DNA of 64,000 nt, taken from the NCBI RefSeq assembly GCF_000263195.1, contig NC_018748.1:4464001-4528000 (forward strand), written 5' to 3'. The DNA is from Emticicia oligotrophica DSM 17448. Its GTDB lineage: Bacteria; Bacteroidota; Bacteroidia; Cytophagales; Spirosomataceae. Under the pieces are notes generated by a model, which did not search any database, was not told the DNA's origin, and saw nothing but the letters and a program-made list of their open reading frames with translations. The translations under genes were made by a program, and so were the position numbers. Shown in pieces: positions 1-64,000 of this stretch; within the stretch, counting starts at the first letter, position 1, and each line of letters opens with the position of its first letter.

Positions 1-1535
1 TTATTTTCAATATCACCATTAAATCCACCTGAAAAATCTTTTCGTACCTCTGCATCCGTTGGATTTTTAAAATTTTTCATCAAAAATTCTGTTCCATAAT
101 ACATTTGAGGCACCCCTCTAACGGTATAAAGCCATGTCAAACCTAACTTATATTTGTTAAAATCTTCTCCAATTACTGAGAAAAATCGGTCAGTATCATG
201 ATTTTCTACGAATGGTACAAGTTTTTCTGGATTTTGATATACCATGTCTTGGGCAAGGGTTGTGTATAGGCGATTTACACCTTCATTCCAACCAAAATTT
301 TCTTTCAAAGCAGTATTAATCGCACCTTGAACTTGGAAATCACAACTAGAAGGAAGATTACATTTGAATGGAATATTCAAGTTATTTTTTGTAAAGTAGG
401 CTTGGCTGATAACAGTATTAACTGCAGACTCTCCAAATAATAGCATGTTTGGATGTTCATCAAGAATAGCCTTATTGCAAGCATTCATGAAATCCATATC
501 ATTGTAGATGTAAGTATCAATTCTCCAAGCATCAATATTGAAATACTCGATGGTCCAGAGTGCATGTTGAATGAGGTAGGTTGCAAGAAGAGGGTCTTTT
601 TGATTCAAATCGGGCAAGAATGATGTAAACCAGCCTTCTTCTGTTACTTTTTTATCATATTTAGAGCCGTTTACATCAATTAATGGTTGGTCTTTGTATG
701 AAGTGTTTGTGTATTTATCCCAATTATGTAACCAACTTTTTCTTGGTAAATCCTTTACAAACCAAGCATCTTCACCTACATGGTTGTAAACAGCATCTTG
801 AATTATTTTTATGCCTTTTTTATGAGCTTCATTGATAAGTTTTTGATAAGCTGCATTTCCTCCAAATCTGCGGTCAATTTGGTAGTGGTCAGTGAAATGA
901 TAACCATGATATGAGCTTCTCATGGTTCCACCTTCATTAGTTTGGTGAGTATTATTTTCTACAACTGGTGTTAGCCAAAGAGCGGTAACTCCTAATTCGT
1001 TGAAATAATCAAGGTGGTTAATTATTCCTTGTAAATCACCTCCATGTCTCAACCATGGGCTTTTTCTATCGGCGTCTTTGTCAAACATATCATCAAACTT
1101 ATCATTTGATTCATCACCATTGGAAAAGCGGTCGGGCATCAATAAATACACCACATCTGCTTGCGAAACTGTTTGAGGCTTAGCTGTTCGGTTTTTTAGC
1201 TCGTAATTCATAATCGTACTTCCCGAACCATTCGAGAAAGTAAATTGAAGGTTTCCTGCTTTGGCGGCTTTGGAAATTTCCAAATCAATAAAAATATAAT
1301 TTGGATTTTCGGTGAGCTGAATTTTTTTTAGATTAACTCCAGTGTAGGGTTTGAGAGAAACTTTCGAACTACCCGTATTTTTGCCATAAACTAATATTTG
1401 CAGATTTGGGTTCTTCATGCCAACCCACCAATTTGTTGGGTTAATTCGTTGGATATCAGGTTTTTGAGAAAAAGCATAAGATAATATGCCTAATTGTACA
1501 AAAACAAGAAGGAGTAAACTTTTTGTCGCTTTCAT
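1..1535 (-). CDS. Neopullulanase/cyclomaltodextrinase-type GH13 glycosidase (partial, C-terminus off the left edge)
   Basis: Secreted or periplasmic alpha-glucan hydrolase of GH13, likely cleaving maltodextrins, cyclodextrins or pullulan. The start is the ATG at 1535-1533, followed by a signal peptide (MKATKSLLLLVFVQLGILSY). An N-terminal Ig-like cyclomaltodextrinase_N-type region with the family's NWWVGM motif covers about residues 25-120. The catalytic barrel follows, with nucleophile D340 (in WRID), acid/base E369 (in FGES) and D447 (in ENHD). About 511 residues are visible; family members run about 600-620, so the missing part is probably the end of the barrel and the C-terminal beta domain. 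It is transcribed away from the amylase and MFS transporter at 1639-4842, so the three probably form a divergent starch/maltodextrin locus resembling SusA systems. Family assignment is firm; exact substrate is inferred. Confidence 0.9.
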   Translation of the reverse strand, partial: MKATKSLLLLVFVQLGILSYAFSQKPDIQRINPTNWWVGMKNPNLQILVYGKNTGSSKVSLKPYTGVNLKKIQLTENPNYIFIDLEISKAAKAGNLQFTFSNGSGSTIMNYELKNRTAKPQTVSQADVVYLLMPDRFSNGDESNDKFDDMFDKDADRKSPWLRHGGDLQGIINHLDYFNELGVTALWLTPVVENNTHQTNEGGTMRSSYHGYHFTDHYQIDRRFGGNAAYQKLINEAHKKGIKIIQDAVYNHVGEDAWFVKDLPRKSWLHNWDKYTNTSYKDQPLIDVNGSKYDKKVTEEGWFTSFLPDLNQKDPLLATYLIQHALWTIEYFNIDAWRIDTYIYNDMDFMNACNKAILDEHPNMLLFGESAVNTVISQAYFTKNNLNIPFKCNLPSSCDFQVQGAINTALKENFGWNEGVNRLYTTLAQDMVYQNPEKLVPFVENHDTDRFFSVIGEDFNKYKLGLTWLYTVRGVPQMYYGTEFLMKNFKNPTDAEVRKDFSGGFNGDIEN

Positions 1536-1605
1536 AAGTGTTAAAGTATTCGTTTCAATGGCAAAATAACACAAACAAACTATTTTTTCATAAAAAAATC
1601 CTGTT

Positions 1606-1613
1606 TAGATTTG
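1606..1613 (+). promoter_or_regulatory. Possible Bacteroidota -7 box (TAGATTTG) for the amylase/MFS genes
   Basis: The octamer matches the TAnnTTTG -7 consensus of Bacteroidota primary-sigma promoters and sits 25 bases before the amylase start. No clear TTG -33 element is visible at the usual distance, so this is a weak call. Confidence 0.35.
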
Positions 1614-1638
1614 AAACTAACTTTAACCTTGCATAGAA

Positions 1639-3468
1639 ATGAATAAACTAATTGCGATTGCGTTTTTGGTGTTAAGCCATTTTGCATTAGCTCAAAAAAC
1701 AAAAAAAATGACCAAAGAAAATTCTAACTTACCTAAATCAGACAAATTAGTAGTATATCAAATTTACACTCGCCTTTTTGGAAACCTTAAAACAACCAAC
1801 AAGTTTTATGGGAGTATCGAAGAGAATGGGTGTGGAAAGTTTAATGATATTAATGATAAAGCATTAAGCGAACTAAAAAAGTTTGGGGTATCTCATGTTT
1901 GGTTTACTGGGGTTATTGAACATGCAACCATGACCGACTACTCAAATTACGGTATCCCTCAAGATAATCCATTAGTGGTTAAAGGAATCGCTGGTTCGCC
2001 ATACGCCATTAAAGATTATTATGATGTTGACCCTGATTTGGCGGTTGATGTGAAAAATCGTATGAAAGAATTTGAGGCATTGGTAAAGAGAAGTCATAAT
2101 AATGGTTTGAAGGTTTTGATTGATTGTGTGCCTAATCACGTTGCAAGAAGTTATCATTCTGACCAAAAACCGAAAGGTGTTAAAGATTTTGGCGAAAATG
2201 ACGATAAAACTAAGTCTTTTGATGCCAATAATAACTTTTATTACATCAAAGACCAGATGTTTGTTGTTCCAGGTGAAGTAAATCCTCCAATAGTTCCCAA
2301 AGAAAACTACACTGAAATACCAGCAAAAGCTACTGGAAATGATGTTTTTTCGGCAAAACCGAGCATCAATGATTGGTTTGAAACAATAAAATTAAATTAC
2401 GGGGTAGATTATCTGAATAATAGGAAACAACATTTTGAGCCAATTCCAAGTACTTGGCTTAAAATGCGTGATATTTTGACTTATTGGGCAAAAAAAGGAG
2501 TTGATGGATTCAGATGTGACATGGCAGAAATGGTTCCTTTTGAGTTTTGGGGTTGGGTAATTCCTGAAATTAAAAAAGTAAATCCAGAAATTATTTTTAT
2601 CGCAGAGATTTACAATCCACAAACCTATCGTCAGTATCTTTTCCAAGGAAAATTTGATTATTTGTACGATAAAGTTGGTTTGTATGATGCATTACGTCGA
2701 TTAATGGAAGGGCATGGGAATGCCAACGATATTACTAAAGTATGGCAAAATGAATCAGGTGATTTTTCTAATAGAATGTTAAGATTTCTTGAAAATCATG
2801 ATGAGCAAAGAATTGCTTCAAAATATTTTGCCAATGACCCATTCCGTGCCATTCCAGCAATGGTTGTAAGTTCGGCTTTGCACACTGGCCCAGTAATGCT
2901 ATATTTTGGACAGGAAGTCGGAGTTAAACCTACAATGGCAGAGGGATTTAGTGGTGAAGATGGTCGAACAACAATGTTTGATTATTGGGGTGTTCCTGAA
3001 TTTCAGAATTGGGTAAATAATCACCAATACGACGGTGGCAGACTTAGTGAACAACAAAAGTCACTTAGAAAAATATACGCTGATATTTTGAAGTTTGCAT
3101 CTGAGAATGAAGCGGTATCGCAAGGAAAGTTCTATGATTTACAATATGTAAATAGTAATGGACAAACCGTTAATTACAACGACCAAAAAATATTTAGCTA
3201 TTTGAGATTTACAGATAAACAAAAATTATTGTTTATTTGCAACTTTGACTTAGAAAAATCATATTCAACTGGTGTTTTTATTCCACAAGGTGCTTGGGAA
3301 ATGATGAAAATTAATCCAAATGGTCCAGTCAGCTATTCTTTAAAAGAAGTTTTTTCTAAGGATAGAAATAGTACAGAGATTAATCAACAAACAAAATCTA
3401 TTTCTACTAAGGAAGCAATTAGACTTACGCTTGAACCCAATAGTGTAACTATTTTAGAGATTAGATAA
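1639..3468 (+). CDS. Secreted GH13 alpha-amylase family glycosidase
   Basis: Alpha-glucan hydrolase with a signal peptide (residues 1-18, ending ALA before Q19). The GH13 conserved regions are in order: DCVPNH near residue 162, DGFRCD with nucleophile D294, FIAEIY with acid/base E323, and ENHDEQ with D388. The catalytic triad is therefore intact. Length 609 is normal for the family, and the C-terminal ~90 residues look like the usual all-beta domain. The MFS transporter begins 36 bases downstream on the same strand, so the two are likely co-transcribed: this enzyme releases short oligosaccharides and the transporter imports them. It is divergent from the neopullulanase-like gene at 1535. The exact linkage specificity cannot be read from sequence. 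Confidence 0.92.
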   Translation: MNKLIAIAFLVLSHFALAQKTKKMTKENSNLPKSDKLVVYQIYTRLFGNLKTTNKFYGSIEENGCGKFNDINDKALSELKKFGVSHVWFTGVIEHATMTDYSNYGIPQDNPLVVKGIAGSPYAIKDYYDVDPDLAVDVKNRMKEFEALVKRSHNNGLKVLIDCVPNHVARSYHSDQKPKGVKDFGENDDKTKSFDANNNFYYIKDQMFVVPGEVNPPIVPKENYTEIPAKATGNDVFSAKPSINDWFETIKLNYGVDYLNNRKQHFEPIPSTWLKMRDILTYWAKKGVDGFRCDMAEMVPFEFWGWVIPEIKKVNPEIIFIAEIYNPQTYRQYLFQGKFDYLYDKVGLYDALRRLMEGHGNANDITKVWQNESGDFSNRMLRFLENHDEQRIASKYFANDPFRAIPAMVVSSALHTGPVMLYFGQEVGVKPTMAEGFSGEDGRTTMFDYWGVPEFQNWVNNHQYDGGRLSEQQKSLRKIYADILKFASENEAVSQGKFYDLQYVNSNGQTVNYNDQKIFSYLRFTDKQKLLFICNFDLEKSYSTGVFIPQGAWEMMKINPNGPVSYSLKEVFSKDRNSTEINQQTKSISTKEAIRLTLEPNSVTILEIR

Positions 3469-3504
3469 TCGAAACAGAAAATTTACTTTAACCTATTCAA
3501 ACTA

Positions 3505-4842
3505 ATGACTACAAAAAAAGGCAAACCATTATTATCATTTTGGCAAATTTGGAATATGAGTATCGGATTTTTGGGTATTCAAATGGGTTTTGCCCTTCAA
3601 AATGCCAATGCAAGCCGAATTTTACAAACTTTTGGGGCTGATGTTGAACATTTGTCTTGGTTTTGGCTTGTTGCACCATTTACGGGTATGATAATTCAGC
3701 CAATAATTGGACATTACAGTGATAAAACTTGGACCAAACTCGGCAGAAGACGTCCATTCTTCCTAGCAGGGGCAATTTTGGCAACAATAGGCCTTATTTT
3801 AATGCCTAATGCAGATTTATTCGTTGATTTTCTTCCAGCTTTGTGGGTAGGAGCAGGCTTCCTAATGATGATGGATGCATCATTTAATGTGGCTATGGAG
3901 CCATTTAGAGCATTAGTGGCTGATAAACTTAACAATTCTCAACAAACTTTAGGTTTTTCAATTCAAACAGTTTTGATTGGAATTGGAGCGGTGGTAGGTT
4001 CTTGGTTGCCTTATGTTTTGACAGAATGGTTCGGATTTGAAAAAACTACTGAGGCTGGGAAAGTACCATTTAGCCTTGTTTTCTCTTTTATTGTTGGGGC
4101 ATTTTTCTTGTTAACCTGTATTATTTGGACAATCATAAAAACCCCTGAATATTCTCCAAAAGAACAAGCAGAATTTGAAGGCGACGAACACGTAGAAGAG
4201 GAACAAAGTAGTTTTTTCGATATTTTCAAAGATTTTGGCAACATGCCCAAAACTATGAAACAATTGGGTATTGTACAGTTTTTTTCATGGTTTGGGTTGT
4301 TTTCAATGTGGGTTTTTATGACACGTGCAATCGCACAACATATTTATAATTTACCCGCTGATGATTCAAGTTCAGAACAATTCAATAATGCAGCTAACTG
4401 GGTTGGTGTAATTTTTGGTGTTTATAATGCGGTTTCGGCTATTTATGCATTTATGTTACCTAAGATTGCAGAAAATGTTGGAAAGAAAAGAACACATGCT
4501 TATTCACTTTTAATTGGGGGAATTAGTCTGATTTCAATTTATTTCATCACAGATTATCGTTGGTTAATACTCCCAATGATAGGTGTGGGCTTTGCTTGGG
4601 CTAGTATTTTAGCAATGCCTTACGCCATTTTGGCAGGAGCAATTCCCGCAAAAAAAATGGGTATTTATATGGGCATTTTTAATTTCTTCATTACAATTCC
4701 ACAAATTGTCAATGGAATAATTGGTGGACCAATTGTGAAATATCTATATAATAATCAAGCTATTTATGCCATTATAGGTGGGGGAGTTTGTTTTTTATTG
4801 GCGGCATTTAGTGTAAGATTTGTTGAAGAAAAAATAGACTAG
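3505..4842 (+). CDS. MFS sugar transporter (SLC45/GPH-like, probable maltose or maltodextrin uptake)
   Basis: Inner-membrane major facilitator of 445 residues with about 12 hydrophobic segments. The first half carries the cytoplasmic-loop signature G-x-x-S-D-x-x-W-x-x-x-GRRRP (around residues 70-85), typical of the SLC45/GPH sugar-cation symporters. An acidic loop with several Glu (about residues 215-235) separates the two six-helix halves. It follows the GH13 amylase by 36 bases and ends just before an intrinsic terminator at 4859, so it closes this operon. Context suggests proton-coupled uptake of maltose or maltodextrin; the transport class is clear, the substrate is inferred. Confidence 0.85.
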   Translation: MTTKKGKPLLSFWQIWNMSIGFLGIQMGFALQNANASRILQTFGADVEHLSWFWLVAPFTGMIIQPIIGHYSDKTWTKLGRRRPFFLAGAILATIGLILMPNADLFVDFLPALWVGAGFLMMMDASFNVAMEPFRALVADKLNNSQQTLGFSIQTVLIGIGAVVGSWLPYVLTEWFGFEKTTEAGKVPFSLVFSFIVGAFFLLTCIIWTIIKTPEYSPKEQAEFEGDEHVEEEQSSFFDIFKDFGNMPKTMKQLGIVQFFSWFGLFSMWVFMTRAIAQHIYNLPADDSSSEQFNNAANWVGVIFGVYNAVSAIYAFMLPKIAENVGKKRTHAYSLLIGGISLISIYFITDYRWLILPMIGVGFAWASILAMPYAILAGAIPAKKMGIYMGIFNFFITIPQIVNGIIGGPIVKYLYNNQAIYAIIGGGVCFLLAAFSVRFVEEKID

Positions 4843-4858
4843 TATTTTTTAGATTAAG

Positions 4859-4888
4859 AAAGCCTTCATTGAGTAAATGAAGGCTTTT
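4859..4888 (+). terminator. Intrinsic terminator after the MFS transporter
   Basis: A 12-bp stem (arms about 4859-4870 and 4876-4887, 5-base loop) leads into a short T-run. It lies 17 bases past the transporter stop. Confidence 0.8.
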
Positions 4889-5014
4889 GTCGATTAATAG
4901 CCTAACTAAGTCTCGGTTTATATTTGATTTATCTTAAACGAAATCGTTTTTGGATGATTTTTAATATAATTGTATTGAAACTTACTAACTTACCTATTAC
5001 ACTTAAAGACAAAC

Positions 5015-6031
5015 ATGTTTAAAAATCGATTTATTTATTTTGTCCTTCACATTGTAATGTGGATTGGATACACAGCCCTACCACTGTTAAACGCTTTTCA
5101 AAATGATTCGGCAAGGTCTAGGGTAAATCCATATACAAATACAACCTACTGGCTATATGTTTCAGTTTCTTCAATAGTTTTATTTTACGTAAATTCTGAG
5201 GTTTTATTCGCTAAAATCTATAAAAAACAGCCAATTCGATATTTCTTAGGCGTTGTAGCTTTGATTTTAGTGCTACTTTGGGGACGTTTTTTTGTTAGAA
5301 TTACCTTTGTAGGTAGCGATATCAACAAATCATTATTTTACGTAAATGCTTTCATTCAATATCTATATGTTTTTGGAATTAGTGCTTCTTATTGTTTCTT
5401 CTCTGATTACCAAAAACAACAAGAAATTCAACGTGAGAATGAAAATGAACGATTGAAATCAGAATTATCGTTCTTACGTTCTCAAATTTCCCCGCATTTC
5501 ATGTTTAATTTGATGAATAGTTTGGTTTCATTGAATAGAAAAAAATCGGATATGGTAGAGCCTGTTTTGCTTAAGATGTCGGATTTGTTGAGATATATGC
5601 TTTATGAAAAAGATGACAAGAGAATTTCCTTGGAAAATGAGGTGAAATATCTTTCTAATTATATTGATTTACAAAAGGTACGCTTTGGAGACTATGTAAA
5701 CATTGAGTTCGAAGTAAATAATTCGGGTAGCAGTAAGAGTATCGAACCAATGTTATTGATTCCTTTTGTAGAAAATGCTTTCAAACATGGCGTAGGGATG
5801 ATAGAAAATCCATTCATTAGAGTTGAGTTAGATGCAAATGAAAGCGAATTGAAATTTAAAGTAAGTAATAAGTTTAGTAATGATAAAAAGGAAATCAAAG
5901 ACGGAGCTTCTGGAATTGGTTTAAACAATGTAAAGCGAAGATTAGAACTTTTGTATCCTAAGCAATATGAATTGGCGGTTTCAGAAAGTGATAATTTATA
6001 TACAACCGATTTAAAACTAAAATTTAAGTAA
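5015..6031 (+). CDS. LytS/YehU-type sensor histidine kinase
   Basis: Membrane sensor kinase of the His_kinase (PF06580) family. Four hydrophobic segments in the first ~135 residues form the membrane sensor, followed by a short coiled linker and the dimerisation/phosphoacceptor region with H161 in the motif ISPHFMFN. The HATPase_c part has the N-box VENAFKHG and the glycine box GIGLNNVKRRLELLY. Length 338 is typical. The LytTR response regulator starts 162 bases downstream and is the obvious partner. No stimulus-binding domain is recognisable, so the signal is unknown. Confidence 0.92.
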   Translation: MFKNRFIYFVLHIVMWIGYTALPLLNAFQNDSARSRVNPYTNTTYWLYVSVSSIVLFYVNSEVLFAKIYKKQPIRYFLGVVALILVLLWGRFFVRITFVGSDINKSLFYVNAFIQYLYVFGISASYCFFSDYQKQQEIQRENENERLKSELSFLRSQISPHFMFNLMNSLVSLNRKKSDMVEPVLLKMSDLLRYMLYEKDDKRISLENEVKYLSNYIDLQKVRFGDYVNIEFEVNNSGSSKSIEPMLLIPFVENAFKHGVGMIENPFIRVELDANESELKFKVSNKFSNDKKEIKDGASGIGLNNVKRRLELLYPKQYELAVSESDNLYTTDLKLKFK

Positions 6032-6193
6032 ATTCTCTACATTTTAATTGAATTCTTTCTTACTTTTATTCTAGCAAGATGATTTTTATTCTGTCTAATG
6101 CAGGTTTCTTGTGATTTTTTTTGAAACATTGATTGATAGGTAGAATTTAACTATACAAACCTATTATTAATCTAAACGAGCTTAATTGCTTTA

Positions 6194-6922
6194 ATGAATA
6201 TGCGTTGTATCGCGGTTGATGACGAACCATTAGCACTTGATTTACTTGAGGATAATATAAATCAAGTTCCATTTCTTGAATTAGTAGGAAGATGTAAAAA
6301 TGCATTTGATGCTATTGAACTAATTCAAAAAGAAAAAGCTGAAAATAGAAATATTGATTTAATTTTTCTGGATATTCAAATGCCAGGGATAACGGGAGTG
6401 CAGTTTGTAAAAAGTATGGTTTCTAACCCAATGATTATTTTTATAACTGCTTATGACCAGTTTGCTATTGAAGGATTTGACTTAAACGTCATTGACTATT
6501 TATTGAAACCTGTATCCTTTGAAAGATTTCTTAAGGCCTGTAATAGGGCAAATGAACTTTTCCAACTTAAAGAAAGTTCGGGAAATCCGAAGGTTTTAAC
6601 ACCAGATGAACATTTTTTTGTTAATGCTGAGTACTCTTTAGTTAAGGTTAAATATGCTGAAATTCTGTATATTGAAGGGTTAAAAGATTATATAAAAATA
6701 TATGTTGCTTCACAGCCAAGACCCATAATTACGAGAATGACCATGAAGAGTATTGAAGAGAAATTTGCTTCATTGCCCTTTATGCGTGTACACAAATCTT
6801 ACATCGTTTCATTAAATAAAATTGAATCTATACGTAATTTAAAAATCAGTATTGGTCAACATTTGATACCTGTAAGCGAACAATTTTCCGATGAATTATT
6901 ACGAAGAATTGGTAGTAAGTAA
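6194..6922 (+). CDS. LytTR-family DNA-binding response regulator
   Basis: Two-domain regulator of 242 residues. The N-terminal receiver has the acidic pocket (DDEPLA near residue 10), phosphoacceptor D60 (in FLDIQMPG) and the KPVSFERF lysine near residue 107. The C-terminal LytTR DNA-binding domain occupies about residues 140-240. It lies directly after the LytS-like kinase on the same strand. The 162-base gap between them contains no hairpin that I can recognise, so co-transcription is possible. Target genes are not evident; neighbouring operons show no shared direct-repeat site that I could identify. Confidence 0.92.
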   Translation: MNMRCIAVDDEPLALDLLEDNINQVPFLELVGRCKNAFDAIELIQKEKAENRNIDLIFLDIQMPGITGVQFVKSMVSNPMIIFITAYDQFAIEGFDLNVIDYLLKPVSFERFLKACNRANELFQLKESSGNPKVLTPDEHFFVNAEYSLVKVKYAEILYIEGLKDYIKIYVASQPRPIITRMTMKSIEEKFASLPFMRVHKSYIVSLNKIESIRNLKISIGQHLIPVSEQFSDELLRRIGSK

Positions 6923-7121
6923 TATAGTCGCAGAATTTAGGGGTTTTGTCTCATGTCTTTTGCAAGTTCTTAATTAACTATTATTTTCGTGACATAGATG
7001 ATTATAAAGTAAAGGACGAAGGGATGCTTGAAATAATCGTCATTTATGGATGTAGGAAATGATTATGTTTACAGTTTAGTTTTGGAGTAATTAACGACTC
7101 ATAAATAATAGGTTAGTACTT

Positions 7122-7154
7122 AAAACTCGCGGGCTTTGCATGCGAGTTTTTTTT
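7122..7154 (+). terminator. Intrinsic terminator immediately before the aminotransferase gene
   Basis: A 9-bp perfect stem (7122-7130 with 7142-7150, 11-base loop) is followed by a run of T to 7154. It ends about 30 bases before the chosen start of the aminotransferase, about 200 bases after the response regulator. It may terminate that operon or attenuate the next gene. Confidence 0.75.
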
Positions 7155-7185
7155 GTGCCAAATTTGCAAGAAAATGAATTTACTT

Positions 7186-8355
7186 ATGACTACCCGTCAA
7201 CTCTTTTTACAAAATTTAGCACAAACATCTGAATTTCCTCTAGCACTTGAAATTGAAAAGGCAGAAGGTATCTATTTGTATTCGGATAATAAGAAATATA
7301 TAGATTTAATATCTGGCATTGGAGTAAGTAATGTAGGGCATCGACACCCTAAAGTTATTCAAGCTATACAGAGTCAATTAGATAAGTACATGCACTTGAT
7401 GGTCTATGGTGAGTATATTCAGACGCCACAGGTATTGTTAGCAGATGCCATTTGTCAAACTTTGAAAAGTACAAATTTAGATAATGTTTATTTTACAAAT
7501 TCGGGGACAGAGGCAGTTGAGGGGGCTATGAAATTAGCCAAACGATATACTAAACGAACACAAATTATTTCTTGCAATAGAGCTTATCATGGTTCAACTC
7601 AAGGGGCATTGTCATTGGGAGATGAACATTTTAAGCGTAATTATCGTCCCTTGTTATCTTCCATTGAAAAAATTGAGAGAAATCGTTTTGAAGATTTGGC
7701 GAAAGTAAACAAGCATACAGCGGCTGTTTTTTATGAACCAATTGGGGGTGAAGCTGGTGTAATTCCAAGTGATTTAGATTATATAATTGCATTAAGAGAA
7801 AAGTGTAATGAAGTGGGAGCCTTGCTTGTTTTTGACGAAATTCAATCAGGTTTTGGACGTACTGGAAAATTTTGGGCATTTGAGTATTATAATGTTGTGC
7901 CAGATATCTTACTTTGTGCTAAAGGAATGGGCGGGGGAATGCCCATTGGAGCATTTATTGCATCTCAAAAAATCATGTCTGTTTTTAAAAATAATCCAAT
8001 ATTAGGGCACATTACTACCTTTGGAGGGCATCCAGTTAGTTGTGCCGCATCTTTGGCAACTTTAAAGGTTATTCATGAAGAATGTTTATTGATTGATGTT
8101 GAAAAAAAATCACAGTTATTTAAAGAACTATTAGTTCACCCTAAAATCAAGCAAGTAAGAGGTGTTGGACTCATGTTGGCTGCAGAGTTTGAAAGCTTTG
8201 ATGTATTAAAGCCAATTATTGATAAAGCCATCGAAAAAGGTGTGATAACTGATTGGTTTTTATATTGTGATAATTCTATGAGAATTGCTCCCCCATTGAT
8301 TATTACCGAGGATGAAATAAAATTTGCCTGTGAAGTCATATTGAGTTCAATATAA
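7186..8355 (+). CDS. Class III PLP-dependent aminotransferase
   Basis: Cytoplasmic aminotransferase of the acetylornithine/4-aminobutyrate/ornithine group. The PLP-binding features are the SGTEAVEGAMKLAKRYT region near residue 100, the FDEIQSGFGRTGKFWAFE segment, and the Schiff-base lysine K246 in CAKGMGGGMPIGAF. I chose the ATG at 7186 because the protein then begins MTTRQLFLQ, as Bacteroidota relatives do; an ATG at 7174 is also possible. A TTG at 7153 is in frame but lies in the T-run of a terminator hairpin, so it is unlikely. The gene is alone between two hairpins. The amino donor cannot be told from sequence. Confidence 0.88.
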   Translation: MTTRQLFLQNLAQTSEFPLALEIEKAEGIYLYSDNKKYIDLISGIGVSNVGHRHPKVIQAIQSQLDKYMHLMVYGEYIQTPQVLLADAICQTLKSTNLDNVYFTNSGTEAVEGAMKLAKRYTKRTQIISCNRAYHGSTQGALSLGDEHFKRNYRPLLSSIEKIERNRFEDLAKVNKHTAAVFYEPIGGEAGVIPSDLDYIIALREKCNEVGALLVFDEIQSGFGRTGKFWAFEYYNVVPDILLCAKGMGGGMPIGAFIASQKIMSVFKNNPILGHITTFGGHPVSCAASLATLKVIHEECLLIDVEKKSQLFKELLVHPKIKQVRGVGLMLAAEFESFDVLKPIIDKAIEKGVITDWFLYCDNSMRIAPPLIITEDEIKFACEVILSSI

Positions 8356-8386
8356 GTATAAGACCGTCAGAAAACTGTCTTATACT
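8355..8386. terminator. Inverted repeat between convergent genes
   Basis: A perfect 10-bp stem (8355-8364 with 8377-8386, 12-base loop) sits between the convergent aminotransferase and DUF1501 genes and overlaps the stop codon of the latter. Neither side has a strong T-run, so terminator function is plausible but not certain. Confidence 0.5.
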
Positions 8387-9938
8387 ATTTCATCATTCTA
8401 TGAATTTGTTGCATTGAGTTATTTTGAAGTCTAGCAAAATACATTCCACTGCTATAATTACTTGTATCAATCGTAATTGAATGAATTCCAGCTTCATATT
8501 CGTTATCAATCGGAACAGCAACTAATCTGCCAATATTATCAAATATCTGAATCATTGTATGTCCACCTAAAGTTTTGAATCTAATTGTTGTTGAATCAGA
8601 GAATGGGTTTGGATAATTGCTCAATAATTCTTCATTTAAAATGGTTGGCTCATTTGCTGTAATTTTACCACAGGCTTGTGGTTGAATGAGTGGTAAAGGT
8701 TGGAAGTCTTTCAATAATACATCATTAACGTATGCTTCATCTAGACAAAACCATTGGGTTAAAATAGAAGCATAAACAGAACGAAAATCATATTGCATCG
8801 TAATGTTATCGTTTGCGTTGGGTGTTGCTGAAATATCGGCACTTTTACCTAATACTATTGGATTAACCAAATCTCCAAATAAAAACATTGGGGCAGCGGC
8901 TCCGTGGTCAGTTCCTCCACTTGCATTAGATTTAATTCTTCTGCCAAACTCCGAATAGGTAACACCTAATACCCTTTTTGATGCCCCCATTCCCACTAAA
9001 TCTTGATGAAATGCTTTGATTGCCTCTGTAACAGTTTTCAATAAATTTGCATGTGTTCCCGTGGTTGTATCGAGGGTATTTACCTGATTACTGTGGGTGT
9101 CAAATCCATTTATATTGACAAAATAAATTTTAGTTTTAAGCCCGCCTCCTAAGAGTTGTGCAACAATTTTTAATTGTCCTGCCAAACTGGAGTTTGGATA
9201 GGTGACTTGTTTGGTAACCTTAGAAGCTGCATTTTTAATGGAATTCGCATATAAATTTGTCTGATTCGCAACTTCACGAAGGTATTTTAACTCTTTTCCA
9301 GCTAAAGTATTAGGTACACTTTCAACCTTATTAGAAATTAAGTCGTAAAAATTGGATGGATTTGATATTGCCATACCCATTGATCTGATCGGGCCTTGGA
9401 GTGCAGTACTTACGACAGATCCAATTTGAATGGCTAATGGGTCTGGATTTCTTTGATTTGGATAACCAGTCGGGTAATTAGGGTTTTCGATTGCTAAGTA
9501 CCTTCCTGCCCAACCATTATTTATAAAAACGTTTGAATCAGATGCAGAATTCCAAATATCTGTAGCTCTAAAATGAGAAAAGTTTGGATTTGGATAGCCC
9601 ACCCCTTGTATTAATGCTGCTTTTCCCTCCTTAAACATGGTCTGCAAAGGAGTCATTGATGGATTCAGACCTAAGGTATCATTTTGTGGAATACTTAACA
9701 ATTTATTTTTAGGAATTGCAATATTTGTTCTTGCGTTTTGATATAGGGCATATTTATCAATCGGAATGACAGTGTTTAGCCCATCGTTTCCACCCGATAA
9801 TTGTATAACCACCAAAACGTTATCATCCCCAATCGTATTTTCATCAATATTGCCAAATGCTTTAAACGAAATTCCATTTATCAATGCTGGCATTACTACA
9901 CCAGTGAAGGTATTTTGTAAAAAATCTCTACGTTTCAT
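8385..9938 (-). CDS. DUF1501 family secreted protein with T9SS C-terminal sorting domain
   Basis: Exported protein of 517 residues. The N-terminus MKRRDFLQ plus a hydrophobic stretch resembles a Tat-type leader. DUF1501 covers about residues 35-420, with the family's VVIQLSGGNDGLNTVIP, NINGFDTHSNQ and GRRIKSNASGGTDHGAAAP segments; this fold is related to sulfatases/phosphatases, but the reaction is unknown. The last ~80 residues form a type A T9SS sorting domain beginning LLSNYPNPFSDSTTIRF and containing GMYFARLQ. The DUF1800 gene ends 18 bases upstream on the same strand; this pair recurs across Bacteroidota, Planctomycetes and Proteobacteria. Surface or secreted localisation through T9SS is a strong inference. 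Confidence 0.9.
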   Translation of the reverse strand: MKRRDFLQNTFTGVVMPALINGISFKAFGNIDENTIGDDNVLVVIQLSGGNDGLNTVIPIDKYALYQNARTNIAIPKNKLLSIPQNDTLGLNPSMTPLQTMFKEGKAALIQGVGYPNPNFSHFRATDIWNSASDSNVFINNGWAGRYLAIENPNYPTGYPNQRNPDPLAIQIGSVVSTALQGPIRSMGMAISNPSNFYDLISNKVESVPNTLAGKELKYLREVANQTNLYANSIKNAASKVTKQVTYPNSSLAGQLKIVAQLLGGGLKTKIYFVNINGFDTHSNQVNTLDTTTGTHANLLKTVTEAIKAFHQDLVGMGASKRVLGVTYSEFGRRIKSNASGGTDHGAAAPMFLFGDLVNPIVLGKSADISATPNANDNITMQYDFRSVYASILTQWFCLDEAYVNDVLLKDFQPLPLIQPQACGKITANEPTILNEELLSNYPNPFSDSTTIRFKTLGGHTMIQIFDNIGRLVAVPIDNEYEAGIHSITIDTSNYSSGMYFARLQNNSMQQIHRMMK

Positions 9939-9956
9939 TTTGAATGACTATTAAGA

Positions 9957-11573
9957 TTAACAGAGTTGAAATTCGGGTAGTGCCATTAAGTATGAATACA
10001 AATTTCTTAGCTTCGTAACTACCATATTGTATGACTCAAAATCTATTGGATTATTAATCATGGCGTCCCATAAATCTGTCCAATAATAGTCGGATGATTG
10101 TCCACTTAGCAGAATATCTTTTTTTAATTGCTCAATTAATTCTTTTGTAATCGGAATTTTGTAAAGTATTTGAAGCGAATCATTAATTAACTGATTTGGG
10201 TCATTTGGTACAGGAAGTTTTTTGGCAAATCCAACAACATCTATTTGAATTTTTTGAGTACCCTTAAGAATCCCAATATTAATTAGCATTTCAGTAAATT
10301 GGTTTCTTTTAGGGTAAGTATCAGAATTTATCCAAATTTCGTAGAACATAGGTACTTGGTAGTAAGCTGGCCAGCCAGCAACATTAGGTGGGTCGCCAAT
10401 ATCTTGTTGAAGGTTTTGTCCTTGTCGTACAAGTTCTCCAAATAAGCTGTAGTATTCTTGTAAAAATGTTTTGGGAGAAGGAAAATTAACCCCGAATTCC
10501 CTGATTGTTCCAATAATAAAATCAAGAGGGCTTTTTATCATTGAACCAAAAATATTTGGGTCATAAAAGTGTTGGCACTTGAAAATAGTGGTTAATACTG
10601 GCTTTATTTCGAAATTATTTTCCTTAAATATTTTAGAAAGTGGTTCTATTATATTGTTTTCAATTTCATCAGTTATTTCATAGTGAATAAAGAATATATA
10701 AATTTTCCTGCATATATATTTACTAACTTCATCAACAGAAAAAATCATATTTATTAAATCCTCTAATTCGGTTAACATGCCACCCACAGAACTCTGCCCT
10801 ACAATAATAGTATCATTATAAAAAGATGAAAATTTTTTGTCTGATGTATCATGATTAGTAACATTCAAGTTATATACCTTTTTATCATTATTGATGCCAA
10901 TTCCTGTAAGTACCCTTGCGGCCGCTTTTACGTCATCTTCAGTATATTTTGAATTTGGACCTTTTCCAACAGTAAATAATTCTTGTAATTCTCGGCCATA
11001 ATTTTCATCTGGGGCATTTTTTGAGTTAAATCTCCCATTCAGATAACGAAGCATGGCAGGGTCAAGGGTAATTTGTTTAACAAATTCTTTAAAATTACCC
11101 AAAGCAAATTTCCTTAACACAGTATTATGGATGTAAGCAAAACGTGCATCATCGACATCAGCAGTTTCAGTAGCAAAATGATTATGCCAAAAGAGCACCA
11201 TTTTTTCGTGAATACTTCTCTTTTGATTAGCCATTTGCATTAGCCACCAATATTTATATGATGCCCTTCTTTTGGCGTTTACTGTACCATCTCCATAGAT
11301 GGCGTTGACCCAAGTTTCACCCAGCAAAATTCCTTGTGGGTCTTTGTAATCGTTTGTATTATAAAAATTTAATGGTGGCTCTGGTGGAGTTTGTGGGCTA
11401 AGAAGTTCTTCAATTGTTTCAGAAAGAGTTTTCTTTTGAAAATAAGCAATGTCTTCAGGTGAAGCTCCAAACATTGTCCTTTTTAGAAGATGTGTTATTT
11501 GGGGTATTCCCCATTCCCCGCCATATTCATTAATATCCGCTTGAATTAGTTTTGTTGGATGATGTAAGTTCAT
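9957..11573 (-). CDS. DUF1800 domain-containing protein
   Basis: 538-residue member of the DUF1800 family, recognised from HLLKRTMFGASPEDI near the N-terminus, KMVLFWHNHFATE around residue 125, the RELQELFTVGKG segment and ADDVKAAARVLTG-like text near residue 225 (here EDDVKAAARVLTG). No signal peptide is visible at the chosen start, unlike its DUF1501 partner. The gene precedes DUF1501 with only 18 bases between them, so the two are almost certainly co-transcribed. The molecular function of the pair is not established; proposals in the literature are limited, so none is assigned here. Confidence 0.88.
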   Translation of the reverse strand: MNLHHPTKLIQADINEYGGEWGIPQITHLLKRTMFGASPEDIAYFQKKTLSETIEELLSPQTPPEPPLNFYNTNDYKDPQGILLGETWVNAIYGDGTVNAKRRASYKYWWLMQMANQKRSIHEKMVLFWHNHFATETADVDDARFAYIHNTVLRKFALGNFKEFVKQITLDPAMLRYLNGRFNSKNAPDENYGRELQELFTVGKGPNSKYTEDDVKAAARVLTGIGINNDKKVYNLNVTNHDTSDKKFSSFYNDTIIVGQSSVGGMLTELEDLINMIFSVDEVSKYICRKIYIFFIHYEITDEIENNIIEPLSKIFKENNFEIKPVLTTIFKCQHFYDPNIFGSMIKSPLDFIIGTIREFGVNFPSPKTFLQEYYSLFGELVRQGQNLQQDIGDPPNVAGWPAYYQVPMFYEIWINSDTYPKRNQFTEMLINIGILKGTQKIQIDVVGFAKKLPVPNDPNQLINDSLQILYKIPITKELIEQLKKDILLSGQSSDYYWTDLWDAMINNPIDFESYNMVVTKLRNLYSYLMALPEFQLC

Positions 11574-11619
11574 TAAAATAAGCTTAGGCTTGAGTTAGAT
11601 TAAAATAGTGAAGTTTAGT

Positions 11620-12288
11620 TTAATCAGTTTGCCCAAAAAATATTTCATTGATATAATCAAGGTAAGGTTTCAAGATTTTACAACCCTCGATTACCTCATT
11701 GGCAAAGTTGGGGTGGGTCACATCTTCATCAGAATAGCGATGGACAAAAAATAATTGTTTGTATTTTAGTAATTCTATTTCGGGGTGGTCAATAGGATAG
11801 CCCTTAGGCATCTTTTTTACTTTCTCTCCGTGTATTTCTTTGTAGTAATCTCGGAATAGGCTATTTTCAATAATTCCCTTTAAATGTTGTGGATTATAAT
11901 CAATTTCTTGTCTGAAATTTGTTAATTGCGTTGGAGTAGGAGACCACATACCTCCTCCAAGAAAAGATTCGCCGGGCTGAATTTGTAAGTAATAATCTAC
12001 AAATCCAGAACTTTTACCACCAGGCCCGAAACCTGCTGCTATATATTTTTTATAAGGTGATTTATCATTCGAAAATCGAATGTCTCTATTTATTCGTAGG
12101 AGGCAACTCTTTACCGTAGTATTTAATAAGTTCGGTTGAAATTGTGAAATTCCATTGAGAATTTCCTGACAAGTATTTTCAAATTCTACTTTTGTTTTAT
12201 CGTAATCCTGTCGATTGGCTTGAAACCACTCTCGATTATTATTTTGATTTAAGTTTCTTAAAAATTGAAGCGAATGATGGGTTAGCAT
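11620..12288 (-). CDS. DUF2461 domain-containing protein
   Basis: 222-residue cytoplasmic protein of the DUF2461 (TIGR02453-like) family. Diagnostic text includes FLRNLNQNNNREWFQANR near the N-terminus, RINRDIRFSNDKSPYKKY around residue 68 and GPGGKSSGFVDYYLQIQPG around residue 90. It lies 46 bases upstream of DUF1800 on the same strand and is divergent from trpS, with only 59 bases between the two starts. Function unknown for the family. Confidence 0.88.
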   Translation of the reverse strand: MLTHHSLQFLRNLNQNNNREWFQANRQDYDKTKVEFENTCQEILNGISQFQPNLLNTTVKSCLLRINRDIRFSNDKSPYKKYIAAGFGPGGKSSGFVDYYLQIQPGESFLGGGMWSPTPTQLTNFRQEIDYNPQHLKGIIENSLFRDYYKEIHGEKVKKMPKGYPIDHPEIELLKYKQLFFVHRYSDEDVTHPNFANEVIEGCKILKPYLDYINEIFFGQTD

Positions 12289-12347
12289 TGGTATTTTTAT
12301 CTATTTTTGTGGGAAATTAAGTTTTTTTTATCAGATATACAGAAAAT

Positions 12348-13322
12348 ATGGCAAGAATATTAACAGGCATACAAGCAAGTGGTTGTCCGCATTTAGGAAA
12401 TATTTTAGGAGCAATTTTGCCTGCAATTAAACTTTCACAAAATCCTGCAAATGAATCCTTTTTATTCATTGCAGATTTGCACTCCATGACAACCATCAAG
12501 GATGCAAAAGTAATGCAAGAAAATACAAGAGCGGTTGCCGCGGCGTGGTTAGCTTGTGGTTTTGATGCTGATAAGAACTATTTCTACCGCCAATCACGCT
12601 TGGCAGGTTATCATACCGAATTGATGTGGTATTTGAATTGCCAAACACCTTATCCAATGCTTGCTAATGCACATTCATTCAAGGATAAATCTGATAGGCT
12701 TGCAGATGTAAATGCTGGTCTTTTTACATACCCAGTTTTACAAGCTGCAGATATTGTTTTATATGGAGCTAATTTGGTGCCAGTAGGGAAGGACCAGCGT
12801 CAGCACCTAGAAATGTCTAAAGATATTGCCGCCTCATTTAATAGAACTTATGGTGAAGTACTTGTTTTACCAGAACCATTAATTGATGAAAATGTCATGG
12901 TTATTCCAGGTACTGATGGAACCAAAATGAGTAAATCTTACAATAATTTTATTAATATCTTTTTGGACGAAAAACCACTTCTAAAATCAATAAAAGCAAT
13001 CATTTCTGATAGTACGCCTCTTGAAGAGCCGAAAAACCCTGAAACTGATGTAACTTTTAAATTATTTTCCTTGGTTGCTGAACCTGAACAAGTAGAAGAT
13101 ATGCGTCAAAAATACTTAGCTGGCGGCTTTGGTTATGGCCATGCCAAGCAAATGTTGTTTGAAGTTTTATGGAAAAAATTTCAGAAAGAAAGAGAAATAT
13201 TTAATTATTATATGTCGAACAGTGAAGCCTTAGATGCAAAACTTGTTGAGGGTGAAGCTAAAGCACGTGAAATTGCTGAGGCTACTATGAATAACGTTCG
13301 AAATGTTTTGGGCTACTTGTAA
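12348..13322 (+). CDS. trpS: Tryptophanyl-tRNA synthetase
   Basis: Class Ic aminoacyl-tRNA synthetase charging tRNA-Trp in the cytoplasm. The HIGH-type motif is PHLGN at residues 14-18 and the KMSKS loop is intact at residues 193-197. Length 324 is typical of bacterial TrpS. The protein starts MARILTGIQASG, a normal family N-terminus. The PAP2 gene starts two bases after the stop, so trpS leads a short operon with PAP2 and DUF2147. Confidence 0.97.
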   Translation: MARILTGIQASGCPHLGNILGAILPAIKLSQNPANESFLFIADLHSMTTIKDAKVMQENTRAVAAAWLACGFDADKNYFYRQSRLAGYHTELMWYLNCQTPYPMLANAHSFKDKSDRLADVNAGLFTYPVLQAADIVLYGANLVPVGKDQRQHLEMSKDIAASFNRTYGEVLVLPEPLIDENVMVIPGTDGTKMSKSYNNFINIFLDEKPLLKSIKAIISDSTPLEEPKNPETDVTFKLFSLVAEPEQVEDMRQKYLAGGFGYGHAKQMLFEVLWKKFQKEREIFNYYMSNSEALDAKLVEGEAKAREIAEATMNNVRNVLGYL

Positions 13323-13324
13323 GC

Positions 13325-13906
13325 ATGATAGAAACAATAAAATATACTGAATATGATTGGTTTTTGTGGTTAAATGGTCACCATAACCAATTTTTTGATA
13401 TACTCATGTACTGGGTGACTTATCGTTTCACATGGATTCCACTCTATATCTATATTATTTATTATTTATTCCAAAATACCAAAAACAGATTTGCCATTAA
13501 TTTAGTTTTTGTATTACTTTCAGTTGGTCTATCTGATAGATTTACTTCTGGGTTTATGAAACCTTTTTTTCATCGTTTCAGGCCATGCCATGACCCAGCT
13601 ATTCAAAATCTTGTTCATGTTGTTGGTGATTGTGGAGGACAGTTTGGTTTTGCTTCAAGTCATGCCTCAAATTCATTTGCCTTGGTAATGGCTATTTATT
13701 TGTTAGCTAAATTGAATAATTGGTCTTTAAAGCTACCAGCATTTTTATTATTTTGGGCAATAATTGTTTCTTATAGTCGTATTTATGTGGGAGTACATTT
13801 TCCAACCGATATTGTTGTAGGAGCAATTGTTGGAATTATGATTACGCTTTTTACCTATATTTTTTTAAAATTCATCAATCAAAAACTAAATTTTTCATTC
13901 ACCTAA
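13325..13906 (+). CDS. PAP2-superfamily membrane phosphatase
   Basis: Integral membrane phosphatase of 193 residues, probably acting on undecaprenyl pyrophosphate or phosphatidate-type lipids. The three signature motifs are K79-x6-R86-P87, the ASSH variant of PSGH at 109-112, and SRIYVGVHFPTD (S150, R151, catalytic H157). About five to six hydrophobic segments are visible. The motif-2 Pro-Ser-Gly-His is replaced by Ala-Ser-Ser-His, as in several bacterial homologues, with the histidine retained. It follows trpS by two bases and precedes DUF2147 by ten. Confidence 0.9.
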   Translation: MIETIKYTEYDWFLWLNGHHNQFFDILMYWVTYRFTWIPLYIYIIYYLFQNTKNRFAINLVFVLLSVGLSDRFTSGFMKPFFHRFRPCHDPAIQNLVHVVGDCGGQFGFASSHASNSFALVMAIYLLAKLNNWSLKLPAFLLFWAIIVSYSRIYVGVHFPTDIVVGAIVGIMITLFTYIFLKFINQKLNFSFT

Positions 13907-13916
13907 TCAATTCTTT

Positions 13917-14348
13917 ATGAGTATGAAAAAATCACTTTCAATTATTGCTTTTTTATTGTTTTCAAGCTTATCTTTTGCCCAGGATATTACGCAAGGTACT
14001 TGGTATAATGAAGAAAAAACTGGTAAAATTCAGTTTTTCAAACAGGGTGAAAAAATTTTCGGAAAAATTGTTTGGCTTAAAGAACCAAACGAAAATGGAA
14101 AACCTAGATTGGATAAAGAAAATCCTGATTCTAAACTCAAAACCAGACCACTTTTAGGTTTGATAAACTTGAAAAACTTCGAAAATACTGGAAAAGGTGT
14201 TTGGGAGAACGGTGAAGTTTACGATCCAAAAAATGGAAAAACATATTCTTGCAAAATGACTTTAGCCTCTCCAACTCAACTTGATGTTCGAGGTTTTATC
14301 GGTATTTCTTTAATTGGCCGAACTTCTAAGTTTACAAAAGCTGATTAA
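13917..14348 (+). CDS. DUF2147 secreted protein
   Basis: 143-residue small exported protein with a signal peptide ending at SLSFAQ. The body matches the DUF2147 pattern: GTWYNEEKTGKIQFF, KIFGKIVWLKEPNENGKPRLD, and GEVYDPKNGKTYSCKM, ending LDVRGFIGISLIGRT. This family is a small periplasmic beta-barrel-like domain, often annotated as a stress or biofilm-related protein; no reaction is known. The first ATG is 13917, but the ATG at 13923 (MKKSLS) is an equally good start. A strong terminator follows at 14371. Confidence 0.88.
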   Translation: MSMKKSLSIIAFLLFSSLSFAQDITQGTWYNEEKTGKIQFFKQGEKIFGKIVWLKEPNENGKPRLDKENPDSKLKTRPLLGLINLKNFENTGKGVWENGEVYDPKNGKTYSCKMTLASPTQLDVRGFIGISLIGRTSKFTKAD

Positions 14349-14370
14349 TTAATGAATATTTGTGCAATGG

Positions 14371-14407
14371 AAGGTGTTTCATCATTTTGATGGAACACCT
14401 TTTTTTG
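14371..14407 (+). terminator. Intrinsic terminator ending the trpS-PAP2-DUF2147 operon
   Basis: A 13-bp stem with one G-U pair (14371-14383 with 14388-14401) is followed by T6, 23 bases after the DUF2147 stop. Confidence 0.88.
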
Positions 14408-15146
14408 TTGATGCCAATGTTTTTAATTTTGAATAATAATTTATTTTCAAGAATTCTTCCCTTTTTTATTGATTTTTTCAATTTTTTATATAACCCTAAA
14501 CATCAACCACTTCACCAAAAATAATTTTATTTACCCTTTCAATTTGGTACCTTTTAATAATTTTTTTCTTGTAATTGTCTTGTCAACCTAATTTTCCATT
14601 TTTTTTATCTTTAATTGTTGAAATTCCAATATTTGGAAAAAAATTCCTATTTTTGGATATTATTCCTTTTTGAATAATATTTTTTTCTAATTTTTATTAA
14701 AATATTTTAAAAATATTCTAATCAATTCGATTTAAGGTGTTGCAAATCTACATGCGAGCTTTTAAAATGAAAAAGTAACCTAAGCTTATTATTGCTTTTA
14801 TCCGAATTTTGGCTTGAAAAATATATGTAACTAGTGTGTATTCTTGTAAGTGTTTGATAATCAATTATTTATGTTGGGTGTTTATGCTTTAAAAATGTGG
14901 TTTTGAAATTCAATCAAAAAGAATAAAAAACTTAGTTTGAATTGAGTTAGAATATTCTCTTTTCACTCAACAAAAAATATTGTTAGAAATCATTGTTAGA
15001 AATTCCTTTTCCTCAGATTTAGGAGCTTATTTCTTCGCTTTTTGTGAGCTGACTTCTACTGATTTTTGGCCTTGGCATGTTTATTGAGCCCATACCGTTT
15101 AATTATTAAATACCAAAAGTTTTATATACTTTTTTTATCTACTGTT
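14408..15146. other. Long AT-rich intergenic region before the LruC lipoprotein
   Basis: No convincing gene, tRNA or TAnnTTTG promoter box was found on either strand. It is strongly AT-rich with many poly-T tracts. Three degenerate ATTCC-(A/T)-TTGGA-like repeats start at 14623, 14643 and 14662, about 20 bases apart. The length of the leader (about 740 bases) is unusual in an otherwise compact window. Confidence 0.5.
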
Positions 15147-17399
15147 ATGGTTAAATCTCAAATCGTTCCTTTATTAAAAAGGACAATCTCAATCCCCTCT
15201 CTTTTAGCTTTTTCCATCGTCTTTGTACTTTCAGGTTGTTTGAAGACCGACTTAGAAAGACAGGTTGTTGCATCTTCTCCAAAGTTGTTTTCAAGCGATG
15301 TAGTTATTCCAGCTGATTTTAACTGGTCAACTACTAAGACAATGGATTTCAAGGTAGCTGTTGATGATAAATTCAGTGGTAAATACTTTTACCGTGTGGA
15401 ATTATATGATAATGATCCAATGCTTGGTACACAAGCAAATTTGCTTAGTGCTGGTGTTGCCAAAAAAGGTCAAGATTTTACAGGTAAAATCGTAGTTCCA
15501 ACTATGTTGAACTACATTTACGTTAAAAGAATATCTCCAACCAAAGTACCTTTCGTAACAATGATTCCGGTTGAAAAAATGACTAACTTGAGTATCTCAC
15601 TCAACGGAGCCATTAATACTGGTATGGAAAGTGTAAGAGTTGCCACAGATTTATCTAAATCTAACACTTTAGCCCCTAAATTTTCTTATTCAGTGGCTGA
15701 TTACGCTGTTCCAGCTGGTGCAATTGAAATTAAAGCTGATGACAATAATGTTAAAATTGAGTCTAACAAGACTTATGTTGTGAAAGCTGGTGTTTCTTTC
15801 AAAGGTAATATCGACCTTAATAATGGTACAAGCAACGTAAAAGTTTATATTGATGGCGAATGGCATGATTCAAATAATGCTCTTGTTGTAGGTGGTAACA
15901 ATACTTTAATTATAACCGAAAACGGTTCGATTAATATCAATAAATTGACTCAAAACACTGGTGGTACTTTTATTAATTGTGGCAAAGCTGAGTTTGATAA
16001 TATGACAACATCAAACGAATCAACCTACAGTAACTATGGTACGCTCAAAGCAAAGAAGGCTGTATTTACCAATGCAAGTCTAAAGAACTATGGAACTATA
16101 ACATTTGAAGATCTTACAAGTACTACTACTTCTACTTTGATTAGAAATGAAGGCTCTATGTATGTTGAAAAAGGGCTTTTAACTAATTCAACATTAGAAA
16201 CGTTGTGTTATATCAAAATCAAAGATCTTTTAACAAATGGTGCTAAAATCAAGATTGAAGGAGGTGGTATGCTGAGTGTTGACACTTATCAAAGTGGTGG
16301 TACTGAATTCAATTTACTCGCGAATGCTATCTTAGAGGTAACTGAAATTGTTAAATTCACAAGTAATAGTAATGTAATGAAAGGACCTGCTTCATCTGGT
16401 AGAGCTTTAGCAAGAATGAAGGAAGTTGATGTAAAAGGTCAATGGAACGCAATCACTTATAAAGGAAATCTTGAAATCGCTTGTTCAAAGCATACAGCTA
16501 ATGAGCAATGGAAAACATATTATGTAATTGAAAGCCCTGCAACAATTGTTCCTTTTGATAAATCAACTGTGGTTATACCTGGCACTACTTGTAATGGTGG
16601 TGGAAACAAAGGCCCTGGTGATGATAAGCCAGAAGACCAAGTTGTAACAGAAGTTAATCTTGGGACTTATTCTTATGCTTTTGAAGATAACTGGCCACAA
16701 CTAGGTGATTATGACCTGAATGACGTTGTAGTTGATATGAATGTGGTTAAATTCCAAAATACTTCAAATAAAGTAACAAAAGTTGTATTGAAAGGAAAAT
16801 TAAGAGCGGCTGGTGCCTTAAAACGTCTTGCTGTGGCAGTTCAATTAGATGGTATCTTAGCAAATTCAGTAAGTAAAGTTACCTATTCACGTGCAGACTT
16901 AGTAGGCTCTCTTTTAAAATTAGGAGCTAATGGCGTTGAAACAGGACAAAAATTTGCAGTTGCTACTATTGCTGATGATGTACACAAGGCCTTTGGTTTG
17001 AATAATGTTGGATTTGTAAATACACAAACTAATAATTATGCACCAGTTGATGTGGTTATTACAATTGAATTTACAACTCCTCTTGATAGTTTTACATTCC
17101 AAACATTAAATATGTTTATCGTAAATTATAATTCTGCTGGAAATGACAGAGGAGAAGTTCACTTAGTTGGATATAAAGGAACTGACAAAATTGACGCGTT
17201 GAAGATTGCTAATTCTACAGGTAGTTTATTGTCAAACACAGACCCTTTCAAATCAATTAATAATGAGCCTTGGGGATTAATCATACCATCTTCATTTGTT
17301 TATCCTCCAGAAACAAAAAATATCAAAACATTCTATACGAAATTCCAAAGCTGGGCAACTAGTGGCGGTACAGTTGACACCAATTGGTATCTTCAGTAA
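15147..17399 (+). CDS. LruC domain-containing lipoprotein
   Basis: Large outer-surface or periplasmic lipoprotein of about 750 residues. I chose the ATG at 15147 (MVKSQIVPL) over the longer frame at 15066 because it gives a clean signal peptide with lipobox LSG and lipidated C31. The middle (about residues 190-430) is Asn/Thr-rich, with short repeating N-x-G-T-like beta-strand text and a parallel beta-helix appearance. The C-terminal ~200 residues are an LruC/DUF4842 domain, with the signature FEDNWPQLGDYDLNDVVVDM (calcium-ligand-like Asp/Asn) and the closing PWGLIIP segment. The role is unknown; relatives are surface lipoproteins. Stand-alone gene with its own terminator. Confidence 0.87.
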   Translation: MVKSQIVPLLKRTISIPSLLAFSIVFVLSGCLKTDLERQVVASSPKLFSSDVVIPADFNWSTTKTMDFKVAVDDKFSGKYFYRVELYDNDPMLGTQANLLSAGVAKKGQDFTGKIVVPTMLNYIYVKRISPTKVPFVTMIPVEKMTNLSISLNGAINTGMESVRVATDLSKSNTLAPKFSYSVADYAVPAGAIEIKADDNNVKIESNKTYVVKAGVSFKGNIDLNNGTSNVKVYIDGEWHDSNNALVVGGNNTLIITENGSININKLTQNTGGTFINCGKAEFDNMTTSNESTYSNYGTLKAKKAVFTNASLKNYGTITFEDLTSTTTSTLIRNEGSMYVEKGLLTNSTLETLCYIKIKDLLTNGAKIKIEGGGMLSVDTYQSGGTEFNLLANAILEVTEIVKFTSNSNVMKGPASSGRALARMKEVDVKGQWNAITYKGNLEIACSKHTANEQWKTYYVIESPATIVPFDKSTVVIPGTTCNGGGNKGPGDDKPEDQVVTEVNLGTYSYAFEDNWPQLGDYDLNDVVVDMNVVKFQNTSNKVTKVVLKGKLRAAGALKRLAVAVQLDGILANSVSKVTYSRADLVGSLLKLGANGVETGQKFAVATIADDVHKAFGLNNVGFVNTQTNNYAPVDVVITIEFTTPLDSFTFQTLNMFIVNYNSAGNDRGEVHLVGYKGTDKIDALKIANSTGSLLSNTDPFKSINNEPWGLIIPSSFVYPPETKNIKTFYTKFQSWATSGGTVDTNWYLQ

Positions 17400-17412
17400 T
17401 TAATTTAATTAT

Positions 17413-17447
17413 AAAAGTAGCCTACTCTAAAGTAGGCTACTTTTTTT
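17413..17447 (+). terminator. Intrinsic terminator after the LruC gene
   Basis: A perfect 12-bp stem (17414-17425 with 17432-17443, 6-base loop) runs into T7. Confidence 0.9.
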
Positions 17448-17840
17448 GAAACTAATTATTCAGATAAAGTGATGTAACAAATGATTGTAGGAGAAAGTGA
17501 TAGAGATATCCTTTCATACTCTAAGTACATTAGATTTCGAATTTTTAGTTCAGATATAAAAAGCTTATTTATCTAGTTGTTGTTTACTAAATTTAAGTGC
17601 AGCTTTATGGCTGCATTTATAATTTTTTTTAAACTTATTGCTAAAAAGGATTTATAATAGTAAAAGATAAGAGCTTTATCAATTAATTAGCGAAAAGTAG
17701 ATGGGTATTTAATTGATAATTTTATCAAATTTATAATCTTTTCATAGTAAAACTGAAGAAGTTTCAACGGAACCTAAAATTGCTAGAAAGAAAACATTAG
17801 TTGTAAAATTTATCCTCCTCAGGAGCTATTTTAGTTACTG
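17448..17840. other. Intergenic region with an orphan terminator-like hairpin
   Basis: No gene is supported. A 9-bp hairpin (17595-17603 with 17610-17618, one G-U pair) followed by a long T-run ends nothing annotated. A separate 11-bp perfect inverted repeat lies at 17676-17686 and 17709-17719. A small RNA ending at about 17630 is possible. Confidence 0.4.
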
Positions 17841-17892
17841 AAACAAATAATAAAGCCTCATTTCTTTCGAAACGAGGCTTTATTATTTGTTT
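17841..17892. terminator. Long bidirectional terminator after dnaK
   Basis: A perfect 19-bp stem (17841-17859 with 17874-17892) with a 14-base loop lies 10 bases past the dnaK stop. Both ends are A/T-rich, so it can work in both directions. Confidence 0.85.
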
Positions 17893-17902
17893 TACTTCTA
17901 AC

Positions 17903-19795
17903 TTATTTTACTTCTTCAAAGTTTACATCAGTTACACCTTCTTCAGTGCCTTGTGAACTACCTGCTTGTCCACCCATATCAGCACCTGGAGTTGCTCCTT
18001 GAGCATACATTTCTTGAGAAGCTGCTTGCCATGCTGCATTGATTTTTTCCATTGCTGAATCAATTGCAGTAATGTCTTTTGTACCATGAGCTGCTTTTAA
18101 TTCAGTTAATGCACCTTCAATCGCAGATTTATTTCCAGCAGAAAGTTTATCGCCGTATTCTTTCAATTGTTTTTCCGTTTGGAAAATCATTGTATCTGCG
18201 GCATTTACTTTTTCTACTTTCTCTCTTTCAGCTTTATCAGCTTCTTCGTTTGCTTTTGCTTCATCACGCATTCTTTGGATTTCTGCATCAGATAAACCAG
18301 AAGATGCTTCAATTCTAATTTTTTGCTCTTTACCAGTTCCTTTATCTTTGGCAGTTACGTTCAAGATACCATTCGCATCAACATCAAAGGTTACTTCAAT
18401 TTGAGGTACACCACGAGGTGCAGAAGGAATACCATCTAAGTGGAAACGTCCTAAAGTACGGTTTTGAGTAGCCATTGAGCGTTCTCCTTGCAAGATGTGC
18501 AACTCAACTGAAGGTTGGTTATCTGCTGCTGTTGAGAACGTTTCAACTTTCTTTGTAGGAATAGTGGTATTCGACTCAATCATTTTTGTAAATACACCTC
18601 CTAAAGTTTCGATACCTAATGAAAGCGGAATAACATCAAGTAAGAGAATATCTTTTACTTCACCTGTTAATACACCACCTTGAACAGCCGCACCAATAGC
18701 CACAGCTTCATCAGGGTTTACATTTTTAGAAGGTTTCTTACCGAAGAATTTTTCAACCTCTTCCTGTACTTTAGGGATACGTGTAGAACCACCAACTAAA
18801 ATTACTTCGTCAATATCACTTGTTTTCAAACCTGCATTTTGCATCGCTCTTTTGCAAGGCTCCATGGCACGTTGAATAAGGCTATCTGAAAGTTGCTCAA
18901 ATTTAGCTCTAGATAGATTTCTAACTAAGTGTTTAGGAATACCGTTTACAGGGAAGATGTATGGCAAGTTAATTTCAGTCTGAGCAGAGCTTGAAAGTTC
19001 AATTTTAGCTCTTTCAGCAGCTTCTTTTAGACGCTGTAATGCCATTGCATCTTGGCGTAAGTCGATACCTTCGTCTTTTTTGAACTCATCAGCTAGCCAG
19101 TCGATGATTACTTGGTCAAAGTCATCTCCACCTAAGTGTGTATCTCCATCAGTTGCTTTTACTTCAAAAACGCCATCTCCTAAATCAAGAATAGAAACGT
19201 CGAAAGTACCACCACCTAAGTCGAATACGGCTACAGTTAAATCCTTACCTTGTTTATCAAGGCCATAAGCTAATGCGGCTGCAGTTGGCTCGTTTATGAT
19301 ACGTTTTACATCTAAACCTGCGATTGCTCCAGCTTCTTTTGTAGCCTGACGCTCTGCGTCATTGAAGTAAGCTGGTACAGTTATTACAGCTTCAGTAACA
19401 GTCGTTCCTAAATAATCTTCAGCAGTTTGCTTCATTTTTTGAAGAATTGATGCTGAAATTTCTTGTGGAGTATATAGTCTGTCGCCGATGCGTACACGTG
19501 GAGTATTGTTCGCTCCTTGTTCAACATCGTAAGCAACAGTTTTTAATTCACTTCCAACTTCTGAAAAACGTTTACCCATGAAACGTTTGATAGAAGAAAT
19601 AGTATTTTTAGGGTTAGTGATAGCTTGACGTTTGGCAGGTGCTCCAATCTTCTTTTCTCCATTCTCTAAAAATGCTACAATCGAAGGAGTAGTACGAGCA
19701 CCTTCGCTGTTAGCAATTACAACAGGCTCGTTACCTTCCATTACAGCCACGCACGAGTTTGTTGTTCCTAAGTCAATTCCAATAATTTTTCCCAT
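17903..19795 (-). CDS. dnaK: Molecular chaperone DnaK (Hsp70)
   Basis: Cytoplasmic ATP-dependent chaperone of 630 residues. The nucleotide-binding domain carries the [13 protein letters not shown] phosphate-1 loop near residue 5, the [12 protein letters not shown] phosphate-2 motif around residue 192, and [11 protein letters not shown] around residue 335. The linker region reads [21 protein letters not shown], followed by the beta-sandwich substrate domain, the helical lid and a Gly/Gln-rich tail ending FEEVK. The gene is monocistronic here: dnaJ and grpE are not adjacent, and it is flanked by the long hairpin downstream and a palindrome-bearing upstream region (19804-19894). Confidence 0.98.
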
Positions 19796-19803
19796 GTTTT
19801 TTG

Positions 19804-19894
19804 TGTCAGTATTTTAAATCAATTTATTTCGTTTTATTTACTATCAATTGAAATGCCAAGCAAAGAAAAGCTTAAAAATACTGACAGATTGTCA
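19804..19894 (-). promoter_or_regulatory. Inverted repeats in the dnaK upstream region (candidate heat-shock operator)
   Basis: TGTCAGTATTTT at 19804-19815 is the exact reverse complement of AAAATACTGACA at 19875-19886. The second copy is part of a symmetric element, TGACA-GAT-TGTCA, at 19882-19894. The start-proximal copy lies only 8 bases before the dnaK ATG. No TAnnTTTG box is visible between the repeats and the gene. A regulatory role is inferred from symmetry and position only. Confidence 0.5.
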
Positions 19895-19898
19895 TGTT

Positions 19899-22607
19899 TT
19901 AGTTAAATTTAGAATTAAACCTTTTCAGTTTTGTCTCACTTATAGGAATTGCGTCCAAGGTGGCAGAATTTGTTTGACTAACTGGCGTAGAGTTAGGACA
20001 ATTACTAATTTGAGCGGTAAAAATTGCCCCTTTTTCTGACGTAAAACCAGGTAAAAGCGTAATAGATTTGGCTGCATTATAACCTACTTTAGCTTCTGTA
20101 TAAATAATGTTGGCGGCAGTAATAGTTTGTGAAGAATTAAGAGATATACTAATAGTAGTACCACCATAATTGTCTCTGTTTCTTACTAAATTATAAGAAT
20201 TCAGACAATCTGGAATTACGTTAACGGTATCTTTCGTAATTGCACTTGTACAATCTGCAATTTTACAAAAAACAGTATATACAGTTGTATCTTTGGGGCT
20301 TACCGTTATTGGGTTACTTGTCGAACCATTTGACCATGTAACAGTACCACCAAAGCATCCTGATGCAGATAGCGTTGTTGATTGGCCTTTGTTTATATTT
20401 TTACTTTCAATCGTAATTGTTAAATTTTGGAGGGTAACAATTTCTAAATTATTACTTGGAGTTGAAACGTTTCCTGTATAATCTACTGCAACAACATAGA
20501 ATGAGTAGAAATTGAAAGAATTCAAACCTGTCACACGATAAGAAAGCGTTGAGGCATCTACGCTTGCAATGAGCGTTCCATCTTGATAAATATTATATTT
20601 TTCAATTTCATTATTGTCGGTAGAGGCATTCCAGTTGAGGGTAACACAATTCTGTGAAAGTAATGTTTGTCGAAGGTTTGCTGGAGTCGTGGGTGCTTGG
20701 CTATCAACGCAGTGAAGGCGGGCATTGGCCCAGTCTGCATGGTCTGAAAAACTGTCGTCATTTGCTTGGTCAACTTCTAATCTTAGTTCATTTACTCCAG
20801 TTACATCAATGTTGATGTTAATTGTTGGGGTACTTTTATTGACAATTCCACTTGAATAAGATAATACGTTATCTTTATAAACCTTAAAAATTACATTAGT
20901 TCCAGCTATAGCATTGGCCACCTCGTCATCTATACCTATAGATGAAATAAATCTGCCAAAATTATAATTCAAATGATAATTAATCGTAGAGTTGGCATGT
21001 ACACCAATTCCTTTTTTAAATTCAACGCCCTTTAATTTGATAGTTGTACCATCTCCTTGCCCATACTCTCCATTGCTTTTATTCATTTCGATTGGTCCCC
21101 AGCCATTACTTGAGCTACAAGGGGCATTATCGGAAAGATAGGTAACACCAGTACAAGAAACTATTCCAACACAATTACACTTTTCTGCCACATTTTGAAC
21201 AATCACGGGTTGGGTAAAAGTGATATTCCCTTTAGAATCAACTAGATAGCATCTGTAGGTTCCACTCGTACGCTCAATCGACTGGGTACTTGCTTCAGTT
21301 GCATCTTCATAGTCGTTATTACCGGTATCAATTCTAACCCATTTGTAAGAACTATAACCGTTTGGTGCACTTAGTCTTAATAATGTTGCAGATTGACAGC
21401 TAACAGTAATGAGTGGTAATGGTTTAGCACTTATTGGAGTTGCACTATTAAAAAAATCTATACTTAGCGAAGCATCCCATCTATTGGCTAACTCTATCAG
21501 TCCTGGACCATAAAAGTGAACTTCATCGCTTCGATTTGAACCAAGAATATCATCCGTAGATGGCCCTGGATAAATTTTATTAGAGCTATTAATAACCGCA
21601 TTTTGAGCATTGATAATCGTCAAGTTCTGATTACCAGTTCCACCATTCGCATTTTTATCAAAGACTGAGGCTCTGGAGATTACCCAAGGTACATTGCCAA
21701 TGATTGCTCTACTTTTACTAATGATATAATTGACGTTTGAGGTATAATTTGTCTGAGAATTTGCAATGTAATTATCGGCTTCGCCTTGATGCCAAAGTAT
21801 TGCTCTTACGCCAAAAATAGAAGCGTAGTAGTTTAGTGCTTTTTGAAATCCAGAATAGGGTACTCCAGAAGTATTGCAGTAAGGCTCATTTGAGAAATGG
21901 CTGATTGTGGCTAAGCCATCCGAACTTTCTTTCCAGTTGATTGAAGAGGTAGCCATGGCAGCAGCATTGATAAATACCACAGGCACTCCGAGTTTCGACA
22001 CGAGCATGTCTCCTAATCTACCATAACACCACGGATTATGCCCTGTTTTGGATAGGAAGCTTTTTGTACTACCATTACTGGTTATTTGAGAAAATGCTGG
22101 ATAATTCGGTACTTTTTTATCACAAGCATTAGTGGATGCATCAAACCATGATATTTCGTTATGTGAAACTACTCTTTCATCAGATGCTCCAACTTCACCT
22201 TGATTTCCTTCAATTCCTTGTGCATTCGATTGCCCCGCAATTAGAAAAACCTCGCCAACTCCAAGCCTATTTAGCGTAGTTGTGCTCACAACTGATGAGC
22301 CTAAAATCCCCCTAATTTCAAGTTTGTACCAGCCACCTGGAACATTATTTACGTAACCATTGAAAATCCCCCCGTTCATGTAAATGGTAAATGGGGTCCA
22401 ATCTATAACAACTTGGTTGTTAATTACATTGGTAAATCTTGCTTCGACAGAAGATATGTTACCATTATAATTACCTGCAATATTTACAACAGCAGTATTG
22501 CTCGCACTTCGTTGAAATACGGCATTTTCCATTGGAAATGTTATAGTTATTTGTGCAGACAATTCAATAGTAACCAAGAGATATAACACCACTTGAGTTA
22601 TTTTCAT
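19899..22607 (-). CDS. Secreted SASA-type SGNH esterase with NPCBM, FN3 and coat-hanger domains
   Basis: Exported 902-residue multidomain protein. A signal peptide (about 1-19, ending LSAQ) is followed by a beta-sandwich, then a sialate O-acetylesterase (SASA/DUF303) domain with catalytic Ser127 in the GQSNAQG block and a C-terminal block with His in DEVHFYGPG (near residue 357). Next come an Ig-like segment, an NPCBM carbohydrate-binding domain (GVEFKKGIGVHANS around residue 535, ANARLHC at its end), an FN3 domain (TPANLRQ, about 640-730) and a WSNGSTSNPITVSP Ig-like segment. The C-terminus carries the coat-hanger-like motif SITLLPGF...GAIFTAQISNC plus a ~25-residue tail. Probable role: deacetylation of host or plant glycans. 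It is paralogous to 50049-51914. Confidence 0.82.
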   Translation of the reverse strand: MKITQVVLYLLVTIELSAQITITFPMENAVFQRSASNTAVVNIAGNYNGNISSVEARFTNVINNQVVIDWTPFTIYMNGGIFNGYVNNVPGGWYKLEIRGILGSSVVSTTTLNRLGVGEVFLIAGQSNAQGIEGNQGEVGASDERVVSHNEISWFDASTNACDKKVPNYPAFSQITSNGSTKSFLSKTGHNPWCYGRLGDMLVSKLGVPVVFINAAAMATSSINWKESSDGLATISHFSNEPYCNTSGVPYSGFQKALNYYASIFGVRAILWHQGEADNYIANSQTNYTSNVNYIISKSRAIIGNVPWVISRASVFDKNANGGTGNQNLTIINAQNAVINSSNKIYPGPSTDDILGSNRSDEVHFYGPGLIELANRWDASLSIDFFNSATPISAKPLPLITVSCQSATLLRLSAPNGYSSYKWVRIDTGNNDYEDATEASTQSIERTSGTYRCYLVDSKGNITFTQPVIVQNVAEKCNCVGIVSCTGVTYLSDNAPCSSSNGWGPIEMNKSNGEYGQGDGTTIKLKGVEFKKGIGVHANSTINYHLNYNFGRFISSIGIDDEVANAIAGTNVIFKVYKDNVLSYSSGIVNKSTPTININIDVTGVNELRLEVDQANDDSFSDHADWANARLHCVDSQAPTTPANLRQTLLSQNCVTLNWNASTDNNEIEKYNIYQDGTLIASVDASTLSYRVTGLNSFNFYSFYVVAVDYTGNVSTPSNNLEIVTLQNLTITIESKNINKGQSTTLSASGCFGGTVTWSNGSTSNPITVSPKDTTVYTVFCKIADCTSAITKDTVNVIPDCLNSYNLVRNRDNYGGTTISISLNSSQTITAANIIYTEAKVGYNAAKSITLLPGFTSEKGAIFTAQISNCPNSTPVSQTNSATLDAIPISETKLKRFNSKFN

Positions 22608-22667
22608 TTTTACTTTTTGGTCTTTTGTATGTGCTAATCAAACAGCCCCCAAAAATACGCAAAAAAA

Positions 22668-22733
22668 AGGAGTCTATTACATTAAAAAATGCCATATTTA
22701 TTAAACGGCAAACTTTCTTTGTAATAGACTCCT
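22668..22733 (-). terminator. Large-loop intrinsic terminator after the DUF937 gene
   Basis: A perfect 14-bp stem (22668-22681 with 22720-22733) encloses a 38-base loop with an inner TGCC/GGCA stem. On the minus strand it runs into T8, 14 bases past the DUF937 stop. Confidence 0.75.
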
Positions 22734-22746
22734 GAAATTTATTCTA

Positions 22747-23331
22747 TTATTTCCCTCCGAATAGACCTCCCAGTAAATCTCCAATTCCTCCACCGCTACC
22801 TTGCTGCTTTTGTCCTCCCATGGCACTCCCAGCAATATTCATAATATCATTCATATCTAACTTACCATCGGCTAATGCATTTGCACCTTGGCTTAATAAG
22901 CTTCCAAAATCAATTCCATTAGTTTTTCCACCCGTAATTGTACCCATAAGGCCACCCAAATCAATAGAGCTATCATTAGGGTCATTTGTTTTATCAATTA
23001 AAGTGCCTAATACAGAAGGTAACATATTACCTACAACGCTTGCTGCTGCTGAGTTTGATAAGCCAAACTTTTCCATAAGATTACCTACCACACTTTGAGC
23101 AATGTTGCCAACGATAGGATTTGACATCAAGTTTCCACTTGAACCATTTCCCAATAGACCAATAAGGCTGCCAAGTCCACCTTGTGAGTTAGCTTGGTTG
23201 GAAAGACCTCCTAATAGACCTTGCATTACCTCATCCATTACTCCTTCGTTGTGTTCGTTTGGAACCTGAGGGTTTTGAACAACTGCACTTTGCCCTGCTT
23301 GTTGAATTAGTCCTTGCAATACTTCTAACAT
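22747..23331 (-). CDS. DUF937 family protein
   Basis: 194-residue Gly/Asn/Ser-rich protein, recognised as DUF937 (YidB-like) from repeated GLLGGLSNQ, GNLMSNPIVGNIAQSVVGNLMEKFGLSNSAA and MLPSVLGTLI helices. A second Gly-rich block (GGGIGDLLGGLFGGK) forms the C-terminus. No signal peptide or membrane anchor. The molecular role is unknown. It is divergent from the nuclease-inhibitor-like gene, with 148 bases between their starts. Confidence 0.82.
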   Translation of the reverse strand: MLEVLQGLIQQAGQSAVVQNPQVPNEHNEGVMDEVMQGLLGGLSNQANSQGGLGSLIGLLGNGSSGNLMSNPIVGNIAQSVVGNLMEKFGLSNSAAASVVGNMLPSVLGTLIDKTNDPNDSSIDLGGLMGTITGGKTNGIDFGSLLSQGANALADGKLDMNDIMNIAGSAMGGQKQQGSGGGIGDLLGGLFGGK

Positions 23332-23479
23332 TTTATTTTTAATTTAATGGTTGTTAATTGGTACAATAATACTATTTTCGTTAGATTTAATTCCAAATTA
23401 ATTGGATTTAATTTTGGCTATTAGACCAAAAGTGCCTAAAAAAGTAACATTAAATTTATAAATTTTCTACTATTATACT

Positions 23480-23905
23480 GTGAGCGAAAACGTATTAAAC
23501 TCAGAAAAAACTTTTGTTGAAAGTTTGACAACAGCAGTTGAAGGATTATTTTATCCAAGTGAATCTGATGAAAAAATTAAAGTGATAGACTGGCAAGCGG
23601 ATAATCCATCGCCATTTGATTTAATGTTATTTAGAAAATACATCGGTGTAATTCCTTCCACAAGGGTAGAGGGCTTACCGTGGGAAAAGTTTTTTGAAGG
23701 AATACTGCAAGAAAAAGAATGGTGGACCGAATTTGAGAAAGAAAGAGCCGCTGCTTTTCAGCGTGTAAAAGATTTAATTGTCGCTAATTTGATCAATTTA
23801 GAGTTTTTTAAAGTTGGAAGTAGGGTGGAGTTTGAACTTTATTTGATTGGGCAAGATAAAGATTGTAAATGGAAAGGTTTAAAAACTTTGGCAGTTGAAA
23901 CTTAA
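23480..23905 (+). CDS. Nuclease A inhibitor (NuiA)-like protein
   Basis: 141-residue cytoplasmic protein with the NuiA-family layout: an N-terminal GLFYPSESDEKIKVIDW segment, a central helix pair (PWEKFFEGILQ...WWTEFEKERAAAFQRVKDLI) and a C-terminal NLEFFKVGSRVEFELYLIG strand followed by KGLKTLAVET. The cyanobacterial founding member blocks a sugar-non-specific nuclease; no such nuclease is next to it here, so inhibitor function is inferred from family only. Translation starts at a GTG (23480); no in-frame ATG lies close by. A shared bidirectional terminator follows. Confidence 0.75.
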   Translation: MSENVLNSEKTFVESLTTAVEGLFYPSESDEKIKVIDWQADNPSPFDLMLFRKYIGVIPSTRVEGLPWEKFFEGILQEKEWWTEFEKERAAAFQRVKDLIVANLINLEFFKVGSRVEFELYLIGQDKDCKWKGLKTLAVET

Positions 23906-23932
23906 AAACAAAATTTAATTCTAAAGAAAACA

Positions 23933-23961
23933 AAAAGCATCAAGTCTGACTTGATGCTTTT
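23933..23961. terminator. Bidirectional terminator between NuiA-like gene and rplT
   Basis: A perfect 13-bp stem (23933-23945 with 23949-23961, 3-base loop), A-rich before and T-rich after, lies between convergent genes. Confidence 0.88.
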
Positions 23962-23999
23962 GTAATTATGACCTAACCCAATAAGGGGTATTGGCATGC

Positions 24000-24344
24000 T
24001 TATTTTACTTTTTCCACAACTGCTTTGAAAGCTTCTGGGTGGTTCATTGCTAAATCAGCTAATACTTTTCTGTTAAGTTCGATGCCTGCCTTTGCTAATT
24101 TATCGATTAATACAGAGTATGACATTCCTAATGGACGCACACCAGCGTTAATACGAACAATCCACAAACGACGATAACTTCTTTTCTTTTGTTTACGACC
24201 AGAGTAAGCGTAAACTAAACCTTTTTCAACGGCGTTTTTCGCTACTGTCCAAACATTTTTTCTACGTCCGTAATAACCTTTGGCTAATTTAAGGACTTTT
24301 TTGCGTCTTGCTCTTGACGCTACGTGATTGACACTTCTTGGCAT
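24000..24344 (-). CDS. rplT: 50S ribosomal protein L20
   Basis: 114-residue large-subunit protein that binds 23S rRNA early in assembly. It has the family N-terminus [19 protein letters not shown] and the [11 protein letters not shown] block, with the conserved [13 protein letters not shown] segment in the second half. It lies 183 bases downstream of rpmI on the same strand. In many bacteria L20 represses its own operon by binding the intergenic mRNA. Confidence 0.98.
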
Positions 24345-24380
24345 TTTTTTGTTTTGTTTTTTGACTTTGGCGGCTTATTG

Positions 24381-24436
24381 AATTAAGAATTAGGAATTAG
24401 GAATTTAAAAAACTCAGAACTCAAAACTCAGAACTT
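24381..24436. repeat. Short tandem-like repeats between rpmI and rplT
   Basis: AATTAGGAATT-type units (24381-24406) are followed by AACTCAGAACT-type units (24411-24436). Such low-complexity runs are frequent in Bacteroidota spacers (recollection, not searched). Confidence 0.6.
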
Positions 24437-24510
24437 CAAAAACTCTTTGATTTGCCATTTATCGGGTGAAACATTGGCAGTGTCGATTTTCGACCTGCGT
24501 TTAACCATGC

Positions 24511-24528
24511 ATTTGACAAACGTCAAAT
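24511..24528 (-). other. Hairpin overlapping the rpmI stop codon
   Basis: A 7-bp stem (24511-24517 with 24522-24528) with a 4-base loop touches the last base of the rpmI stop codon. No T-run follows. It may be an mRNA structure linked to rpmI-rplT control, which is inference. Confidence 0.35.
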
Positions 24529-24722
24529 TACATACATAATAATCCTTCGATACGGTCTGTATCTGCTGCACTTACAAGCGTTGCTGAAACTAAGTTACGT
24601 TTACGCTTATTTGATTTTTTTGTAAGGATGTGGCTATGGAAAGCGTGCTTACGCTTAATTTTGCCTGTTCCTGTAATTTTGAAGCGTTTTTTTGCTCCAG
24701 AATTGGTTTTTTGCTTTGGCAT
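24528..24722 (-). CDS. rpmI: 50S ribosomal protein L35
   Basis: 64-residue basic ribosomal protein with the canonical [20 protein letters not shown] start and the [20 protein letters not shown] core. Paired with rplT downstream. The gene that usually precedes it, infC (IF3), is not present upstream: dnaE starts on the opposite strand 402 bases away. Confidence 0.98.
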
Positions 24723-25124
24723 CGCTAAAACATTAAGTATTGAACAAAAAGTAAATTGGGGTGCAAAGTTAAGAGTTTATATTAACTTTTCAAAAGTTAT
24801 TTTCCTATAAATATCAATAGAAAGCTTCCTACGACAAAAATTTATAAATACTAAAGATTCTTTTACTTGAATTTGAAGTAAAGATGAAACCTTCATTTCC
24901 GAAATTATGAAAAGAAAAATGATTATTATAATCATTTTGATTAAATATGTTTTTCTTAAAAGCCAAATATTGTTAATTAAATCATATTGTAGAAACTCAT
25001 GATTACCACTTGCGTTTCAAAGTTTTTGTCAAATCTTTGTTGATTTTGTTTAAATTTGTAGTATTGTTTCCAAAAATTGTAGCTTCAATTTTGAAATTTC
25101 TGCTACCATAACTAGTCTCTTAAA
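24723..25124. other. Divergent intergenic region rpmI/dnaE
   Basis: No gene, tRNA or remnant of infC is visible. The region should carry the rpmI promoter (minus strand, not resolved) and the dnaE promoter described at 25025-25058. Confidence 0.6.
25025..25058 (+). promoter_or_regulatory. Probable dnaE promoter (TTTG, 22 bases, TAAATTTG)
   Basis: TTTG at 25025-25028 and TAAATTTG at 25051-25058 match the Bacteroidota -33 and -7 elements with a 22-base spacer. The predicted leader to the dnaE ATG is about 60 bases. Confidence 0.5.
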
Positions 25125-28100
25125 ATGCAATTTTCTCACTTACATAATCATACACAATTTTCATTGCTAGATGGTGCTTCTGACATTAAGAAGTTATTCA
25201 AAAAAGCTCAAGCTGATAATATGCCTGCTATGGCCATCACAGACCATGGGAATATGTTTGGTGTATTTGAGTTTGTAGCAACTGCTGGAAAATTTGGAGT
25301 TAAACCCATAGTGGGTTGTGAATTTTATGTGGTTGAAGATCACACAAGAAAGCAGTTTACTAAAGAACAAAAAGATAAGCGTTATCACCAGCTTTTATTG
25401 GCTAAAAATGCTCAAGGATATAAGAATTTGGTTAAACTTTGTTCTTTAGGATATATAGATGGATTATATGGAAAATATCCACGAATTACAAAAGCTTTAA
25501 TTGAACAATACAAAGAAGGTTTAATTGCCACAACCTGCTGTATTGGAGCAATGGTTCCGCAAACAATTTTAAAAAAAGGCGAGGAAGAGGCCGAAAAAGA
25601 GTTCCAATGGTGGCTAGATAGATTTGGCGAGGATTATTACGTGGAAGTACAACGCCACGATATTCCAGAACAAATCAAAGCTAATGAGGTATTGGTGAAG
25701 TTTGCCAAGAAATATGGTGTGAAAGTCATTGCCTCAAATGATAGTCATTATGTTGACCAGCAAGATTGGGTAGCACATGATATTTTATTGTGTGTAAATA
25801 CCAATGAAAAATTATCGACTCCTTCTGCCAAAGAATTCAATGATGAAGAAGGTGCTCCCAAAGATACACGATTTGCATTTTATAACGACCAATTTTACTT
25901 CAAGACTACCCAAGAAATGAGTACGTTGTTTAGCGATATGCCGGAGGCAATCGATAATACCAACGAAATTGTTTCAAAAGTAGAAACTTTAAAGTTGAAG
26001 CGTGATATTATGCTTCCCAATTTCCCTATTCCCAATGAGTTTAAAATTCATGAAGATGATACCCTCAATCAATGGGAATATTTGAAGCATTTAACTTATG
26101 AAGGAGCTCGCCAAAGATACAGCGAAATCGGAACTGAAGTGCAAGAACGCCTTGATTTTGAGTTGTTTACCATCAAATCAATGGGTTTTGCAGGTTACTT
26201 TTTAATTGTATCCGACTTTATTAAGGCTGGCCGTGACATGGGCGTAATGATTGGACCCGGTCGTGGTTCGGCTGCTGGTTCGGCAGTAGCTTATTGTATC
26301 GGCATTACAAACATTGACCCCATCAAGTATAATTTACTTTTTGAGCGTTTCTTGAATCCAGACAGAAAGTCAATGCCTGATATTGATACCGATTTTGATG
26401 ATGAAGGTCGTCAAAGAGTAATTGATTATGTGGTTCAGAAATATACCAAAAATCAGGTAGCACAAATCATTACTTATGGTACAATGGCCACAAAATCTTC
26501 TATCAAAGATGTGGCTCGTGTGATGGAATTGCCTTTAGCTGATGCCAATTACATCGTAAAATTGGTTCCAGACAAACCCGCTTATGGAATTGATTTTGAA
26601 AAAATGGTTAATTGGCCGCTTGAAGGAAAAGGTAGTTTGGCTGATTTGGGTGTTCAACCCGATGAAATTGAAAACGTTAAGCGTTTTCGTTCTATGTATA
26701 ATGGTAATGATCTCACAGCTAAAGTACTTCAACAGGCACATAAGTTAGAGGGAACTGTTCGTAACACAGGTATTCATGCAGCGGGTGTAATTATTGCCCC
26801 TGAAGATTTATACAATATTTTGCCTGTATCTACTTCAAAAGATACCGATTTATTGATTACACAATATGAAGGAAAGATTATTGAAGATGCAGGTGTAATT
26901 AAAATGGACTTTTTGGGTCTTCGCAACCTTACAATTATCAAAGATTGTTTACGCATGATTAAAGAAAATCATGGAGTAGAAATTGATATTGATAATATTC
27001 CACTAGATGATAAGCTAACCTACGAACTTTTCCAAAGAGGCGAAACCAACGCCGTATTTCAGTTTGAATCTGATGGTATGAAAAAATACATGAAAGAACT
27101 GAAACCCGACCGTTTGGATGACCTCATTGCCATGAATGCATTGTATCGTCCGGGGCCAATTGCATATATCCCAAACTTTATTAATCGTAAGCATGGTAGA
27201 GAGGAAGTAAAATACGATTTGGCTGACATGGAGGAATTCTTGGGGGAAACTTACGGAATTACGGTTTACCAAGAACAGGTAATGCTTCTTTCCCAAAAAT
27301 TGGCTGGATTTTCTAAAGGTGATGCCGATGTTTTGCGAAAAGCAATGGGAAAAAAAGACCGTGCGACACTCGATAAGCTGAAACCTAAATTTATGGAAGG
27401 GGCAATGTCGAGAGGACATGATGGGAAAATTCTTGAAAAAGTTTGGACCGACTGGGAGGCCTTCGCTTCTTACGCATTTAATAAATCGCACTCTACTTGT
27501 TATGCTTTTGTGGCTTATCAAACCGCCTATTTAAAAGCACATTATACATCCGAGTACATGGCTGCTGTGATGACTTCGCAGTTGGGAAATATTGATAAAA
27601 TTACATTTTTCATGGAAGAATGTAAAGCTCTAGGTTTGAGAGTTTTGGGGCCAGATGTCAATGAATCTCAAAAGCAGTTTAGTGTTAACAAAAACGGCGA
27701 AATTCGTTTTGGTATGGGAGGAATCAAAGGTTCGGGAGATGCCGCTGTTGATGCTATCATTGAGGAAAGAAACAAAAATGGACATTTTACTGATATTTTC
27801 GATTTCATCACCAGAGTAAACCTTCGCACGGTTAACAAAAAAACACTCGAATCATTCGCGTATGCAGGAGCATTTGATTGTTTTTCTGATTTGCACCGTG
27901 CTCAATTTTTTGCCGAGACTGATGGTACTATACTGATTGAAAAGATAATTAGATATGCCAATAAATATCATGAAAATGCCAATGCTGGTCAAAATTCTTT
28001 ATTTGGCTCTGTTGGAGGAGCATTTGATATTGCCAAACCGAAAATTCCTGATTGTGAGCGTTGGGGTGATATTCAGAAACTAAAATTCGAAAAAGAAGTA

Positions 28101-28706
28101 GTTGGTTTTTACATTTCTGGTCACCCACTTGACGAGTTTGACCTCGAAATGAGAAGATGTGTGCCACTTGACCAAGTATTTGACCCACTAAATGCCAATA
28201 AAGAATTTGCCATTGGTGGTGTTGTGACGAGTGTGATGCATAAAACATCAAAAAATGGCAATCCGTTTGGAATCATGAAAATTGAAGATTATGGTTCGAG
28301 TATGGAAATGATGTTTTTCGGACAAGATTATGTGAATTTCTCAAAATATATGCAAATAGGGCTTTTCTTATTTATTCGGGGAAAAATTCAAACAAAATGG
28401 GGGAGAGAAGGTGATTTTGAATTTAAACCAATTAGTATGGAGTTATTGAGCGAAATCAGAAACAAACTTTTTAAAGAAGTAAAAATTTCTTTAGGTTTAC
28501 AGTTTGTAAATGCTCAGTTAATTGAACAAATACAAAATATGACGGCTCGCTATCCAGGAAATTTTGATTTTAAAATGTCGGTTTATGATTCAGAAGAAAA
28601 AATGGATGTCATGTTACTCTCCCGCAAGCAAAAAGTAGCTTCAACCAACGATTTTGTGAAAGAATTGAAAGAGTTGGTCGGTGAAGAAAATGTTGTTTTA
28701 GGGTAA
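25125..28706 (+). CDS. dnaE: DNA polymerase III alpha subunit
   Basis: Replicative DNA polymerase of 1193 residues. It starts with a PHP domain (SHLHNHTQFSLLDGA, residues 4-18, then ITDHGNMFGV). The polymerase palm holds the catalytic aspartates D421 and D423 in PDIDTDFDDEGR; these align with D401/D403 of E. coli DnaE. Further blocks are GPGRGSAAGSAVAYC (near 380), the FNKSHSTCYAFVAYQTAYLKAHY segment, and a tandem HhH region near 920. A C-terminal OB fold (GGVVTSVMHKTSKNGNPFG, about 1028) is followed by a ~70-residue tail. Likely co-transcribed or adjacent to trxA 90 bases downstream. Confidence 0.97.
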   Translation: MQFSHLHNHTQFSLLDGASDIKKLFKKAQADNMPAMAITDHGNMFGVFEFVATAGKFGVKPIVGCEFYVVEDHTRKQFTKEQKDKRYHQLLLAKNAQGYKNLVKLCSLGYIDGLYGKYPRITKALIEQYKEGLIATTCCIGAMVPQTILKKGEEEAEKEFQWWLDRFGEDYYVEVQRHDIPEQIKANEVLVKFAKKYGVKVIASNDSHYVDQQDWVAHDILLCVNTNEKLSTPSAKEFNDEEGAPKDTRFAFYNDQFYFKTTQEMSTLFSDMPEAIDNTNEIVSKVETLKLKRDIMLPNFPIPNEFKIHEDDTLNQWEYLKHLTYEGARQRYSEIGTEVQERLDFELFTIKSMGFAGYFLIVSDFIKAGRDMGVMIGPGRGSAAGSAVAYCIGITNIDPIKYNLLFERFLNPDRKSMPDIDTDFDDEGRQRVIDYVVQKYTKNQVAQIITYGTMATKSSIKDVARVMELPLADANYIVKLVPDKPAYGIDFEKMVNWPLEGKGSLADLGVQPDEIENVKRFRSMYNGNDLTAKVLQQAHKLEGTVRNTGIHAAGVIIAPEDLYNILPVSTSKDTDLLITQYEGKIIEDAGVIKMDFLGLRNLTIIKDCLRMIKENHGVEIDIDNIPLDDKLTYELFQRGETNAVFQFESDGMKKYMKELKPDRLDDLIAMNALYRPGPIAYIPNFINRKHGREEVKYDLADMEEFLGETYGITVYQEQVMLLSQKLAGFSKGDADVLRKAMGKKDRATLDKLKPKFMEGAMSRGHDGKILEKVWTDWEAFASYAFNKSHSTCYAFVAYQTAYLKAHYTSEYMAAVMTSQLGNIDKITFFMEECKALGLRVLGPDVNESQKQFSVNKNGEIRFGMGGIKGSGDAAVDAIIEERNKNGHFTDIFDFITRVNLRTVNKKTLESFAYAGAFDCFSDLHRAQFFAETDGTILIEKIIRYANKYHENANAGQNSLFGSVGGAFDIAKPKIPDCERWGDIQKLKFEKEVVGFYISGHPLDEFDLEMRRCVPLDQVFDPLNANKEFAIGGVVTSVMHKTSKNGNPFGIMKIEDYGSSMEMMFFGQDYVNFSKYMQIGLFLFIRGKIQTKWGREGDFEFKPISMELLSEIRNKLFKEVKISLGLQFVNAQLIEQIQNMTARYPGNFDFKMSVYDSEEKMDVMLLSRKQKVASTNDFVKELKELVGEENVVLG

Positions 28707-28777
28707 CGGAACTTTTCATAAATGCACCTTTGTTATTTAGACAACAATAACAAATTAAATTTTAATACTTAATTTCC

Positions 28778-28786
28778 GAGGAGGAA
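28778..28786 (+). promoter_or_regulatory. Strong Shine-Dalgarno sequence before trxA
   Basis: GAGGAGGAA lies 9 bases before the trxA ATG. Most genes in this window, like Bacteroidota genes in general, have only A-rich leaders, so a near-complete anti-SD match stands out. Confidence 0.75.
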
Positions 28787-28795
28787 TTTACTAAA

Positions 28796-29119
28796 ATGGC
28801 AGATAAAGCAATTCAAATTACAGATGCAAATTTTGCGGAGTTAATTAAATCAGACACACCTGTATTGGTAGATTTTTGGGCTGAGTGGTGTGGACCATGT
28901 AAATTAATCGGACCAGTTGTTGAACAAATTGCTGGTGAATATGAAGGAAAAGCAATTGTTGGTAAACTTGACGTAGATGCCAATTCTGCAGTTCCAGCGT
29001 CTTTTGGAATTCGTTCAATTCCAACTTTAATGATTTTTAAGAATGGTGAGATGGTGGATAAAATTGTTGGTGCAGTTCCAAAACACATTCTTACTTCAAA
29101 ATTAGAAGCTCAATTATAA
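28796..29119 (+). CDS. trxA: Thioredoxin
   Basis: 107-residue cytoplasmic dithiol-disulfide oxidoreductase with the invariant WCGPC active site in VDFWAEWCGPCK (about residues 26-37), the cis-Pro loop RSIPTLMIF and GAVPKHIL at the end. No signal peptide, so it acts in the cytosol, reducing ribonucleotide reductase, methionine sulfoxide reductase and similar partners. It has an unusually strong SD sequence and ends in a clear terminator. Confidence 0.97.
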   Translation: MADKAIQITDANFAELIKSDTPVLVDFWAEWCGPCKLIGPVVEQIAGEYEGKAIVGKLDVDANSAVPASFGIRSIPTLMIFKNGEMVDKIVGAVPKHILTSKLEAQL

Positions 29120-29139
29120 TACTTGACTTACTGATATTT

Positions 29140-29176
29140 AATGCCTTATTGCTCTTAGTAATAGGGCATTTTTTTA
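29140..29176 (+). terminator. Intrinsic terminator after trxA
   Basis: An 11-bp stem with one G-T pair (29140-29150 with 29160-29170) runs into T7. It also overlaps the end of the convergent serine hydrolase gene (stop at 29174). Confidence 0.82.
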
Positions 29177-30268
29177 TCTAGTTAAATTCAGTAAAGCTTG
29201 GAAATCAACTTTTGACTCGTTCAACCCCGACTTCTCAATGATAGCTCTAATATCTTTCTCAACTTCATGATTATTGGCGATGTTTGAAAAACAAACCAAA
29301 GCAAAACCTTTTTGTGGGATTATTGAAACGCTATTGCTGAAACCACAAGTACTGCCTGTATGATATAATTCAAGTATATTTTTTGAGTCTAAGGTATGAA
29401 ACCAACCTAATCCGTATCTTACTTTCGATGGTTTGATTTGGTAGTTTACTCTTTTTAGGCTTTGATTCAAATTAACTAATTGATTCTTCTCGATTGCGAA
29501 AATCCACTTTTGGTAATCTTCTAAAGAAGTATAGATACAACCATCACCTTTGGTTGCACTGGTTATGCTTTGGTCGGAAAATACCAATTTATTTTCCTTG
29601 TTAAAGGCATATCCCATTGCTCGATTTGAAATGGGTTTTTCGTCCTGATAAATAGTTGAATTATTCATCTTTAAAGGTTGAAAAATATTATTTTCAATGA
29701 ATACATTAAAACCAATTCCTGATACCTTTTCTACAATTTGTTCCAACAAACAAAACCCAGAATTACTATACTGAAATTTACTTCCAGCTTCAAAATATAT
29801 TTTCGATTGATTTTTGATGAAATCAACTACATCCATATCTAATATTTGATTTTTCTGATTTTCAGGAATCAATTCCTCGTAATCAATAATCCCAGAAGTG
29901 TGGGTCAGCAAATGTTTGATTTTAATTTTTGAACCAACTGCTTGATTGAAATCTGGAAAAAACTTTAATAAATTATCTTCAAAACTTAATTTTCCTTGCT
30001 TTTCTAGCAACAAAATACACATTGCTGTAAATTGTTTTGAAACAGATGCCATCCTCAAATTTGATTTGGGAGTTAGTGGCGTTTGCAATTCAAGATTCGC
30101 AAGTCCAAATGCTTTTTTATATAAAACCTTATTGTTTTTGATAATCATGACAGCTATGCCAGCAGAATTAGTAGGAAATCTCTTGGCCAGTAATGAATCA
30201 AGTGAATTTTGAAGGCTTTGGGCTACTGTCATGTGAGTGAGCAAACAAAATAATATTATTTTCTTCAT
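29174..30268 (-). CDS. Class C beta-lactamase-like serine hydrolase
   Basis: Exported 364-residue serine hydrolase of the beta-lactamase/penicillin-binding-protein-like/esterase family (PF00144). A signal peptide (MKKIILFCLLTHMTVAQ) is followed by the SxxK motif in MASVSKQFTAM (about residues 76-86), YSNSGF (YxN, about 167) and the HTGSTCG block replacing KTG (about 309). The HTG form is common in esterases and D-aminopeptidases, so antibiotic resistance is not implied. The start overlaps the sirtuin stop by an ATGA junction, so they are translationally coupled. Confidence 0.87.
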   Translation of the reverse strand: MKKIILFCLLTHMTVAQSLQNSLDSLLAKRFPTNSAGIAVMIIKNNKVLYKKAFGLANLELQTPLTPKSNLRMASVSKQFTAMCILLLEKQGKLSFEDNLLKFFPDFNQAVGSKIKIKHLLTHTSGIIDYEELIPENQKNQILDMDVVDFIKNQSKIYFEAGSKFQYSNSGFCLLEQIVEKVSGIGFNVFIENNIFQPLKMNNSTIYQDEKPISNRAMGYAFNKENKLVFSDQSITSATKGDGCIYTSLEDYQKWIFAIEKNQLVNLNQSLKRVNYQIKPSKVRYGLGWFHTLDSKNILELYHTGSTCGFSNSVSIIPQKGFALVCFSNIANNHEVEKDIRAIIEKSGLNESKVDFQALLNLTR

Positions 30269-30963
30269 TGATATTCTTCTATTAGTTTTTGTGCTAATTT
30301 AGGTAGCCCAATAGCAGCAGTTTCATTGATAAAGTTGATATTCTGATAAAGAGCAGAAACATCAGGTTTATTGGGGTCAATGATAAATTTCGGAGCTGAT
30401 TCATCTACATATCCAATCAGACCTGCAGCTGGATAAACCTGTAAAGAAGTACCGACAACTATAAAAATATCGGCTTCCATGCATAATTCGGCTGCTGGTT
30501 CAATCATTGGCACCATCTCACCAAACCAAACAATATGTGGTCGTAGCTGCCCTCCATCTTCCGCTAAATCGCCTAGTTGAATTGCTTTCCCCCCAATATC
30601 ATAAATGAGTTTATCATTTTTCACACTTCTCACTTTTGAAAGTTCACCATGCAAATGCAATACTTTAGAAGAACCTCCTTTTTCGTGTAAGCTATCAACA
30701 TTTTGAGTAATAATATGTACATCAAAATATGCTTCTAAATTGGCAAGGGTAATATGACCAGCATTCGGTTGTGCCTCAGCTGCTTGTGCTCTTCGGGCAT
30801 TATAAAAATCAAGAACAAGTTGAGGATTTTTACGCCAACCTTCTGGTGTTGCTACTTCTTCAATACTATGATTCTCCCATAATCCACCTGTATCTCTAAA
30901 GGTTTTTATACCACTTTCGGCACTAATTCCGGCACCAGATAGTACTACAAGCTTCTTTTTCAT
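30265..30963 (-). CDS. NAD-dependent protein deacylase, Sir2 class III
   Basis: Cytoplasmic sirtuin of 232 residues. I start at the ATG at 30963 (MKKKLVVLSGAGISAESGI) because the upstream 11 residues of the longer frame are not sirtuin-like. Motifs are GAGISAESGIKTFR, TQNVDSLH with the catalytic HLHGE, and VVGTSLQVYPAAG. FYNARR contains the Tyr and Arg that read acidic acyl chains in class III enzymes (CobB/SIRT5), so desuccinylase or demalonylase activity is plausible. Oddity: the usual CxxC pair of the zinc ribbon is absent between HLHGE and IVWFGE. It shares an ATGA overlap with the serine hydrolase gene. Confidence 0.87.
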   Translation of the reverse strand: MKKKLVVLSGAGISAESGIKTFRDTGGLWENHSIEEVATPEGWRKNPQLVLDFYNARRAQAAEAQPNAGHITLANLEAYFDVHIITQNVDSLHEKGGSSKVLHLHGELSKVRSVKNDKLIYDIGGKAIQLGDLAEDGGQLRPHIVWFGEMVPMIEPAAELCMEADIFIVVGTSLQVYPAAGLIGYVDESAPKFIIDPNKPDVSALYQNINFINETAAIGLPKLAQKLIEEYQ

Positions 30964-31052
30964 ATTATTTGGTTGATATATTAGCAAAAATGGCACAATT
31001 GATTCAAAGATATCATTTGTGCCATTTATTGTTATATTAAATCTTAGTTTTT

Positions 31053-33521
31053 TTACCCATTAGCCAATTTCAAACATTCTTCAAGTGAGAGTGTGGCAGG
31101 GTCGGTACCTTTAGGAATTTTCACATTTCGTTTTCCTGCTTTAATGTACGGACCATATTGACCGTTTAAAACTTGAATGGAAGTGTTTTCTGGAAATTCT
31201 TTAATGATTTTATTACTTTCGGCTGCTTTTTTAGCCTTTATTATTTCGATTGCCCCATCGATTGTGAGTGACGTAGGGTCAGTTTTTTTATCAATATTAT
31301 AATATTTATCACCATGTTTTACGTAAGGGCCAAAACGACCTTTACCAATATTCACTGCCAGTCCTTCGTAAATACCAAGGTCTTTAGGTTGGGATAAATC
31401 ATTACTATTTCTTTTCGCTTCAATAATTTCGATAGCTCTTTGAGCATCAATTAGATATGGGTCATCTGTTTTTTCTAAGTTATAAAACTTGTCATCGTGT
31501 TTAATATATGGCCCAAATTTACCAACAGAAACGATTAAAGGTTTATCTTCAAAGAAACCAACTTCTTTAGGTAATTTAGGAAGGTCAAATAATGCCAAAC
31601 CTTCTTCAAGAGTTAAGGTATCCATTAATTGTCCTTTAGGCAAACTTACAAAGGTTGGTTTTTCTTCATCATCTTTATCTCCAATTTGCACGTAAGGCCC
31701 AAATTTTCCCATTTTTACCGATACTTTTTTGCCCGTTTTGGGGTCAATTCCGAGTTCTCGGCTTCCTTGAGTAGATTTTACATCGCTTGCTTGCTCGATT
31801 TTATGATGAAAATCTTTGTAGAAATTCGAAATGATGGTTTGCCATTGAGCTTTGCCGTCGGCAACGACATCAAAATCTTTTTCAACTTTTGCAGTAAAAT
31901 TATAATCGATGACAGAATCGAAATTATCTACTAAGAAATCATTGACAACCATTCCGATATTTGTTGGGAAAAGCTTGGCTTTTTCTGAACCATAAGTTTC
32001 TTTTCCAATTCTTTCTGCAATTTCATTCTTTTGTAAAGTAAATTCCTTGAAGCTTCTTTCCTTTCCCGGTCGATCTTCTTTTACTACATAATTTCTCTTT
32101 ATTATAGTAGAAATAGTAGGAGCGTACGTAGATGGGCGACCTATGCCCATTTCCTCTAGCTTTTTCACCAAACTTGCTTCAGTATATCTTGCCGGTGGTT
32201 TCGAGAATCGCTCAGTAGCTTTCATGATTGAAAGGTCAAGGATTTGTCCGATTGCCAAAGGCGGTAACATTCCTTTATTCTCCTCATCTTCATCATCATT
32301 CGATTCAAGATAAACTTTCAAGAAACCATCGAATTTAATTACTTCCCCAGTTGCTACCAATTCTTCATTGGTTGTTGAAATACCGATGGTAGCAATTGTT
32401 CTTTCAAGCTCAGCATCAGCCATTTGAGAGGCAATTGAGCGTTTCCAGATTAAGTCGTACAAACGTTGCTCATTGCGGTCTCCTTCAACTTTTTCAGTGG
32501 CGAAATCGGTCGGACGAATGGCCTCATGGGCTTCTTGTGCCGATTCACTTTTGGTTTTGTATTGGCGAGTTTTTACGTATTTTTCACCGTAAGCATTTTC
32601 AATTTGTGTTTTTGCTTTTTCAATGGCTTCGGCAGAAAGGTTTGTAGAGTCAGTACGCATGTATGAAATCTTACCAGCTTCATAAAGTTTCTGGGCGATT
32701 GTCATGGTTTGTAAGACTGAAAAACCAAGTTTTCTCGATGCTTCCTGTTGCAAAGTTGATGTCGTAAACGGTGCAGCAGGTGTTTTTTTAGCTGGCTTTA
32801 CTTCTAGGTTTTTGATAGTAAAGATGGCATTTCTACATTTTTCAAGAAAAGCACGGGCTTCGGCTTCGGTTTCAAAGTTTTTAGGCAATTCGGCATTTAA
32901 TACCTTACCTTTATCTACAATAAATTGTGCAACAACTTTGAAAGATGATTTAGAATCGTGGGCATCAATTTCTCTCTCTCGGTCAACAATTACTCTTACA
33001 GCAACCGATTGTACTCTTCCTGCAGATAGATTCGTGCGTTCTCCAGTTCTAATTTTATGCCATAGTACGGGTGAAAGTTCAAAACCAACTAATCTATCCA
33101 AAACTCTTCTAGCTTGTTGAGCATTTACCAAGTTCATATTAATTGTTCTTGGATTTTGAATAGCAGTTGTGATGGCTTTCTTTGTAATTTCACGAAAAAC
33201 AATGCGTGGTGTTTGTTCGTTCAAACCCAAAGCTTCTTTTAAGTGCCAAGAAATCGCTTCTCCTTCACGGTCATCATCGGTTGCTAACCACACAGTTTCT
33301 GAGTCTTTAGCAATTTTTTTTAGTTCGTTGATAACTTTTGTCTTGTCGGAAGAAATAATATAGCTTGGTTCGAATTGATTTTTTACATCAATTCCTAATT
33401 CTTTATCGGGTAAATCTCTTACATGCCCAAAACTAGATTTTACGGTGAAATCTTTTCCAAGATAACCCTCAATGGTTTTGGCCTTTGCAGGTGATTCTAC
33501 TATTACTAAATTTTTCGACAT
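31053..33521 (-). CDS. topA: DNA topoisomerase I
   Basis: Type IA topoisomerase of 822 residues relaxing negative supercoils. The Toprim domain starts at LVIVESPAKAKTIEGYLG with FGHVRDLP, followed by DDDREGEAISWHL. Active-site Tyr is Y287 in ISYMRTDSTN. Instead of Cys4 zinc ribbons, the C-terminal 220 residues carry repeated FGPYV/FGPYI-x-GDK-type modules (about 610, 680, 750, 795) ending LSLEECLKLANG, the arrangement common in Bacteroidota TopA. No antisense gene is supported despite long alternative frames. Confidence 0.96.
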   Translation of the reverse strand: MSKNLVIVESPAKAKTIEGYLGKDFTVKSSFGHVRDLPDKELGIDVKNQFEPSYIISSDKTKVINELKKIAKDSETVWLATDDDREGEAISWHLKEALGLNEQTPRIVFREITKKAITTAIQNPRTINMNLVNAQQARRVLDRLVGFELSPVLWHKIRTGERTNLSAGRVQSVAVRVIVDREREIDAHDSKSSFKVVAQFIVDKGKVLNAELPKNFETEAEARAFLEKCRNAIFTIKNLEVKPAKKTPAAPFTTSTLQQEASRKLGFSVLQTMTIAQKLYEAGKISYMRTDSTNLSAEAIEKAKTQIENAYGEKYVKTRQYKTKSESAQEAHEAIRPTDFATEKVEGDRNEQRLYDLIWKRSIASQMADAELERTIATIGISTTNEELVATGEVIKFDGFLKVYLESNDDEDEENKGMLPPLAIGQILDLSIMKATERFSKPPARYTEASLVKKLEEMGIGRPSTYAPTISTIIKRNYVVKEDRPGKERSFKEFTLQKNEIAERIGKETYGSEKAKLFPTNIGMVVNDFLVDNFDSVIDYNFTAKVEKDFDVVADGKAQWQTIISNFYKDFHHKIEQASDVKSTQGSRELGIDPKTGKKVSVKMGKFGPYVQIGDKDDEEKPTFVSLPKGQLMDTLTLEEGLALFDLPKLPKEVGFFEDKPLIVSVGKFGPYIKHDDKFYNLEKTDDPYLIDAQRAIEIIEAKRNSNDLSQPKDLGIYEGLAVNIGKGRFGPYVKHGDKYYNIDKKTDPTSLTIDGAIEIIKAKKAAESNKIIKEFPENTSIQVLNGQYGPYIKAGKRNVKIPKGTDPATLSLEECLKLANG

Positions 33522-33546
33522 CTATACTTTTTTTAGTTTTCGGACT

Positions 33547-33574
33547 CAAATATAAGCCTTGATTGATAAAACAA
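33547..33574 (-). promoter_or_regulatory. Possible topA promoter
   Basis: On the minus strand TATATTTG (33554-33547) matches TAnnTTTG, with a TTG 17 bases upstream (33572-33574). It lies 25 bases before the topA start. Confidence 0.42.
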
Positions 33575-33834
33575 CTATTTTCTGAAAAAAATTGACTAAA
33601 AAAACTCAAATTAGTTACCAATTAATTAAAAACGCTATAAATTATTTTCAAAATTGCATCGAAATGAAAAAAATGAGCCAATTAAAAGTCAAAGAATATT
33701 AAATCTATTCGTGAGTTTTTTAAAATTTCATTAAAAGTATCATCCAATCTTTTCGAGCATTTTATCATTAAACAACTTTTTAAGCATTTTTGGATATTTT
33801 TTTGACCAAAATATTAATATTATCTACTTAAAGG

Positions 33835-33865
33835 TTGTATTTACATTGCTTCTATTCTATTTTTG
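33835..33865 (+). promoter_or_regulatory. Possible aconitase promoter
   Basis: TTG at 33835-33837 and TATTTTTG at 33858-33865 are separated by 20 bases. A second TATTTTTG is at 33900-33907. The leader to the ATG would be about 90 bases from the first box. Confidence 0.45.
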
Positions 33866-33963
33866 CAACAAATCATTCTTGTAATTATCCATTGTTTCGT
33901 ATTTTTGTTCAACAGATAATTAGTAAGATTTCGGTAACAATAATTTTAAAAATTTTATAACTA

Positions 33964-36234
33964 ATGGCAGTTTTTGACTTAGATATGATTAAGAGCGTTT
34001 ACGCTCGAATGCCAGAAAGGGTAGCCGCTGCTCGTAAAGCAGTTGGGCGTCCGCTCACTTTGGCCGAAAAAATTCTTTACTCGCACTTATGGGAAGGTTC
34101 ACCTACCAAAGCATACAATCGTGGAGCTGACTACGTTGATTTTGCTCCTGACCGTGTAGCGATGCAAGATGCAACTGCCCAAATGGCATTATTACAATTT
34201 ATGTCGGCGGGTCGTCCGAAAGTAGCGGTACCTTCAACTGTACACTGCGATCACCTCATTCAAGCGAAAGTGGGTGCTGACACAGATTTAAAAGTTGCTA
34301 CCGAAAAAAATAAAGAAGTTTACGATTTCTTATCTTCAGTTTCAAATAAATATGGTATTGGTTTCTGGAAAGCTGGTGCTGGTATCATTCACCAAGTAGT
34401 TATCGAAAACTATGCTTTCCCAGGTGGTATGATGATTGGTACTGACTCACACACACCAAATGCTGGTGGTTTGGGTATGGTGGCAATTGGTGTTGGTGGT
34501 GCTGATGCTTGCGACGTAATGTCGGGCTTGGCATGGGAACTAAAAATGCCTAAATTAATTGGTGTTAAACTTACTGGTAAATTAAAAGGATGGGCTTCTG
34601 CAAAAGATGTTATCTTGGAAGTTGCTGGACAATTAACTGTTAAAGGAGGTACTGGTTATATTGTAGAATATATCGGTAAAGGTGCTGATAGTCTATCGGC
34701 AACTGGTAAAGGTACTATCTGTAATATGGGTGCTGAAATTGGAGCTACTACTTCTTTATTTGGTTATGACCGCAAAATGGCTGCTTACTTAAAAGCAACT
34801 GGCCGTGCGAGAGTAGCTTCTTTAGCAAATGGTATCAAAGATTTATTACGCCCTGATCAAGAATGTATTGATAATCCAGAAGCATATTACGACCAAGTAA
34901 TTGAAATCAATCTTTCAAGATTGGAGCCAAGAATCAACGGTCCATTTACACCAGATTTGGCTTGGCCTTTATCTAAATTTGCGAAAGCCGTTAAGAAAAA
35001 CAAATGGCCTGAGAAATTAGAAGTTGGTTTGATTGGTTCATGTACAAACTCTTCTTACGAAGATATGACACGTGCCGCTTCGGTTGCTGCTCAAGCCGCT
35101 GCTAAAAATATCAAAGCTAAAGCTGAATTTACAATCACTCCGGGTTCTGAATTAGTTCGTTTTACCGCAGAGCGTGATGGTATCTTAGCCAAATTTGATG
35201 CAATTGGTGGTGTGGTTTTAGCAAATGCTTGTGGACCTTGTATTGGACAATGGGCCAGACATGGTGCTGAAAAGGGTGAAAGAAACTCAATCATCACTTC
35301 GTTCAACCGTAACTTTGCTAAACGTGCCGATGGTAACCCAAATACGCACGCATTTGTGGCTTCTCCTGAAATCGTTACGGCATTTGCTATTGCTGGTGAT
35401 TTGACTTTCAACCCAGCAAAAGATACATTGACTAACGAAAATGGCGAACAAGTGAAACTTGAAAATCCATTTGGTGTAGAATTGCCTCCTATGGGCTTTG
35501 ATGTGAAAGATGCTGGTTACCAAAAACCAAAGAAAGATGGTAGTAAAGTGAAAGTGGCGGTAAGTCCAAAATCTGACCGTTTACAATTACTTGAGCCATT
35601 TAAGGCTTGGGAAGGAACTGACCTTACTGGTTTGAAATTACTTATCAAAGCAAAAGGAAAATGTACTACTGACCATATTTCAATGGCTGGTCCTTGGTTG
35701 AAATACCGTGGTCACCTTGATAATATTTCAAATAACCTTTTGATTGGTGCCATCAATTTTGCAAACGATAAAGCAAATACGGTTAAAAACCAATTGACAG
35801 GCGAATACGGTGAAGTTCCAGCTGTACAACGTGCATACAAAGCAGCTGGTGTGGGTACAATTGTAGTTGGAGATGAAAACTACGGTGAAGGTTCTTCGCG
35901 TGAACATGCTGCGATGGAGCCACGTCACTTGGGTGTACGTGCAATCATTGTTCGTTCATTTGCTCGTATCCACGAGACAAACTTGAAAAAACAAGGTATG
36001 TTGGCACTAACGTTTGCAAACCCAGCAGATTACGATAAAATTAAAGAAGATGATACTTTCGCAATTACTGGTTTAACAACCTTCTCTGAGGGTGTACCAT
36101 TGACTTTAGTGATTACTCACAAAGATGGTTCTTCAGAAGAAATTAAATTGAACCATACTTACAATGCAAGTCAAATCGAATGGTTTAAGGCAGGTTCTGC
36201 TTTGAATCTTATCGCTTCTGAAGTAAGTAAGTAA
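33964..36234 (+). CDS. Aconitate hydratase (mitochondrial-type)
   Basis: TCA-cycle enzyme isomerising citrate to isocitrate. The 756-residue protein follows the mitochondrial-type layout seen in Bacteroidota. The three [4Fe-4S] ligands are C360 (in GSCTNSS), C423 and C426 (in [10 protein letters not shown]). The C-terminal swivel domain includes [21 protein letters not shown] and [12 protein letters not shown]. Stand-alone gene with a terminator 16 bases downstream; it is divergent from topA. Confidence 0.97.
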
Positions 36235-36250
36235 TAAGTAATTTTCTATA

Positions 36251-36285
36251 AAAATACCCCGCAAGTGATTGTGGGGTATTTTTTT
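36251..36285 (+). terminator. Intrinsic terminator after aconitase
   Basis: A ten-to-twelve-bp stem (36251-36262 with 36271-36282) runs into a T7 tract. Confidence 0.85.
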
Positions 36286-36460
36286 GTGTTATTGTTTTCA
36301 ATGATTTATTTTTTTAACAAAAGAATAAATTATGAAGTGTAAATGTTGTTTATTTCTTTATTGATTGATTCTTTAAAGAATTTAAATTGTTTATTTTAAT
36401 TTTTACTTAAGTTTTTATAGCTTAGACTTTTATTTTAACCAATTAAACAACCTCTAAAAA

Positions 36461-37012
36461 ATGAAATCTTTACGCCTATTATTTATCGCAGTTTGTTTCT
36501 TTTGTTTTGTAAATACGAATGCCAAGGCTCAATTAAAAGAATTTGGCTTATTAAAATCAGCTGAAGACTCTGGCTATCCATTCGCGAGTCTAACTATTGA
36601 ATTTCCTGAGAGAAATTTCTCCGAAAATTTTACTATTAATTTAGAAGAAGTGAAAAACGTGAATATGGGAACCTTGCAAAAGTGGGTTGGAAAATATGTT
36701 TCCTTTACCTATAACAGTGATTTAACCAACGCACTAATGGAAATGCAATTGAATGGAAAGTCAGTGATAAATGATGAACCAATAGAATTGGGGCCAAATT
36801 CCTTAAAATTGGTTGGAATTTTAAGAGGAGCTGCTAAAGTTACAGCAGGCGATCTACCAAGTGTCATTTCAGTAACCACTGCCAACAATGAAAAATATAG
36901 TTTTGAGTTTTTTATTACTCCTCAAATGGTAAAAGCTAACAACAAGAAGGTTGTTGTTTATTTTGAGGAAATTGTATCAAATACAATCTTACAAATAAAA
37001 CTTAGTAAATGA
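36461..37012 (+). CDS. Secreted protein of unknown function
   Basis: 183-residue protein, not recognised. A signal peptide (residues 1-24, ending NAKAQ) is followed by a beta-rich domain with no cysteines after the leader. No lipobox and no T9SS C-terminus. The sequence pattern (alternating hydrophobic residues, PFASLTIEFPERNF) suggests a small beta-sandwich. It is monocistronic, between two terminators. Confidence 0.72.
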   Translation: MKSLRLLFIAVCFFCFVNTNAKAQLKEFGLLKSAEDSGYPFASLTIEFPERNFSENFTINLEEVKNVNMGTLQKWVGKYVSFTYNSDLTNALMEMQLNGKSVINDEPIELGPNSLKLVGILRGAAKVTAGDLPSVISVTTANNEKYSFEFFITPQMVKANNKKVVVYFEEIVSNTILQIKLSK

Positions 37013-37020
37013 AATAAATG

Positions 37021-37046
37021 AAAAAAGCCCTTTTGGGGCTTTTTTC
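37021..37046 (+). terminator. Intrinsic terminator after the 183-residue secreted protein
   Basis: A perfect 10-bp A6GCCC/GGGCT6 stem (37021-37030 with 37036-37045) with a 5-base loop. Confidence 0.88.
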
Positions 37047-37216
37047 ATTATACTGATAATCAAAAACTATTATTCGATTATTACATAAGCCCTGAAATGG
37101 AAAAAAATTAATGGTCGAAATTAATGGCTTTTCATGAAGAACTTGTGTCGAATTACTAAGATTAAGGTTAGTAAATAAGTGTAAATTAAGGATTTATAAG
37201 CTTTGACTCCCACAAT

Positions 37217-39883
37217 ATGAAGTTAATAATTAGTATTTTAAACTTCTTAATGATTTTTTCATTTTTTTCATCAATGGCACAACATCCCGATGATGTTGTG
37301 AGTGTTCCGAAAGTAAATTTACCAACATATGTTGATACCTATCAATCCGATTTCGTTTTAAAATGGGATACACTTAACCAAGAATCTTTTGTGCATTTTC
37401 AAGTATATCTTAAAGATTCTACATCAAATATTATCATTCATAATTATCAAAATTTAGGGTATGTGGGTAGGGTTAACTTTAGAAATTTAATAGATAACCA
37501 CCTTTATGTTTACAAAATTAGGGCATTTAATTCATTACGTGTAGGCGATACAAAAGAAACAAATTTACAATTTATTAATAAGAAAAGTATAGGAAATCGT
37601 ACACTTAGTGTGCCCATTTTTAATGTAAATAGATTTTGTAAAAATGATAATGTAAATTTTAATTTTACAACAACAGGTGATTGGTTTCCTAACTTTAATT
37701 ACATTTTAGAAATGTCAGATGTTAATGGGAGTTTTGATAATCCGTTTGAGATTATCCAACTTATCTCTGCTGGGAGTTATAATTTTTCACTGAAAAATAG
37801 TGCAATTTCTAAATCTGGATTTTATAAATTTAGGATTAGAGCTTCCTATCCCAACACTTTGTATTTAAGTGAGGAATCAGAACCAATTTATGTTACTGCA
37901 CTTGGTGGTGTAACTACAAGTATATATCCTGAAATTTATGTACCTTCTGGTGGACCGATCATAATATGTAGCCAAAAATCTGTAAACTTATATACCTTTA
38001 CTAATATAGATGATGATTTTACAAAAAGCTATCAATGGTTTCTGAATGATGTTCCAATACAAGATGCTACAAACAGACATTATTCTGCTTCGTTTATATC
38101 TACAACGGCAAAATATAGTGTGAAAGTATCAAAAAATGAATGTGTTGTTGAAAGCCTTCCCCAACAGTTATTTGCAGTTAATTCAAACTCTTCTTATGTT
38201 GTTGCTGACCGAAGAGCCAATTGTTATGATACTCCAAAAGTCCTAAGGTCTAAATATGTAAGTAATTCAGCGGACTACCAGTGGTATAAGAATAATGTAC
38301 TAATACCGAATGCAACAGATTATCACTATACAGTAACTGAAAAAGGAATTTATGAGGTACAAGTTACTGATGTAGGATGTGAATTTGGGAGGGGTAAATT
38401 TGATGTTCAAATTAGCGATTCGTTTGATGCAATGATTTATGCTAAAGATAGTATATTGTGTGGTAATGGAGGGCAAAGAATTGTTATTCAGACAGAAACT
38501 TTGCCAAATGCTAAGTTTCAATGGAAAAGAAATGGTATGAATATTACGGGCGAAAAACAGCAGTATATCTTGGCTGACCAACCCGGAGTTTATTCACTTT
38601 CAATTGAAAATGGATTATGTAAAACCACAACAAAATCCATTAATATTGTTTCGACAAATAATTTAGTACTGAAACTAACCGCTCCGTGGGGTACAACACT
38701 TTGTAACGGTTGGTCTATTTACCTTACAATTGAAAACTTTTTGGATTATACTTACTGCAAATGGTATCGCAATGGGGTATTGATTCCTAATGCTTCTAAT
38801 CAAAAATTATGGCTGAGTGAAGCTGGTAATTATCAGGCTAAAATTGATATAGGGTATTGTGTTGCTGAATCAAATATCATAGTAGTAACTTCATCCCCTA
38901 ATAAAATAAATGCAAAGATAAAAGTTGTTGATGATTCACCATTTATCTGCAATAATTATCCGATTATTATATTCTTTGCTGACGGATATACTGACCAGAC
39001 TATTTTCAATTGGTATAAAAATAATAATTTAATAGCTACAAATTCGCCAAGTTTAACAACAAACGAAGTTGGAACATATAAATTAATCGTGCAGCTTGGA
39101 CAGTGTATTGGGGAAAGTAATGATATAGAATTGAAAATAGATACAAGTAGAATTATACCTGTAGTAGTTGATAATAGTCTCTTTCCAATTGAAGGTAAAA
39201 TAGAGGTCTGTCCAAAGAATTCGATAAGGCTCGAACTAAGGAGTGGGATTACAAATATGGGACTCGAACGGAATCTTCAATGGTTTAAAGATGGAGAAAT
39301 AATACCTAATGAAAACAGATTCGTTTTGTGGGCAGAACAACCAGGTAAATACCAACTTAAAGTTACCGATTTAAATGGGGGATGTAAAAGCCAATCAAAG
39401 GTTTTTGAAATTGAACACATAAATCCACCTAAGGGAATTTTACAATCAGATACAACTTTAATAAATTTAGGACAGCAAGTTCATCTAAATTACGAAATCT
39501 TGGGAGTGGGTAAAACTTACTATAAAATTGCGAATTACTTAGATAGTGTAAGCCACAGTGTAAATTTATCAAAAAGTATTTTTCCTTTAGAAACCAAAAA
39601 TTATAAAATTGAATATGTTACTAACTGGTGTTCGTCAGGTGAAACTTTTGGCAACCATTATGCTAAGGTAATAATGTGTCAAGATAAACACATAATAACT
39701 GAAAAACTTAAAGATAATAATATACTGAATTTTCAGGCCAAAAGTGAAATTAATGCAGTAAATACAATTTTTAGTGGTTCAAAAATCAACTATAGAGCGG
39801 GAAACGCAATTTCGTTATTGCCAGGTTTTGATTCAAATAAAGGATCAATATTCAAGGCGGAAATAGGTGGTTGTGATAATTAA
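37217..39883 (+). CDS. Secreted Ig-like repeat protein with C-terminal coat-hanger domain
   Basis: 888-residue exported protein. A signal peptide (residues 1-21, ending SSMA) is followed by an FN3-like N-terminal region. Six Ig-like repeats then run over about residues 250-740, each with a Trp-centred core such as YQWFLND, YQWYKNN, FQWKRNG, CKWYRNG, FNWYKNN and LQWFKDG, plus a GxYxx(K/Q)V strand. The last ~50 residues form the coat-hanger-like unit INAVNTIFSGSKINYRAG then AISLLPGFDSNKGSIFKAEI, ending GGCDN. That end is shared with the esterases at 19899 and 50049. Probably surface adhesion or display; no enzymatic domain seen. Confidence 0.78.
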   Translation: MKLIISILNFLMIFSFFSSMAQHPDDVVSVPKVNLPTYVDTYQSDFVLKWDTLNQESFVHFQVYLKDSTSNIIIHNYQNLGYVGRVNFRNLIDNHLYVYKIRAFNSLRVGDTKETNLQFINKKSIGNRTLSVPIFNVNRFCKNDNVNFNFTTTGDWFPNFNYILEMSDVNGSFDNPFEIIQLISAGSYNFSLKNSAISKSGFYKFRIRASYPNTLYLSEESEPIYVTALGGVTTSIYPEIYVPSGGPIIICSQKSVNLYTFTNIDDDFTKSYQWFLNDVPIQDATNRHYSASFISTTAKYSVKVSKNECVVESLPQQLFAVNSNSSYVVADRRANCYDTPKVLRSKYVSNSADYQWYKNNVLIPNATDYHYTVTEKGIYEVQVTDVGCEFGRGKFDVQISDSFDAMIYAKDSILCGNGGQRIVIQTETLPNAKFQWKRNGMNITGEKQQYILADQPGVYSLSIENGLCKTTTKSINIVSTNNLVLKLTAPWGTTLCNGWSIYLTIENFLDYTYCKWYRNGVLIPNASNQKLWLSEAGNYQAKIDIGYCVAESNIIVVTSSPNKINAKIKVVDDSPFICNNYPIIIFFADGYTDQTIFNWYKNNNLIATNSPSLTTNEVGTYKLIVQLGQCIGESNDIELKIDTSRIIPVVVDNSLFPIEGKIEVCPKNSIRLELRSGITNMGLERNLQWFKDGEIIPNENRFVLWAEQPGKYQLKVTDLNGGCKSQSKVFEIEHINPPKGILQSDTTLINLGQQVHLNYEILGVGKTYYKIANYLDSVSHSVNLSKSIFPLETKNYKIEYVTNWCSSGETFGNHYAKVIMCQDKHIITEKLKDNNILNFQAKSEINAVNTIFSGSKINYRAGNAISLLPGFDSNKGSIFKAEIGGCDN

Positions 39884-39981
39884 CTTTTTTTATTTAGGTA
39901 ATGTACTCAAAAATAGTTGGTAAAATGCACAATTATCAATTGTAATAAATTAATAATCAGTGACTTATCTTGTATATTTTG

Positions 39982-40018
39982 AATGATTGATGAAATTAGT
40001 TTCATCAATCATTTTTTT
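39982..40018 (+). terminator. Intrinsic terminator after the Ig-repeat gene
   Basis: A perfect 14-bp stem (39982-39995 with 40000-40013) with a TTAG loop, followed by T7. Confidence 0.92.
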
Positions 40019-40132
40019 ATGAAAATAGAAAAAAAGCGATGCTGGGCGTGTATTAAAATTTAGAGCTAACGTTTTGGACAAAAATTTTTAGTTTTGATTT
40101 TTTTACAAAATAGGACGTGTTTTGCTCTATTT

Positions 40133-41158
40133 TTATTTTATATCTAAAACCACAGTTTTGATTAGCTTTCTATCGTAAGTGTAGGTAATATGAACTAAAC
40201 CATCTCCAGTTTGAATGATGGCAGGATAACTAAACTCACCTTTTTCTTGATTTTCAAGGGTATAAATGTCCTCCCAGTTGTTTCCATCTATTGAACGAGC
40301 TACTTTCAAAACATTTCTTCCATTTGACCATTCTTTGCCAGAAGGAAGAGGATTATAAACCAAAAGAAAAGAACCATTCTTTAAGGTTACGGCATCAATT
40401 CCTGAATTTGGGTTTGGTAGATTTATAGGAGAAAGTTTACTCCATGTTTGACCATTATCTTCAGACCAAGACTGAATGATTTTATTTTGGCGGCTTCTCA
40501 TCAATATTTGTATTTTCCCGTCCTTATGATTCAAAATAGTCGGTTGAATAACGCCATATTCACCGCAATCAATATCAATTTTCTTCCAATTTTTGCCATT
40601 TGCATCAGAAATTTCCATGTGCGAATGCCAAATATCTCCCCTTATACTTTCTGTACTGGAAGGATGCAGTACTGACCCATTTTTTAGCTGAATACTTTTG
40701 TTTCTGATTGGCCCGAGAATATCGTTGGGTAGTCGACTTGGGCTTGACCACGTTTTACCCTCATTATCAGAAGTTTTCACCATTCCCCACCATTCTCTTG
40801 GATTGATACCAACCTTGTAATATAGAAATAATTTTCCACTTGAATTTTTGAAAAGTACTGGATTCCAACAAGCATATTGTTTGCCTTCATATATGCCATC
40901 CGCAATTTTAATGGCTTTAGACCATGTTTTTCCTCTTTCTTGAGTTGCTACCCAAATACAAACCTGTGGGTGATTTTCGTGTTCACCAGCAAACCATGCC
41001 GCCATTAATTTACCTTTGCTCAATTCAACAATTGTTGAAGCGTGGCATGACTTTTCTTCTGGATTTTCGTTGATAAAACCTTCAAAAACTGCTGTAGCTT
41101 GACCTAAACAGTTGAATGTTACAAAAGAAAAAATTGCTAATGTTTTTAATAATTTCAT
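40133..41158 (-). CDS. BNR/sialidase-like exported protein
   Basis: 341-residue exported six-bladed-propeller protein of the sialidase superfamily (BNR_2). A signal peptide (MKLLKTLAIFSFVTFNCLG) is followed by five Asp-box-type repeats, of which KTSDNEGKTWSS (about residue 128) and SWSEDNGQTWSK (about 230) are the best. The N-terminal (F/Y)RIP motif of classical exo-sialidases is not visible, so neuraminidase activity is uncertain. It starts 20 bases after the fucosidase stop on the same strand, so they are probably co-transcribed. Likely role: processing fucosylated or sialylated/uronate-bearing glycans. Confidence 0.8.
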   Translation of the reverse strand: MKLLKTLAIFSFVTFNCLGQATAVFEGFINENPEEKSCHASTIVELSKGKLMAAWFAGEHENHPQVCIWVATQERGKTWSKAIKIADGIYEGKQYACWNPVLFKNSSGKLFLYYKVGINPREWWGMVKTSDNEGKTWSSPSRLPNDILGPIRNKSIQLKNGSVLHPSSTESIRGDIWHSHMEISDANGKNWKKIDIDCGEYGVIQPTILNHKDGKIQILMRSRQNKIIQSWSEDNGQTWSKLSPINLPNPNSGIDAVTLKNGSFLLVYNPLPSGKEWSNGRNVLKVARSIDGNNWEDIYTLENQEKGEFSYPAIIQTGDGLVHITYTYDRKLIKTVVLDIK

Positions 41159-41178
41159 GTAGGGTTGAATAAGAATGG

Positions 41179-42615
41179 TTATTTTTCAAATTTTAATGCT
41201 AAAGCTGGATAAGATTTGTATTTTTCTACTATCTCTTGAGGTAAATTTATAAAAACTTTTTCTCCTTTCTTTTCCCAATTTAAAGAAAGATTTTCACTCA
41301 ATAAAATTACTTTACTACCAGCTTTAGGAATGTTTTTTGACCATGAAATAGAACTTTGTACTTGACTATTTTCTAGAATATTGACAAGTGCATAAAGGGT
41401 GTTACCTTTTCCTTTTGTAAAGAAAACGTTATTTTCGTTGTAGTAATCTGTTACACGTGTACCATAAATAGCTTCACCATTTTTTTCAAGCCATTTACCT
41501 ATTTCTGCTAGTCTAGTTACTTGAATATCAAGCAAAGTACCTTCTGCTGTAGGGCCTACTCCTAATAATAAACTGCCTCCTTTAGCGACTATTTCATTGA
41601 GTGTATGAATAACTTTGGTTGCTGATTTAAAATTATCGTTAGGTACATATCCCCAAGCCCCACCTAAGGTAATACAACTTTCCCATGGAGTATCTGACTT
41701 AGTTTTTGGTATTGATTGTTCGGGTGTTCGGTAGTTCTCGTAAGGGCCATGAACAGTTCTATCAACTATTAATAAGCCAGGTTGGTTGCTTCTTGCCATT
41801 TTGGCAATTTTTGGCATATCAATATGCTGACTGAATGGTGGGATTGGAGCTCCCCATGAACGAACCTCATCATTCACTGTTTCAAGTGGTCGTACCCAAC
41901 CTCCATCTAACCAAAGTATATCAACTTTGCCATATTCTGAAGTGAGTTCGTTTATTTGATTATAGGTGAACTCTTTATATTTATTCCATCTCCAAGGATT
42001 TTTTCTTATGTCATAATTAACATTTCTATCGGGAGTTGCGTATCTATCCCACCAATAATATTGTGTGTGCCAGTCGGGCTTTGAAAAATATGCACCAATC
42101 ATAAAGTTTTCTTTTCTGAAAGCTTCAAAAACATATTTGGCAACATTAGATGTTGGATTATTAGCAAAAGGTCCGCTGGTGATTTTAAAGTCGCTTTCTT
42201 TAGTATCAAACATATTGAAGCCGTCATGGTGTTTGGTAGTAAAAACTACATATTTCATTCCTGCATCTTTGGCAGCCTTGGCCCATGATTCAGGGTTGAA
42301 TTTAGTTGGATTAAAATCTTTACTTAATCCCCAGTACCATTTTTTGTAATCATCATATTTTGAAGTTGAATCTCGATAAATCCAATCTTCATTACAAATC
42401 GACCATGATTCAATAATACCCGGAACAGCATAAAGTCCCCAATGTATTATCATTCCAAACTTTAAATCACGCCAGTTTTCTAATTTTTCTCTTACTTCAG
42501 GCTCGGTTGGATATTGGTAGTTGCTAGAAGTAGGATGTATTGTATTTTGTGCAATAACTGGTTTTGAGCTAATGAACATAATCAATAAAATTGAATAGAG
42601 GAATTTTATTTTCAT
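41179..42615 (-). CDS. Alpha-L-fucosidase, GH29
   Basis: Exported 478-residue retaining fucosidase. A signal peptide (MKIKFLYSILLIMFISS) precedes the GH29 barrel with FGMIIHWGLYAVPG near residue 53, TTKHHDGFNMFDTKESDF around 126, and the nucleophile D237 in VDILWLDGGW. A beta-sandwich end is consistent with the last ~100 residues. First gene of the two-gene unit with the BNR/sialidase-like protein. Substrate specificity (alpha-1,2 versus 1,3/1,4) cannot be told. Confidence 0.93.
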   Translation of the reverse strand: MKIKFLYSILLIMFISSKPVIAQNTIHPTSSNYQYPTEPEVREKLENWRDLKFGMIIHWGLYAVPGIIESWSICNEDWIYRDSTSKYDDYKKWYWGLSKDFNPTKFNPESWAKAAKDAGMKYVVFTTKHHDGFNMFDTKESDFKITSGPFANNPTSNVAKYVFEAFRKENFMIGAYFSKPDWHTQYYWWDRYATPDRNVNYDIRKNPWRWNKYKEFTYNQINELTSEYGKVDILWLDGGWVRPLETVNDEVRSWGAPIPPFSQHIDMPKIAKMARSNQPGLLIVDRTVHGPYENYRTPEQSIPKTKSDTPWESCITLGGAWGYVPNDNFKSATKVIHTLNEIVAKGGSLLLGVGPTAEGTLLDIQVTRLAEIGKWLEKNGEAIYGTRVTDYYNENNVFFTKGKGNTLYALVNILENSQVQSSISWSKNIPKAGSKVILLSENLSLNWEKKGEKVFINLPQEIVEKYKSYPALALKFEK

Positions 42616-42702
42616 TTTTTGATTGGATTAAATTTTAGGGTGAAAATAAAATATTTTAATAATATTGGATTAATAAAAAATTAATTTTAAATAATAATAA
42701 AA

Positions 42703-42741
42703 ATAGCCAATGCTATTTTTATCAAATATAACATTGGCTAT
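42703..42741 (-). terminator. Intrinsic terminator at the end of the amidoligase cluster
   Basis: A perfect 10-bp stem (42703-42712 with 42732-42741, 19-base loop) runs into a T-rich tract on the minus strand. It lies 25 bases after the stop of the ATP-grasp gene. Confidence 0.75.
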
Positions 42742-42766
42742 CAATTGTTTAAAAACTATTTGAATA

Positions 42767-43963
42767 TTAATCTTCAAAGAAAGCACAACTTCCTCCAACC
42801 CAATCAAAATTTTTATTGAAGTTTACGCCAATCATTTCTCCACGACTCAATCTTGCTAGGTTAGTTACTAATTTTGGTCTAGTAGCATTATCTTCCCATA
42901 CAAAAAGCAGCCTGATTTCTGTTTTAATTAAATTTCCATTAACGTCTTTAATTACAGGCTCATATTGTACTTTTCTTTGAATAAGATAATTTTCTTTATC
43001 ATTTATTTTGTCTAAATCTTCTTTCGAAATATTTAGCTTTACGCCACTACCAGCAAATGAAAATAAAGGTTTTAAAACATAGTTTTCTAAATCTGAAGGA
43101 TATGCTTTTAGATCAGATAAGTAGAAACTCTGTGGTATATAATTGCTTTTTAATAATGGTAACGTAAACTTGCTGATACGGAAAAACCAGTTTGGATGCG
43201 TTATCCAAGTGGCTTCAATATCATCAGTCATTTTAAAATTTGTCTCTAAGTTTGGATAGTTTTGTAATAAATCATCAAAAATTAGTCGATTGTAAATTCG
43301 CTTAATTTCAATTGTTTTGCCATTTTTTTCGTAGAAAAGCTGGCGTCCAACTTTTTTGATTTTAGTTATACAAACGGGTTCAATACCCCAAAGTTGGCGT
43401 GTAATTTCGAAATCTAAACGTGTTTTTTGTTGCTCAGGATAAATCTCCAACAAAATAACATTTTCAGGGTTCTCATTGGCTAATAACACTTTTTTCATTT
43501 CATCAACGTAAGAAGACATTGATAAACGATTAAAGTATTGCGTATAATTTTTAGGGTCGTAGAAAAACTTACGGTATTTCTGACCTAAGTACCACTGATA
43601 CCCGAAAAGTGATGGAAAACCTTGTAATTCAATGAGTTGTGGAGTTAGATTGCCCGCTTCATCTTTACAAACCGCAAAATCAATGGCTAGAAAATGCGGG
43701 TGTGAATTTTCATTTGGAACATATTGGTTTACAGGAATGGCTCTTTCGGTTTTTTCCTTGAAATCGGGTTTTAAAATGACTTCAATGATATCGTTTGCGG
43801 CCTGTAAAAGCTTTATTTTAAGGTCTTTGGGAACAAAAACTGGTGTTTCGGCCACTCTGAAATCAAGCTGATTAGGAAAATCTTTGTGAATTTCTGCAAT
43901 CAGGTTTTCGTATTTTTCTTTAGAAAAACTTTCGTTGAATTTATCTCTAATTGAAGGTTCCAT
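42767..43963 (-). CDS. Circularly permuted ATP-grasp ligase (glutathionylspermidine-synthase-like)
   Basis: 398-residue cytoplasmic protein without signal or membrane segments. ATP-grasp features are in the C-terminal half: YVLKPLFSFAGSGV (lysine plus glycine-rich loop, about residue 290), YLIQRKVQYEPVI (hinge, about 325), KTEIRLLFVWE (about 345), and the metal-binding GVNFNKNFDWVGGS near the end. The N-terminal region contains QLIELQGFPSLFGYQ, resembling the glutathionylspermidine synthase/CP-ATP-grasp layout. Predicted to form amide bonds from an acyl phosphate. Its gene begins 13 bases after the amidotransferase stop, so the two are co-transcribed. Specific substrates unknown. Confidence 0.72.
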   Translation of the reverse strand: MEPSIRDKFNESFSKEKYENLIAEIHKDFPNQLDFRVAETPVFVPKDLKIKLLQAANDIIEVILKPDFKEKTERAIPVNQYVPNENSHPHFLAIDFAVCKDEAGNLTPQLIELQGFPSLFGYQWYLGQKYRKFFYDPKNYTQYFNRLSMSSYVDEMKKVLLANENPENVILLEIYPEQQKTRLDFEITRQLWGIEPVCITKIKKVGRQLFYEKNGKTIEIKRIYNRLIFDDLLQNYPNLETNFKMTDDIEATWITHPNWFFRISKFTLPLLKSNYIPQSFYLSDLKAYPSDLENYVLKPLFSFAGSGVKLNISKEDLDKINDKENYLIQRKVQYEPVIKDVNGNLIKTEIRLLFVWEDNATRPKLVTNLARLSRGEMIGVNFNKNFDWVGGSCAFFED

Positions 43964-43976
43964 TATTTAGATTCGA

Positions 43977-44804
43977 TTAAGCAACTGCCAGAATTTGTTC
44001 GGCTGCGTGGTTTAAAAAAGATGGAATCACAATAGATTCAGTGAGCATAATTTTATCGGGGTCGTCGAGTCGTTCAATCATTTCTTCGTACTTTTCTACA
44101 CCATGTTCGCTAACGACAGCAATCATTTTTTCTTCTTGTTTGAAATAACGAAGCATACCTTCTGCATCTGCTTCGGGGTGGAATTGAGTGCCGAATACTT
44201 CATCAGAAAACCTGATTGCCATAATCGCTCTTTCAAGAGGAACATAGTTACGAATTTTCTCTAAACAAAGTACTTTTGCTCCAAATTGATTGATTTTCTC
44301 CCAGTTTGGTTGAATTAATTGATAATCTCTCGAATCTACCGCATAAAATATTTCGGGAAGACCATTAAAAAATGGCTCATTTTCTCCGTCAGAGGTTCTG
44401 TGAATAGGCATCACCCCAAATGAAGTTGAACGCCTCTTGCAGACAATGCCCAAATGTAAATGATTACAAGCAATTTGGAATGAGTGACAAATCAAAAATA
44501 AGTATTTTTTGTTTTCTTGAGTTTGGTTGTGGAGGAAAATTTGGTCAATAAAGTTACCGAATTTGGCTTCCCATTCATGACCTTCTGGTAGTGGATTTCC
44601 AGGACCACCCGTCGAAATGAAAATATCATACTCTTCAATTTCAGGAATTTCGTTTTTCTTTCTTACATCAAAAATATCATACTTCCCCTTGATTCCTTCT
44701 TGAGCAAGAAATTGTCCACAAATCATTTTTATACAACGCATTCCTTCGTTATTGAACCCATTGTACATATCCAAAATGGCAATTTTAATATTTTCTTTCA
44801 TCAC
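43977..44804 (-). CDS. Class I glutamine amidotransferase-like protein
   Basis: 275-residue cytoplasmic protein with an intact GATase1 triad: C106 in LICHSFQ, H209 and E211 in QFHPEAD, plus the oxyanion-type STGGPGNP near residue 65. The ~40-residue C-terminal tail after the triad is helical. In GMP synthase-like enzymes this fold releases ammonia from glutamine; in gamma-glutamyl hydrolases it cleaves gamma-glutamyl bonds. Either role would fit a pathway with a GCS2 ligase next door. First gene of a pair with the CP-ATP-grasp gene; a terminator-like hairpin lies upstream at 44864. Confidence 0.85.
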   Translation of the reverse strand: MMKENIKIAILDMYNGFNNEGMRCIKMICGQFLAQEGIKGKYDIFDVRKKNEIPEIEEYDIFISTGGPGNPLPEGHEWEAKFGNFIDQIFLHNQTQENKKYLFLICHSFQIACNHLHLGIVCKRRSTSFGVMPIHRTSDGENEPFFNGLPEIFYAVDSRDYQLIQPNWEKINQFGAKVLCLEKIRNYVPLERAIMAIRFSDEVFGTQFHPEADAEGMLRYFKQEEKMIAVVSEHGVEKYEEMIERLDDPDKIMLTESIVIPSFLNHAAEQILAVA

Positions 44805-44863
44805 AATAATTAGTTTGAAGTAATCGAATGAACAACGAATACTTTAGTCTGTAAAATAAACAA

Positions 44864-44894
44864 AATAGAATCGAGCATTTGGCTCAATTCTATT
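44864..44894 (-). terminator. Terminator/attenuator between GCS2 and amidotransferase genes
   Basis: A 13-bp stem with one A-C mismatch (44864-44876 with 44882-44894) runs into TTTTGTTTATTTT on the minus strand, 60 bases before the amidotransferase start. Confidence 0.7.
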
Positions 44895-44956
44895 AACATT
44901 AAGGTTTAGTTATTTGCAAAATTAAGAATTTATGAACAAATTTTTTTAAAATTGTA

Positions 44957-46054
44957 TTACAGACCAATCCTAGTTTCGTTTACAATGTAATCAACAACCG
45001 ATTGTAGATTATTTGTTTCCTCAAAAACCCTAAGTTGTCGGTCAGCACCTGTTCCATTTTTCAAGATTTCATGGATGTATTCTACTTCTTTTCTGCTCCC
45101 TAATTCATCTAATACATCATCTACAAATTCCATTAATTCTTCGGCTAAGTGCGAGTAGGGTACTTCTTTTTCCTTACCAAAATCAATCAAATGGCCATGA
45201 ATACCATATCTGGCCGCACGCCATTTATTTTCGCTAATGAGCATTTTGTGATATGGTCTGAAGCTGAGGTTTTGTTGATGCAATTTATAAAGTTTGGCTA
45301 CAATTGCTTGCATTAATGCTGCCAAACATATTGTTTCATCAACACGCATAGGAATATCACAAATTCTAAACTCAATAGTAGGGTAGAATGGATGCAGGCG
45401 TAGGTCCCACCAAATTTTTTTGCCATTATCAATGCAATTGGTTTTTACAAGTACATTCACATAATTGTCATACTCAGCCACACTTGAAAAATAATCAGGA
45501 ATTCCAGTTCTTGGAAATTTATCAAATACTTTTGAGCGATACGATTTAAAACCTGTATTTCTGCCACACCAAAAAGGTGAATTGGTAGAAAGTGCATAAA
45601 TATGAGGCAAGAAATATCGGGCAGCATTTTGAATTTGCATCCCTTCTTGGCGACTAGGAATACCTACGTGTACGTGCAAACCAAAAATGAGGTTTGAACG
45701 AGCCACATCACGCATATCATCAATGAGTTTATCATACCTAGCATCAGCCGTAATTAATTGGTTTTGCCAATCAGAAAAAGGGTGGGTGCCAGCAGCAGCA
45801 ATGTGTAAGTTTTGTTTGGCAGCTAAATCGAACAACATTCTACGTAAATAAGTAACCTCCTCACGAGCTTGTTGGATATTTTCACAAACACTTGAAATCA
45901 TTTCCACCACAGCTTGGTGCATTTCCTGTTTGATTCGTTCTTGTAAAATTACCTGTCCACCCTCCACTAACTTCGCCATGTGAGAACGTAATTCACGCGT
46001 AATTGGGTCAATGGTTTGAAATTCTTCTTCAATTCCTAATGTAAATTGAGCCAT
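44957..46054 (-). CDS. YbdK-type carboxylate-amine ligase (GCS2 family)
   Basis: 365-residue ATP-dependent ligase of the GCS2 fold, related to plant/proteobacterial glutamate-cysteine ligases. Motifs are FTLGIEEEFQ at the N-terminus, GTHPFSDW (about residue 90), FGLHVHVGIPSRQEG (about 125) and the FYPTIEFRICD block (about 226). Relatives such as E. coli YbdK join glutamate to cysteine weakly, so the true acceptor is often another amine. It is flanked by hairpins on both sides and lies between the amidotransferase and the RimK-like ATP-grasp genes. Confidence 0.9.
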   Translation of the reverse strand: MAQFTLGIEEEFQTIDPITRELRSHMAKLVEGGQVILQERIKQEMHQAVVEMISSVCENIQQAREEVTYLRRMLFDLAAKQNLHIAAAGTHPFSDWQNQLITADARYDKLIDDMRDVARSNLIFGLHVHVGIPSRQEGMQIQNAARYFLPHIYALSTNSPFWCGRNTGFKSYRSKVFDKFPRTGIPDYFSSVAEYDNYVNVLVKTNCIDNGKKIWWDLRLHPFYPTIEFRICDIPMRVDETICLAALMQAIVAKLYKLHQQNLSFRPYHKMLISENKWRAARYGIHGHLIDFGKEKEVPYSHLAEELMEFVDDVLDELGSRKEVEYIHEILKNGTGADRQLRVFEETNNLQSVVDYIVNETRIGL

Positions 46055-46118
46055 AGTTTCTTTGGTATTTTATTTTCAATGGGGCGTTTCTTAATTAGTT
46101 GGGTTAGCTTTATAAATA

Positions 46119-46148
46119 AAGCCGTATCTTTTATTGATGACACGGCTT
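46119..46148 (-). terminator. Hairpin between the RimK-like and GCS2 genes
   Basis: A 7-bp GC-containing stem (46119-46125 with 46142-46148) followed on the minus strand by a T/A-rich stretch, 10 bases after the RimK-like stop. Weaker than the others. Confidence 0.5.
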
Positions 46149-46158
46149 CATTTTGAGT

Positions 46159-47160
46159 TTATTTTTTCTTTGCGGCTGCCTTCTTTGCAGTAGCTACTGC
46201 TGGAACAGGTGTGGCTACCGAATCACGAACGAATGTTCCCCATGTACAGTTGTTTTTACCATCCACTTGTTCAATTGCTCTTTCAATGGCCATTTTTGCA
46301 GCATTTTCTACAATCCAATCGAAATTTGTTTGGCCAACAGAATGAATATCTGCATCAGGAGCAGGATTACAGAAGTCTATGGCGTAAGGGATACCATCAC
46401 GAATGGCAAATTCAACAGTATTAAAATCATAACCTAAGGCATGATTTAATTTCAATACGTAGTCGGTAATGGTTGCCATCAACTTTTTATGGGCTTCACC
46501 TGTTGTTTTTGGTTGCGTGGCATATCGTAAATGATGAGGATTTCTTGGTTCATAAGGCATAATATGCACATATTTACCATTGAGGCAATAGCAGCGGTAA
46601 TAGTCTGTAAATTGAATTTCTTCTTGTAAAAGCATGACTAATTGCCCTGTTTCACCATGTTTATGCCACAAATCATCTGGATTGTCAACACGATACACGC
46701 TTTTCCAACCTCCACCCGCATGTGGTTTCATGTAGGCTGGAAAACCGATTTGATTGAACATATAGCCCCAGTCAAGTGGTGCTACTAAGTTTCTGAATGA
46801 TTTTTCGGTTGTATCATCAGGGCGTTCTTTCGATGGTAATAACACCGTTTTTGGCACTGGAACGCCCAACTGAACTGCTAAACAGTTATTGAAAAACTTT
46901 TCATCGGCACTCCACCAAAATGGATTGTTGATAACAGCTGTTCCACAAATTGCAGCATTTTTTAAATATGCACGATAAAATGGAACATCTTGAGAAATAC
47001 GGTCAATAATGACAGCATATTCAGTTGGAACTCCTTGTTCAACTTTATCAATCTTTACTGGCTCGGCTATAATTCCGCTTGGAGCAGTTTTGTTTACTTG
47101 TTCGATAAATGCCCAAGGGAAAGTATCTTCCATTCCGAATAATATACCAATTTTTTTCAT
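46159..47160 (-). CDS. RimK-like ATP-grasp ligase
   Basis: 333-residue cytoplasmic ATP-grasp enzyme. The N-terminal Rossmann-like part (KKIGILFGMEDTFPWAFI, DYAVIIDR-like text) is followed by the ATP-grasp fold: AYMKPHAGGGWKSV (lysine and glycine loop, about residue 150), LLQEEIQFTDYYRCYC (about 205), and the metal site in NTVEFAIRDGIPYAIDFCNPAPD (about 272). The C-terminal 14 residues form an Ala/Lys-rich tail (AVATAKKAAAKKK), unusual for the family. It probably adds an amino acid to an acyl acceptor, or makes a gamma-amide with the GCS2 partner. The hydrolase gene precedes it, with two hairpins in between. Confidence 0.82.
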   Translation of the reverse strand: MKKIGILFGMEDTFPWAFIEQVNKTAPSGIIAEPVKIDKVEQGVPTEYAVIIDRISQDVPFYRAYLKNAAICGTAVINNPFWWSADEKFFNNCLAVQLGVPVPKTVLLPSKERPDDTTEKSFRNLVAPLDWGYMFNQIGFPAYMKPHAGGGWKSVYRVDNPDDLWHKHGETGQLVMLLQEEIQFTDYYRCYCLNGKYVHIMPYEPRNPHHLRYATQPKTTGEAHKKLMATITDYVLKLNHALGYDFNTVEFAIRDGIPYAIDFCNPAPDADIHSVGQTNFDWIVENAAKMAIERAIEQVDGKNNCTWGTFVRDSVATPVPAVATAKKAAAKKK

Positions 47161-47175
47161 GTTATTATTTGTTCT

Positions 47176-47241
47176 GTTCTCTAACCCCGAAAAGAGAACT
47201 GTTTATTTTATTATTAAAAGTGCTTAATAGGGGTAAAGCAC
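47176..47241 (-). terminator. Two hairpins between the hydrolase and RimK-like genes
   Basis: A 7-bp stem (47176-47182 with 47193-47199) and a 6-bp stem (47220-47225 with 47236-47241). The second is followed on the minus strand by a short T-run and can end the hydrolase mRNA. Confidence 0.55.
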
Positions 47242-47290
47242 GTTTTTGATGAAAATGTATTTTTTGCTTGAAAATTCAAGAGAATAACAA

Positions 47291-48007
47291 CTAACTGTAA
47301 AGCGGCATTTTACGCACATATTCCGAAAACATCATCTTCCATAGTGGCCAATCGTGGTTTGCCCAACGCTTTTCATCATACCAGTGATTAATTCCTTTGT
47401 TGGCCAACAATCTCGACATATTTAGATTATCTTCCCTACAAATATCCCAATCAGAAGTACCCAATATAATATTTATGTGGTTATACTTCCAAGATTCGGC
47501 ATTATTCATGAAATCCATAGGCTCATTGAAATAGACATTATCATCATAATATCCTTTCATAAAGCTCTTGATACTAAATGCTCCACTCATGCTAAATAAG
47601 TGAGCCACCATGTCTGGATTTTTAAGAGCAAAGTTCGAACAATGATAACCACCAAAACTACAACCGGCTACTGCAATTCTATGTACATTACATTCTTTTT
47701 GGATGGCAGGAACTAATTCTTCCTTTAAGAAAAGAGTGTAAAGGTTGTAGTTATGAATTTTGATATGTGCTGGTAAGTCTTTTGAATAAAATGTATGAAA
47801 GTCAATACTATCAACATTATAAAGTTTGATTTTACCCGCATCTACTAAATCTGCTACTGTATCAAGCAGTCCGAAGTCTTTATTTTGCATGTAATTTCCC
47901 ATTGAAGTTGGAAACATCAAAATGGGATACCCCCAGTGGCCAGAAATCAAGATGTCAATATCTCGGCCCATGATGTGCGAATAAAACTTGATATGTTTTT
48001 CTTGCAT
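47291..48007 (-). CDS. Alpha/beta-hydrolase (COG4947-like esterase)
   Basis: 238-residue cytoplasmic alpha/beta hydrolase without a signal peptide. Nucleophile S117 lies in AGCSFGGYH; the acid is probably the Asp in GTSDWD (about residue 182) and the base His in NHDWPLW (about 223). Esterase D-like fold. It is the first gene of the minus-strand amidoligase cluster and could hydrolyse an ester/thioester precursor or product. The opposing gene at 48339 encodes another esterase, separated by a 331-base divergent region. Confidence 0.82.
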   Translation of the reverse strand: MQEKHIKFYSHIMGRDIDILISGHWGYPILMFPTSMGNYMQNKDFGLLDTVADLVDAGKIKLYNVDSIDFHTFYSKDLPAHIKIHNYNLYTLFLKEELVPAIQKECNVHRIAVAGCSFGGYHCSNFALKNPDMVAHLFSMSGAFSIKSFMKGYYDDNVYFNEPMDFMNNAESWKYNHINIILGTSDWDICREDNLNMSRLLANKGINHWYDEKRWANHDWPLWKMMFSEYVRKMPLYS

Positions 48008-48338
48008 AAGTTCTAATTACTTTGAATGAAAGTGCAAAATTCGCATTTAGATTTTATAAACAAAAATGGAAAATCAAAATAAAATTCTGATAATAAACTA
48101 CTTATGAAAATTTATATATTTATAAGGTTGATTTTTTTTGATTTTTCGAAATAAAATTTCGTGTAAATTGTATTAGAAAGCATACAATTCTGTAAAATTT
48201 TTAAGAAGCATCTGAAAAAAATACTTGAAATATTAGTCCAATTTTTGCAATGAAACAAATGATTTTTGAAAATTTTATTTTTCAAGGTAAAGGAATTGTT
48301 AATTTTGCTGTATCGTTTATCACAAAAGACCTCAATAA
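48008..48338. other. Divergent intergenic region between the two esterase genes
   Basis: No gene or RNA found. A TAnnTTTG box (TAATTTTG, 48300-48307) precedes the rightward gene by 31 bases; no matching TTG lies at the usual distance. Confidence 0.5.
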
Positions 48339-49139
48339 GTGCAAAAAGTTTCTATCTTCAAAAACCAAAAAATCTTATCTACTTTCTTAAATCGTGAGGT
48401 AGTATTTGATATTGTTCTTCCCCCAAATTATGAGAATTTATCAAACCTTAAAGTCTTATATATGAATGATGGACAAGATTTTGATTCTCTGCAAATAGAA
48501 AAAACACTCAATGATTTATACGGCAGCCATTCTATTGATAATTTTGTATTTGTTGGTTTACACACCAATGAAAATCGCCTGAAAGAATATGGTACTGCTT
48601 CCATACCCGATTATAAAAATCGAGGGAATATGGCTGGTGAATATCGAAATTTTATCCTAACTGAGTTTTTTCCGTTTATCATAGCTAATTACAAAACTTC
48701 TAGTTTAAGTCGAGATAATTATTTTTGTGGCTTTTCATTGGGCGGACTCTCAGCTATGGATTTAGTTTGGGGAAATCCAGATTATTTTTCGAAAGTAGGT
48801 GTTTTCAGTGGTTCGTTTTGGTGGAGAAAGAAGGCTTATGAAGATGGTTATGACGACCACAACGACCGAATTATGCATGTTTTGGTTCGAAATGGAAACT
48901 TTAATGTTGGTCAAAAGTTTTGGTTTGAGTGTGGAACAAATGATGAAAAAGATGACCGAAATGGCAATGGAATAATTGATTCAATTGACGATACCCTTGA
49001 TTTGATTAAAGAACTAGAAGCCAAAGGCTATAAAAATGGGGAGGATGTGACTTATGTTGAAATCAAAGGAGGAGAGCATAATCAACAAACTTGGAGCGAA
49101 GCCATGCCATTGTTTTTGAAGTGGCTATTGCCAAAATAG
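48339..49139 (+). CDS. Esterase family protein (alpha/beta hydrolase)
   Basis: 266-residue cytoplasmic-looking esterase of the Fes/esterase D type. The nucleophile S133 is in CGFSLGGLS, the base is probably His in KGGEHNQQTW (about residue 249), and an Asp/Glu lies in between. Oddity: an EF-hand-like acidic loop, DDRNGNGIIDSIDD (residues about 206-219), resembles a calcium site. Translation starts at GTG 48339; no upstream ATG is available. It is divergent from the amidoligase cluster and may or may not belong to it. Confidence 0.8.
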   Translation: MQKVSIFKNQKILSTFLNREVVFDIVLPPNYENLSNLKVLYMNDGQDFDSLQIEKTLNDLYGSHSIDNFVFVGLHTNENRLKEYGTASIPDYKNRGNMAGEYRNFILTEFFPFIIANYKTSSLSRDNYFCGFSLGGLSAMDLVWGNPDYFSKVGVFSGSFWWRKKAYEDGYDDHNDRIMHVLVRNGNFNVGQKFWFECGTNDEKDDRNGNGIIDSIDDTLDLIKELEAKGYKNGEDVTYVEIKGGEHNQQTWSEAMPLFLKWLLPK

Positions 49140-49254
49140 ATAATGCTCGATTTTAGTAATTATATTCTTTAAATCAGAATAAAGTATAAGAATAATTCTT
49201 TAAGCCTGTGTGAAAGTTTAACATTAAAATATTTAGACATTAATAGCCATATCA

Positions 49255-49953
49255 ATGTCCCAATCAGCTTCTTTTTTTGAAAAACAACTCGAATTCCCAA
49301 GGGTTTTTGCCGCATACAATGAAAAAAGTGGGGTTATCCATGATTTACTGATGGTTAATCAAATTTGTAAGGATAGTTTTGAGTTATTCTTAAGAGCCTT
49401 CAAGAAGGAAAAGATACTTGAAGTTTGGGCAAAAAATCAATTATCTGATAGATTTACCCACCTAAAAACCTACGAATTTAGTGCTACTACTGGTATTTTA
49501 GGTCCCAAAAGACGTTCTGGTGACCTTCAAATTCCCGAAGGTTTTTATGAAATAGATTTTTTTAATCCTCATAGTAAATATCATTTATCACTTAGAATTA
49601 ATTACCCTAACAAATCTGATTTGGTTTTTGCCGATAAATCAAACCCTGGTGATAATATTTTCATTCATGGAGGTAAAGAAACTGTCGGCTGTATTCCAAT
49701 TGGAGATGAAAATATCAAGGAACTATATTTACTAGCATCAAAGGCAAAAAGTGTTGGTTGTAAAATTCAAGTACATATTTTTCCTGTTATGATGAATGAT
49801 TCAAATTACAATTCTATCAGAGAAGAGTATGGTACAAATTCAGAGGTGCTTTTATTCTGGTCTTGGCTCAAAACTGCTTATGAATTCTTTGGGAATTACC
49901 AAAAACTTCCATCAATAGCCTTTGAAAATTCTGGAAATTGTACCGTCGGATAA
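49255..49953 (+). CDS. L,D-transpeptidase (YkuD/YafK-like) protein without signal peptide
   Basis: 232-residue protein with the YkuD active site: H138-G-G in FIHGGKE and C146 in VGCIPIGD. It is closest in look to the YafK branch of murein L,D-transpeptidases. No signal peptide is visible: the N-terminus is MSQSASFFEKQLEFPRVFAA and an in-frame stop codon lies 21 bases upstream, so no longer start exists. Since peptidoglycan is outside the membrane, either export is non-classical or the function differs. Stand-alone gene. Confidence 0.78.
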   Translation: MSQSASFFEKQLEFPRVFAAYNEKSGVIHDLLMVNQICKDSFELFLRAFKKEKILEVWAKNQLSDRFTHLKTYEFSATTGILGPKRRSGDLQIPEGFYEIDFFNPHSKYHLSLRINYPNKSDLVFADKSNPGDNIFIHGGKETVGCIPIGDENIKELYLLASKAKSVGCKIQVHIFPVMMNDSNYNSIREEYGTNSEVLLFWSWLKTAYEFFGNYQKLPSIAFENSGNCTVG

Positions 49954-50048
49954 GTTTATTTATTATTTCGGGCTCGAAAGGCCTAATTAAGCATATTTTC
50001 ATTTTTTTGGCATGTTTTTTCCTTATTTGTTGGTAAAAACATACTATT

Positions 50049-51914
50049 GTGAAGTCTAATAATAAATTATTTTTTGGTTTTTGTTTGCTTACTTTTTACC
50101 TCGTAGGCATTTCCAAGGCTTATTCTCAAGTAATTAATCTTACGTTTCCGAAGGATAATCAAGTTATTCAAAGGGACGATAATGATGAGGCTATCTTTAA
50201 GGTAAGTGGTAAAATCTCTGATGAAAGTCAGCATCTGGTTACGTTGAGTATTCTTAAAAATGGAAGTCCTTTTTATAGACAAACTACTGCTTCTTCTGAA
50301 TTCACTTTTCAGCCTCTTCTCAATGCTGGCAAGTTTGATTACACCTTCATACTCACAATTGATGAAAACATAGAAATAAAAAAAGTATCTCATGTTGCAG
50401 TTGGTGATGTATATTTAATTTACGGCCAATCTAATGCACTTGGTTTAGGAGGAATTGACACTTACCGACCAGCAGAAAATCCATGGATGCGATTTTTTTC
50501 TGTTGCCAATTATGAAAATGGGGATAGCCAATGGGTAATGCCATATAGAACTTCAATTTGGCCTGGCACTGGGGCTATGGAGCTACAAAAGTTTCTTTGT
50601 GAAAGATATAATTATCCAGTTGGTGTTATTGTTGCTTCAGTAGGTGGGGCAGATATAAAGTCATTAAACAAAAGGAACGATTTTAACCCAACCGATATAA
50701 ATACTGATTATGGTAAACTTTTATTACAAACAATTTTTACTGGTGTAAAAGACCAACTGAAATATATCATCTTCAGACACGGTGAAACAGATGCAAATTA
50801 TCAGTTAGAATCAGAATTATATCCTATTGAATTTGAAAAACTCTACAACAATTTAGTTAAAGACTTTCCTAATTTGGTTAAAATTTTTAATGGACAAATA
50901 AACATACTTACAACTAGCAATAAAAAAGCTGGTTTTCTCAGAGATTACCAAAGAAGAACAAAGTATCTTTTCACTAAAGTAACTCCTTTCAGTACAGTTG
51001 GTACTCAAGGCTATGATGGATTACATTATAATTTGAATGGCTATAGCCAGACGGCTTTCGAGTTATCAAGAATAATAGGTAGAGAAGTTTATCATGATAA
51101 TCTCAATGAACAAATTTATTCTCCTGATATTAAAAACGTGCGATGGGATGGACAAAAGTTTATCCTTACATTTGATGAGTCAATGGAAATGAGATTCCCA
51201 AATGATACAACTATTAATAATACACGTTGGTCAATCAGTGATATTATCTATATTGATGGAAAAAATAATTTGGTTCGGAGCGGAGAAGCATTTCAGAATA
51301 AAATCTTTCTCTATGTGAATGATACACTAAATAATTTCAAAAAAATGTCTTACTTGCCAAATGCCTATGGTAATTTTGGTACAAATTTCTATGATGGTCT
51401 TCATTTCAAGAATAAATTTGGTATGAGAGCTTTTAGTTTTGATGAAATGGATATCATAAAAGAAAGTCAAGGTCTTTCATTAAATGCAAAAATTACTACC
51501 AATAACTTTGTTGAACTTAATTGGACTGGAGATATTTCGAAGAATTATCAAATAAAACGTTCAGAGGATAATATAAATTTTACGAACATTGCTGAAGTCA
51601 GAAGTAGTACATTTGTTGATAACAATACTATATTTGGGAAAAAATATTATTATCAAGTTGTATTACTAGAAAACTCAGAGATTAAATCTAATAGTTATGG
51701 TATAAATCTAAATTGTTTATTTGATTTGTCTATTGAAAGATTTCCAGAGGTAGAATATTTAGAAAGTAAGACCTCTATTTTAGGTATATTTACTCTTTTG
51801 GCGTTTCAGAAAATTGACCTAAGAGCTCAAAGTTATGTTAATTTAGAACCAGGTTTTGACGCTAAATTGGGAAGCGATTTTAATGTAGATATTGGGGGTT
51901 GTATAAATAATTAG
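50049..51914 (+). CDS. Secreted SASA-type SGNH esterase with coat-hanger C-terminus
   Basis: 621-residue exported esterase. A signal peptide (ending SKAYSQ, residues about 1-27) is followed by a beta-sandwich beginning NLTFPKDNQVIQRDD, clearly related to the start of 19899-22607. The SASA domain has S128 in YGQSNALG and a DGLHYNLNGY histidine near residue 328. An FN3-like segment (LSLNAKITTNNFVELNWTG, about 475) precedes the last ~50 residues, which carry the coat-hanger-like motif VNLEPGFDAKLGSDFNVDIGGC and end INN. Translation starts at GTG. rsmE starts 3 bases after the stop, so the two may share an mRNA. Likely deacetylates glycans outside the cell. Confidence 0.82.
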   Translation: MKSNNKLFFGFCLLTFYLVGISKAYSQVINLTFPKDNQVIQRDDNDEAIFKVSGKISDESQHLVTLSILKNGSPFYRQTTASSEFTFQPLLNAGKFDYTFILTIDENIEIKKVSHVAVGDVYLIYGQSNALGLGGIDTYRPAENPWMRFFSVANYENGDSQWVMPYRTSIWPGTGAMELQKFLCERYNYPVGVIVASVGGADIKSLNKRNDFNPTDINTDYGKLLLQTIFTGVKDQLKYIIFRHGETDANYQLESELYPIEFEKLYNNLVKDFPNLVKIFNGQINILTTSNKKAGFLRDYQRRTKYLFTKVTPFSTVGTQGYDGLHYNLNGYSQTAFELSRIIGREVYHDNLNEQIYSPDIKNVRWDGQKFILTFDESMEMRFPNDTTINNTRWSISDIIYIDGKNNLVRSGEAFQNKIFLYVNDTLNNFKKMSYLPNAYGNFGTNFYDGLHFKNKFGMRAFSFDEMDIIKESQGLSLNAKITTNNFVELNWTGDISKNYQIKRSEDNINFTNIAEVRSSTFVDNNTIFGKKYYYQVVLLENSEIKSNSYGINLNCLFDLSIERFPEVEYLESKTSILGIFTLLAFQKIDLRAQSYVNLEPGFDAKLGSDFNVDIGGCINN

Positions 51915-51917
51915 AAA

Positions 51918-52610
51918 ATGTTGCTTTTTTATCAATCAGATATTGTTAATAATCAAGTTTTGAGTGAAGAAGATTCACGACATTGTATTAAGGTATTGAG
52001 AAAAAATATCAAAGATATTATTCATATCGTTGATGGTGTTGGTGGGCTTTATCAATGTGAAATTATCAAAACCCATGAAAAAAAATGTGAGGTTCGAATT
52101 TTATCCACCCAAAAGGATTTTGAAAAAAGAGATATCTACTTGCATATCGCTATTGCACCAACTAAAAATGCCGATAGAATTGAATATTTTCTTGAAAAAT
52201 GCGTTGAAATTGGAGTAGATGAAATTTCATTAATTCAAACTAAACATTCTGAAAGAAAAAATCAAAAAACTGAAAGGCTTGAAAAAATTGCAATTTCGGC
52301 AATGAAGCAGTCCTTAAAAGCTTATTTACCCAAAATAAATGAACTTCAAGATTTTGATAAATTTATAGAAAATAATAAGTCCACCACAAAGTTCATTGCT
52401 CATCTTACCGAAGATGCAAAACCATTGAAGGAAGTTGTTGCTGGGAAAAAAGATGTTTTAGTGATGATTGGCCCTGAAGGCGATTTTACCCATACAGAAG
52501 TTTCCAAGGCTCGCGAAAAAGGTTTTCAGATAGTAACACTTGGAAATTCAAGACTTCGTACTGAAACTGCTGGAGTGGTTGCTTGTACGATTGTAAATGC
52601 TTTTTATTGA
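51918..52610 (+). CDS. rsmE: 16S rRNA (uracil-1498-N3)-methyltransferase
   Basis: 230-residue SPOUT methyltransferase modifying U1498 of 16S rRNA. The N-terminal PUA-like part (SRHCIKVLR) is followed by the knotted domain with MIGPEGDFTHTEV (about residue 183) and LGNSRLRTETAGVVA (about 209). Length 230 is normal. It sits 3 bases after the secreted esterase and 1 base before the DUF4159 gene, so a compact three-gene unit is likely. Confidence 0.95.
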   Translation: MLLFYQSDIVNNQVLSEEDSRHCIKVLRKNIKDIIHIVDGVGGLYQCEIIKTHEKKCEVRILSTQKDFEKRDIYLHIAIAPTKNADRIEYFLEKCVEIGVDEISLIQTKHSERKNQKTERLEKIAISAMKQSLKAYLPKINELQDFDKFIENNKSTTKFIAHLTEDAKPLKEVVAGKKDVLVMIGPEGDFTHTEVSKAREKGFQIVTLGNSRLRTETAGVVACTIVNAFY

Positions 52611-52611
52611 T

Positions 52612-53271
52612 ATGAAAAAAATAGAAATTATTTTTTGTTGTCTAATAATATCCACTATTTCATTGGCACAACAGCCAACCATTAAAATTGGAAAATTGAA
52701 ATATGGTGGAGGTGGAGACTGGTATGCCAATAAAACATCATTACCAAATCTGATAAAGTTTTGTAATCAAAACTTGAAGATGAATATTTTCCCTGAAGAA
52801 GATATAATCGAGGTAGGTAGTCAAGATATTTTCCAGTACCCTTTCATACACATGACTGGCCATGGCAATGTACTCTTTAATGATGGAGAAGTTCAGAATT
52901 TGCGTAGATATCTTATTTCGGGTGGTTTTTTACACATTGATGATAATTATGGTCTAAACAAATTTATTCGAAGAGAAATGAAAAAAGTTTTCCCCGAATT
53001 AGAATTTGTTGAACTTCCCTACTCTCATCCAGTTTATCTGCAGAAATATAGATTTCCAGCAGGCTTGCCCAAAGTTCACGAACACGATGGAAATGCACCT
53101 CAAGGTTTTGGCCTGATTTGGCAGGGAAGATTGGTTTGTTTTTTCAGCTATGAATGTGATTTGGGAAATGGTTGGGAAGATAGAAGTGTATATAATGACC
53201 CCGAAGAATTACGAATCAAAGCACTTCAAATGGGTGCTAACTTGGTTCAATATGCCTTTACATCTTATTAA
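52612..53271 (+). CDS. DUF4159 domain-containing exported protein
   Basis: 219-residue exported protein with signal peptide MKKIEIIFCCLIISTISLAQ. I chose the ATG at 52612, one base after the rsmE stop, because the longer frame spoils the signal peptide. DUF4159 text includes KYGGGGDWYAN, HMTGHGNVLFNDGEVQNLRRYL, GGFLHIDDNYGLN and the closing GWEDRSVYNDPE. This family often accompanies MoxR/VWA systems. The function is not known. Confidence 0.87.
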   Translation: MKKIEIIFCCLIISTISLAQQPTIKIGKLKYGGGGDWYANKTSLPNLIKFCNQNLKMNIFPEEDIIEVGSQDIFQYPFIHMTGHGNVLFNDGEVQNLRRYLISGGFLHIDDNYGLNKFIRREMKKVFPELEFVELPYSHPVYLQKYRFPAGLPKVHEHDGNAPQGFGLIWQGRLVCFFSYECDLGNGWEDRSVYNDPEELRIKALQMGANLVQYAFTSY

Positions 53272-53378
53272 TTTTCACTGAAATTATACAAAATTGCACA
53301 TTTTTGAGTGTGTTTTTAGGACATTTTAAAGAACTTTTGTTTTTTGCACCATTGATGCAAACATTATAATTAAGATTA

Positions 53379-54176
53379 ATGTCTGTAGTTGTATATTTGT
53401 ATAATTTAAAACAACAAAACAATTTATTACATAGCATGGTTGCTGCACTTTCGTTCTTTTTTGCTCATTGGTATTTATCATTATTTAGTCAAACATTTTT
53501 TCTCCACCGTTATTCGGCTCACAAAATGTTTACAATGAATAAGTTCTGGGAGCGATTCTTTTATTTCTTTACCTATGTAACACAAGGTTCATCTTATCTT
53601 AACCCGCGTTCTTATGCTGTATTACACCGTATGCACCACGCATATAGTGATACTGAAAGAGACCCTCATTCTCCGCATCACACACAAAATTTATTTACTA
53701 TGATGTGGAAGACTAAAGACATTTACAATGCTATTTTAAATTACAAGTTTAAGATAGAGGAACGTTTTGAAAAAGACCTTCCTGAGTGGAATTTAATTGA
53801 CAAAATTGGTGATAACTGGGTTTCAAGAATTATTTGGGGCTTGTCGTATATCGCTTTTTATGTTGTTGGATTTTTTTATTTTGATATTCATTGGGGATTT
53901 TTCTTCCTTTTACCAATTCATTTTCTAATGGGGCCAATACATGGAGCTATTGTGAATTGGAGTGGACATAAGTACGGGTATCAGAATTTCGATAACCATG
54001 ATGAATCAAAAAATTCACTGATTGTTGATGTATTGATGATGGGAGAGTTATTCCAAAATAACCATCATAAACATCCAATGTCAATTAATTTTGCAAAAAA
54101 ATGGTACGAGATTGACCCTACCTATCCAGTGATTAAGTTTTTAACTTGGACAAAGATTATTACTCCTAAGAAATAA
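53379..54176 (+). CDS. Fatty-acid (acyl-CoA type) desaturase
   Basis: 265-residue integral membrane di-iron desaturase with about four helices and the three His boxes: HRYSAH (H43, H48), HRMHH (H83, H86, H87) and NNHHKH (H229, H230, H232). The layout is that of the Delta-9 stearoyl-CoA desaturase family. Probable role: introducing double bonds into membrane fatty acids, for fluidity control. Stand-alone gene ending in a bidirectional terminator shared with gldC. Confidence 0.9.
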   Translation: MSVVVYLYNLKQQNNLLHSMVAALSFFFAHWYLSLFSQTFFLHRYSAHKMFTMNKFWERFFYFFTYVTQGSSYLNPRSYAVLHRMHHAYSDTERDPHSPHHTQNLFTMMWKTKDIYNAILNYKFKIEERFEKDLPEWNLIDKIGDNWVSRIIWGLSYIAFYVVGFFYFDIHWGFFFLLPIHFLMGPIHGAIVNWSGHKYGYQNFDNHDESKNSLIVDVLMMGELFQNNHHKHPMSINFAKKWYEIDPTYPVIKFLTWTKIITPKK

Positions 54177-54193
54177 TTAGTTTAAAGTCATAA

Positions 54194-54232
54194 AAAAAGA
54201 GCGAGGTATTTCAATAATATCTCGCTCTTTTT
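54194..54232. terminator. Bidirectional terminator between desaturase and gldC
   Basis: A perfect 12-bp outer stem (54194-54205 with 54221-54232) plus inner pairing, flanked by A-run and T-run. Confidence 0.9.
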
Positions 54233-54246
54233 GTTTTCATCTTTAT

Positions 54247-54594
54247 TTATGCTTCAGATTCTTTCTTAGCTTCTTCATCAATATGACGTTTCATGCTTCT
54301 GCAAGTACTTTCCAATATTTCAATTAGTTTTTTATCACCAGTTGCATCTGAAAGCAATTGAGCTACATTTCCAACAATATCTACTGCGAAGTGCTTCATT
54401 TCATCAACGGGCATATCTTTTGTCCAAAGGTTGATTCCCAATAAACCTCGGTGGTAATGGTCCCAAACACCAATTGAAATGGCCTTGGTTTCATTGATAC
54501 CTTCGTTTGGATTCTCAGTGGCGTCCCAAAAGATTTTATCTGGAATTCTATTGCTATCAAGTTCGACAGTAAAGTTAATTTCTGATTTTTTCAT
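54247..54594 (-). CDS. gldC: Gliding motility protein GldC
   Basis: 115-residue cytoplasmic protein matching GldC: MKKSEINFTVELDSNRIP, IFWDATENPNEGINETKAISIGVWDHYHRGLLGINLWTK-type text, and the diagnostic LWTKDMPVDEMKHFAVD. GldC accompanies the Gld/T9SS machinery and makes gliding more efficient in Flavobacterium, without being essential. It is alone here; gldB is not adjacent. Together with the T9SS sorting domain at 8385 it argues for a working T9SS. Confidence 0.88.
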   Translation of the reverse strand: MKKSEINFTVELDSNRIPDKIFWDATENPNEGINETKAISIGVWDHYHRGLLGINLWTKDMPVDEMKHFAVDIVGNVAQLLSDATGDKKLIEILESTCRSMKRHIDEEAKKESEA

Positions 54595-54791
54595 TATTTT
54601 GTTCTAAAACTGTTTTCAAATATTAATAGGTTTTTTGTGTAGAAAGTTCAAATATTTGATAAAACTGTTTTTAAAATTAATTCAAATAACTTTTACATGA
54701 GAGTACAGGATAGTACATTTAGGTTCTGAATATTAATTTAGGATAAGAATTTATTGAAAATTTACAAAAAATTAACCCTAATAAATAAAAT

Positions 54792-55859
54792 ATGAATGCG
54801 ATTTTAGGTATTGTTTTTCACTTTTTAGGTGGATTTGCCTCAGGGAGCTTTTACATTCCCTATAAAAAAGTAAAAGGATGGGCTTGGGAGAGTTATTGGA
54901 TTGTTGGAGGACTTTTTTCGTGGTTGATTGTTCCTCCTCTTGCAGCATACCTAACTATCCCAAATTTCTGGCAAATAATTTCTGAAACTGATGGAAATAC
55001 TATCTTTTGGACATACATAATGGGACTCCTTTGGGGAATTGGTGGTTTAACCTATGGTTTAGGGGTACGATATTTAGGAGTATCACTTGGGAGTTCAGTT
55101 ATTCTTGGGCTTTGCTCTGTTTTTGGTTCAATAATTCCTTCCATTTTTTATTATTTTACACCTACTACTGGAAAAGATACGATTGCGGATTTGCTAACAA
55201 CCAATTGGGGGCAAATGGTTCTGTTAGGTTTATTGGTTTGTGTTGTTGGTATAGTGATTTGTGGTAAAGCTGGTGGAATGAAAGATAACGATTTATCAGA
55301 TGACAAAAAAGATGATGAATTTGATATTGTAAAGGGTTTAATTTTAGCTGTAATTTCGGGTGTTTTGAGTGCATGTTTTAGTTTTGGAATAGAGGCTGGT
55401 TCAAGCATGGCTCATGTAGCCAACGAATTATGGGTGCAGGCAAATCCAGGTCAAGGAGAGTTTTTATATAGAAATAATGTGGTTTATATTGTTATTCTTT
55501 GGGGTGGACTAACAACAAACTTAATTTGGTGTATTTATTTAAACTCAAAAAACAAAAGCTTTGGTGATTATACGAATACTAAAACACCACTTTTGCAAAA
55601 CTATATTTTCTCTGCCATTGCAGGTACTACTTGGTTTTTGCAATTCTTTTTCTACGGTATGGGAGAAAGTAAATTAGGAAATGGTCCAAGTTCTTGGATT
55701 TTGCACATGGCATTTATTATCATGGTTGCGAATTCGTGGGGTTTGGTATTGAAAGAGTGGAAGGGTGTTTCCAAGAAAACATTAAGAACGATTGTTGTCG
55801 GTATTTTTACGATTATTCTATCGGTTTTGATTGTAGGCTATGGAAATTCCTTAAAATAG
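54792..55859 (+). CDS. rhaT: L-rhamnose/proton symporter RhaT
   Basis: 355-residue inner-membrane transporter with ten hydrophobic segments. It has the RhaT N-terminus GIVFHFLGGFASGSFYIPYK, WESYWIVGGLFSW, and GLTYGLGVRYLGVSLGSSV. An acidic loop (DLSDDKKDDEFD) lies between helices 5 and 6. Usual partners (rhaA, rhaB, rhaD, a regulator) are not adjacent, so it probably serves scavenged rhamnose or another 6-deoxy sugar. Two tandem hairpins follow at 55867-55968. Confidence 0.92.
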   Translation: MNAILGIVFHFLGGFASGSFYIPYKKVKGWAWESYWIVGGLFSWLIVPPLAAYLTIPNFWQIISETDGNTIFWTYIMGLLWGIGGLTYGLGVRYLGVSLGSSVILGLCSVFGSIIPSIFYYFTPTTGKDTIADLLTTNWGQMVLLGLLVCVVGIVICGKAGGMKDNDLSDDKKDDEFDIVKGLILAVISGVLSACFSFGIEAGSSMAHVANELWVQANPGQGEFLYRNNVVYIVILWGGLTTNLIWCIYLNSKNKSFGDYTNTKTPLLQNYIFSAIAGTTWFLQFFFYGMGESKLGNGPSSWILHMAFIIMVANSWGLVLKEWKGVSKKTLRTIVVGIFTIILSVLIVGYGNSLK

Positions 55860-55866
55860 TCAATTA

Positions 55867-55905
55867 TTAAATTCATTGCCGCCAGTTTTAACTGACGGAA
55901 TTTAA
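55867..55905. other. First of two tandem hairpins after rhaT
   Basis: Arms TTAAATT/AATTTAA (55867-55873 with 55899-55905) enclose an 8-bp near-perfect GC-rich stem (55879-55886 with 55891-55898, one mismatch). No T-run follows on either strand. Confidence 0.5.
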
Positions 55906-55910
55906 TAAAA

Positions 55911-55968
55911 ACATACAAAATTGATTTTAGTCAAAAAAACTATTTAGACTAAAGTCAATTTTGTATGT
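55911..55968. other. Long hairpin after rhaT (22-bp stem)
   Basis: A 22-bp arm (55911-55932) pairs with 55947-55968 with one G-U, leaving a 14-base loop. It lies between convergent rhaT and the DUF4197 gene and could be a bidirectional terminator or an RNase III-type structure. Confidence 0.65.
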
Positions 55969-56058
55969 AAATACCCATAAATTGTTACTGAAAAAATAAT
56001 AAATGATTTTTTCGCAGTATTCTGAAAAACACTGCTCATTATTCAAAATTTATATTCT

Positions 56059-56793
56059 TTAAGAAGCTCCAAATACACGTTTTAAAATTTCTGTGGTTCT
56101 AGCTAAAGGATTTGCTCTAATTTTTGCTTCCTCCTCTTCAACTAAGATGAATAAACCATCAATTGCTTTTTGAGTTGCATAACCCTTTAAATCGGGGTTT
56201 ACCTTTTGCGTAAATGGCAAAGCATTGTAAGTATTTGCTAAATCACTGTAATATTTAGTGGCTTGTGTTTTTTGTAAAGCACGTTCAACAATTGGTGAAA
56301 ATGCTTCTATCAACGCCGTTGAGGTTGTTCTTTTCAAATACATAGTGGCAGCATTTTTATCTCCTCTTAAGATACCCCATGCATCAGAAAAACTCATGCT
56401 TAAAATCGCTTTAATAAAAATAGGTTTAGCTTCTTTGGCTGCTTCTTCTGCTCCTCGGTTCAATGATAATACAAACTTATCTACTTCACTGCCTAAGCCA
56501 ACTTTACGGAGTGCCGTTTCTACTCGCTGAACTTCAGGAGGGAATGGTATTTTAATTTTAGGATTTAAGTAAAACCCATTTACTTTTGAAGCACTATCAG
56601 CACCTTTATTAATTCCTACTTGCAAAGCTTCCTTTAAGCCAGACACAACTTCATCATTTGTCAAACTTCCACCTTGAGCTTGGTTCAATACTCCATCTAA
56701 TACTTTTCCTAATTTTATCTTTTGCCCTGCACAACTTTGAATAGTGATTATACTGATTAATAATAAAATTGAAAATAATCTTCTCATTGTCAT
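56059..56793 (-). CDS. DUF4197 lipoprotein
   Basis: 244-residue lipoprotein with a signal peptide ending IQSC (lipidated C21). The mature part matches DUF4197: KVLDGVLNQAQGG, DEVVSGLKEALQVGINKGA (about residue 45), FPPEVQRVETALRKVGLG (about 78) and a final FILVEEEEAKIRANPLARTTEILKRVF. Mostly alpha-helical. Probable outer-membrane inner-face anchoring (residue after Cys is Ala, no Asp+2 retention signal). ATG 56787 is an alternative start. Function unknown. Confidence 0.87.
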   Translation of the reverse strand: MTMRRLFSILLLISIITIQSCAGQKIKLGKVLDGVLNQAQGGSLTNDEVVSGLKEALQVGINKGADSASKVNGFYLNPKIKIPFPPEVQRVETALRKVGLGSEVDKFVLSLNRGAEEAAKEAKPIFIKAILSMSFSDAWGILRGDKNAATMYLKRTTSTALIEAFSPIVERALQKTQATKYYSDLANTYNALPFTQKVNPDLKGYATQKAIDGLFILVEEEEAKIRANPLARTTEILKRVFGAS

Positions 56794-56930
56794 GAATTTT
56801 CTACTGTTTTTATGAATAATTAATTGTCTTACTAACGAAAGAACGGCTAAAATTGTATTTTTGTGCTGCTAAAGTTTTAAATAACCAAAACAAAGCCTTT
56901 AACGCTAATTTTATTTAATCTTATAATTGT

Positions 56931-58190
56931 ATGAAACTTATTTTGGCTGAAGTAGTAACGATTGGGGATGAAATTTTGTACGGACAAATTACCGATACAA
57001 ATACGCAGTGGATGAGTACAGAATTGGATAAAATTGGCATAAAAACTGTTCGAAAATCTTCAGTAGGAGACCAAGAAGATAAAATTTTACAGATTTTAGC
57101 TGAGGCGGAAAGTAGAGCTGATATAATTTTATTAACTGGTGGACTCGGACCTACCAAAGATGATATTACAAAAAAAACACTTTGTAAATATTTCAATGAT
57201 GAATTGATAATCAATGAAGATGCATTAGGCTTTATTACTGATTTTTTTGCGAAGAGGGGACGTCCGCTTACTGAAATCAATCGTCTTCAAGCAGCTGTTC
57301 CAAGTCGTTGTACTTATTTAGCCAATAAAACAGGTACTGCTCCCGGAATGTGGTTTGAACATAATGGTAAAATTTTTGTTTCAATGCCAGGAGTACCACA
57401 CGAAATGAAGTACTTGATGACCAACGAGGTAATTCCTCGTTTGAAAACTTTTTTTGAAACACCAATAATTTATCATAAACTTATTCGTACAATTGGTGTT
57501 GGTGAATCATTTTTAGCAGAAAAGATTGAAAATTGGGAAGATAACCTTCCTGAGCATATTAAATTGGCTTACTTACCAAGTTTTGGACAAGTTAAATTGA
57601 GGCTTACGGCTGTTGGAAGTGATGAAAATCAATTAAAAAAAGATGTTGATGATGAAATCGAAAAAGTTTTACCATTAATTCAACCTTTTGTTTTTGGTTT
57701 TGATACTGATGATTTAGAAGTAGCAGTAGGAAAAGAATTGAAAAAACGTGGTTTAACTGTTTCGGCAGCAGAAAGTTGTTCTGGTGGTTATGCTTCGCAC
57801 ATGTTTACCAAAGTTCCAGGAAGTTCGGCTTATTTTATGGGAAGTGTTGTTAGTTATGATAATTCTGTAAAAATTAAAGTTTTAGGAGTAAAACCAGAAA
57901 CGATTGAAGAGCATGGTGCTGTAAGTGAAGAAACCGTTATTCAGATGGCTGAGGGAGTCAGGAAATTGATGAAAACAGATTTTGCCATTGCTACCAGTGG
58001 TATCGCTGGTCCTGATGGTGGTACGCCTGAAAAGCCAGTGGGTACTTTATGGATTGCTTGTGCAATGGAGGGTCGAACAATTGCAAGGAAAGTACAGATG
58101 GCTACACAGCGTGATGTAAATATTCAATATGCAAGTGTGGTTGCAATAAACTTACTCCGCAAAATGATGAACGGAGATTATGAGTCTTAA
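56931..58190 (+). CDS. cinA: CinA family nicotinamide-nucleotide amidase
   Basis: 419-residue bifunctional cytoplasmic protein. The N-terminal MoCF/COG1058 domain starts AEVVTIGDEILYGQ and has LLTGGLGPTKDDIT; the C-terminal nicotinamide-nucleotide amidase domain contains VSAAESCSGGYASHMFTKVPG (about residue 277) and ATSGIAGPDGGTPEKPVGT (about 352). Known role: deamidating NMN in pyridine-nucleotide salvage, with a link to competence in some bacteria. A TATTTTTG box lies at 56856-56863 upstream. The E2 acyltransferase gene follows by 52 bases. Confidence 0.95.
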   Translation: MKLILAEVVTIGDEILYGQITDTNTQWMSTELDKIGIKTVRKSSVGDQEDKILQILAEAESRADIILLTGGLGPTKDDITKKTLCKYFNDELIINEDALGFITDFFAKRGRPLTEINRLQAAVPSRCTYLANKTGTAPGMWFEHNGKIFVSMPGVPHEMKYLMTNEVIPRLKTFFETPIIYHKLIRTIGVGESFLAEKIENWEDNLPEHIKLAYLPSFGQVKLRLTAVGSDENQLKKDVDDEIEKVLPLIQPFVFGFDTDDLEVAVGKELKKRGLTVSAAESCSGGYASHMFTKVPGSSAYFMGSVVSYDNSVKIKVLGVKPETIEEHGAVSEETVIQMAEGVRKLMKTDFAIATSGIAGPDGGTPEKPVGTLWIACAMEGRTIARKVQMATQRDVNIQYASVVAINLLRKMMNGDYES

Positions 58191-58242
58191 AAACTATTAT
58201 TTATTAAAGTTTGTGAAATAAACTTCAACAAAACTATAAACT

Positions 58243-59550
58243 ATGGCTTTAATTGAAATGATAATGCCCAAAATGGGTGAGAGTATTTTTGAGTGTACGG
58301 TTTTGAACTGGCTAAAAAATGTTGGAGATAAAGTCGAAGCGGATGATATGATTTTGGAAGTAGCAACTGATAAAATCGACACCGAAATCGGTGCTTCACA
58401 TTCGGGAATTATCAAAGAATTTTTAGTACAGAAAGGCGAAATTGCAGTAATTGGAAAGCCGATTTGTATCATAGAAGTTGAAGGTGAAAATTCTACTGAT
58501 AAGAAACCAATTGTTACTGAAACAAATAGTCAGTTAACCGAGCCTGAAAAAATAGTTGAAATGCCGGGTGGTGTTCCAGTGAGTTTACTTACTTCTCAAC
58601 CCAATATTGAAAAAGCTTCTAACGGTACAAATAATAGATTTTATTCTCCATTGGTATTGAATATTGCTAAAGAAGAAGGCATTTCAATGGAAGAATTGAA
58701 TAAAGTGGTAGGTACAGGCTTGGAAGGACGAGTGACGAAAGATGATATTTTAGCCTATGTAAAGCAAGCGGCTGATAAAAGTGCCCAGCCAGCTTATGGC
58801 AATCAAAGCGTGCCTGAACAATCAATTACAGTTTCTGGAAGTGACCAAATTATTGAGATGGACAGAATGCGTAAAATGATTGCCGAACGCATGGTCGAAT
58901 CGAAACGTATTTCAGCACATGTTACGTCATTTGTTGAGACTGATATGACTAATTCTTCACTTTGGCGTGAAAAGATTAAAGGTAAATTCAAGCATGATAC
59001 CGGAGAAAATATCACTTTTACGCCATTACTCATTGAAGCTGTTGTGAAGGCCATCAAAGATTTTCCAATGATAAATATTCAGATTGATGGTGATAAAATC
59101 ATCAAAAAAGCTAGAATCAATATTGGAATGGCAGTGGCATTACCAAATGGTAATTTAATTGTTCCTGTCATTCACGATGCGGATTCTTACAGTTTGATTG
59201 GTTTAACAAAGAAAATTAATGACCTTACTTTCCGAGCTAGAAATAATAAATTAAAAGCTGATGATTTAGCTGACGGAACCCTGACTGTATCGAATATTGG
59301 TTCTTTCGGAAATATTGCAGGAACGCCGATTATTATGCAACCACAGGTTTCAATATTGGCTTTTGGTGTAATTCAAAAGAAAGTTTCTGTAATTGAGACA
59401 CCTCATGGGGATACTATCGGTATTCGTCAGAAAATGATTATTTCTCATTCATACGACCATAGAGTTGTGGATGGCTCGCTTGGCGGACAGTTTGTGAAGC
59501 GTGTTTCTGATTATCTAGAAAATTTTGACTTAGAAAGAAAACTATTCTGA
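58243..59550 (+). CDS. Dihydrolipoamide acyltransferase, E2 component of a 2-oxo acid dehydrogenase
   Basis: 435-residue lipoyl acyltransferase. A single N-terminal lipoyl domain carries the lipoylated K44 in EVATDKIDTE, a linker leads to the peripheral subunit-binding domain (SPLVLNIAKEEGISMEELN, about 130-165), and the catalytic domain has IAERMVESKRISAHVT and the HRVVDG active site near the C-terminus. The single lipoyl domain and sequence feel closest to branched-chain or 2-oxoglutarate complexes, but the acyl specificity cannot be decided. E1 and E3 genes are not adjacent. Confidence 0.92.
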   Translation: MALIEMIMPKMGESIFECTVLNWLKNVGDKVEADDMILEVATDKIDTEIGASHSGIIKEFLVQKGEIAVIGKPICIIEVEGENSTDKKPIVTETNSQLTEPEKIVEMPGGVPVSLLTSQPNIEKASNGTNNRFYSPLVLNIAKEEGISMEELNKVVGTGLEGRVTKDDILAYVKQAADKSAQPAYGNQSVPEQSITVSGSDQIIEMDRMRKMIAERMVESKRISAHVTSFVETDMTNSSLWREKIKGKFKHDTGENITFTPLLIEAVVKAIKDFPMINIQIDGDKIIKKARINIGMAVALPNGNLIVPVIHDADSYSLIGLTKKINDLTFRARNNKLKADDLADGTLTVSNIGSFGNIAGTPIIMQPQVSILAFGVIQKKVSVIETPHGDTIGIRQKMIISHSYDHRVVDGSLGGQFVKRVSDYLENFDLERKLF

Positions 59551-59648
59551 TAATATACTACATTTGCTCAAATACATAAAATCTAGCATTAAAGACTGCT
59601 AATTTTCTATACCATAGAAAAGATTTTATCGTTTTTTGGGGTATAAAT

Positions 59649-59679
59649 AAAGGCATCGAAGGCTCTTCGATGCCTTTTT
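59649..59679 (+). terminator. Intrinsic terminator after the E2 gene
   Basis: A perfect 12-bp stem (59649-59660 with 59666-59677) runs into T5, about 100 bases past the E2 stop. Confidence 0.88.
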
Positions 59680-59787
59680 GATTGAATAATTTTTATAAAT
59701 CAAAATAAAGATTGAACTTTGAAAATTATTTACGTAGAGTACCAAAACTCTTTTTCACTAGGGTAAACCAACAAGCACTCATAGTTT

Positions 59788-61221
59788 ATGCTTTTTAATT
59801 CTTTTGAATTTTTAATTTTCTTTCCATTAGTAACCCTTATTTATTTTGCGATTCCGCATAAATACCGCTGGTTTCATTTATTAATGGCCAGTTGCATATT
59901 TTATAGCTTTTTTATTCCTATTTATATCTTAATCTTATTCTTTACTATCATTATTGATTATTATGCTGGTATTTGGATTGAACAAGCAAGCGGAAAAAAT
60001 AGGCGATGGGCATTGGTTATGAGTTTAGTTGCCAATATTGGTGTTTTAGCAGTTTTCAAGTACTATAATTTTTTCATTGAAAATTTCAATGCCATTCTAT
60101 TTAAAGTTTCGCCACAAAACCTTATTCCTCATTGGGATATAATATTGCCGATTGGACTTTCATTTCATACTTTCCAAGCCATGAGTTATACCATTGAGGT
60201 ATATCGAGGAAATCAAAAAGCTGAACGTCATTTTGGGATTTACGCATTATACGTAATGTTTTATCCCCAATTAGTTGCTGGTCCAATCGAACGCCCACAG
60301 AATGTTATACATCAGTTTCATGAAAAGCATGAGTTTAATTATGAAATGGCTAAAACTGGCCTTAGATTGATGTTATGGGGAATGTTTAAAAAAGTAGTGA
60401 TAGCTGATAGGCTTTCAATTTTTGTAAATAAAATTTATGGGAATCCAACTGAGTATCAAGGTTTACCTTTAATTGTTGCTACTTTATTTTTTACTTTTCA
60501 AATCTATTGTGATTTTTCGGGCTATTCTGATATTGCAATTGGTTCGGCAAGGGTGATGGGTTTTGACCTGATGAAAAACTTTGACCGCCCTTATTTTTCC
60601 AAAAATATATCCGAATTTTGGCGTCGTTGGCATATTTCACTTTCAACTTGGTTTAGAGACTATCTGTATATTCCTTTGGGAGGAAATCGGGTTGGAAAAT
60701 ATCGAAGATACTTTAATAATTTCTTTGTATTCATGATGTCTGGCCTTTGGCATGGTGCGAGTTGGCATTTTGTTATTTGGGGGGCTTTACATGGTATTTA
60801 TCTTATTTTTGGCCAAATTACAAAGCCATTCCAAGAAAAAGTCTTTTCAGCTATTCCATCAAAATTCATTAGAGAGTTGATAAATGCTTCAATTACATTT
60901 ATTTTAGTTGCATTTGCTTGGATTTTCTTTGCGGCTCATTCTAATGCCGATTCTATATATGTTGCTAAAAATATTTTGAAAAGTAATTCTCATTCTTTGA
61001 ATCAGATAATTGAAATGATAGGAATTAGCGATTTGACGATTATTGTAATTGCGATGCTGATACTAGAATTTGTGCAATGGAACCAAAGGGGAACGAGTGT
61101 AAGTAAATGGTTTGACGCAAAACCCAAGTGGCAACGTTGGAGTGCATATTATGTGGTGTTGTTTTTAATATTATGTTACGGAGTTTATAATAATTCACAA
61201 TTTATTTATTTTCAATTTTAA
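59788..61221 (+). CDS. MBOAT family O-acyltransferase (AlgI/DltB-like)
   Basis: 477-residue integral membrane acyltransferase with about ten to twelve helices. The MBOAT block reads GPIERPQNV, YCDFSGYSDIAIGSARVMGF, SEFWRRWHISLSTWFRDYLYIPLGGNR in pieces, and the catalytic His in SGLWHGASWHFV (about residue 322). AlgI-type enzymes O-acetylate exported polysaccharides, usually with an SGNH partner; none is adjacent. The acidic protein gene starts 4 bases after its stop. Confidence 0.93.
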   Translation: MLFNSFEFLIFFPLVTLIYFAIPHKYRWFHLLMASCIFYSFFIPIYILILFFTIIIDYYAGIWIEQASGKNRRWALVMSLVANIGVLAVFKYYNFFIENFNAILFKVSPQNLIPHWDIILPIGLSFHTFQAMSYTIEVYRGNQKAERHFGIYALYVMFYPQLVAGPIERPQNVIHQFHEKHEFNYEMAKTGLRLMLWGMFKKVVIADRLSIFVNKIYGNPTEYQGLPLIVATLFFTFQIYCDFSGYSDIAIGSARVMGFDLMKNFDRPYFSKNISEFWRRWHISLSTWFRDYLYIPLGGNRVGKYRRYFNNFFVFMMSGLWHGASWHFVIWGALHGIYLIFGQITKPFQEKVFSAIPSKFIRELINASITFILVAFAWIFFAAHSNADSIYVAKNILKSNSHSLNQIIEMIGISDLTIIVIAMLILEFVQWNQRGTSVSKWFDAKPKWQRWSAYYVVLFLILCYGVYNNSQFIYFQF

Positions 61222-61225
61222 GAAT

Positions 61226-61756
61226 ATGAACGAAGGTTTTGACCCAGAAGAAATAGAGGCATTAAAAGCAGAATGTCAAGAAGAAGGACAAAATTATGTA
61301 TTAGTGGAAGATGAAGATGGAATGGGAGATTCTGGCGAATTTGCTCATTTTCAATTCGTTGGAATGCATGAAGGGAAAGAGGTAATTTACGATGCCGTGA
61401 TGGGAACATTAAGATTAAATCATAGTAGTTTGGTTTTTGAAGAAGCAGAAACAAGAATGAAAAAGTCTTATCCTAACTATATCGAATTTGACCGCCGTAA
61501 GCCCAATCAAAAAGTAGATGAGGATATGGAGTTAATTTTAGAAGAAATCATTGAAGAATTGGAAGAGGAGGAGGTAATTCAAGTAAAAGAATTCGTGGAA
61601 ATTGAAAATGATTTTGAATATGGCATTGGTTTAGATATTTCACTGAATGTAGAGGAGATTACGCACGAAGTGATTACGAAGTTTATCGAGGAATTTAATG
61701 CCGGAACTTTAAAACTTGACCCAACTTTGTATAGTTTTAGAAGTGAAGAAGAATAA
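61226..61756 (+). CDS. Acidic protein of unknown function
   Basis: 176-residue, strongly acidic cytoplasmic protein (Glu runs near residues 105-125). Not recognised; no signal peptide, Cys pair or repeat. The first half looks beta-rich (GEFAHFQFVGMHEGKEVIYDAV), the second half is helical and Glu-rich. It begins 4 bases after the MBOAT stop and ends before a terminator at 61763, so it is probably co-transcribed with MBOAT. It precedes the MoxR/VWA pair, and a role there cannot be excluded. Confidence 0.75.
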   Translation: MNEGFDPEEIEALKAECQEEGQNYVLVEDEDGMGDSGEFAHFQFVGMHEGKEVIYDAVMGTLRLNHSSLVFEEAETRMKKSYPNYIEFDRRKPNQKVDEDMELILEEIIEELEEEEVIQVKEFVEIENDFEYGIGLDISLNVEEITHEVITKFIEEFNAGTLKLDPTLYSFRSEEE

Positions 61757-61762
61757 TTGATT

Positions 61763-61789
61763 ACGACGAGCAAAAACTCGTCGTTTTTT
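61763..61789 (+). terminator. Intrinsic terminator after the acidic protein
   Basis: A perfect 8-bp ACGACGAG/CTCGTCGT stem (61763-61770 with 61777-61784) followed by T6. Confidence 0.85.
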
Positions 61790-61837
61790 ATTATGTTTAT
61801 TTATTCTTTTTATTCGCTCGAAACTTAATCTATTATT

Positions 61838-62680
61838 ATGAATGCTGCTTTTCAAGGAACAAATAACTACGTAGCTACTCGGGAGCTTCAAACTGCTGTC
61901 AATGCCGCGGTGGCACTTCAACGGCCTCTTTTAATCAAGGGTGAACCAGGTACGGGAAAAACACTTTTAGCTTTTGAAGTGGCCAAGGCATTAGATAAAC
62001 AATTATTTACTTGGCATGTAAAATCAACAACTTCTGCTCAACAAGGACTTTACGAATATGATGCTGTATCAAGGCTTAGGGACTCGCAGTTGGGTGATGA
62101 CCGTGTTCACCACGTTGAAAATTATATCAAAAAAGGAAAAATTTGGGAAGCTTTCGAAACAGAGGAGCAGTCGGTATTATTAATTGATGAAATTGATAAA
62201 GCAGATATTGAGTTTCCCAATGATTTATTGCAAGAACTCGATAGAATGGAGTTTTACTGTTATGAATTGAAAAAGACAATTAAAGCAAAATATCGACCAA
62301 TCATTATTATCACATCTAATAATGAAAAGGAATTGCCAGATGCATTTCTTAGAAGATGTTTTTTTCACTTTATTCGTTTTCCTGACAAAGAAACCATGCA
62401 GCAAATTGTAGATGTACATTATCCAAATTTAGAAGAAAATTTGCTTGCAAATGCCTTAAAAACCTTCTTTGGTATTAGAGAAGTTAAAAACCTTAAAAAG
62501 AAACCCTCTACAAGTGAGTTGATTGATTGGTTAAGGCTTTTGTTAGTTGGTAAGGTAGGTGCTGAAGATTTAGAGGATTTGAATAAATTGAATGAAGTTC
62601 CGCCATATTTGGGAGCTTTATTGAAAAATGAAGCAGATTATGATTTATTTAAAGCATTACGTGAAAAAGGAATAAAATAG
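61838..62680 (+). CDS. MoxR-family AAA+ ATPase
   Basis: 280-residue AAA+ protein with Walker A GEPGTGKT (residues 35-42), Walker B LLIDEID (D117, E118), sensor ITSNNEKELPDAFLRRC (about residue 155) and the lid. MoxR ATPases typically act as chaperones that insert metal or activate a partner; the VWA gene 22 bases downstream is the expected partner. The pair resembles CoxD/CoxE-type maturation systems. Confidence 0.93.
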   Translation: MNAAFQGTNNYVATRELQTAVNAAVALQRPLLIKGEPGTGKTLLAFEVAKALDKQLFTWHVKSTTSAQQGLYEYDAVSRLRDSQLGDDRVHHVENYIKKGKIWEAFETEEQSVLLIDEIDKADIEFPNDLLQELDRMEFYCYELKKTIKAKYRPIIIITSNNEKELPDAFLRRCFFHFIRFPDKETMQQIVDVHYPNLEENLLANALKTFFGIREVKNLKKKPSTSELIDWLRLLLVGKVGAEDLEDLNKLNEVPPYLGALLKNEADYDLFKALREKGIK

Positions 62681-62702
62681 ACTATTAAATTATCATAATG
62701 AT

Positions 62703-63893
62703 ATGTTAACGGATTTCTTTTTTCATCTTAGAAATAATAACCTAAAGGTCAATCTTCGTGAACATCTAACTTTATTGGAAGCTCTCGATAAAGAAGTATT
62801 GGCCTTTAGTGTAGAAGATTTTTATTTTTTGAGTAGAGCTATTTATGTAAAACATGAACAAAATTTAGATTTATTCGATAAGCTATTCAGTCATTTTTTT
62901 GATGGAATTGATGAGATAAAAATTGAAGAATTAATTTCAATCAACGATAGTTGGTTGATTAATAAGCTCATACATGAATTGAGCGATGAGGAAAAGGATG
63001 CAGTTAAGGCTGCTGGTGGTTTACAAGAATTGTTAGCCAGATTAAAGAAAACACTTGAAGAACAAACAGAAAGGCATGAAGGTGGCAGCAAGTGGGTTGG
63101 CACTGGTGGTGTCTCGCCATTCGGAAATAATGGATATAATCCAAGTGGTGTTCGAATAGGAGGGAAAGGAGGTGGACGAAACGCAGTTAAAGTTTGGGAT
63201 AAAAGAGATTTCAAAAATTATGATGATAATCTTGAGCTGAATACGCGTAATATGCAAATGGCCTTGCGAAGACTTAGAATTCTAACTCGTGAAGGTGTAG
63301 AAGATGAATTGAATTTGGAAGAAACAATCGACCGCACTTGCAATAATGCTGGGTATTTAGATATAAAAATGCAGGCTTCTAAGCAAAATCGAGTAAAAAT
63401 CTTATTATTGCTCGATGTTGGCGGTTCGATGGATGATTTTATTGAAGAATGTTCTCTATTGTTTTCTTCAGCTAAATATCAGTTTAAAAATCTAGAATTT
63501 TTCTATTTTCACAATTGTGTTTATGAAAATTTATGGAAAGACAATGGGAGAAGACATGATAATAAAATATCAACTTGGGAAGTTTTAAATAAATATAACA
63601 AAGATTATAAGGTCATTTTTGTAGGCGATGCCTCAATGTCGCCATGGGAACTTTCAGAGCCACGTGGTAGTGTTGAACATTATAATCCAGAAGCTGGTAT
63701 TGTATGGTTAGAGAGATTTAGAGAGAAATTTCCAAACCTAGTATGGCTAAATCCTGTGAATGATGGCTATTGGCAATATACGCATACGATTCTGCAAGTT
63801 AGAGAATGGTCGGAAAATCGAATGTTTCCATTGACAATTAGTGGATTAGAAAAAGCTATGAAGTGCTTGAAAAATAGTAAGTTGAAGTATTAA
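62703..63893 (+). CDS. VWA domain protein (CoxE-like)
   Basis: 396-residue CoxE-like protein. The N-terminal ~170 residues are helical, then a Gly-rich linker (GGSKWVGTGGVSPFGNNGYNP) precedes the VWA domain. The MIDAS is D238-V-G-G-S242, where Gly replaces the first Ser of DxSxS, as commonly seen in this family. Partner of the MoxR ATPase. The client metalloenzyme is not nearby. Confidence 0.9.
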   Translation: MLTDFFFHLRNNNLKVNLREHLTLLEALDKEVLAFSVEDFYFLSRAIYVKHEQNLDLFDKLFSHFFDGIDEIKIEELISINDSWLINKLIHELSDEEKDAVKAAGGLQELLARLKKTLEEQTERHEGGSKWVGTGGVSPFGNNGYNPSGVRIGGKGGGRNAVKVWDKRDFKNYDDNLELNTRNMQMALRRLRILTREGVEDELNLEETIDRTCNNAGYLDIKMQASKQNRVKILLLLDVGGSMDDFIEECSLLFSSAKYQFKNLEFFYFHNCVYENLWKDNGRRHDNKISTWEVLNKYNKDYKVIFVGDASMSPWELSEPRGSVEHYNPEAGIVWLERFREKFPNLVWLNPVNDGYWQYTHTILQVREWSENRMFPLTISGLEKAMKCLKNSKLKY

Positions 63894-63924
63894 GGAAGTC
63901 TTCGCTTTAATCGAAGACTTCCTT
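63892..63924. terminator. Bidirectional hairpin between VWA gene and the right-edge gene
   Basis: A perfect 13-bp stem (63892-63904 with 63912-63924, 7-base loop) overlaps the VWA stop. Only a short T-run follows, so strength is moderate. Confidence 0.7.
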
Positions 63925-63930
63925 TGAAGG

Positions 63931-64000
63931 TTATAAGTTCATCAAAAAACTCATTGTATCAACGCCATCGGCAAAATCATCTAATTTAGGTATTTGAGCT
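63931..64000 (-). CDS. C-terminal end of a gene entering from the right (partial)
   Basis: The minus-strand frame open from the right edge ends with residues AQIPKLDDFADGVDTMSFLMNL and a TAA stop. Only 22 to 23 residues are visible, so the family cannot be named. Support comes from the open frame and the convergent terminator directly after the stop. Confidence 0.45.
   Translation of the reverse strand, partial: AQIPKLDDFADGVDTMSFLMNL

What the first reader, a model, noticed from the sequence alone, without database searches (positions are those of the whole stretch)
42703..48007. Five-gene cluster of two ATP-grasp ligases, a GCS2 ligase, a glutamine amidotransferase and an esterase
Seen: intact catalytic motifs for two different ATP-grasp proteins (circularly permuted/GspS-like and RimK-like), a YbdK/GCS2 ligase, a GATase1 with complete C106-H209-E211 triad and an alpha/beta hydrolase, all on the minus strand. 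Known: amidoligase neighbourhoods of this style were catalogued computationally (Iyer, Aravind and co-workers, as I recall), but the products are largely uncharacterised. Inference: they build a gamma-glutamyl or other amide/peptide metabolite. This is the best candidate for an undescribed pathway in the window.
Basis: partly seen in the sequence, partly recalled or inferred. Interest (0 to 1): 0.72.

Follow-up and report, generated by a model that had tools for sequence, protein, structure and literature searches.

The report
Unknown Bacteroidota peptide-amide ligase pathway
A set of five neighbouring enzyme genes (three ATP-driven amide-bond builders and two probable bond-cutting enzymes) recurs in the same order in many bacteria of one large phylum and tends to stay in the same genome even when the set is split, so these bacteria probably make and recycle a small peptide-like molecule that has not been identified.

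Summary
Five intact minus-strand genes lie at 42767-48007: esterase E1, Ddl/RimK-like ATP-grasp R, GCS2-family ligase C, class-I GATase-fold A, and P, which has no Pfam or NCBIfam match. In 296 genomes of the phylum R and P are together in 89 (33.6 expected), A goes with R in 69 of 70, P with C in 87 of 92. In 10 of 10 genomes where P is not beside R, P lies elsewhere. P's predicted fold is nearest glutathione synthases and the ligases YgiC/YjfC, so C plus P resemble a two-step glutathione-type assembly, though the genome has a bacillithiol gene and no GshB hit. An M29 peptidase takes A's slot in three families. Late in the work I found cyanophycin genes beside the set in Chryseobacterium-type and Hymenobacter loci, a hint of nitrogen storage. 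Best reading: assembly and turnover of a small isopeptide or amide; product unknown. Whether Iyer et al. 2009 listed this set could not be checked (paper not held).

The parts
47291..48007 (-). E1: PF00756 esterase/hydrolase, no signal peptide seen by eye; likely Ser117-Asp188-His218 triad (roles inferred)
   Evidence: first gene of the conserved order
46159..47160 (-). R: ATP-grasp ligase with a Ddl / ArgX-LysX type fold; the most widespread of R, C, A and P
44957..46054 (-). C: GCS2 / YbdK-type carboxylate-amine ligase (PRK13515), GIEEE motif intact
43977..44804 (-). A: class-I glutamine-amidotransferase-fold enzyme with C106-H209-E211; an M29 metallopeptidase stands in its slot in three families
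42767..43963 (-). P: glutathione-synthase / GspS-YgiC-like ATP-grasp ligase, no Pfam or NCBIfam match
48339..49139 (+). E2: second PF00756 esterase, divergent from E1; frequent extra member
48008..48338 (.). intergenic region between E1 and E2, presumably holding both promoters (inferred); no Rfam family; similar mainly to close relatives

Best explanation
A cluster, probably an operon, for making and trimming a small peptide-like amide. Proposed order (inferred): C activates the side-chain carboxylate of glutamate (or a similar acid) and joins it to an amine or amino acid. P, built like glutathione synthase and the peptide-spermidine ligases, activates the carboxylate of that product and adds an amino acid or amine. 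R adds a further unit or makes a building block. A hydrolyses an amide bond to trim or recycle the product. E1 and E2 hydrolyse an ester or thioester form. The neighbourhood in some lineages points to nitrogen storage or recycling as the use. Shown here: gene identity, unchanged motif residues, conserved order, co-occurrence, predicted folds of P and R, a metallopeptidase in A's slot, cyanophycin genes nearby in two groups. Inferred: substrates, order of steps, that A hydrolyses, and the use of the product.
For: Order E1-R-C-A-P in 60 of 80 named loci, median gaps 51, 30, 44 and 13.5 bases (map); 9 of the other 20 end at a contig edge. 296 phylum genomes: R 108, C 103, P 92, A 70; R with P 89 (33.6 expected), R with A 69 (25.5), C with P 87 (32.0), all four in 50. 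In 10 of 10 genomes searched where P is not in the stretch around R, P is elsewhere. In 21 fetched of 34 genomes with R, C, P and no A, the R stretch holds neither C nor P in 14, yet all three are in the genome. P's fold: all 32 matches with E <= 0.001 are glutathione synthetases and kin, a GspS-like protein, YgiC/YjfC or Cp1B; YgiC and YjfC are called peptidylpolyamine synthetases and peptide-spermidine ligases (PMC12568646 passage and reference title). R nearest Ddl and ArgX/LysX. Variants add peptide enzymes: an M17 aminopeptidase in 24 and a weakly matched ATP-grasp_4 protein in 24 of the 80 named loci; M29 peptidase in A's slot in L128, L156, L157; a CP_ATPgrasp_2-like protein next to R or A in 8 loci. 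Cyanophycin synthetase, cyanophycinase and a PF01112 beta-aspartyl-peptidase homologue lie beside the set in Chryseobacterium-type loci, the last two also in Hymenobacter.
Against: No substrate, product or phenotype is known. R and E1 occur without C and P: 2 genomes ER, 2 R alone, 8 ERA, so one obligate linear route is too simple. C is alone in 9 genomes and the E1 profile alone in 20. C is missing altogether in 3 of the 7 genomes that lack it beside R. Genomes are related, so the P values are not independent tests, and the searches score only a capped number of candidates per genome, with E limits of 0.001 for R and P and 1e-30 for A, C and E1. In many distant genomes the E1 hit is weaker and unlinked and may be a paralogue. 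A may be a true glutaminase that feeds ammonia to a ligase. TM-scores are moderate, about 0.6. No cyanophycin synthetase or cyanophycinase lies in the window or in 18 close neighbourhoods.
Confidence: 0.5

Rival explanations
1. Cyanophycin-linked isopeptide metabolism: the set handles beta-aspartyl (or gamma-glutamyl) dipeptides or amides on the way into or out of cyanophycin-like nitrogen stores; ligases save or rebuild isopeptide bonds and A, M17 or M29 enzymes cut them.
For: Cyanophycin synthetase (TIGR02068, 1262 bits, cut-off 850) downstream of P in 10 of the 160 loci L040-L200 scanned, with cyanophycinase and a PF01112 homologue in 8 of these 10; cyanophycinase plus PF01112 upstream of E2 in four Hymenobacter loci. 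Ammonium transporter in 11 and class-III aminotransferase in 14 of the same 160 loci. A survey says the isoaspartyl dipeptidases of Bacteroidota remain undiscovered (PMC10206079 passages).
Against: Most of the 160 loci show no cyanophycin gene, nor do the window and 18 close neighbourhoods show the synthetase or cyanophycinase. The Chryseobacterium-type loci are close kin and count as about one event. PF01112 homologues already offer the dipeptidase step where they are present.
Confidence: 0.15
2. A gamma-glutamylation salvage or detoxification route like the E. coli putrescine (Puu) pathway: C puts gamma-glutamate on an amine, other enzymes act on it, and A (PuuD-like) removes the group again.
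For: C is a carboxylate-amine ligase and A a class-I GATase-fold enzyme with a full triad. A class-III aminotransferase, whose profile hits include argD and putrescine aminotransferase (all shown hits below their cut-offs), follows P in 14 loci. That PuuD has the class-I GATase fold is recalled.
Against: Representatives of all 38 neighbour families that recur in 4 or more loci include no amine oxidase, and of aldehyde-dehydrogenase-like enzymes only a LuxC-type acyl-CoA reductase (13 loci); 34 genomes keep R, C, P without A; three ligases are more than such a route needs.
Confidence: 0.12
3. Protein or cell-envelope modification: R and P add amino acids to a protein or to a peptidoglycan stem, and A, M17 and M29 remove them.
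For: R is nearest Ddl and ArgX/LysX-type ligases; PMC4431377 proposes protein targets for R2K-clade ligases (section read), to which R has a weak hit.
Against: No small ORF between the genes is conserved beyond close relatives; P's closest folds act on small peptides; among representatives of 38 recurring neighbour families a Mur-ligase domain occurs only inside cyanophycin synthetase and no other cell-wall gene was recognised.
Confidence: 0.09
4. Ordinary glutathione (or glutathione amide) synthesis with odd sequences.
For: C is in the glutamate-cysteine ligase family and P's best fold match is glutathione synthase.
Against: A thiol survey finds gshA-gshB only in Cyanobacteria, Proteobacteria, one actinobacterium and Eukarya and predicts bacillithiol for Bacteroidetes (PMC6282198 passages); the window's genome has BshC above its cut-off and no TIGR01380 GshB hit.
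Confidence: 0.05
5. No common pathway: genes inherited together by descent without a shared function.
For: My genome searches covered one phylum only, and related genomes share genes by descent.
Against: 156 of 296 genomes have none of the five and 50 have all; order persists while flanking genes change; P stays in the genome when it leaves the cluster (10 of 10).
Confidence: 0.05

Closest known systems
Glutathione biosynthesis, eukaryotic type (glutamate-cysteine ligase then GSH synthase)
   Same: C is in the GCS2 ligase family and P has the glutathione-synthase fold
   Different: P is 14-15% identical to yeast glutathione synthase over the fold alignment; extra ATP-grasp R, GATase-fold A and two esterases; the genome carries BshC and gives no GshB hit
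Glutathionylspermidine synthetase and E. coli YgiC/YjfC
   Same: Same fold (YgiC E 3e-12, YjfC E 1.7e-10); short sequence match around K298 to YgiC (E 0.004)
   Different: P has no Pfam or NCBIfam match and sits with a GCS2 ligase and R
Cyanophycin metabolism (CphA, cyanophycinase, isoaspartyl dipeptidase)
   Same: These genes adjoin the set in Chryseobacterium-type loci, and the last two in Hymenobacter loci; amide and isopeptide chemistry in both
   Different: R, C, A, P and E1 are not members of these families; no CphA or cyanophycinase in the window or 18 close neighbourhoods
Iyer/Aravind amidoligase gene neighbourhoods (2009)
   Same: From recall of the abstract: non-ribosomal ligases of ATP-grasp and glutamine-synthetase folds linked to peptidases
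   Different: Could not be compared: paper not held. Passages or one section of PMC2588565, PMC2922099 and PMC4431377 that I saw do not describe this set
YbdK family (COG2170)
   Same: C matches YbdK structures 1r8g and 1tt4 over most of its length (E about 1e-56)
   Different: C is in the PRK13515 branch (558.8 bits, cut-off 371); E. coli, among the 14 control genomes, scored below that cut-off

Membership tests
GCS2 / YbdK-type carboxylate-amine ligase (C) | GCS2 domain and GhExE motif | tested here: met
   PF04107 5.7e-62; invariant G7-I8-E9-E10-E11 in 9 sequences; motif from a PMC2588565 passage
GCS2 / YbdK-type carboxylate-amine ligase (C) | ATP-dependent ligation of a glutamate gamma-carboxylate | not testable with these tools
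   needs an enzyme assay
Glutathione synthase / GspS-type ATP-grasp (P) | fold | tested here: met
   model pLDDT 93.1; all 32 matches with E <= 0.001 are glutathione synthetases and kin, a GspS-like protein, YgiC/YjfC or Cp1B
Glutathione synthase / GspS-type ATP-grasp (P) | match to a Pfam family at E 0.001 | tested here: not met
   0 families
Glutathione synthase / GspS-type ATP-grasp (P) | peptide plus amine ligation | not testable with these tools
   needs an enzyme assay
RimK family (R) | score above the rimK_fam curated cut-off | tested here: not met
   26.2 bits against a cut-off of 143.4
ATP-grasp peptide ligases in general (R) | fold and conserved residues | tested here: met
   model pLDDT 89.4; Ddl and ArgX/LysX at E about 1e-13, TM about 0.6; K145-P146, E250, D262, N265 in at least 90% of 41 sequences (roles recalled)
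Class-I glutamine amidotransferase (A) | Cys-His-Glu triad | tested here: met
   C106, H209, E211 invariant in 9 and in 17 sequences
Class-I glutamine amidotransferase (A) | steady partnership with an ammonia-using ligase | tested here: inconclusive
   69 of 70 A genomes have R, but 39 of 108 R genomes lack A, and an M29 peptidase stands in A's slot in three families
Glutathione pathway (whole) | GshB (TIGR01380) in the genome | tested here: not met
   no hit; BshC of the bacillithiol pathway is above its cut-off
Graspetide / RiPP cluster | conserved precursor peptide gene beside the ATP-grasp | tested here: not met
   41 open stretches of 18 aa or more from the intergenic regions tested against L022-L119; matches beyond close relatives are, by position, the start of R or its antisense, or short weak hits
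Cyanophycin pathway | cyanophycin synthetase and cyanophycinase beside the set | tested here: inconclusive
   CphA in 10 and cyanophycinase in 12 of the 160 loci L040-L200 scanned; none in the window and 18 close neighbourhoods; rest of G000 not tested

The most novel reading that the evidence does not exclude
Much of the Bacteroidota makes its own core isopeptide metabolite: a gamma-glutamyl (or beta-aspartyl) pseudo-tripeptide or peptidyl-polyamine, assembled by a GCS2 ligase, a glutathione-synthase-fold ligase with no named family and a Ddl-like ligase, with its own hydrolases for turnover, used for redox balance or as a small-molecule nitrogen store beside bacillithiol and, in some groups, cyanophycin.
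Probability: 0.22. Interest if true: 0.85.

Novelty: new variant of a known kind. Interest (0 to 1): 0.64.

Why it matters
If the set makes one product, a core small molecule of a large and ecologically important phylum is still unknown. The co-occurrence gives a short, testable gene list (E1, R, C, A, P, E2), natural variants that show which steps can be swapped, and a branch of the glutathione-synthase fold without a family name. The cyanophycin neighbours touch a stated gap: the isoaspartyl dipeptidases of Bacteroidota (PMC10206079).

Tried and rejected
Structured RNA: no Rfam match at gathering thresholds in 40000-50500. Precursor peptide (RiPP): rejected. Mobile element: R and P have no tblastn match in 72,556 plasmid records and R none in 50,697 phage records at E 1e-5. 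Alpha-L-fucosidase, BNR protein and L,D-transpeptidase neighbours: linked only in close relatives, so not counted as parts. Histidine ammonia-lyase, FloA, luciferase-like and other single-lineage neighbours: treated as lineage-specific. The symporter-P frame in L166 was seen in one fetched genome and not used. Literature: ten searches ran; no listing seen described this set.

Rows dropped and limits: two weak R hits (G090, G252) were left out. In one search the strict script missed R in L061, E1 in L081 and L119 and P in L086, which one search shows, and set L040 aside as a contig edge; by my reading, 65 of 80 hold all five. Of the R genomes I fetched 40 R neighbourhoods plus 40 other stretches around C, A or P; the 18 came, and 13 of these 18 hold all five. 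Of 11 genomes one (L117) has P beside R, so the count given is 10 of 10. In one search C is in 8 of 11 genomes: beside R in 4, elsewhere in 4 of the 7 that lack it beside R, absent in 3. The M29 model was built from the same three proteins; the independent evidence is Pfam. Only 1 of 2 CPG proteins tested passes the Pfam cut-off, and the ATP-grasp_4 match is just below its cut-off.

Full report
The genes. The window is part of a 5.2 Mb genome, G000. Named relatives found with R include Emticicia, Runella, Dyadobacter, Hymenobacter, Chryseobacterium and Maribacter. At 42767-48007 five minus-strand genes follow each other: E1, R, C, A, P. Pfam and NCBIfam give an esterase for E1, a GCS2 ligase of the PRK13515 branch for C, a class-I GATase for A, weak ATP-grasp hits for R and nothing for P. 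Family alignments show the motif positions unchanged. A divergent second esterase, E2, stands at 48339-49139 on the plus strand.

Folds. AlphaFold2 models of P (pLDDT 93.1) and R (pLDDT 89.4) were compared with the PDB by Foldseek. All 32 matches of P with E at or below 0.001 are glutathione synthetases and their kin (among them homoglutathione synthetase and nematode synthetase-like effectors), a GspS-like protein, YgiC, YjfC or the fungal ligase Cp1B; yeast glutathione synthase with gamma-glutamyl-cysteine bound ranks first. R is an ordinary ATP-grasp ligase; the 50 matches shown are mostly D-Ala-D-Ala ligases and ArgX/LysX. TM-scores are about 0.6, so the fold is shared and the substrate is not implied. 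YgiC and YjfC are called peptidylpolyamine synthetases and peptide-spermidine ligases (passage and reference title in PMC12568646).

Conserved order. Among 38 related genomes R is found in 23. Of 18 neighbourhoods fetched from these, 13 hold all five genes in order and 12 of the 13 also E2. In 60 of these 80 a strict script finds E1-R-C-A-P in order on one strand, with median gaps of 51, 30, 44 and 13.5 bases; 9 of the other 20 end at a contig edge. Outer neighbours change between genera.

Co-occurrence. In 296 genomes sampled from the phylum, R is in 108, C in 103, P in 92 and A in 70. R and P are together in 89 against 33.6 expected, R and A in 69 against 25.5, C and P in 87 against 32.0. 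The E1 profile hits 125 genomes, 105 of the 108 R genomes and 20 genomes that have none of the other four; in many distant genomes that hit is weaker and unlinked and may be a paralogue. All five are in 50 genomes and none in 156. Genomes share ancestry, so the probabilities overstate independence. A cleaner sign is persistence without linkage. Of 34 genomes with R, C and P but no A, I fetched 21 R neighbourhoods: 5 hold C and P, 2 hold C, and 14 hold neither. In 10 of 10 genomes searched because P is not in the stretch around R, P is elsewhere; C is elsewhere in 4 of the 7 that lack it there.

Variants. Chryseobacterium, Elizabethkingia, Kaistella and a few others put an M17 aminopeptidase and a further ATP-grasp-like protein upstream of E1 (24 of 80 loci each). 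Three families carry R-C-M29 peptidase-P, with a metallopeptidase in A's slot (L128, L156, L157). Another group carries a CP_ATPgrasp_2-like protein between R and A, often with a further esterase, with C elsewhere or not found. Some lineages place amidohydrolases or an amidase beside A or P. Builders appear in place of builders and cutters in place of cutters. This is why I read A as a hydrolase, which remains inference.

Nitrogen context. One representative of each of the 38 neighbour families that recur in 4 or more loci was annotated (9, 29). Among them are a cyanophycin synthetase (TIGR02068, 1262 bits, cut-off 850), a cyanophycinase (TIGR02069, over its cut-off) and a PF01112 beta-aspartyl-peptidase homologue (below the NCBIfam cut-off). 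In Chryseobacterium-type loci the order is P, cyanophycin synthetase on the other strand, cyanophycinase, PF01112 (8 of the 10 loci with the synthetase); in four Hymenobacter loci cyanophycinase and PF01112 lie upstream of E2. An ammonium transporter recurs in 11 loci and a class-III aminotransferase behind P in 14. In the window and 18 close neighbourhoods there is no cyanophycin synthetase or cyanophycinase, one PF01112 homologue (L034), and a homologue of the aminotransferase at window 7180-8343, far from the cluster. A survey states that the isoaspartyl dipeptidases of Bacteroidota remain undiscovered (PMC10206079 passages), and a Dyadobacter species paper reports cyanophycin genes in strain CECT 9623, whose locus here is L052 (PMC11573002 passage). 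This is a lead, not proof: the Chryseobacterium-type loci are close kin, and I could not test genome-wide co-occurrence.

Function. C and P resemble the two successive ligases of glutathione synthesis. The genome has BshC over its cut-off and no GshB hit, and a survey of thiol genes predicts bacillithiol for Bacteroidetes (PMC6282198 passages). The best reading is a small isopeptide or amide other than glutathione, with R adding a third unit or a building block and the hydrolases trimming. R and E1 can occur without C and P, so R must have some use of its own or with other ligases.

Novelty. Ten searches of the open library gave no listing that describes this gene set; I saw listings, and passages or one section of PMC2588565, PMC2922099, PMC4431377, PMC6282198, PMC10206079, PMC11573002 and PMC12568646. 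The 2009 Iyer/Aravind survey, which may list it, is not held. I therefore call it a new variant of a known kind: an uncharacterised amidoligase gene neighbourhood with an unusually wide spread in one phylum.

Noticed in passing
L060:15225-17855 and 9 similar loci; L096, L101, L108, L119: Cyanophycin synthetase, cyanophycinase and PF01112 peptidase genes beside the cluster in Chryseobacterium-type loci, and the last two in Hymenobacter.
   Followed up: partly
window 7180-8343 (+): A class-III aminotransferase 64% identical to the one that follows P in Dyadobacter and other loci; in the window it lies about 35 kb away.
   Followed up: no
window 40133-42615 (-): An alpha-L-fucosidase and a BNR-repeat protein follow P and stay beside the cluster in some close relatives.
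   Followed up: partly
window 49255-49953 (+): A YkuD-type L,D-transpeptidase near E2, at a variable distance in close relatives.
   Followed up: no
A fusion or a lost stop.
   Followed up: partly
L182:2786-6118, L184:7637-9466, L185:12634-15937, L161:5457-6926: Amidohydrolase-3 family enzymes (and an AtzE-like amidase) beside A or P in lineages where the cluster is split or rearranged.
   Followed up: partly
G226, G272, G298 and others: A second, weaker E1-profile hit away from the cluster, perhaps a paralogue, in genomes that also carry R.
   Followed up: no
window 37217-39883 (+): An 888-aa protein with a signal-like start and repeated QW(Y/F)xN-type units by eye; not searched.
   Followed up: no
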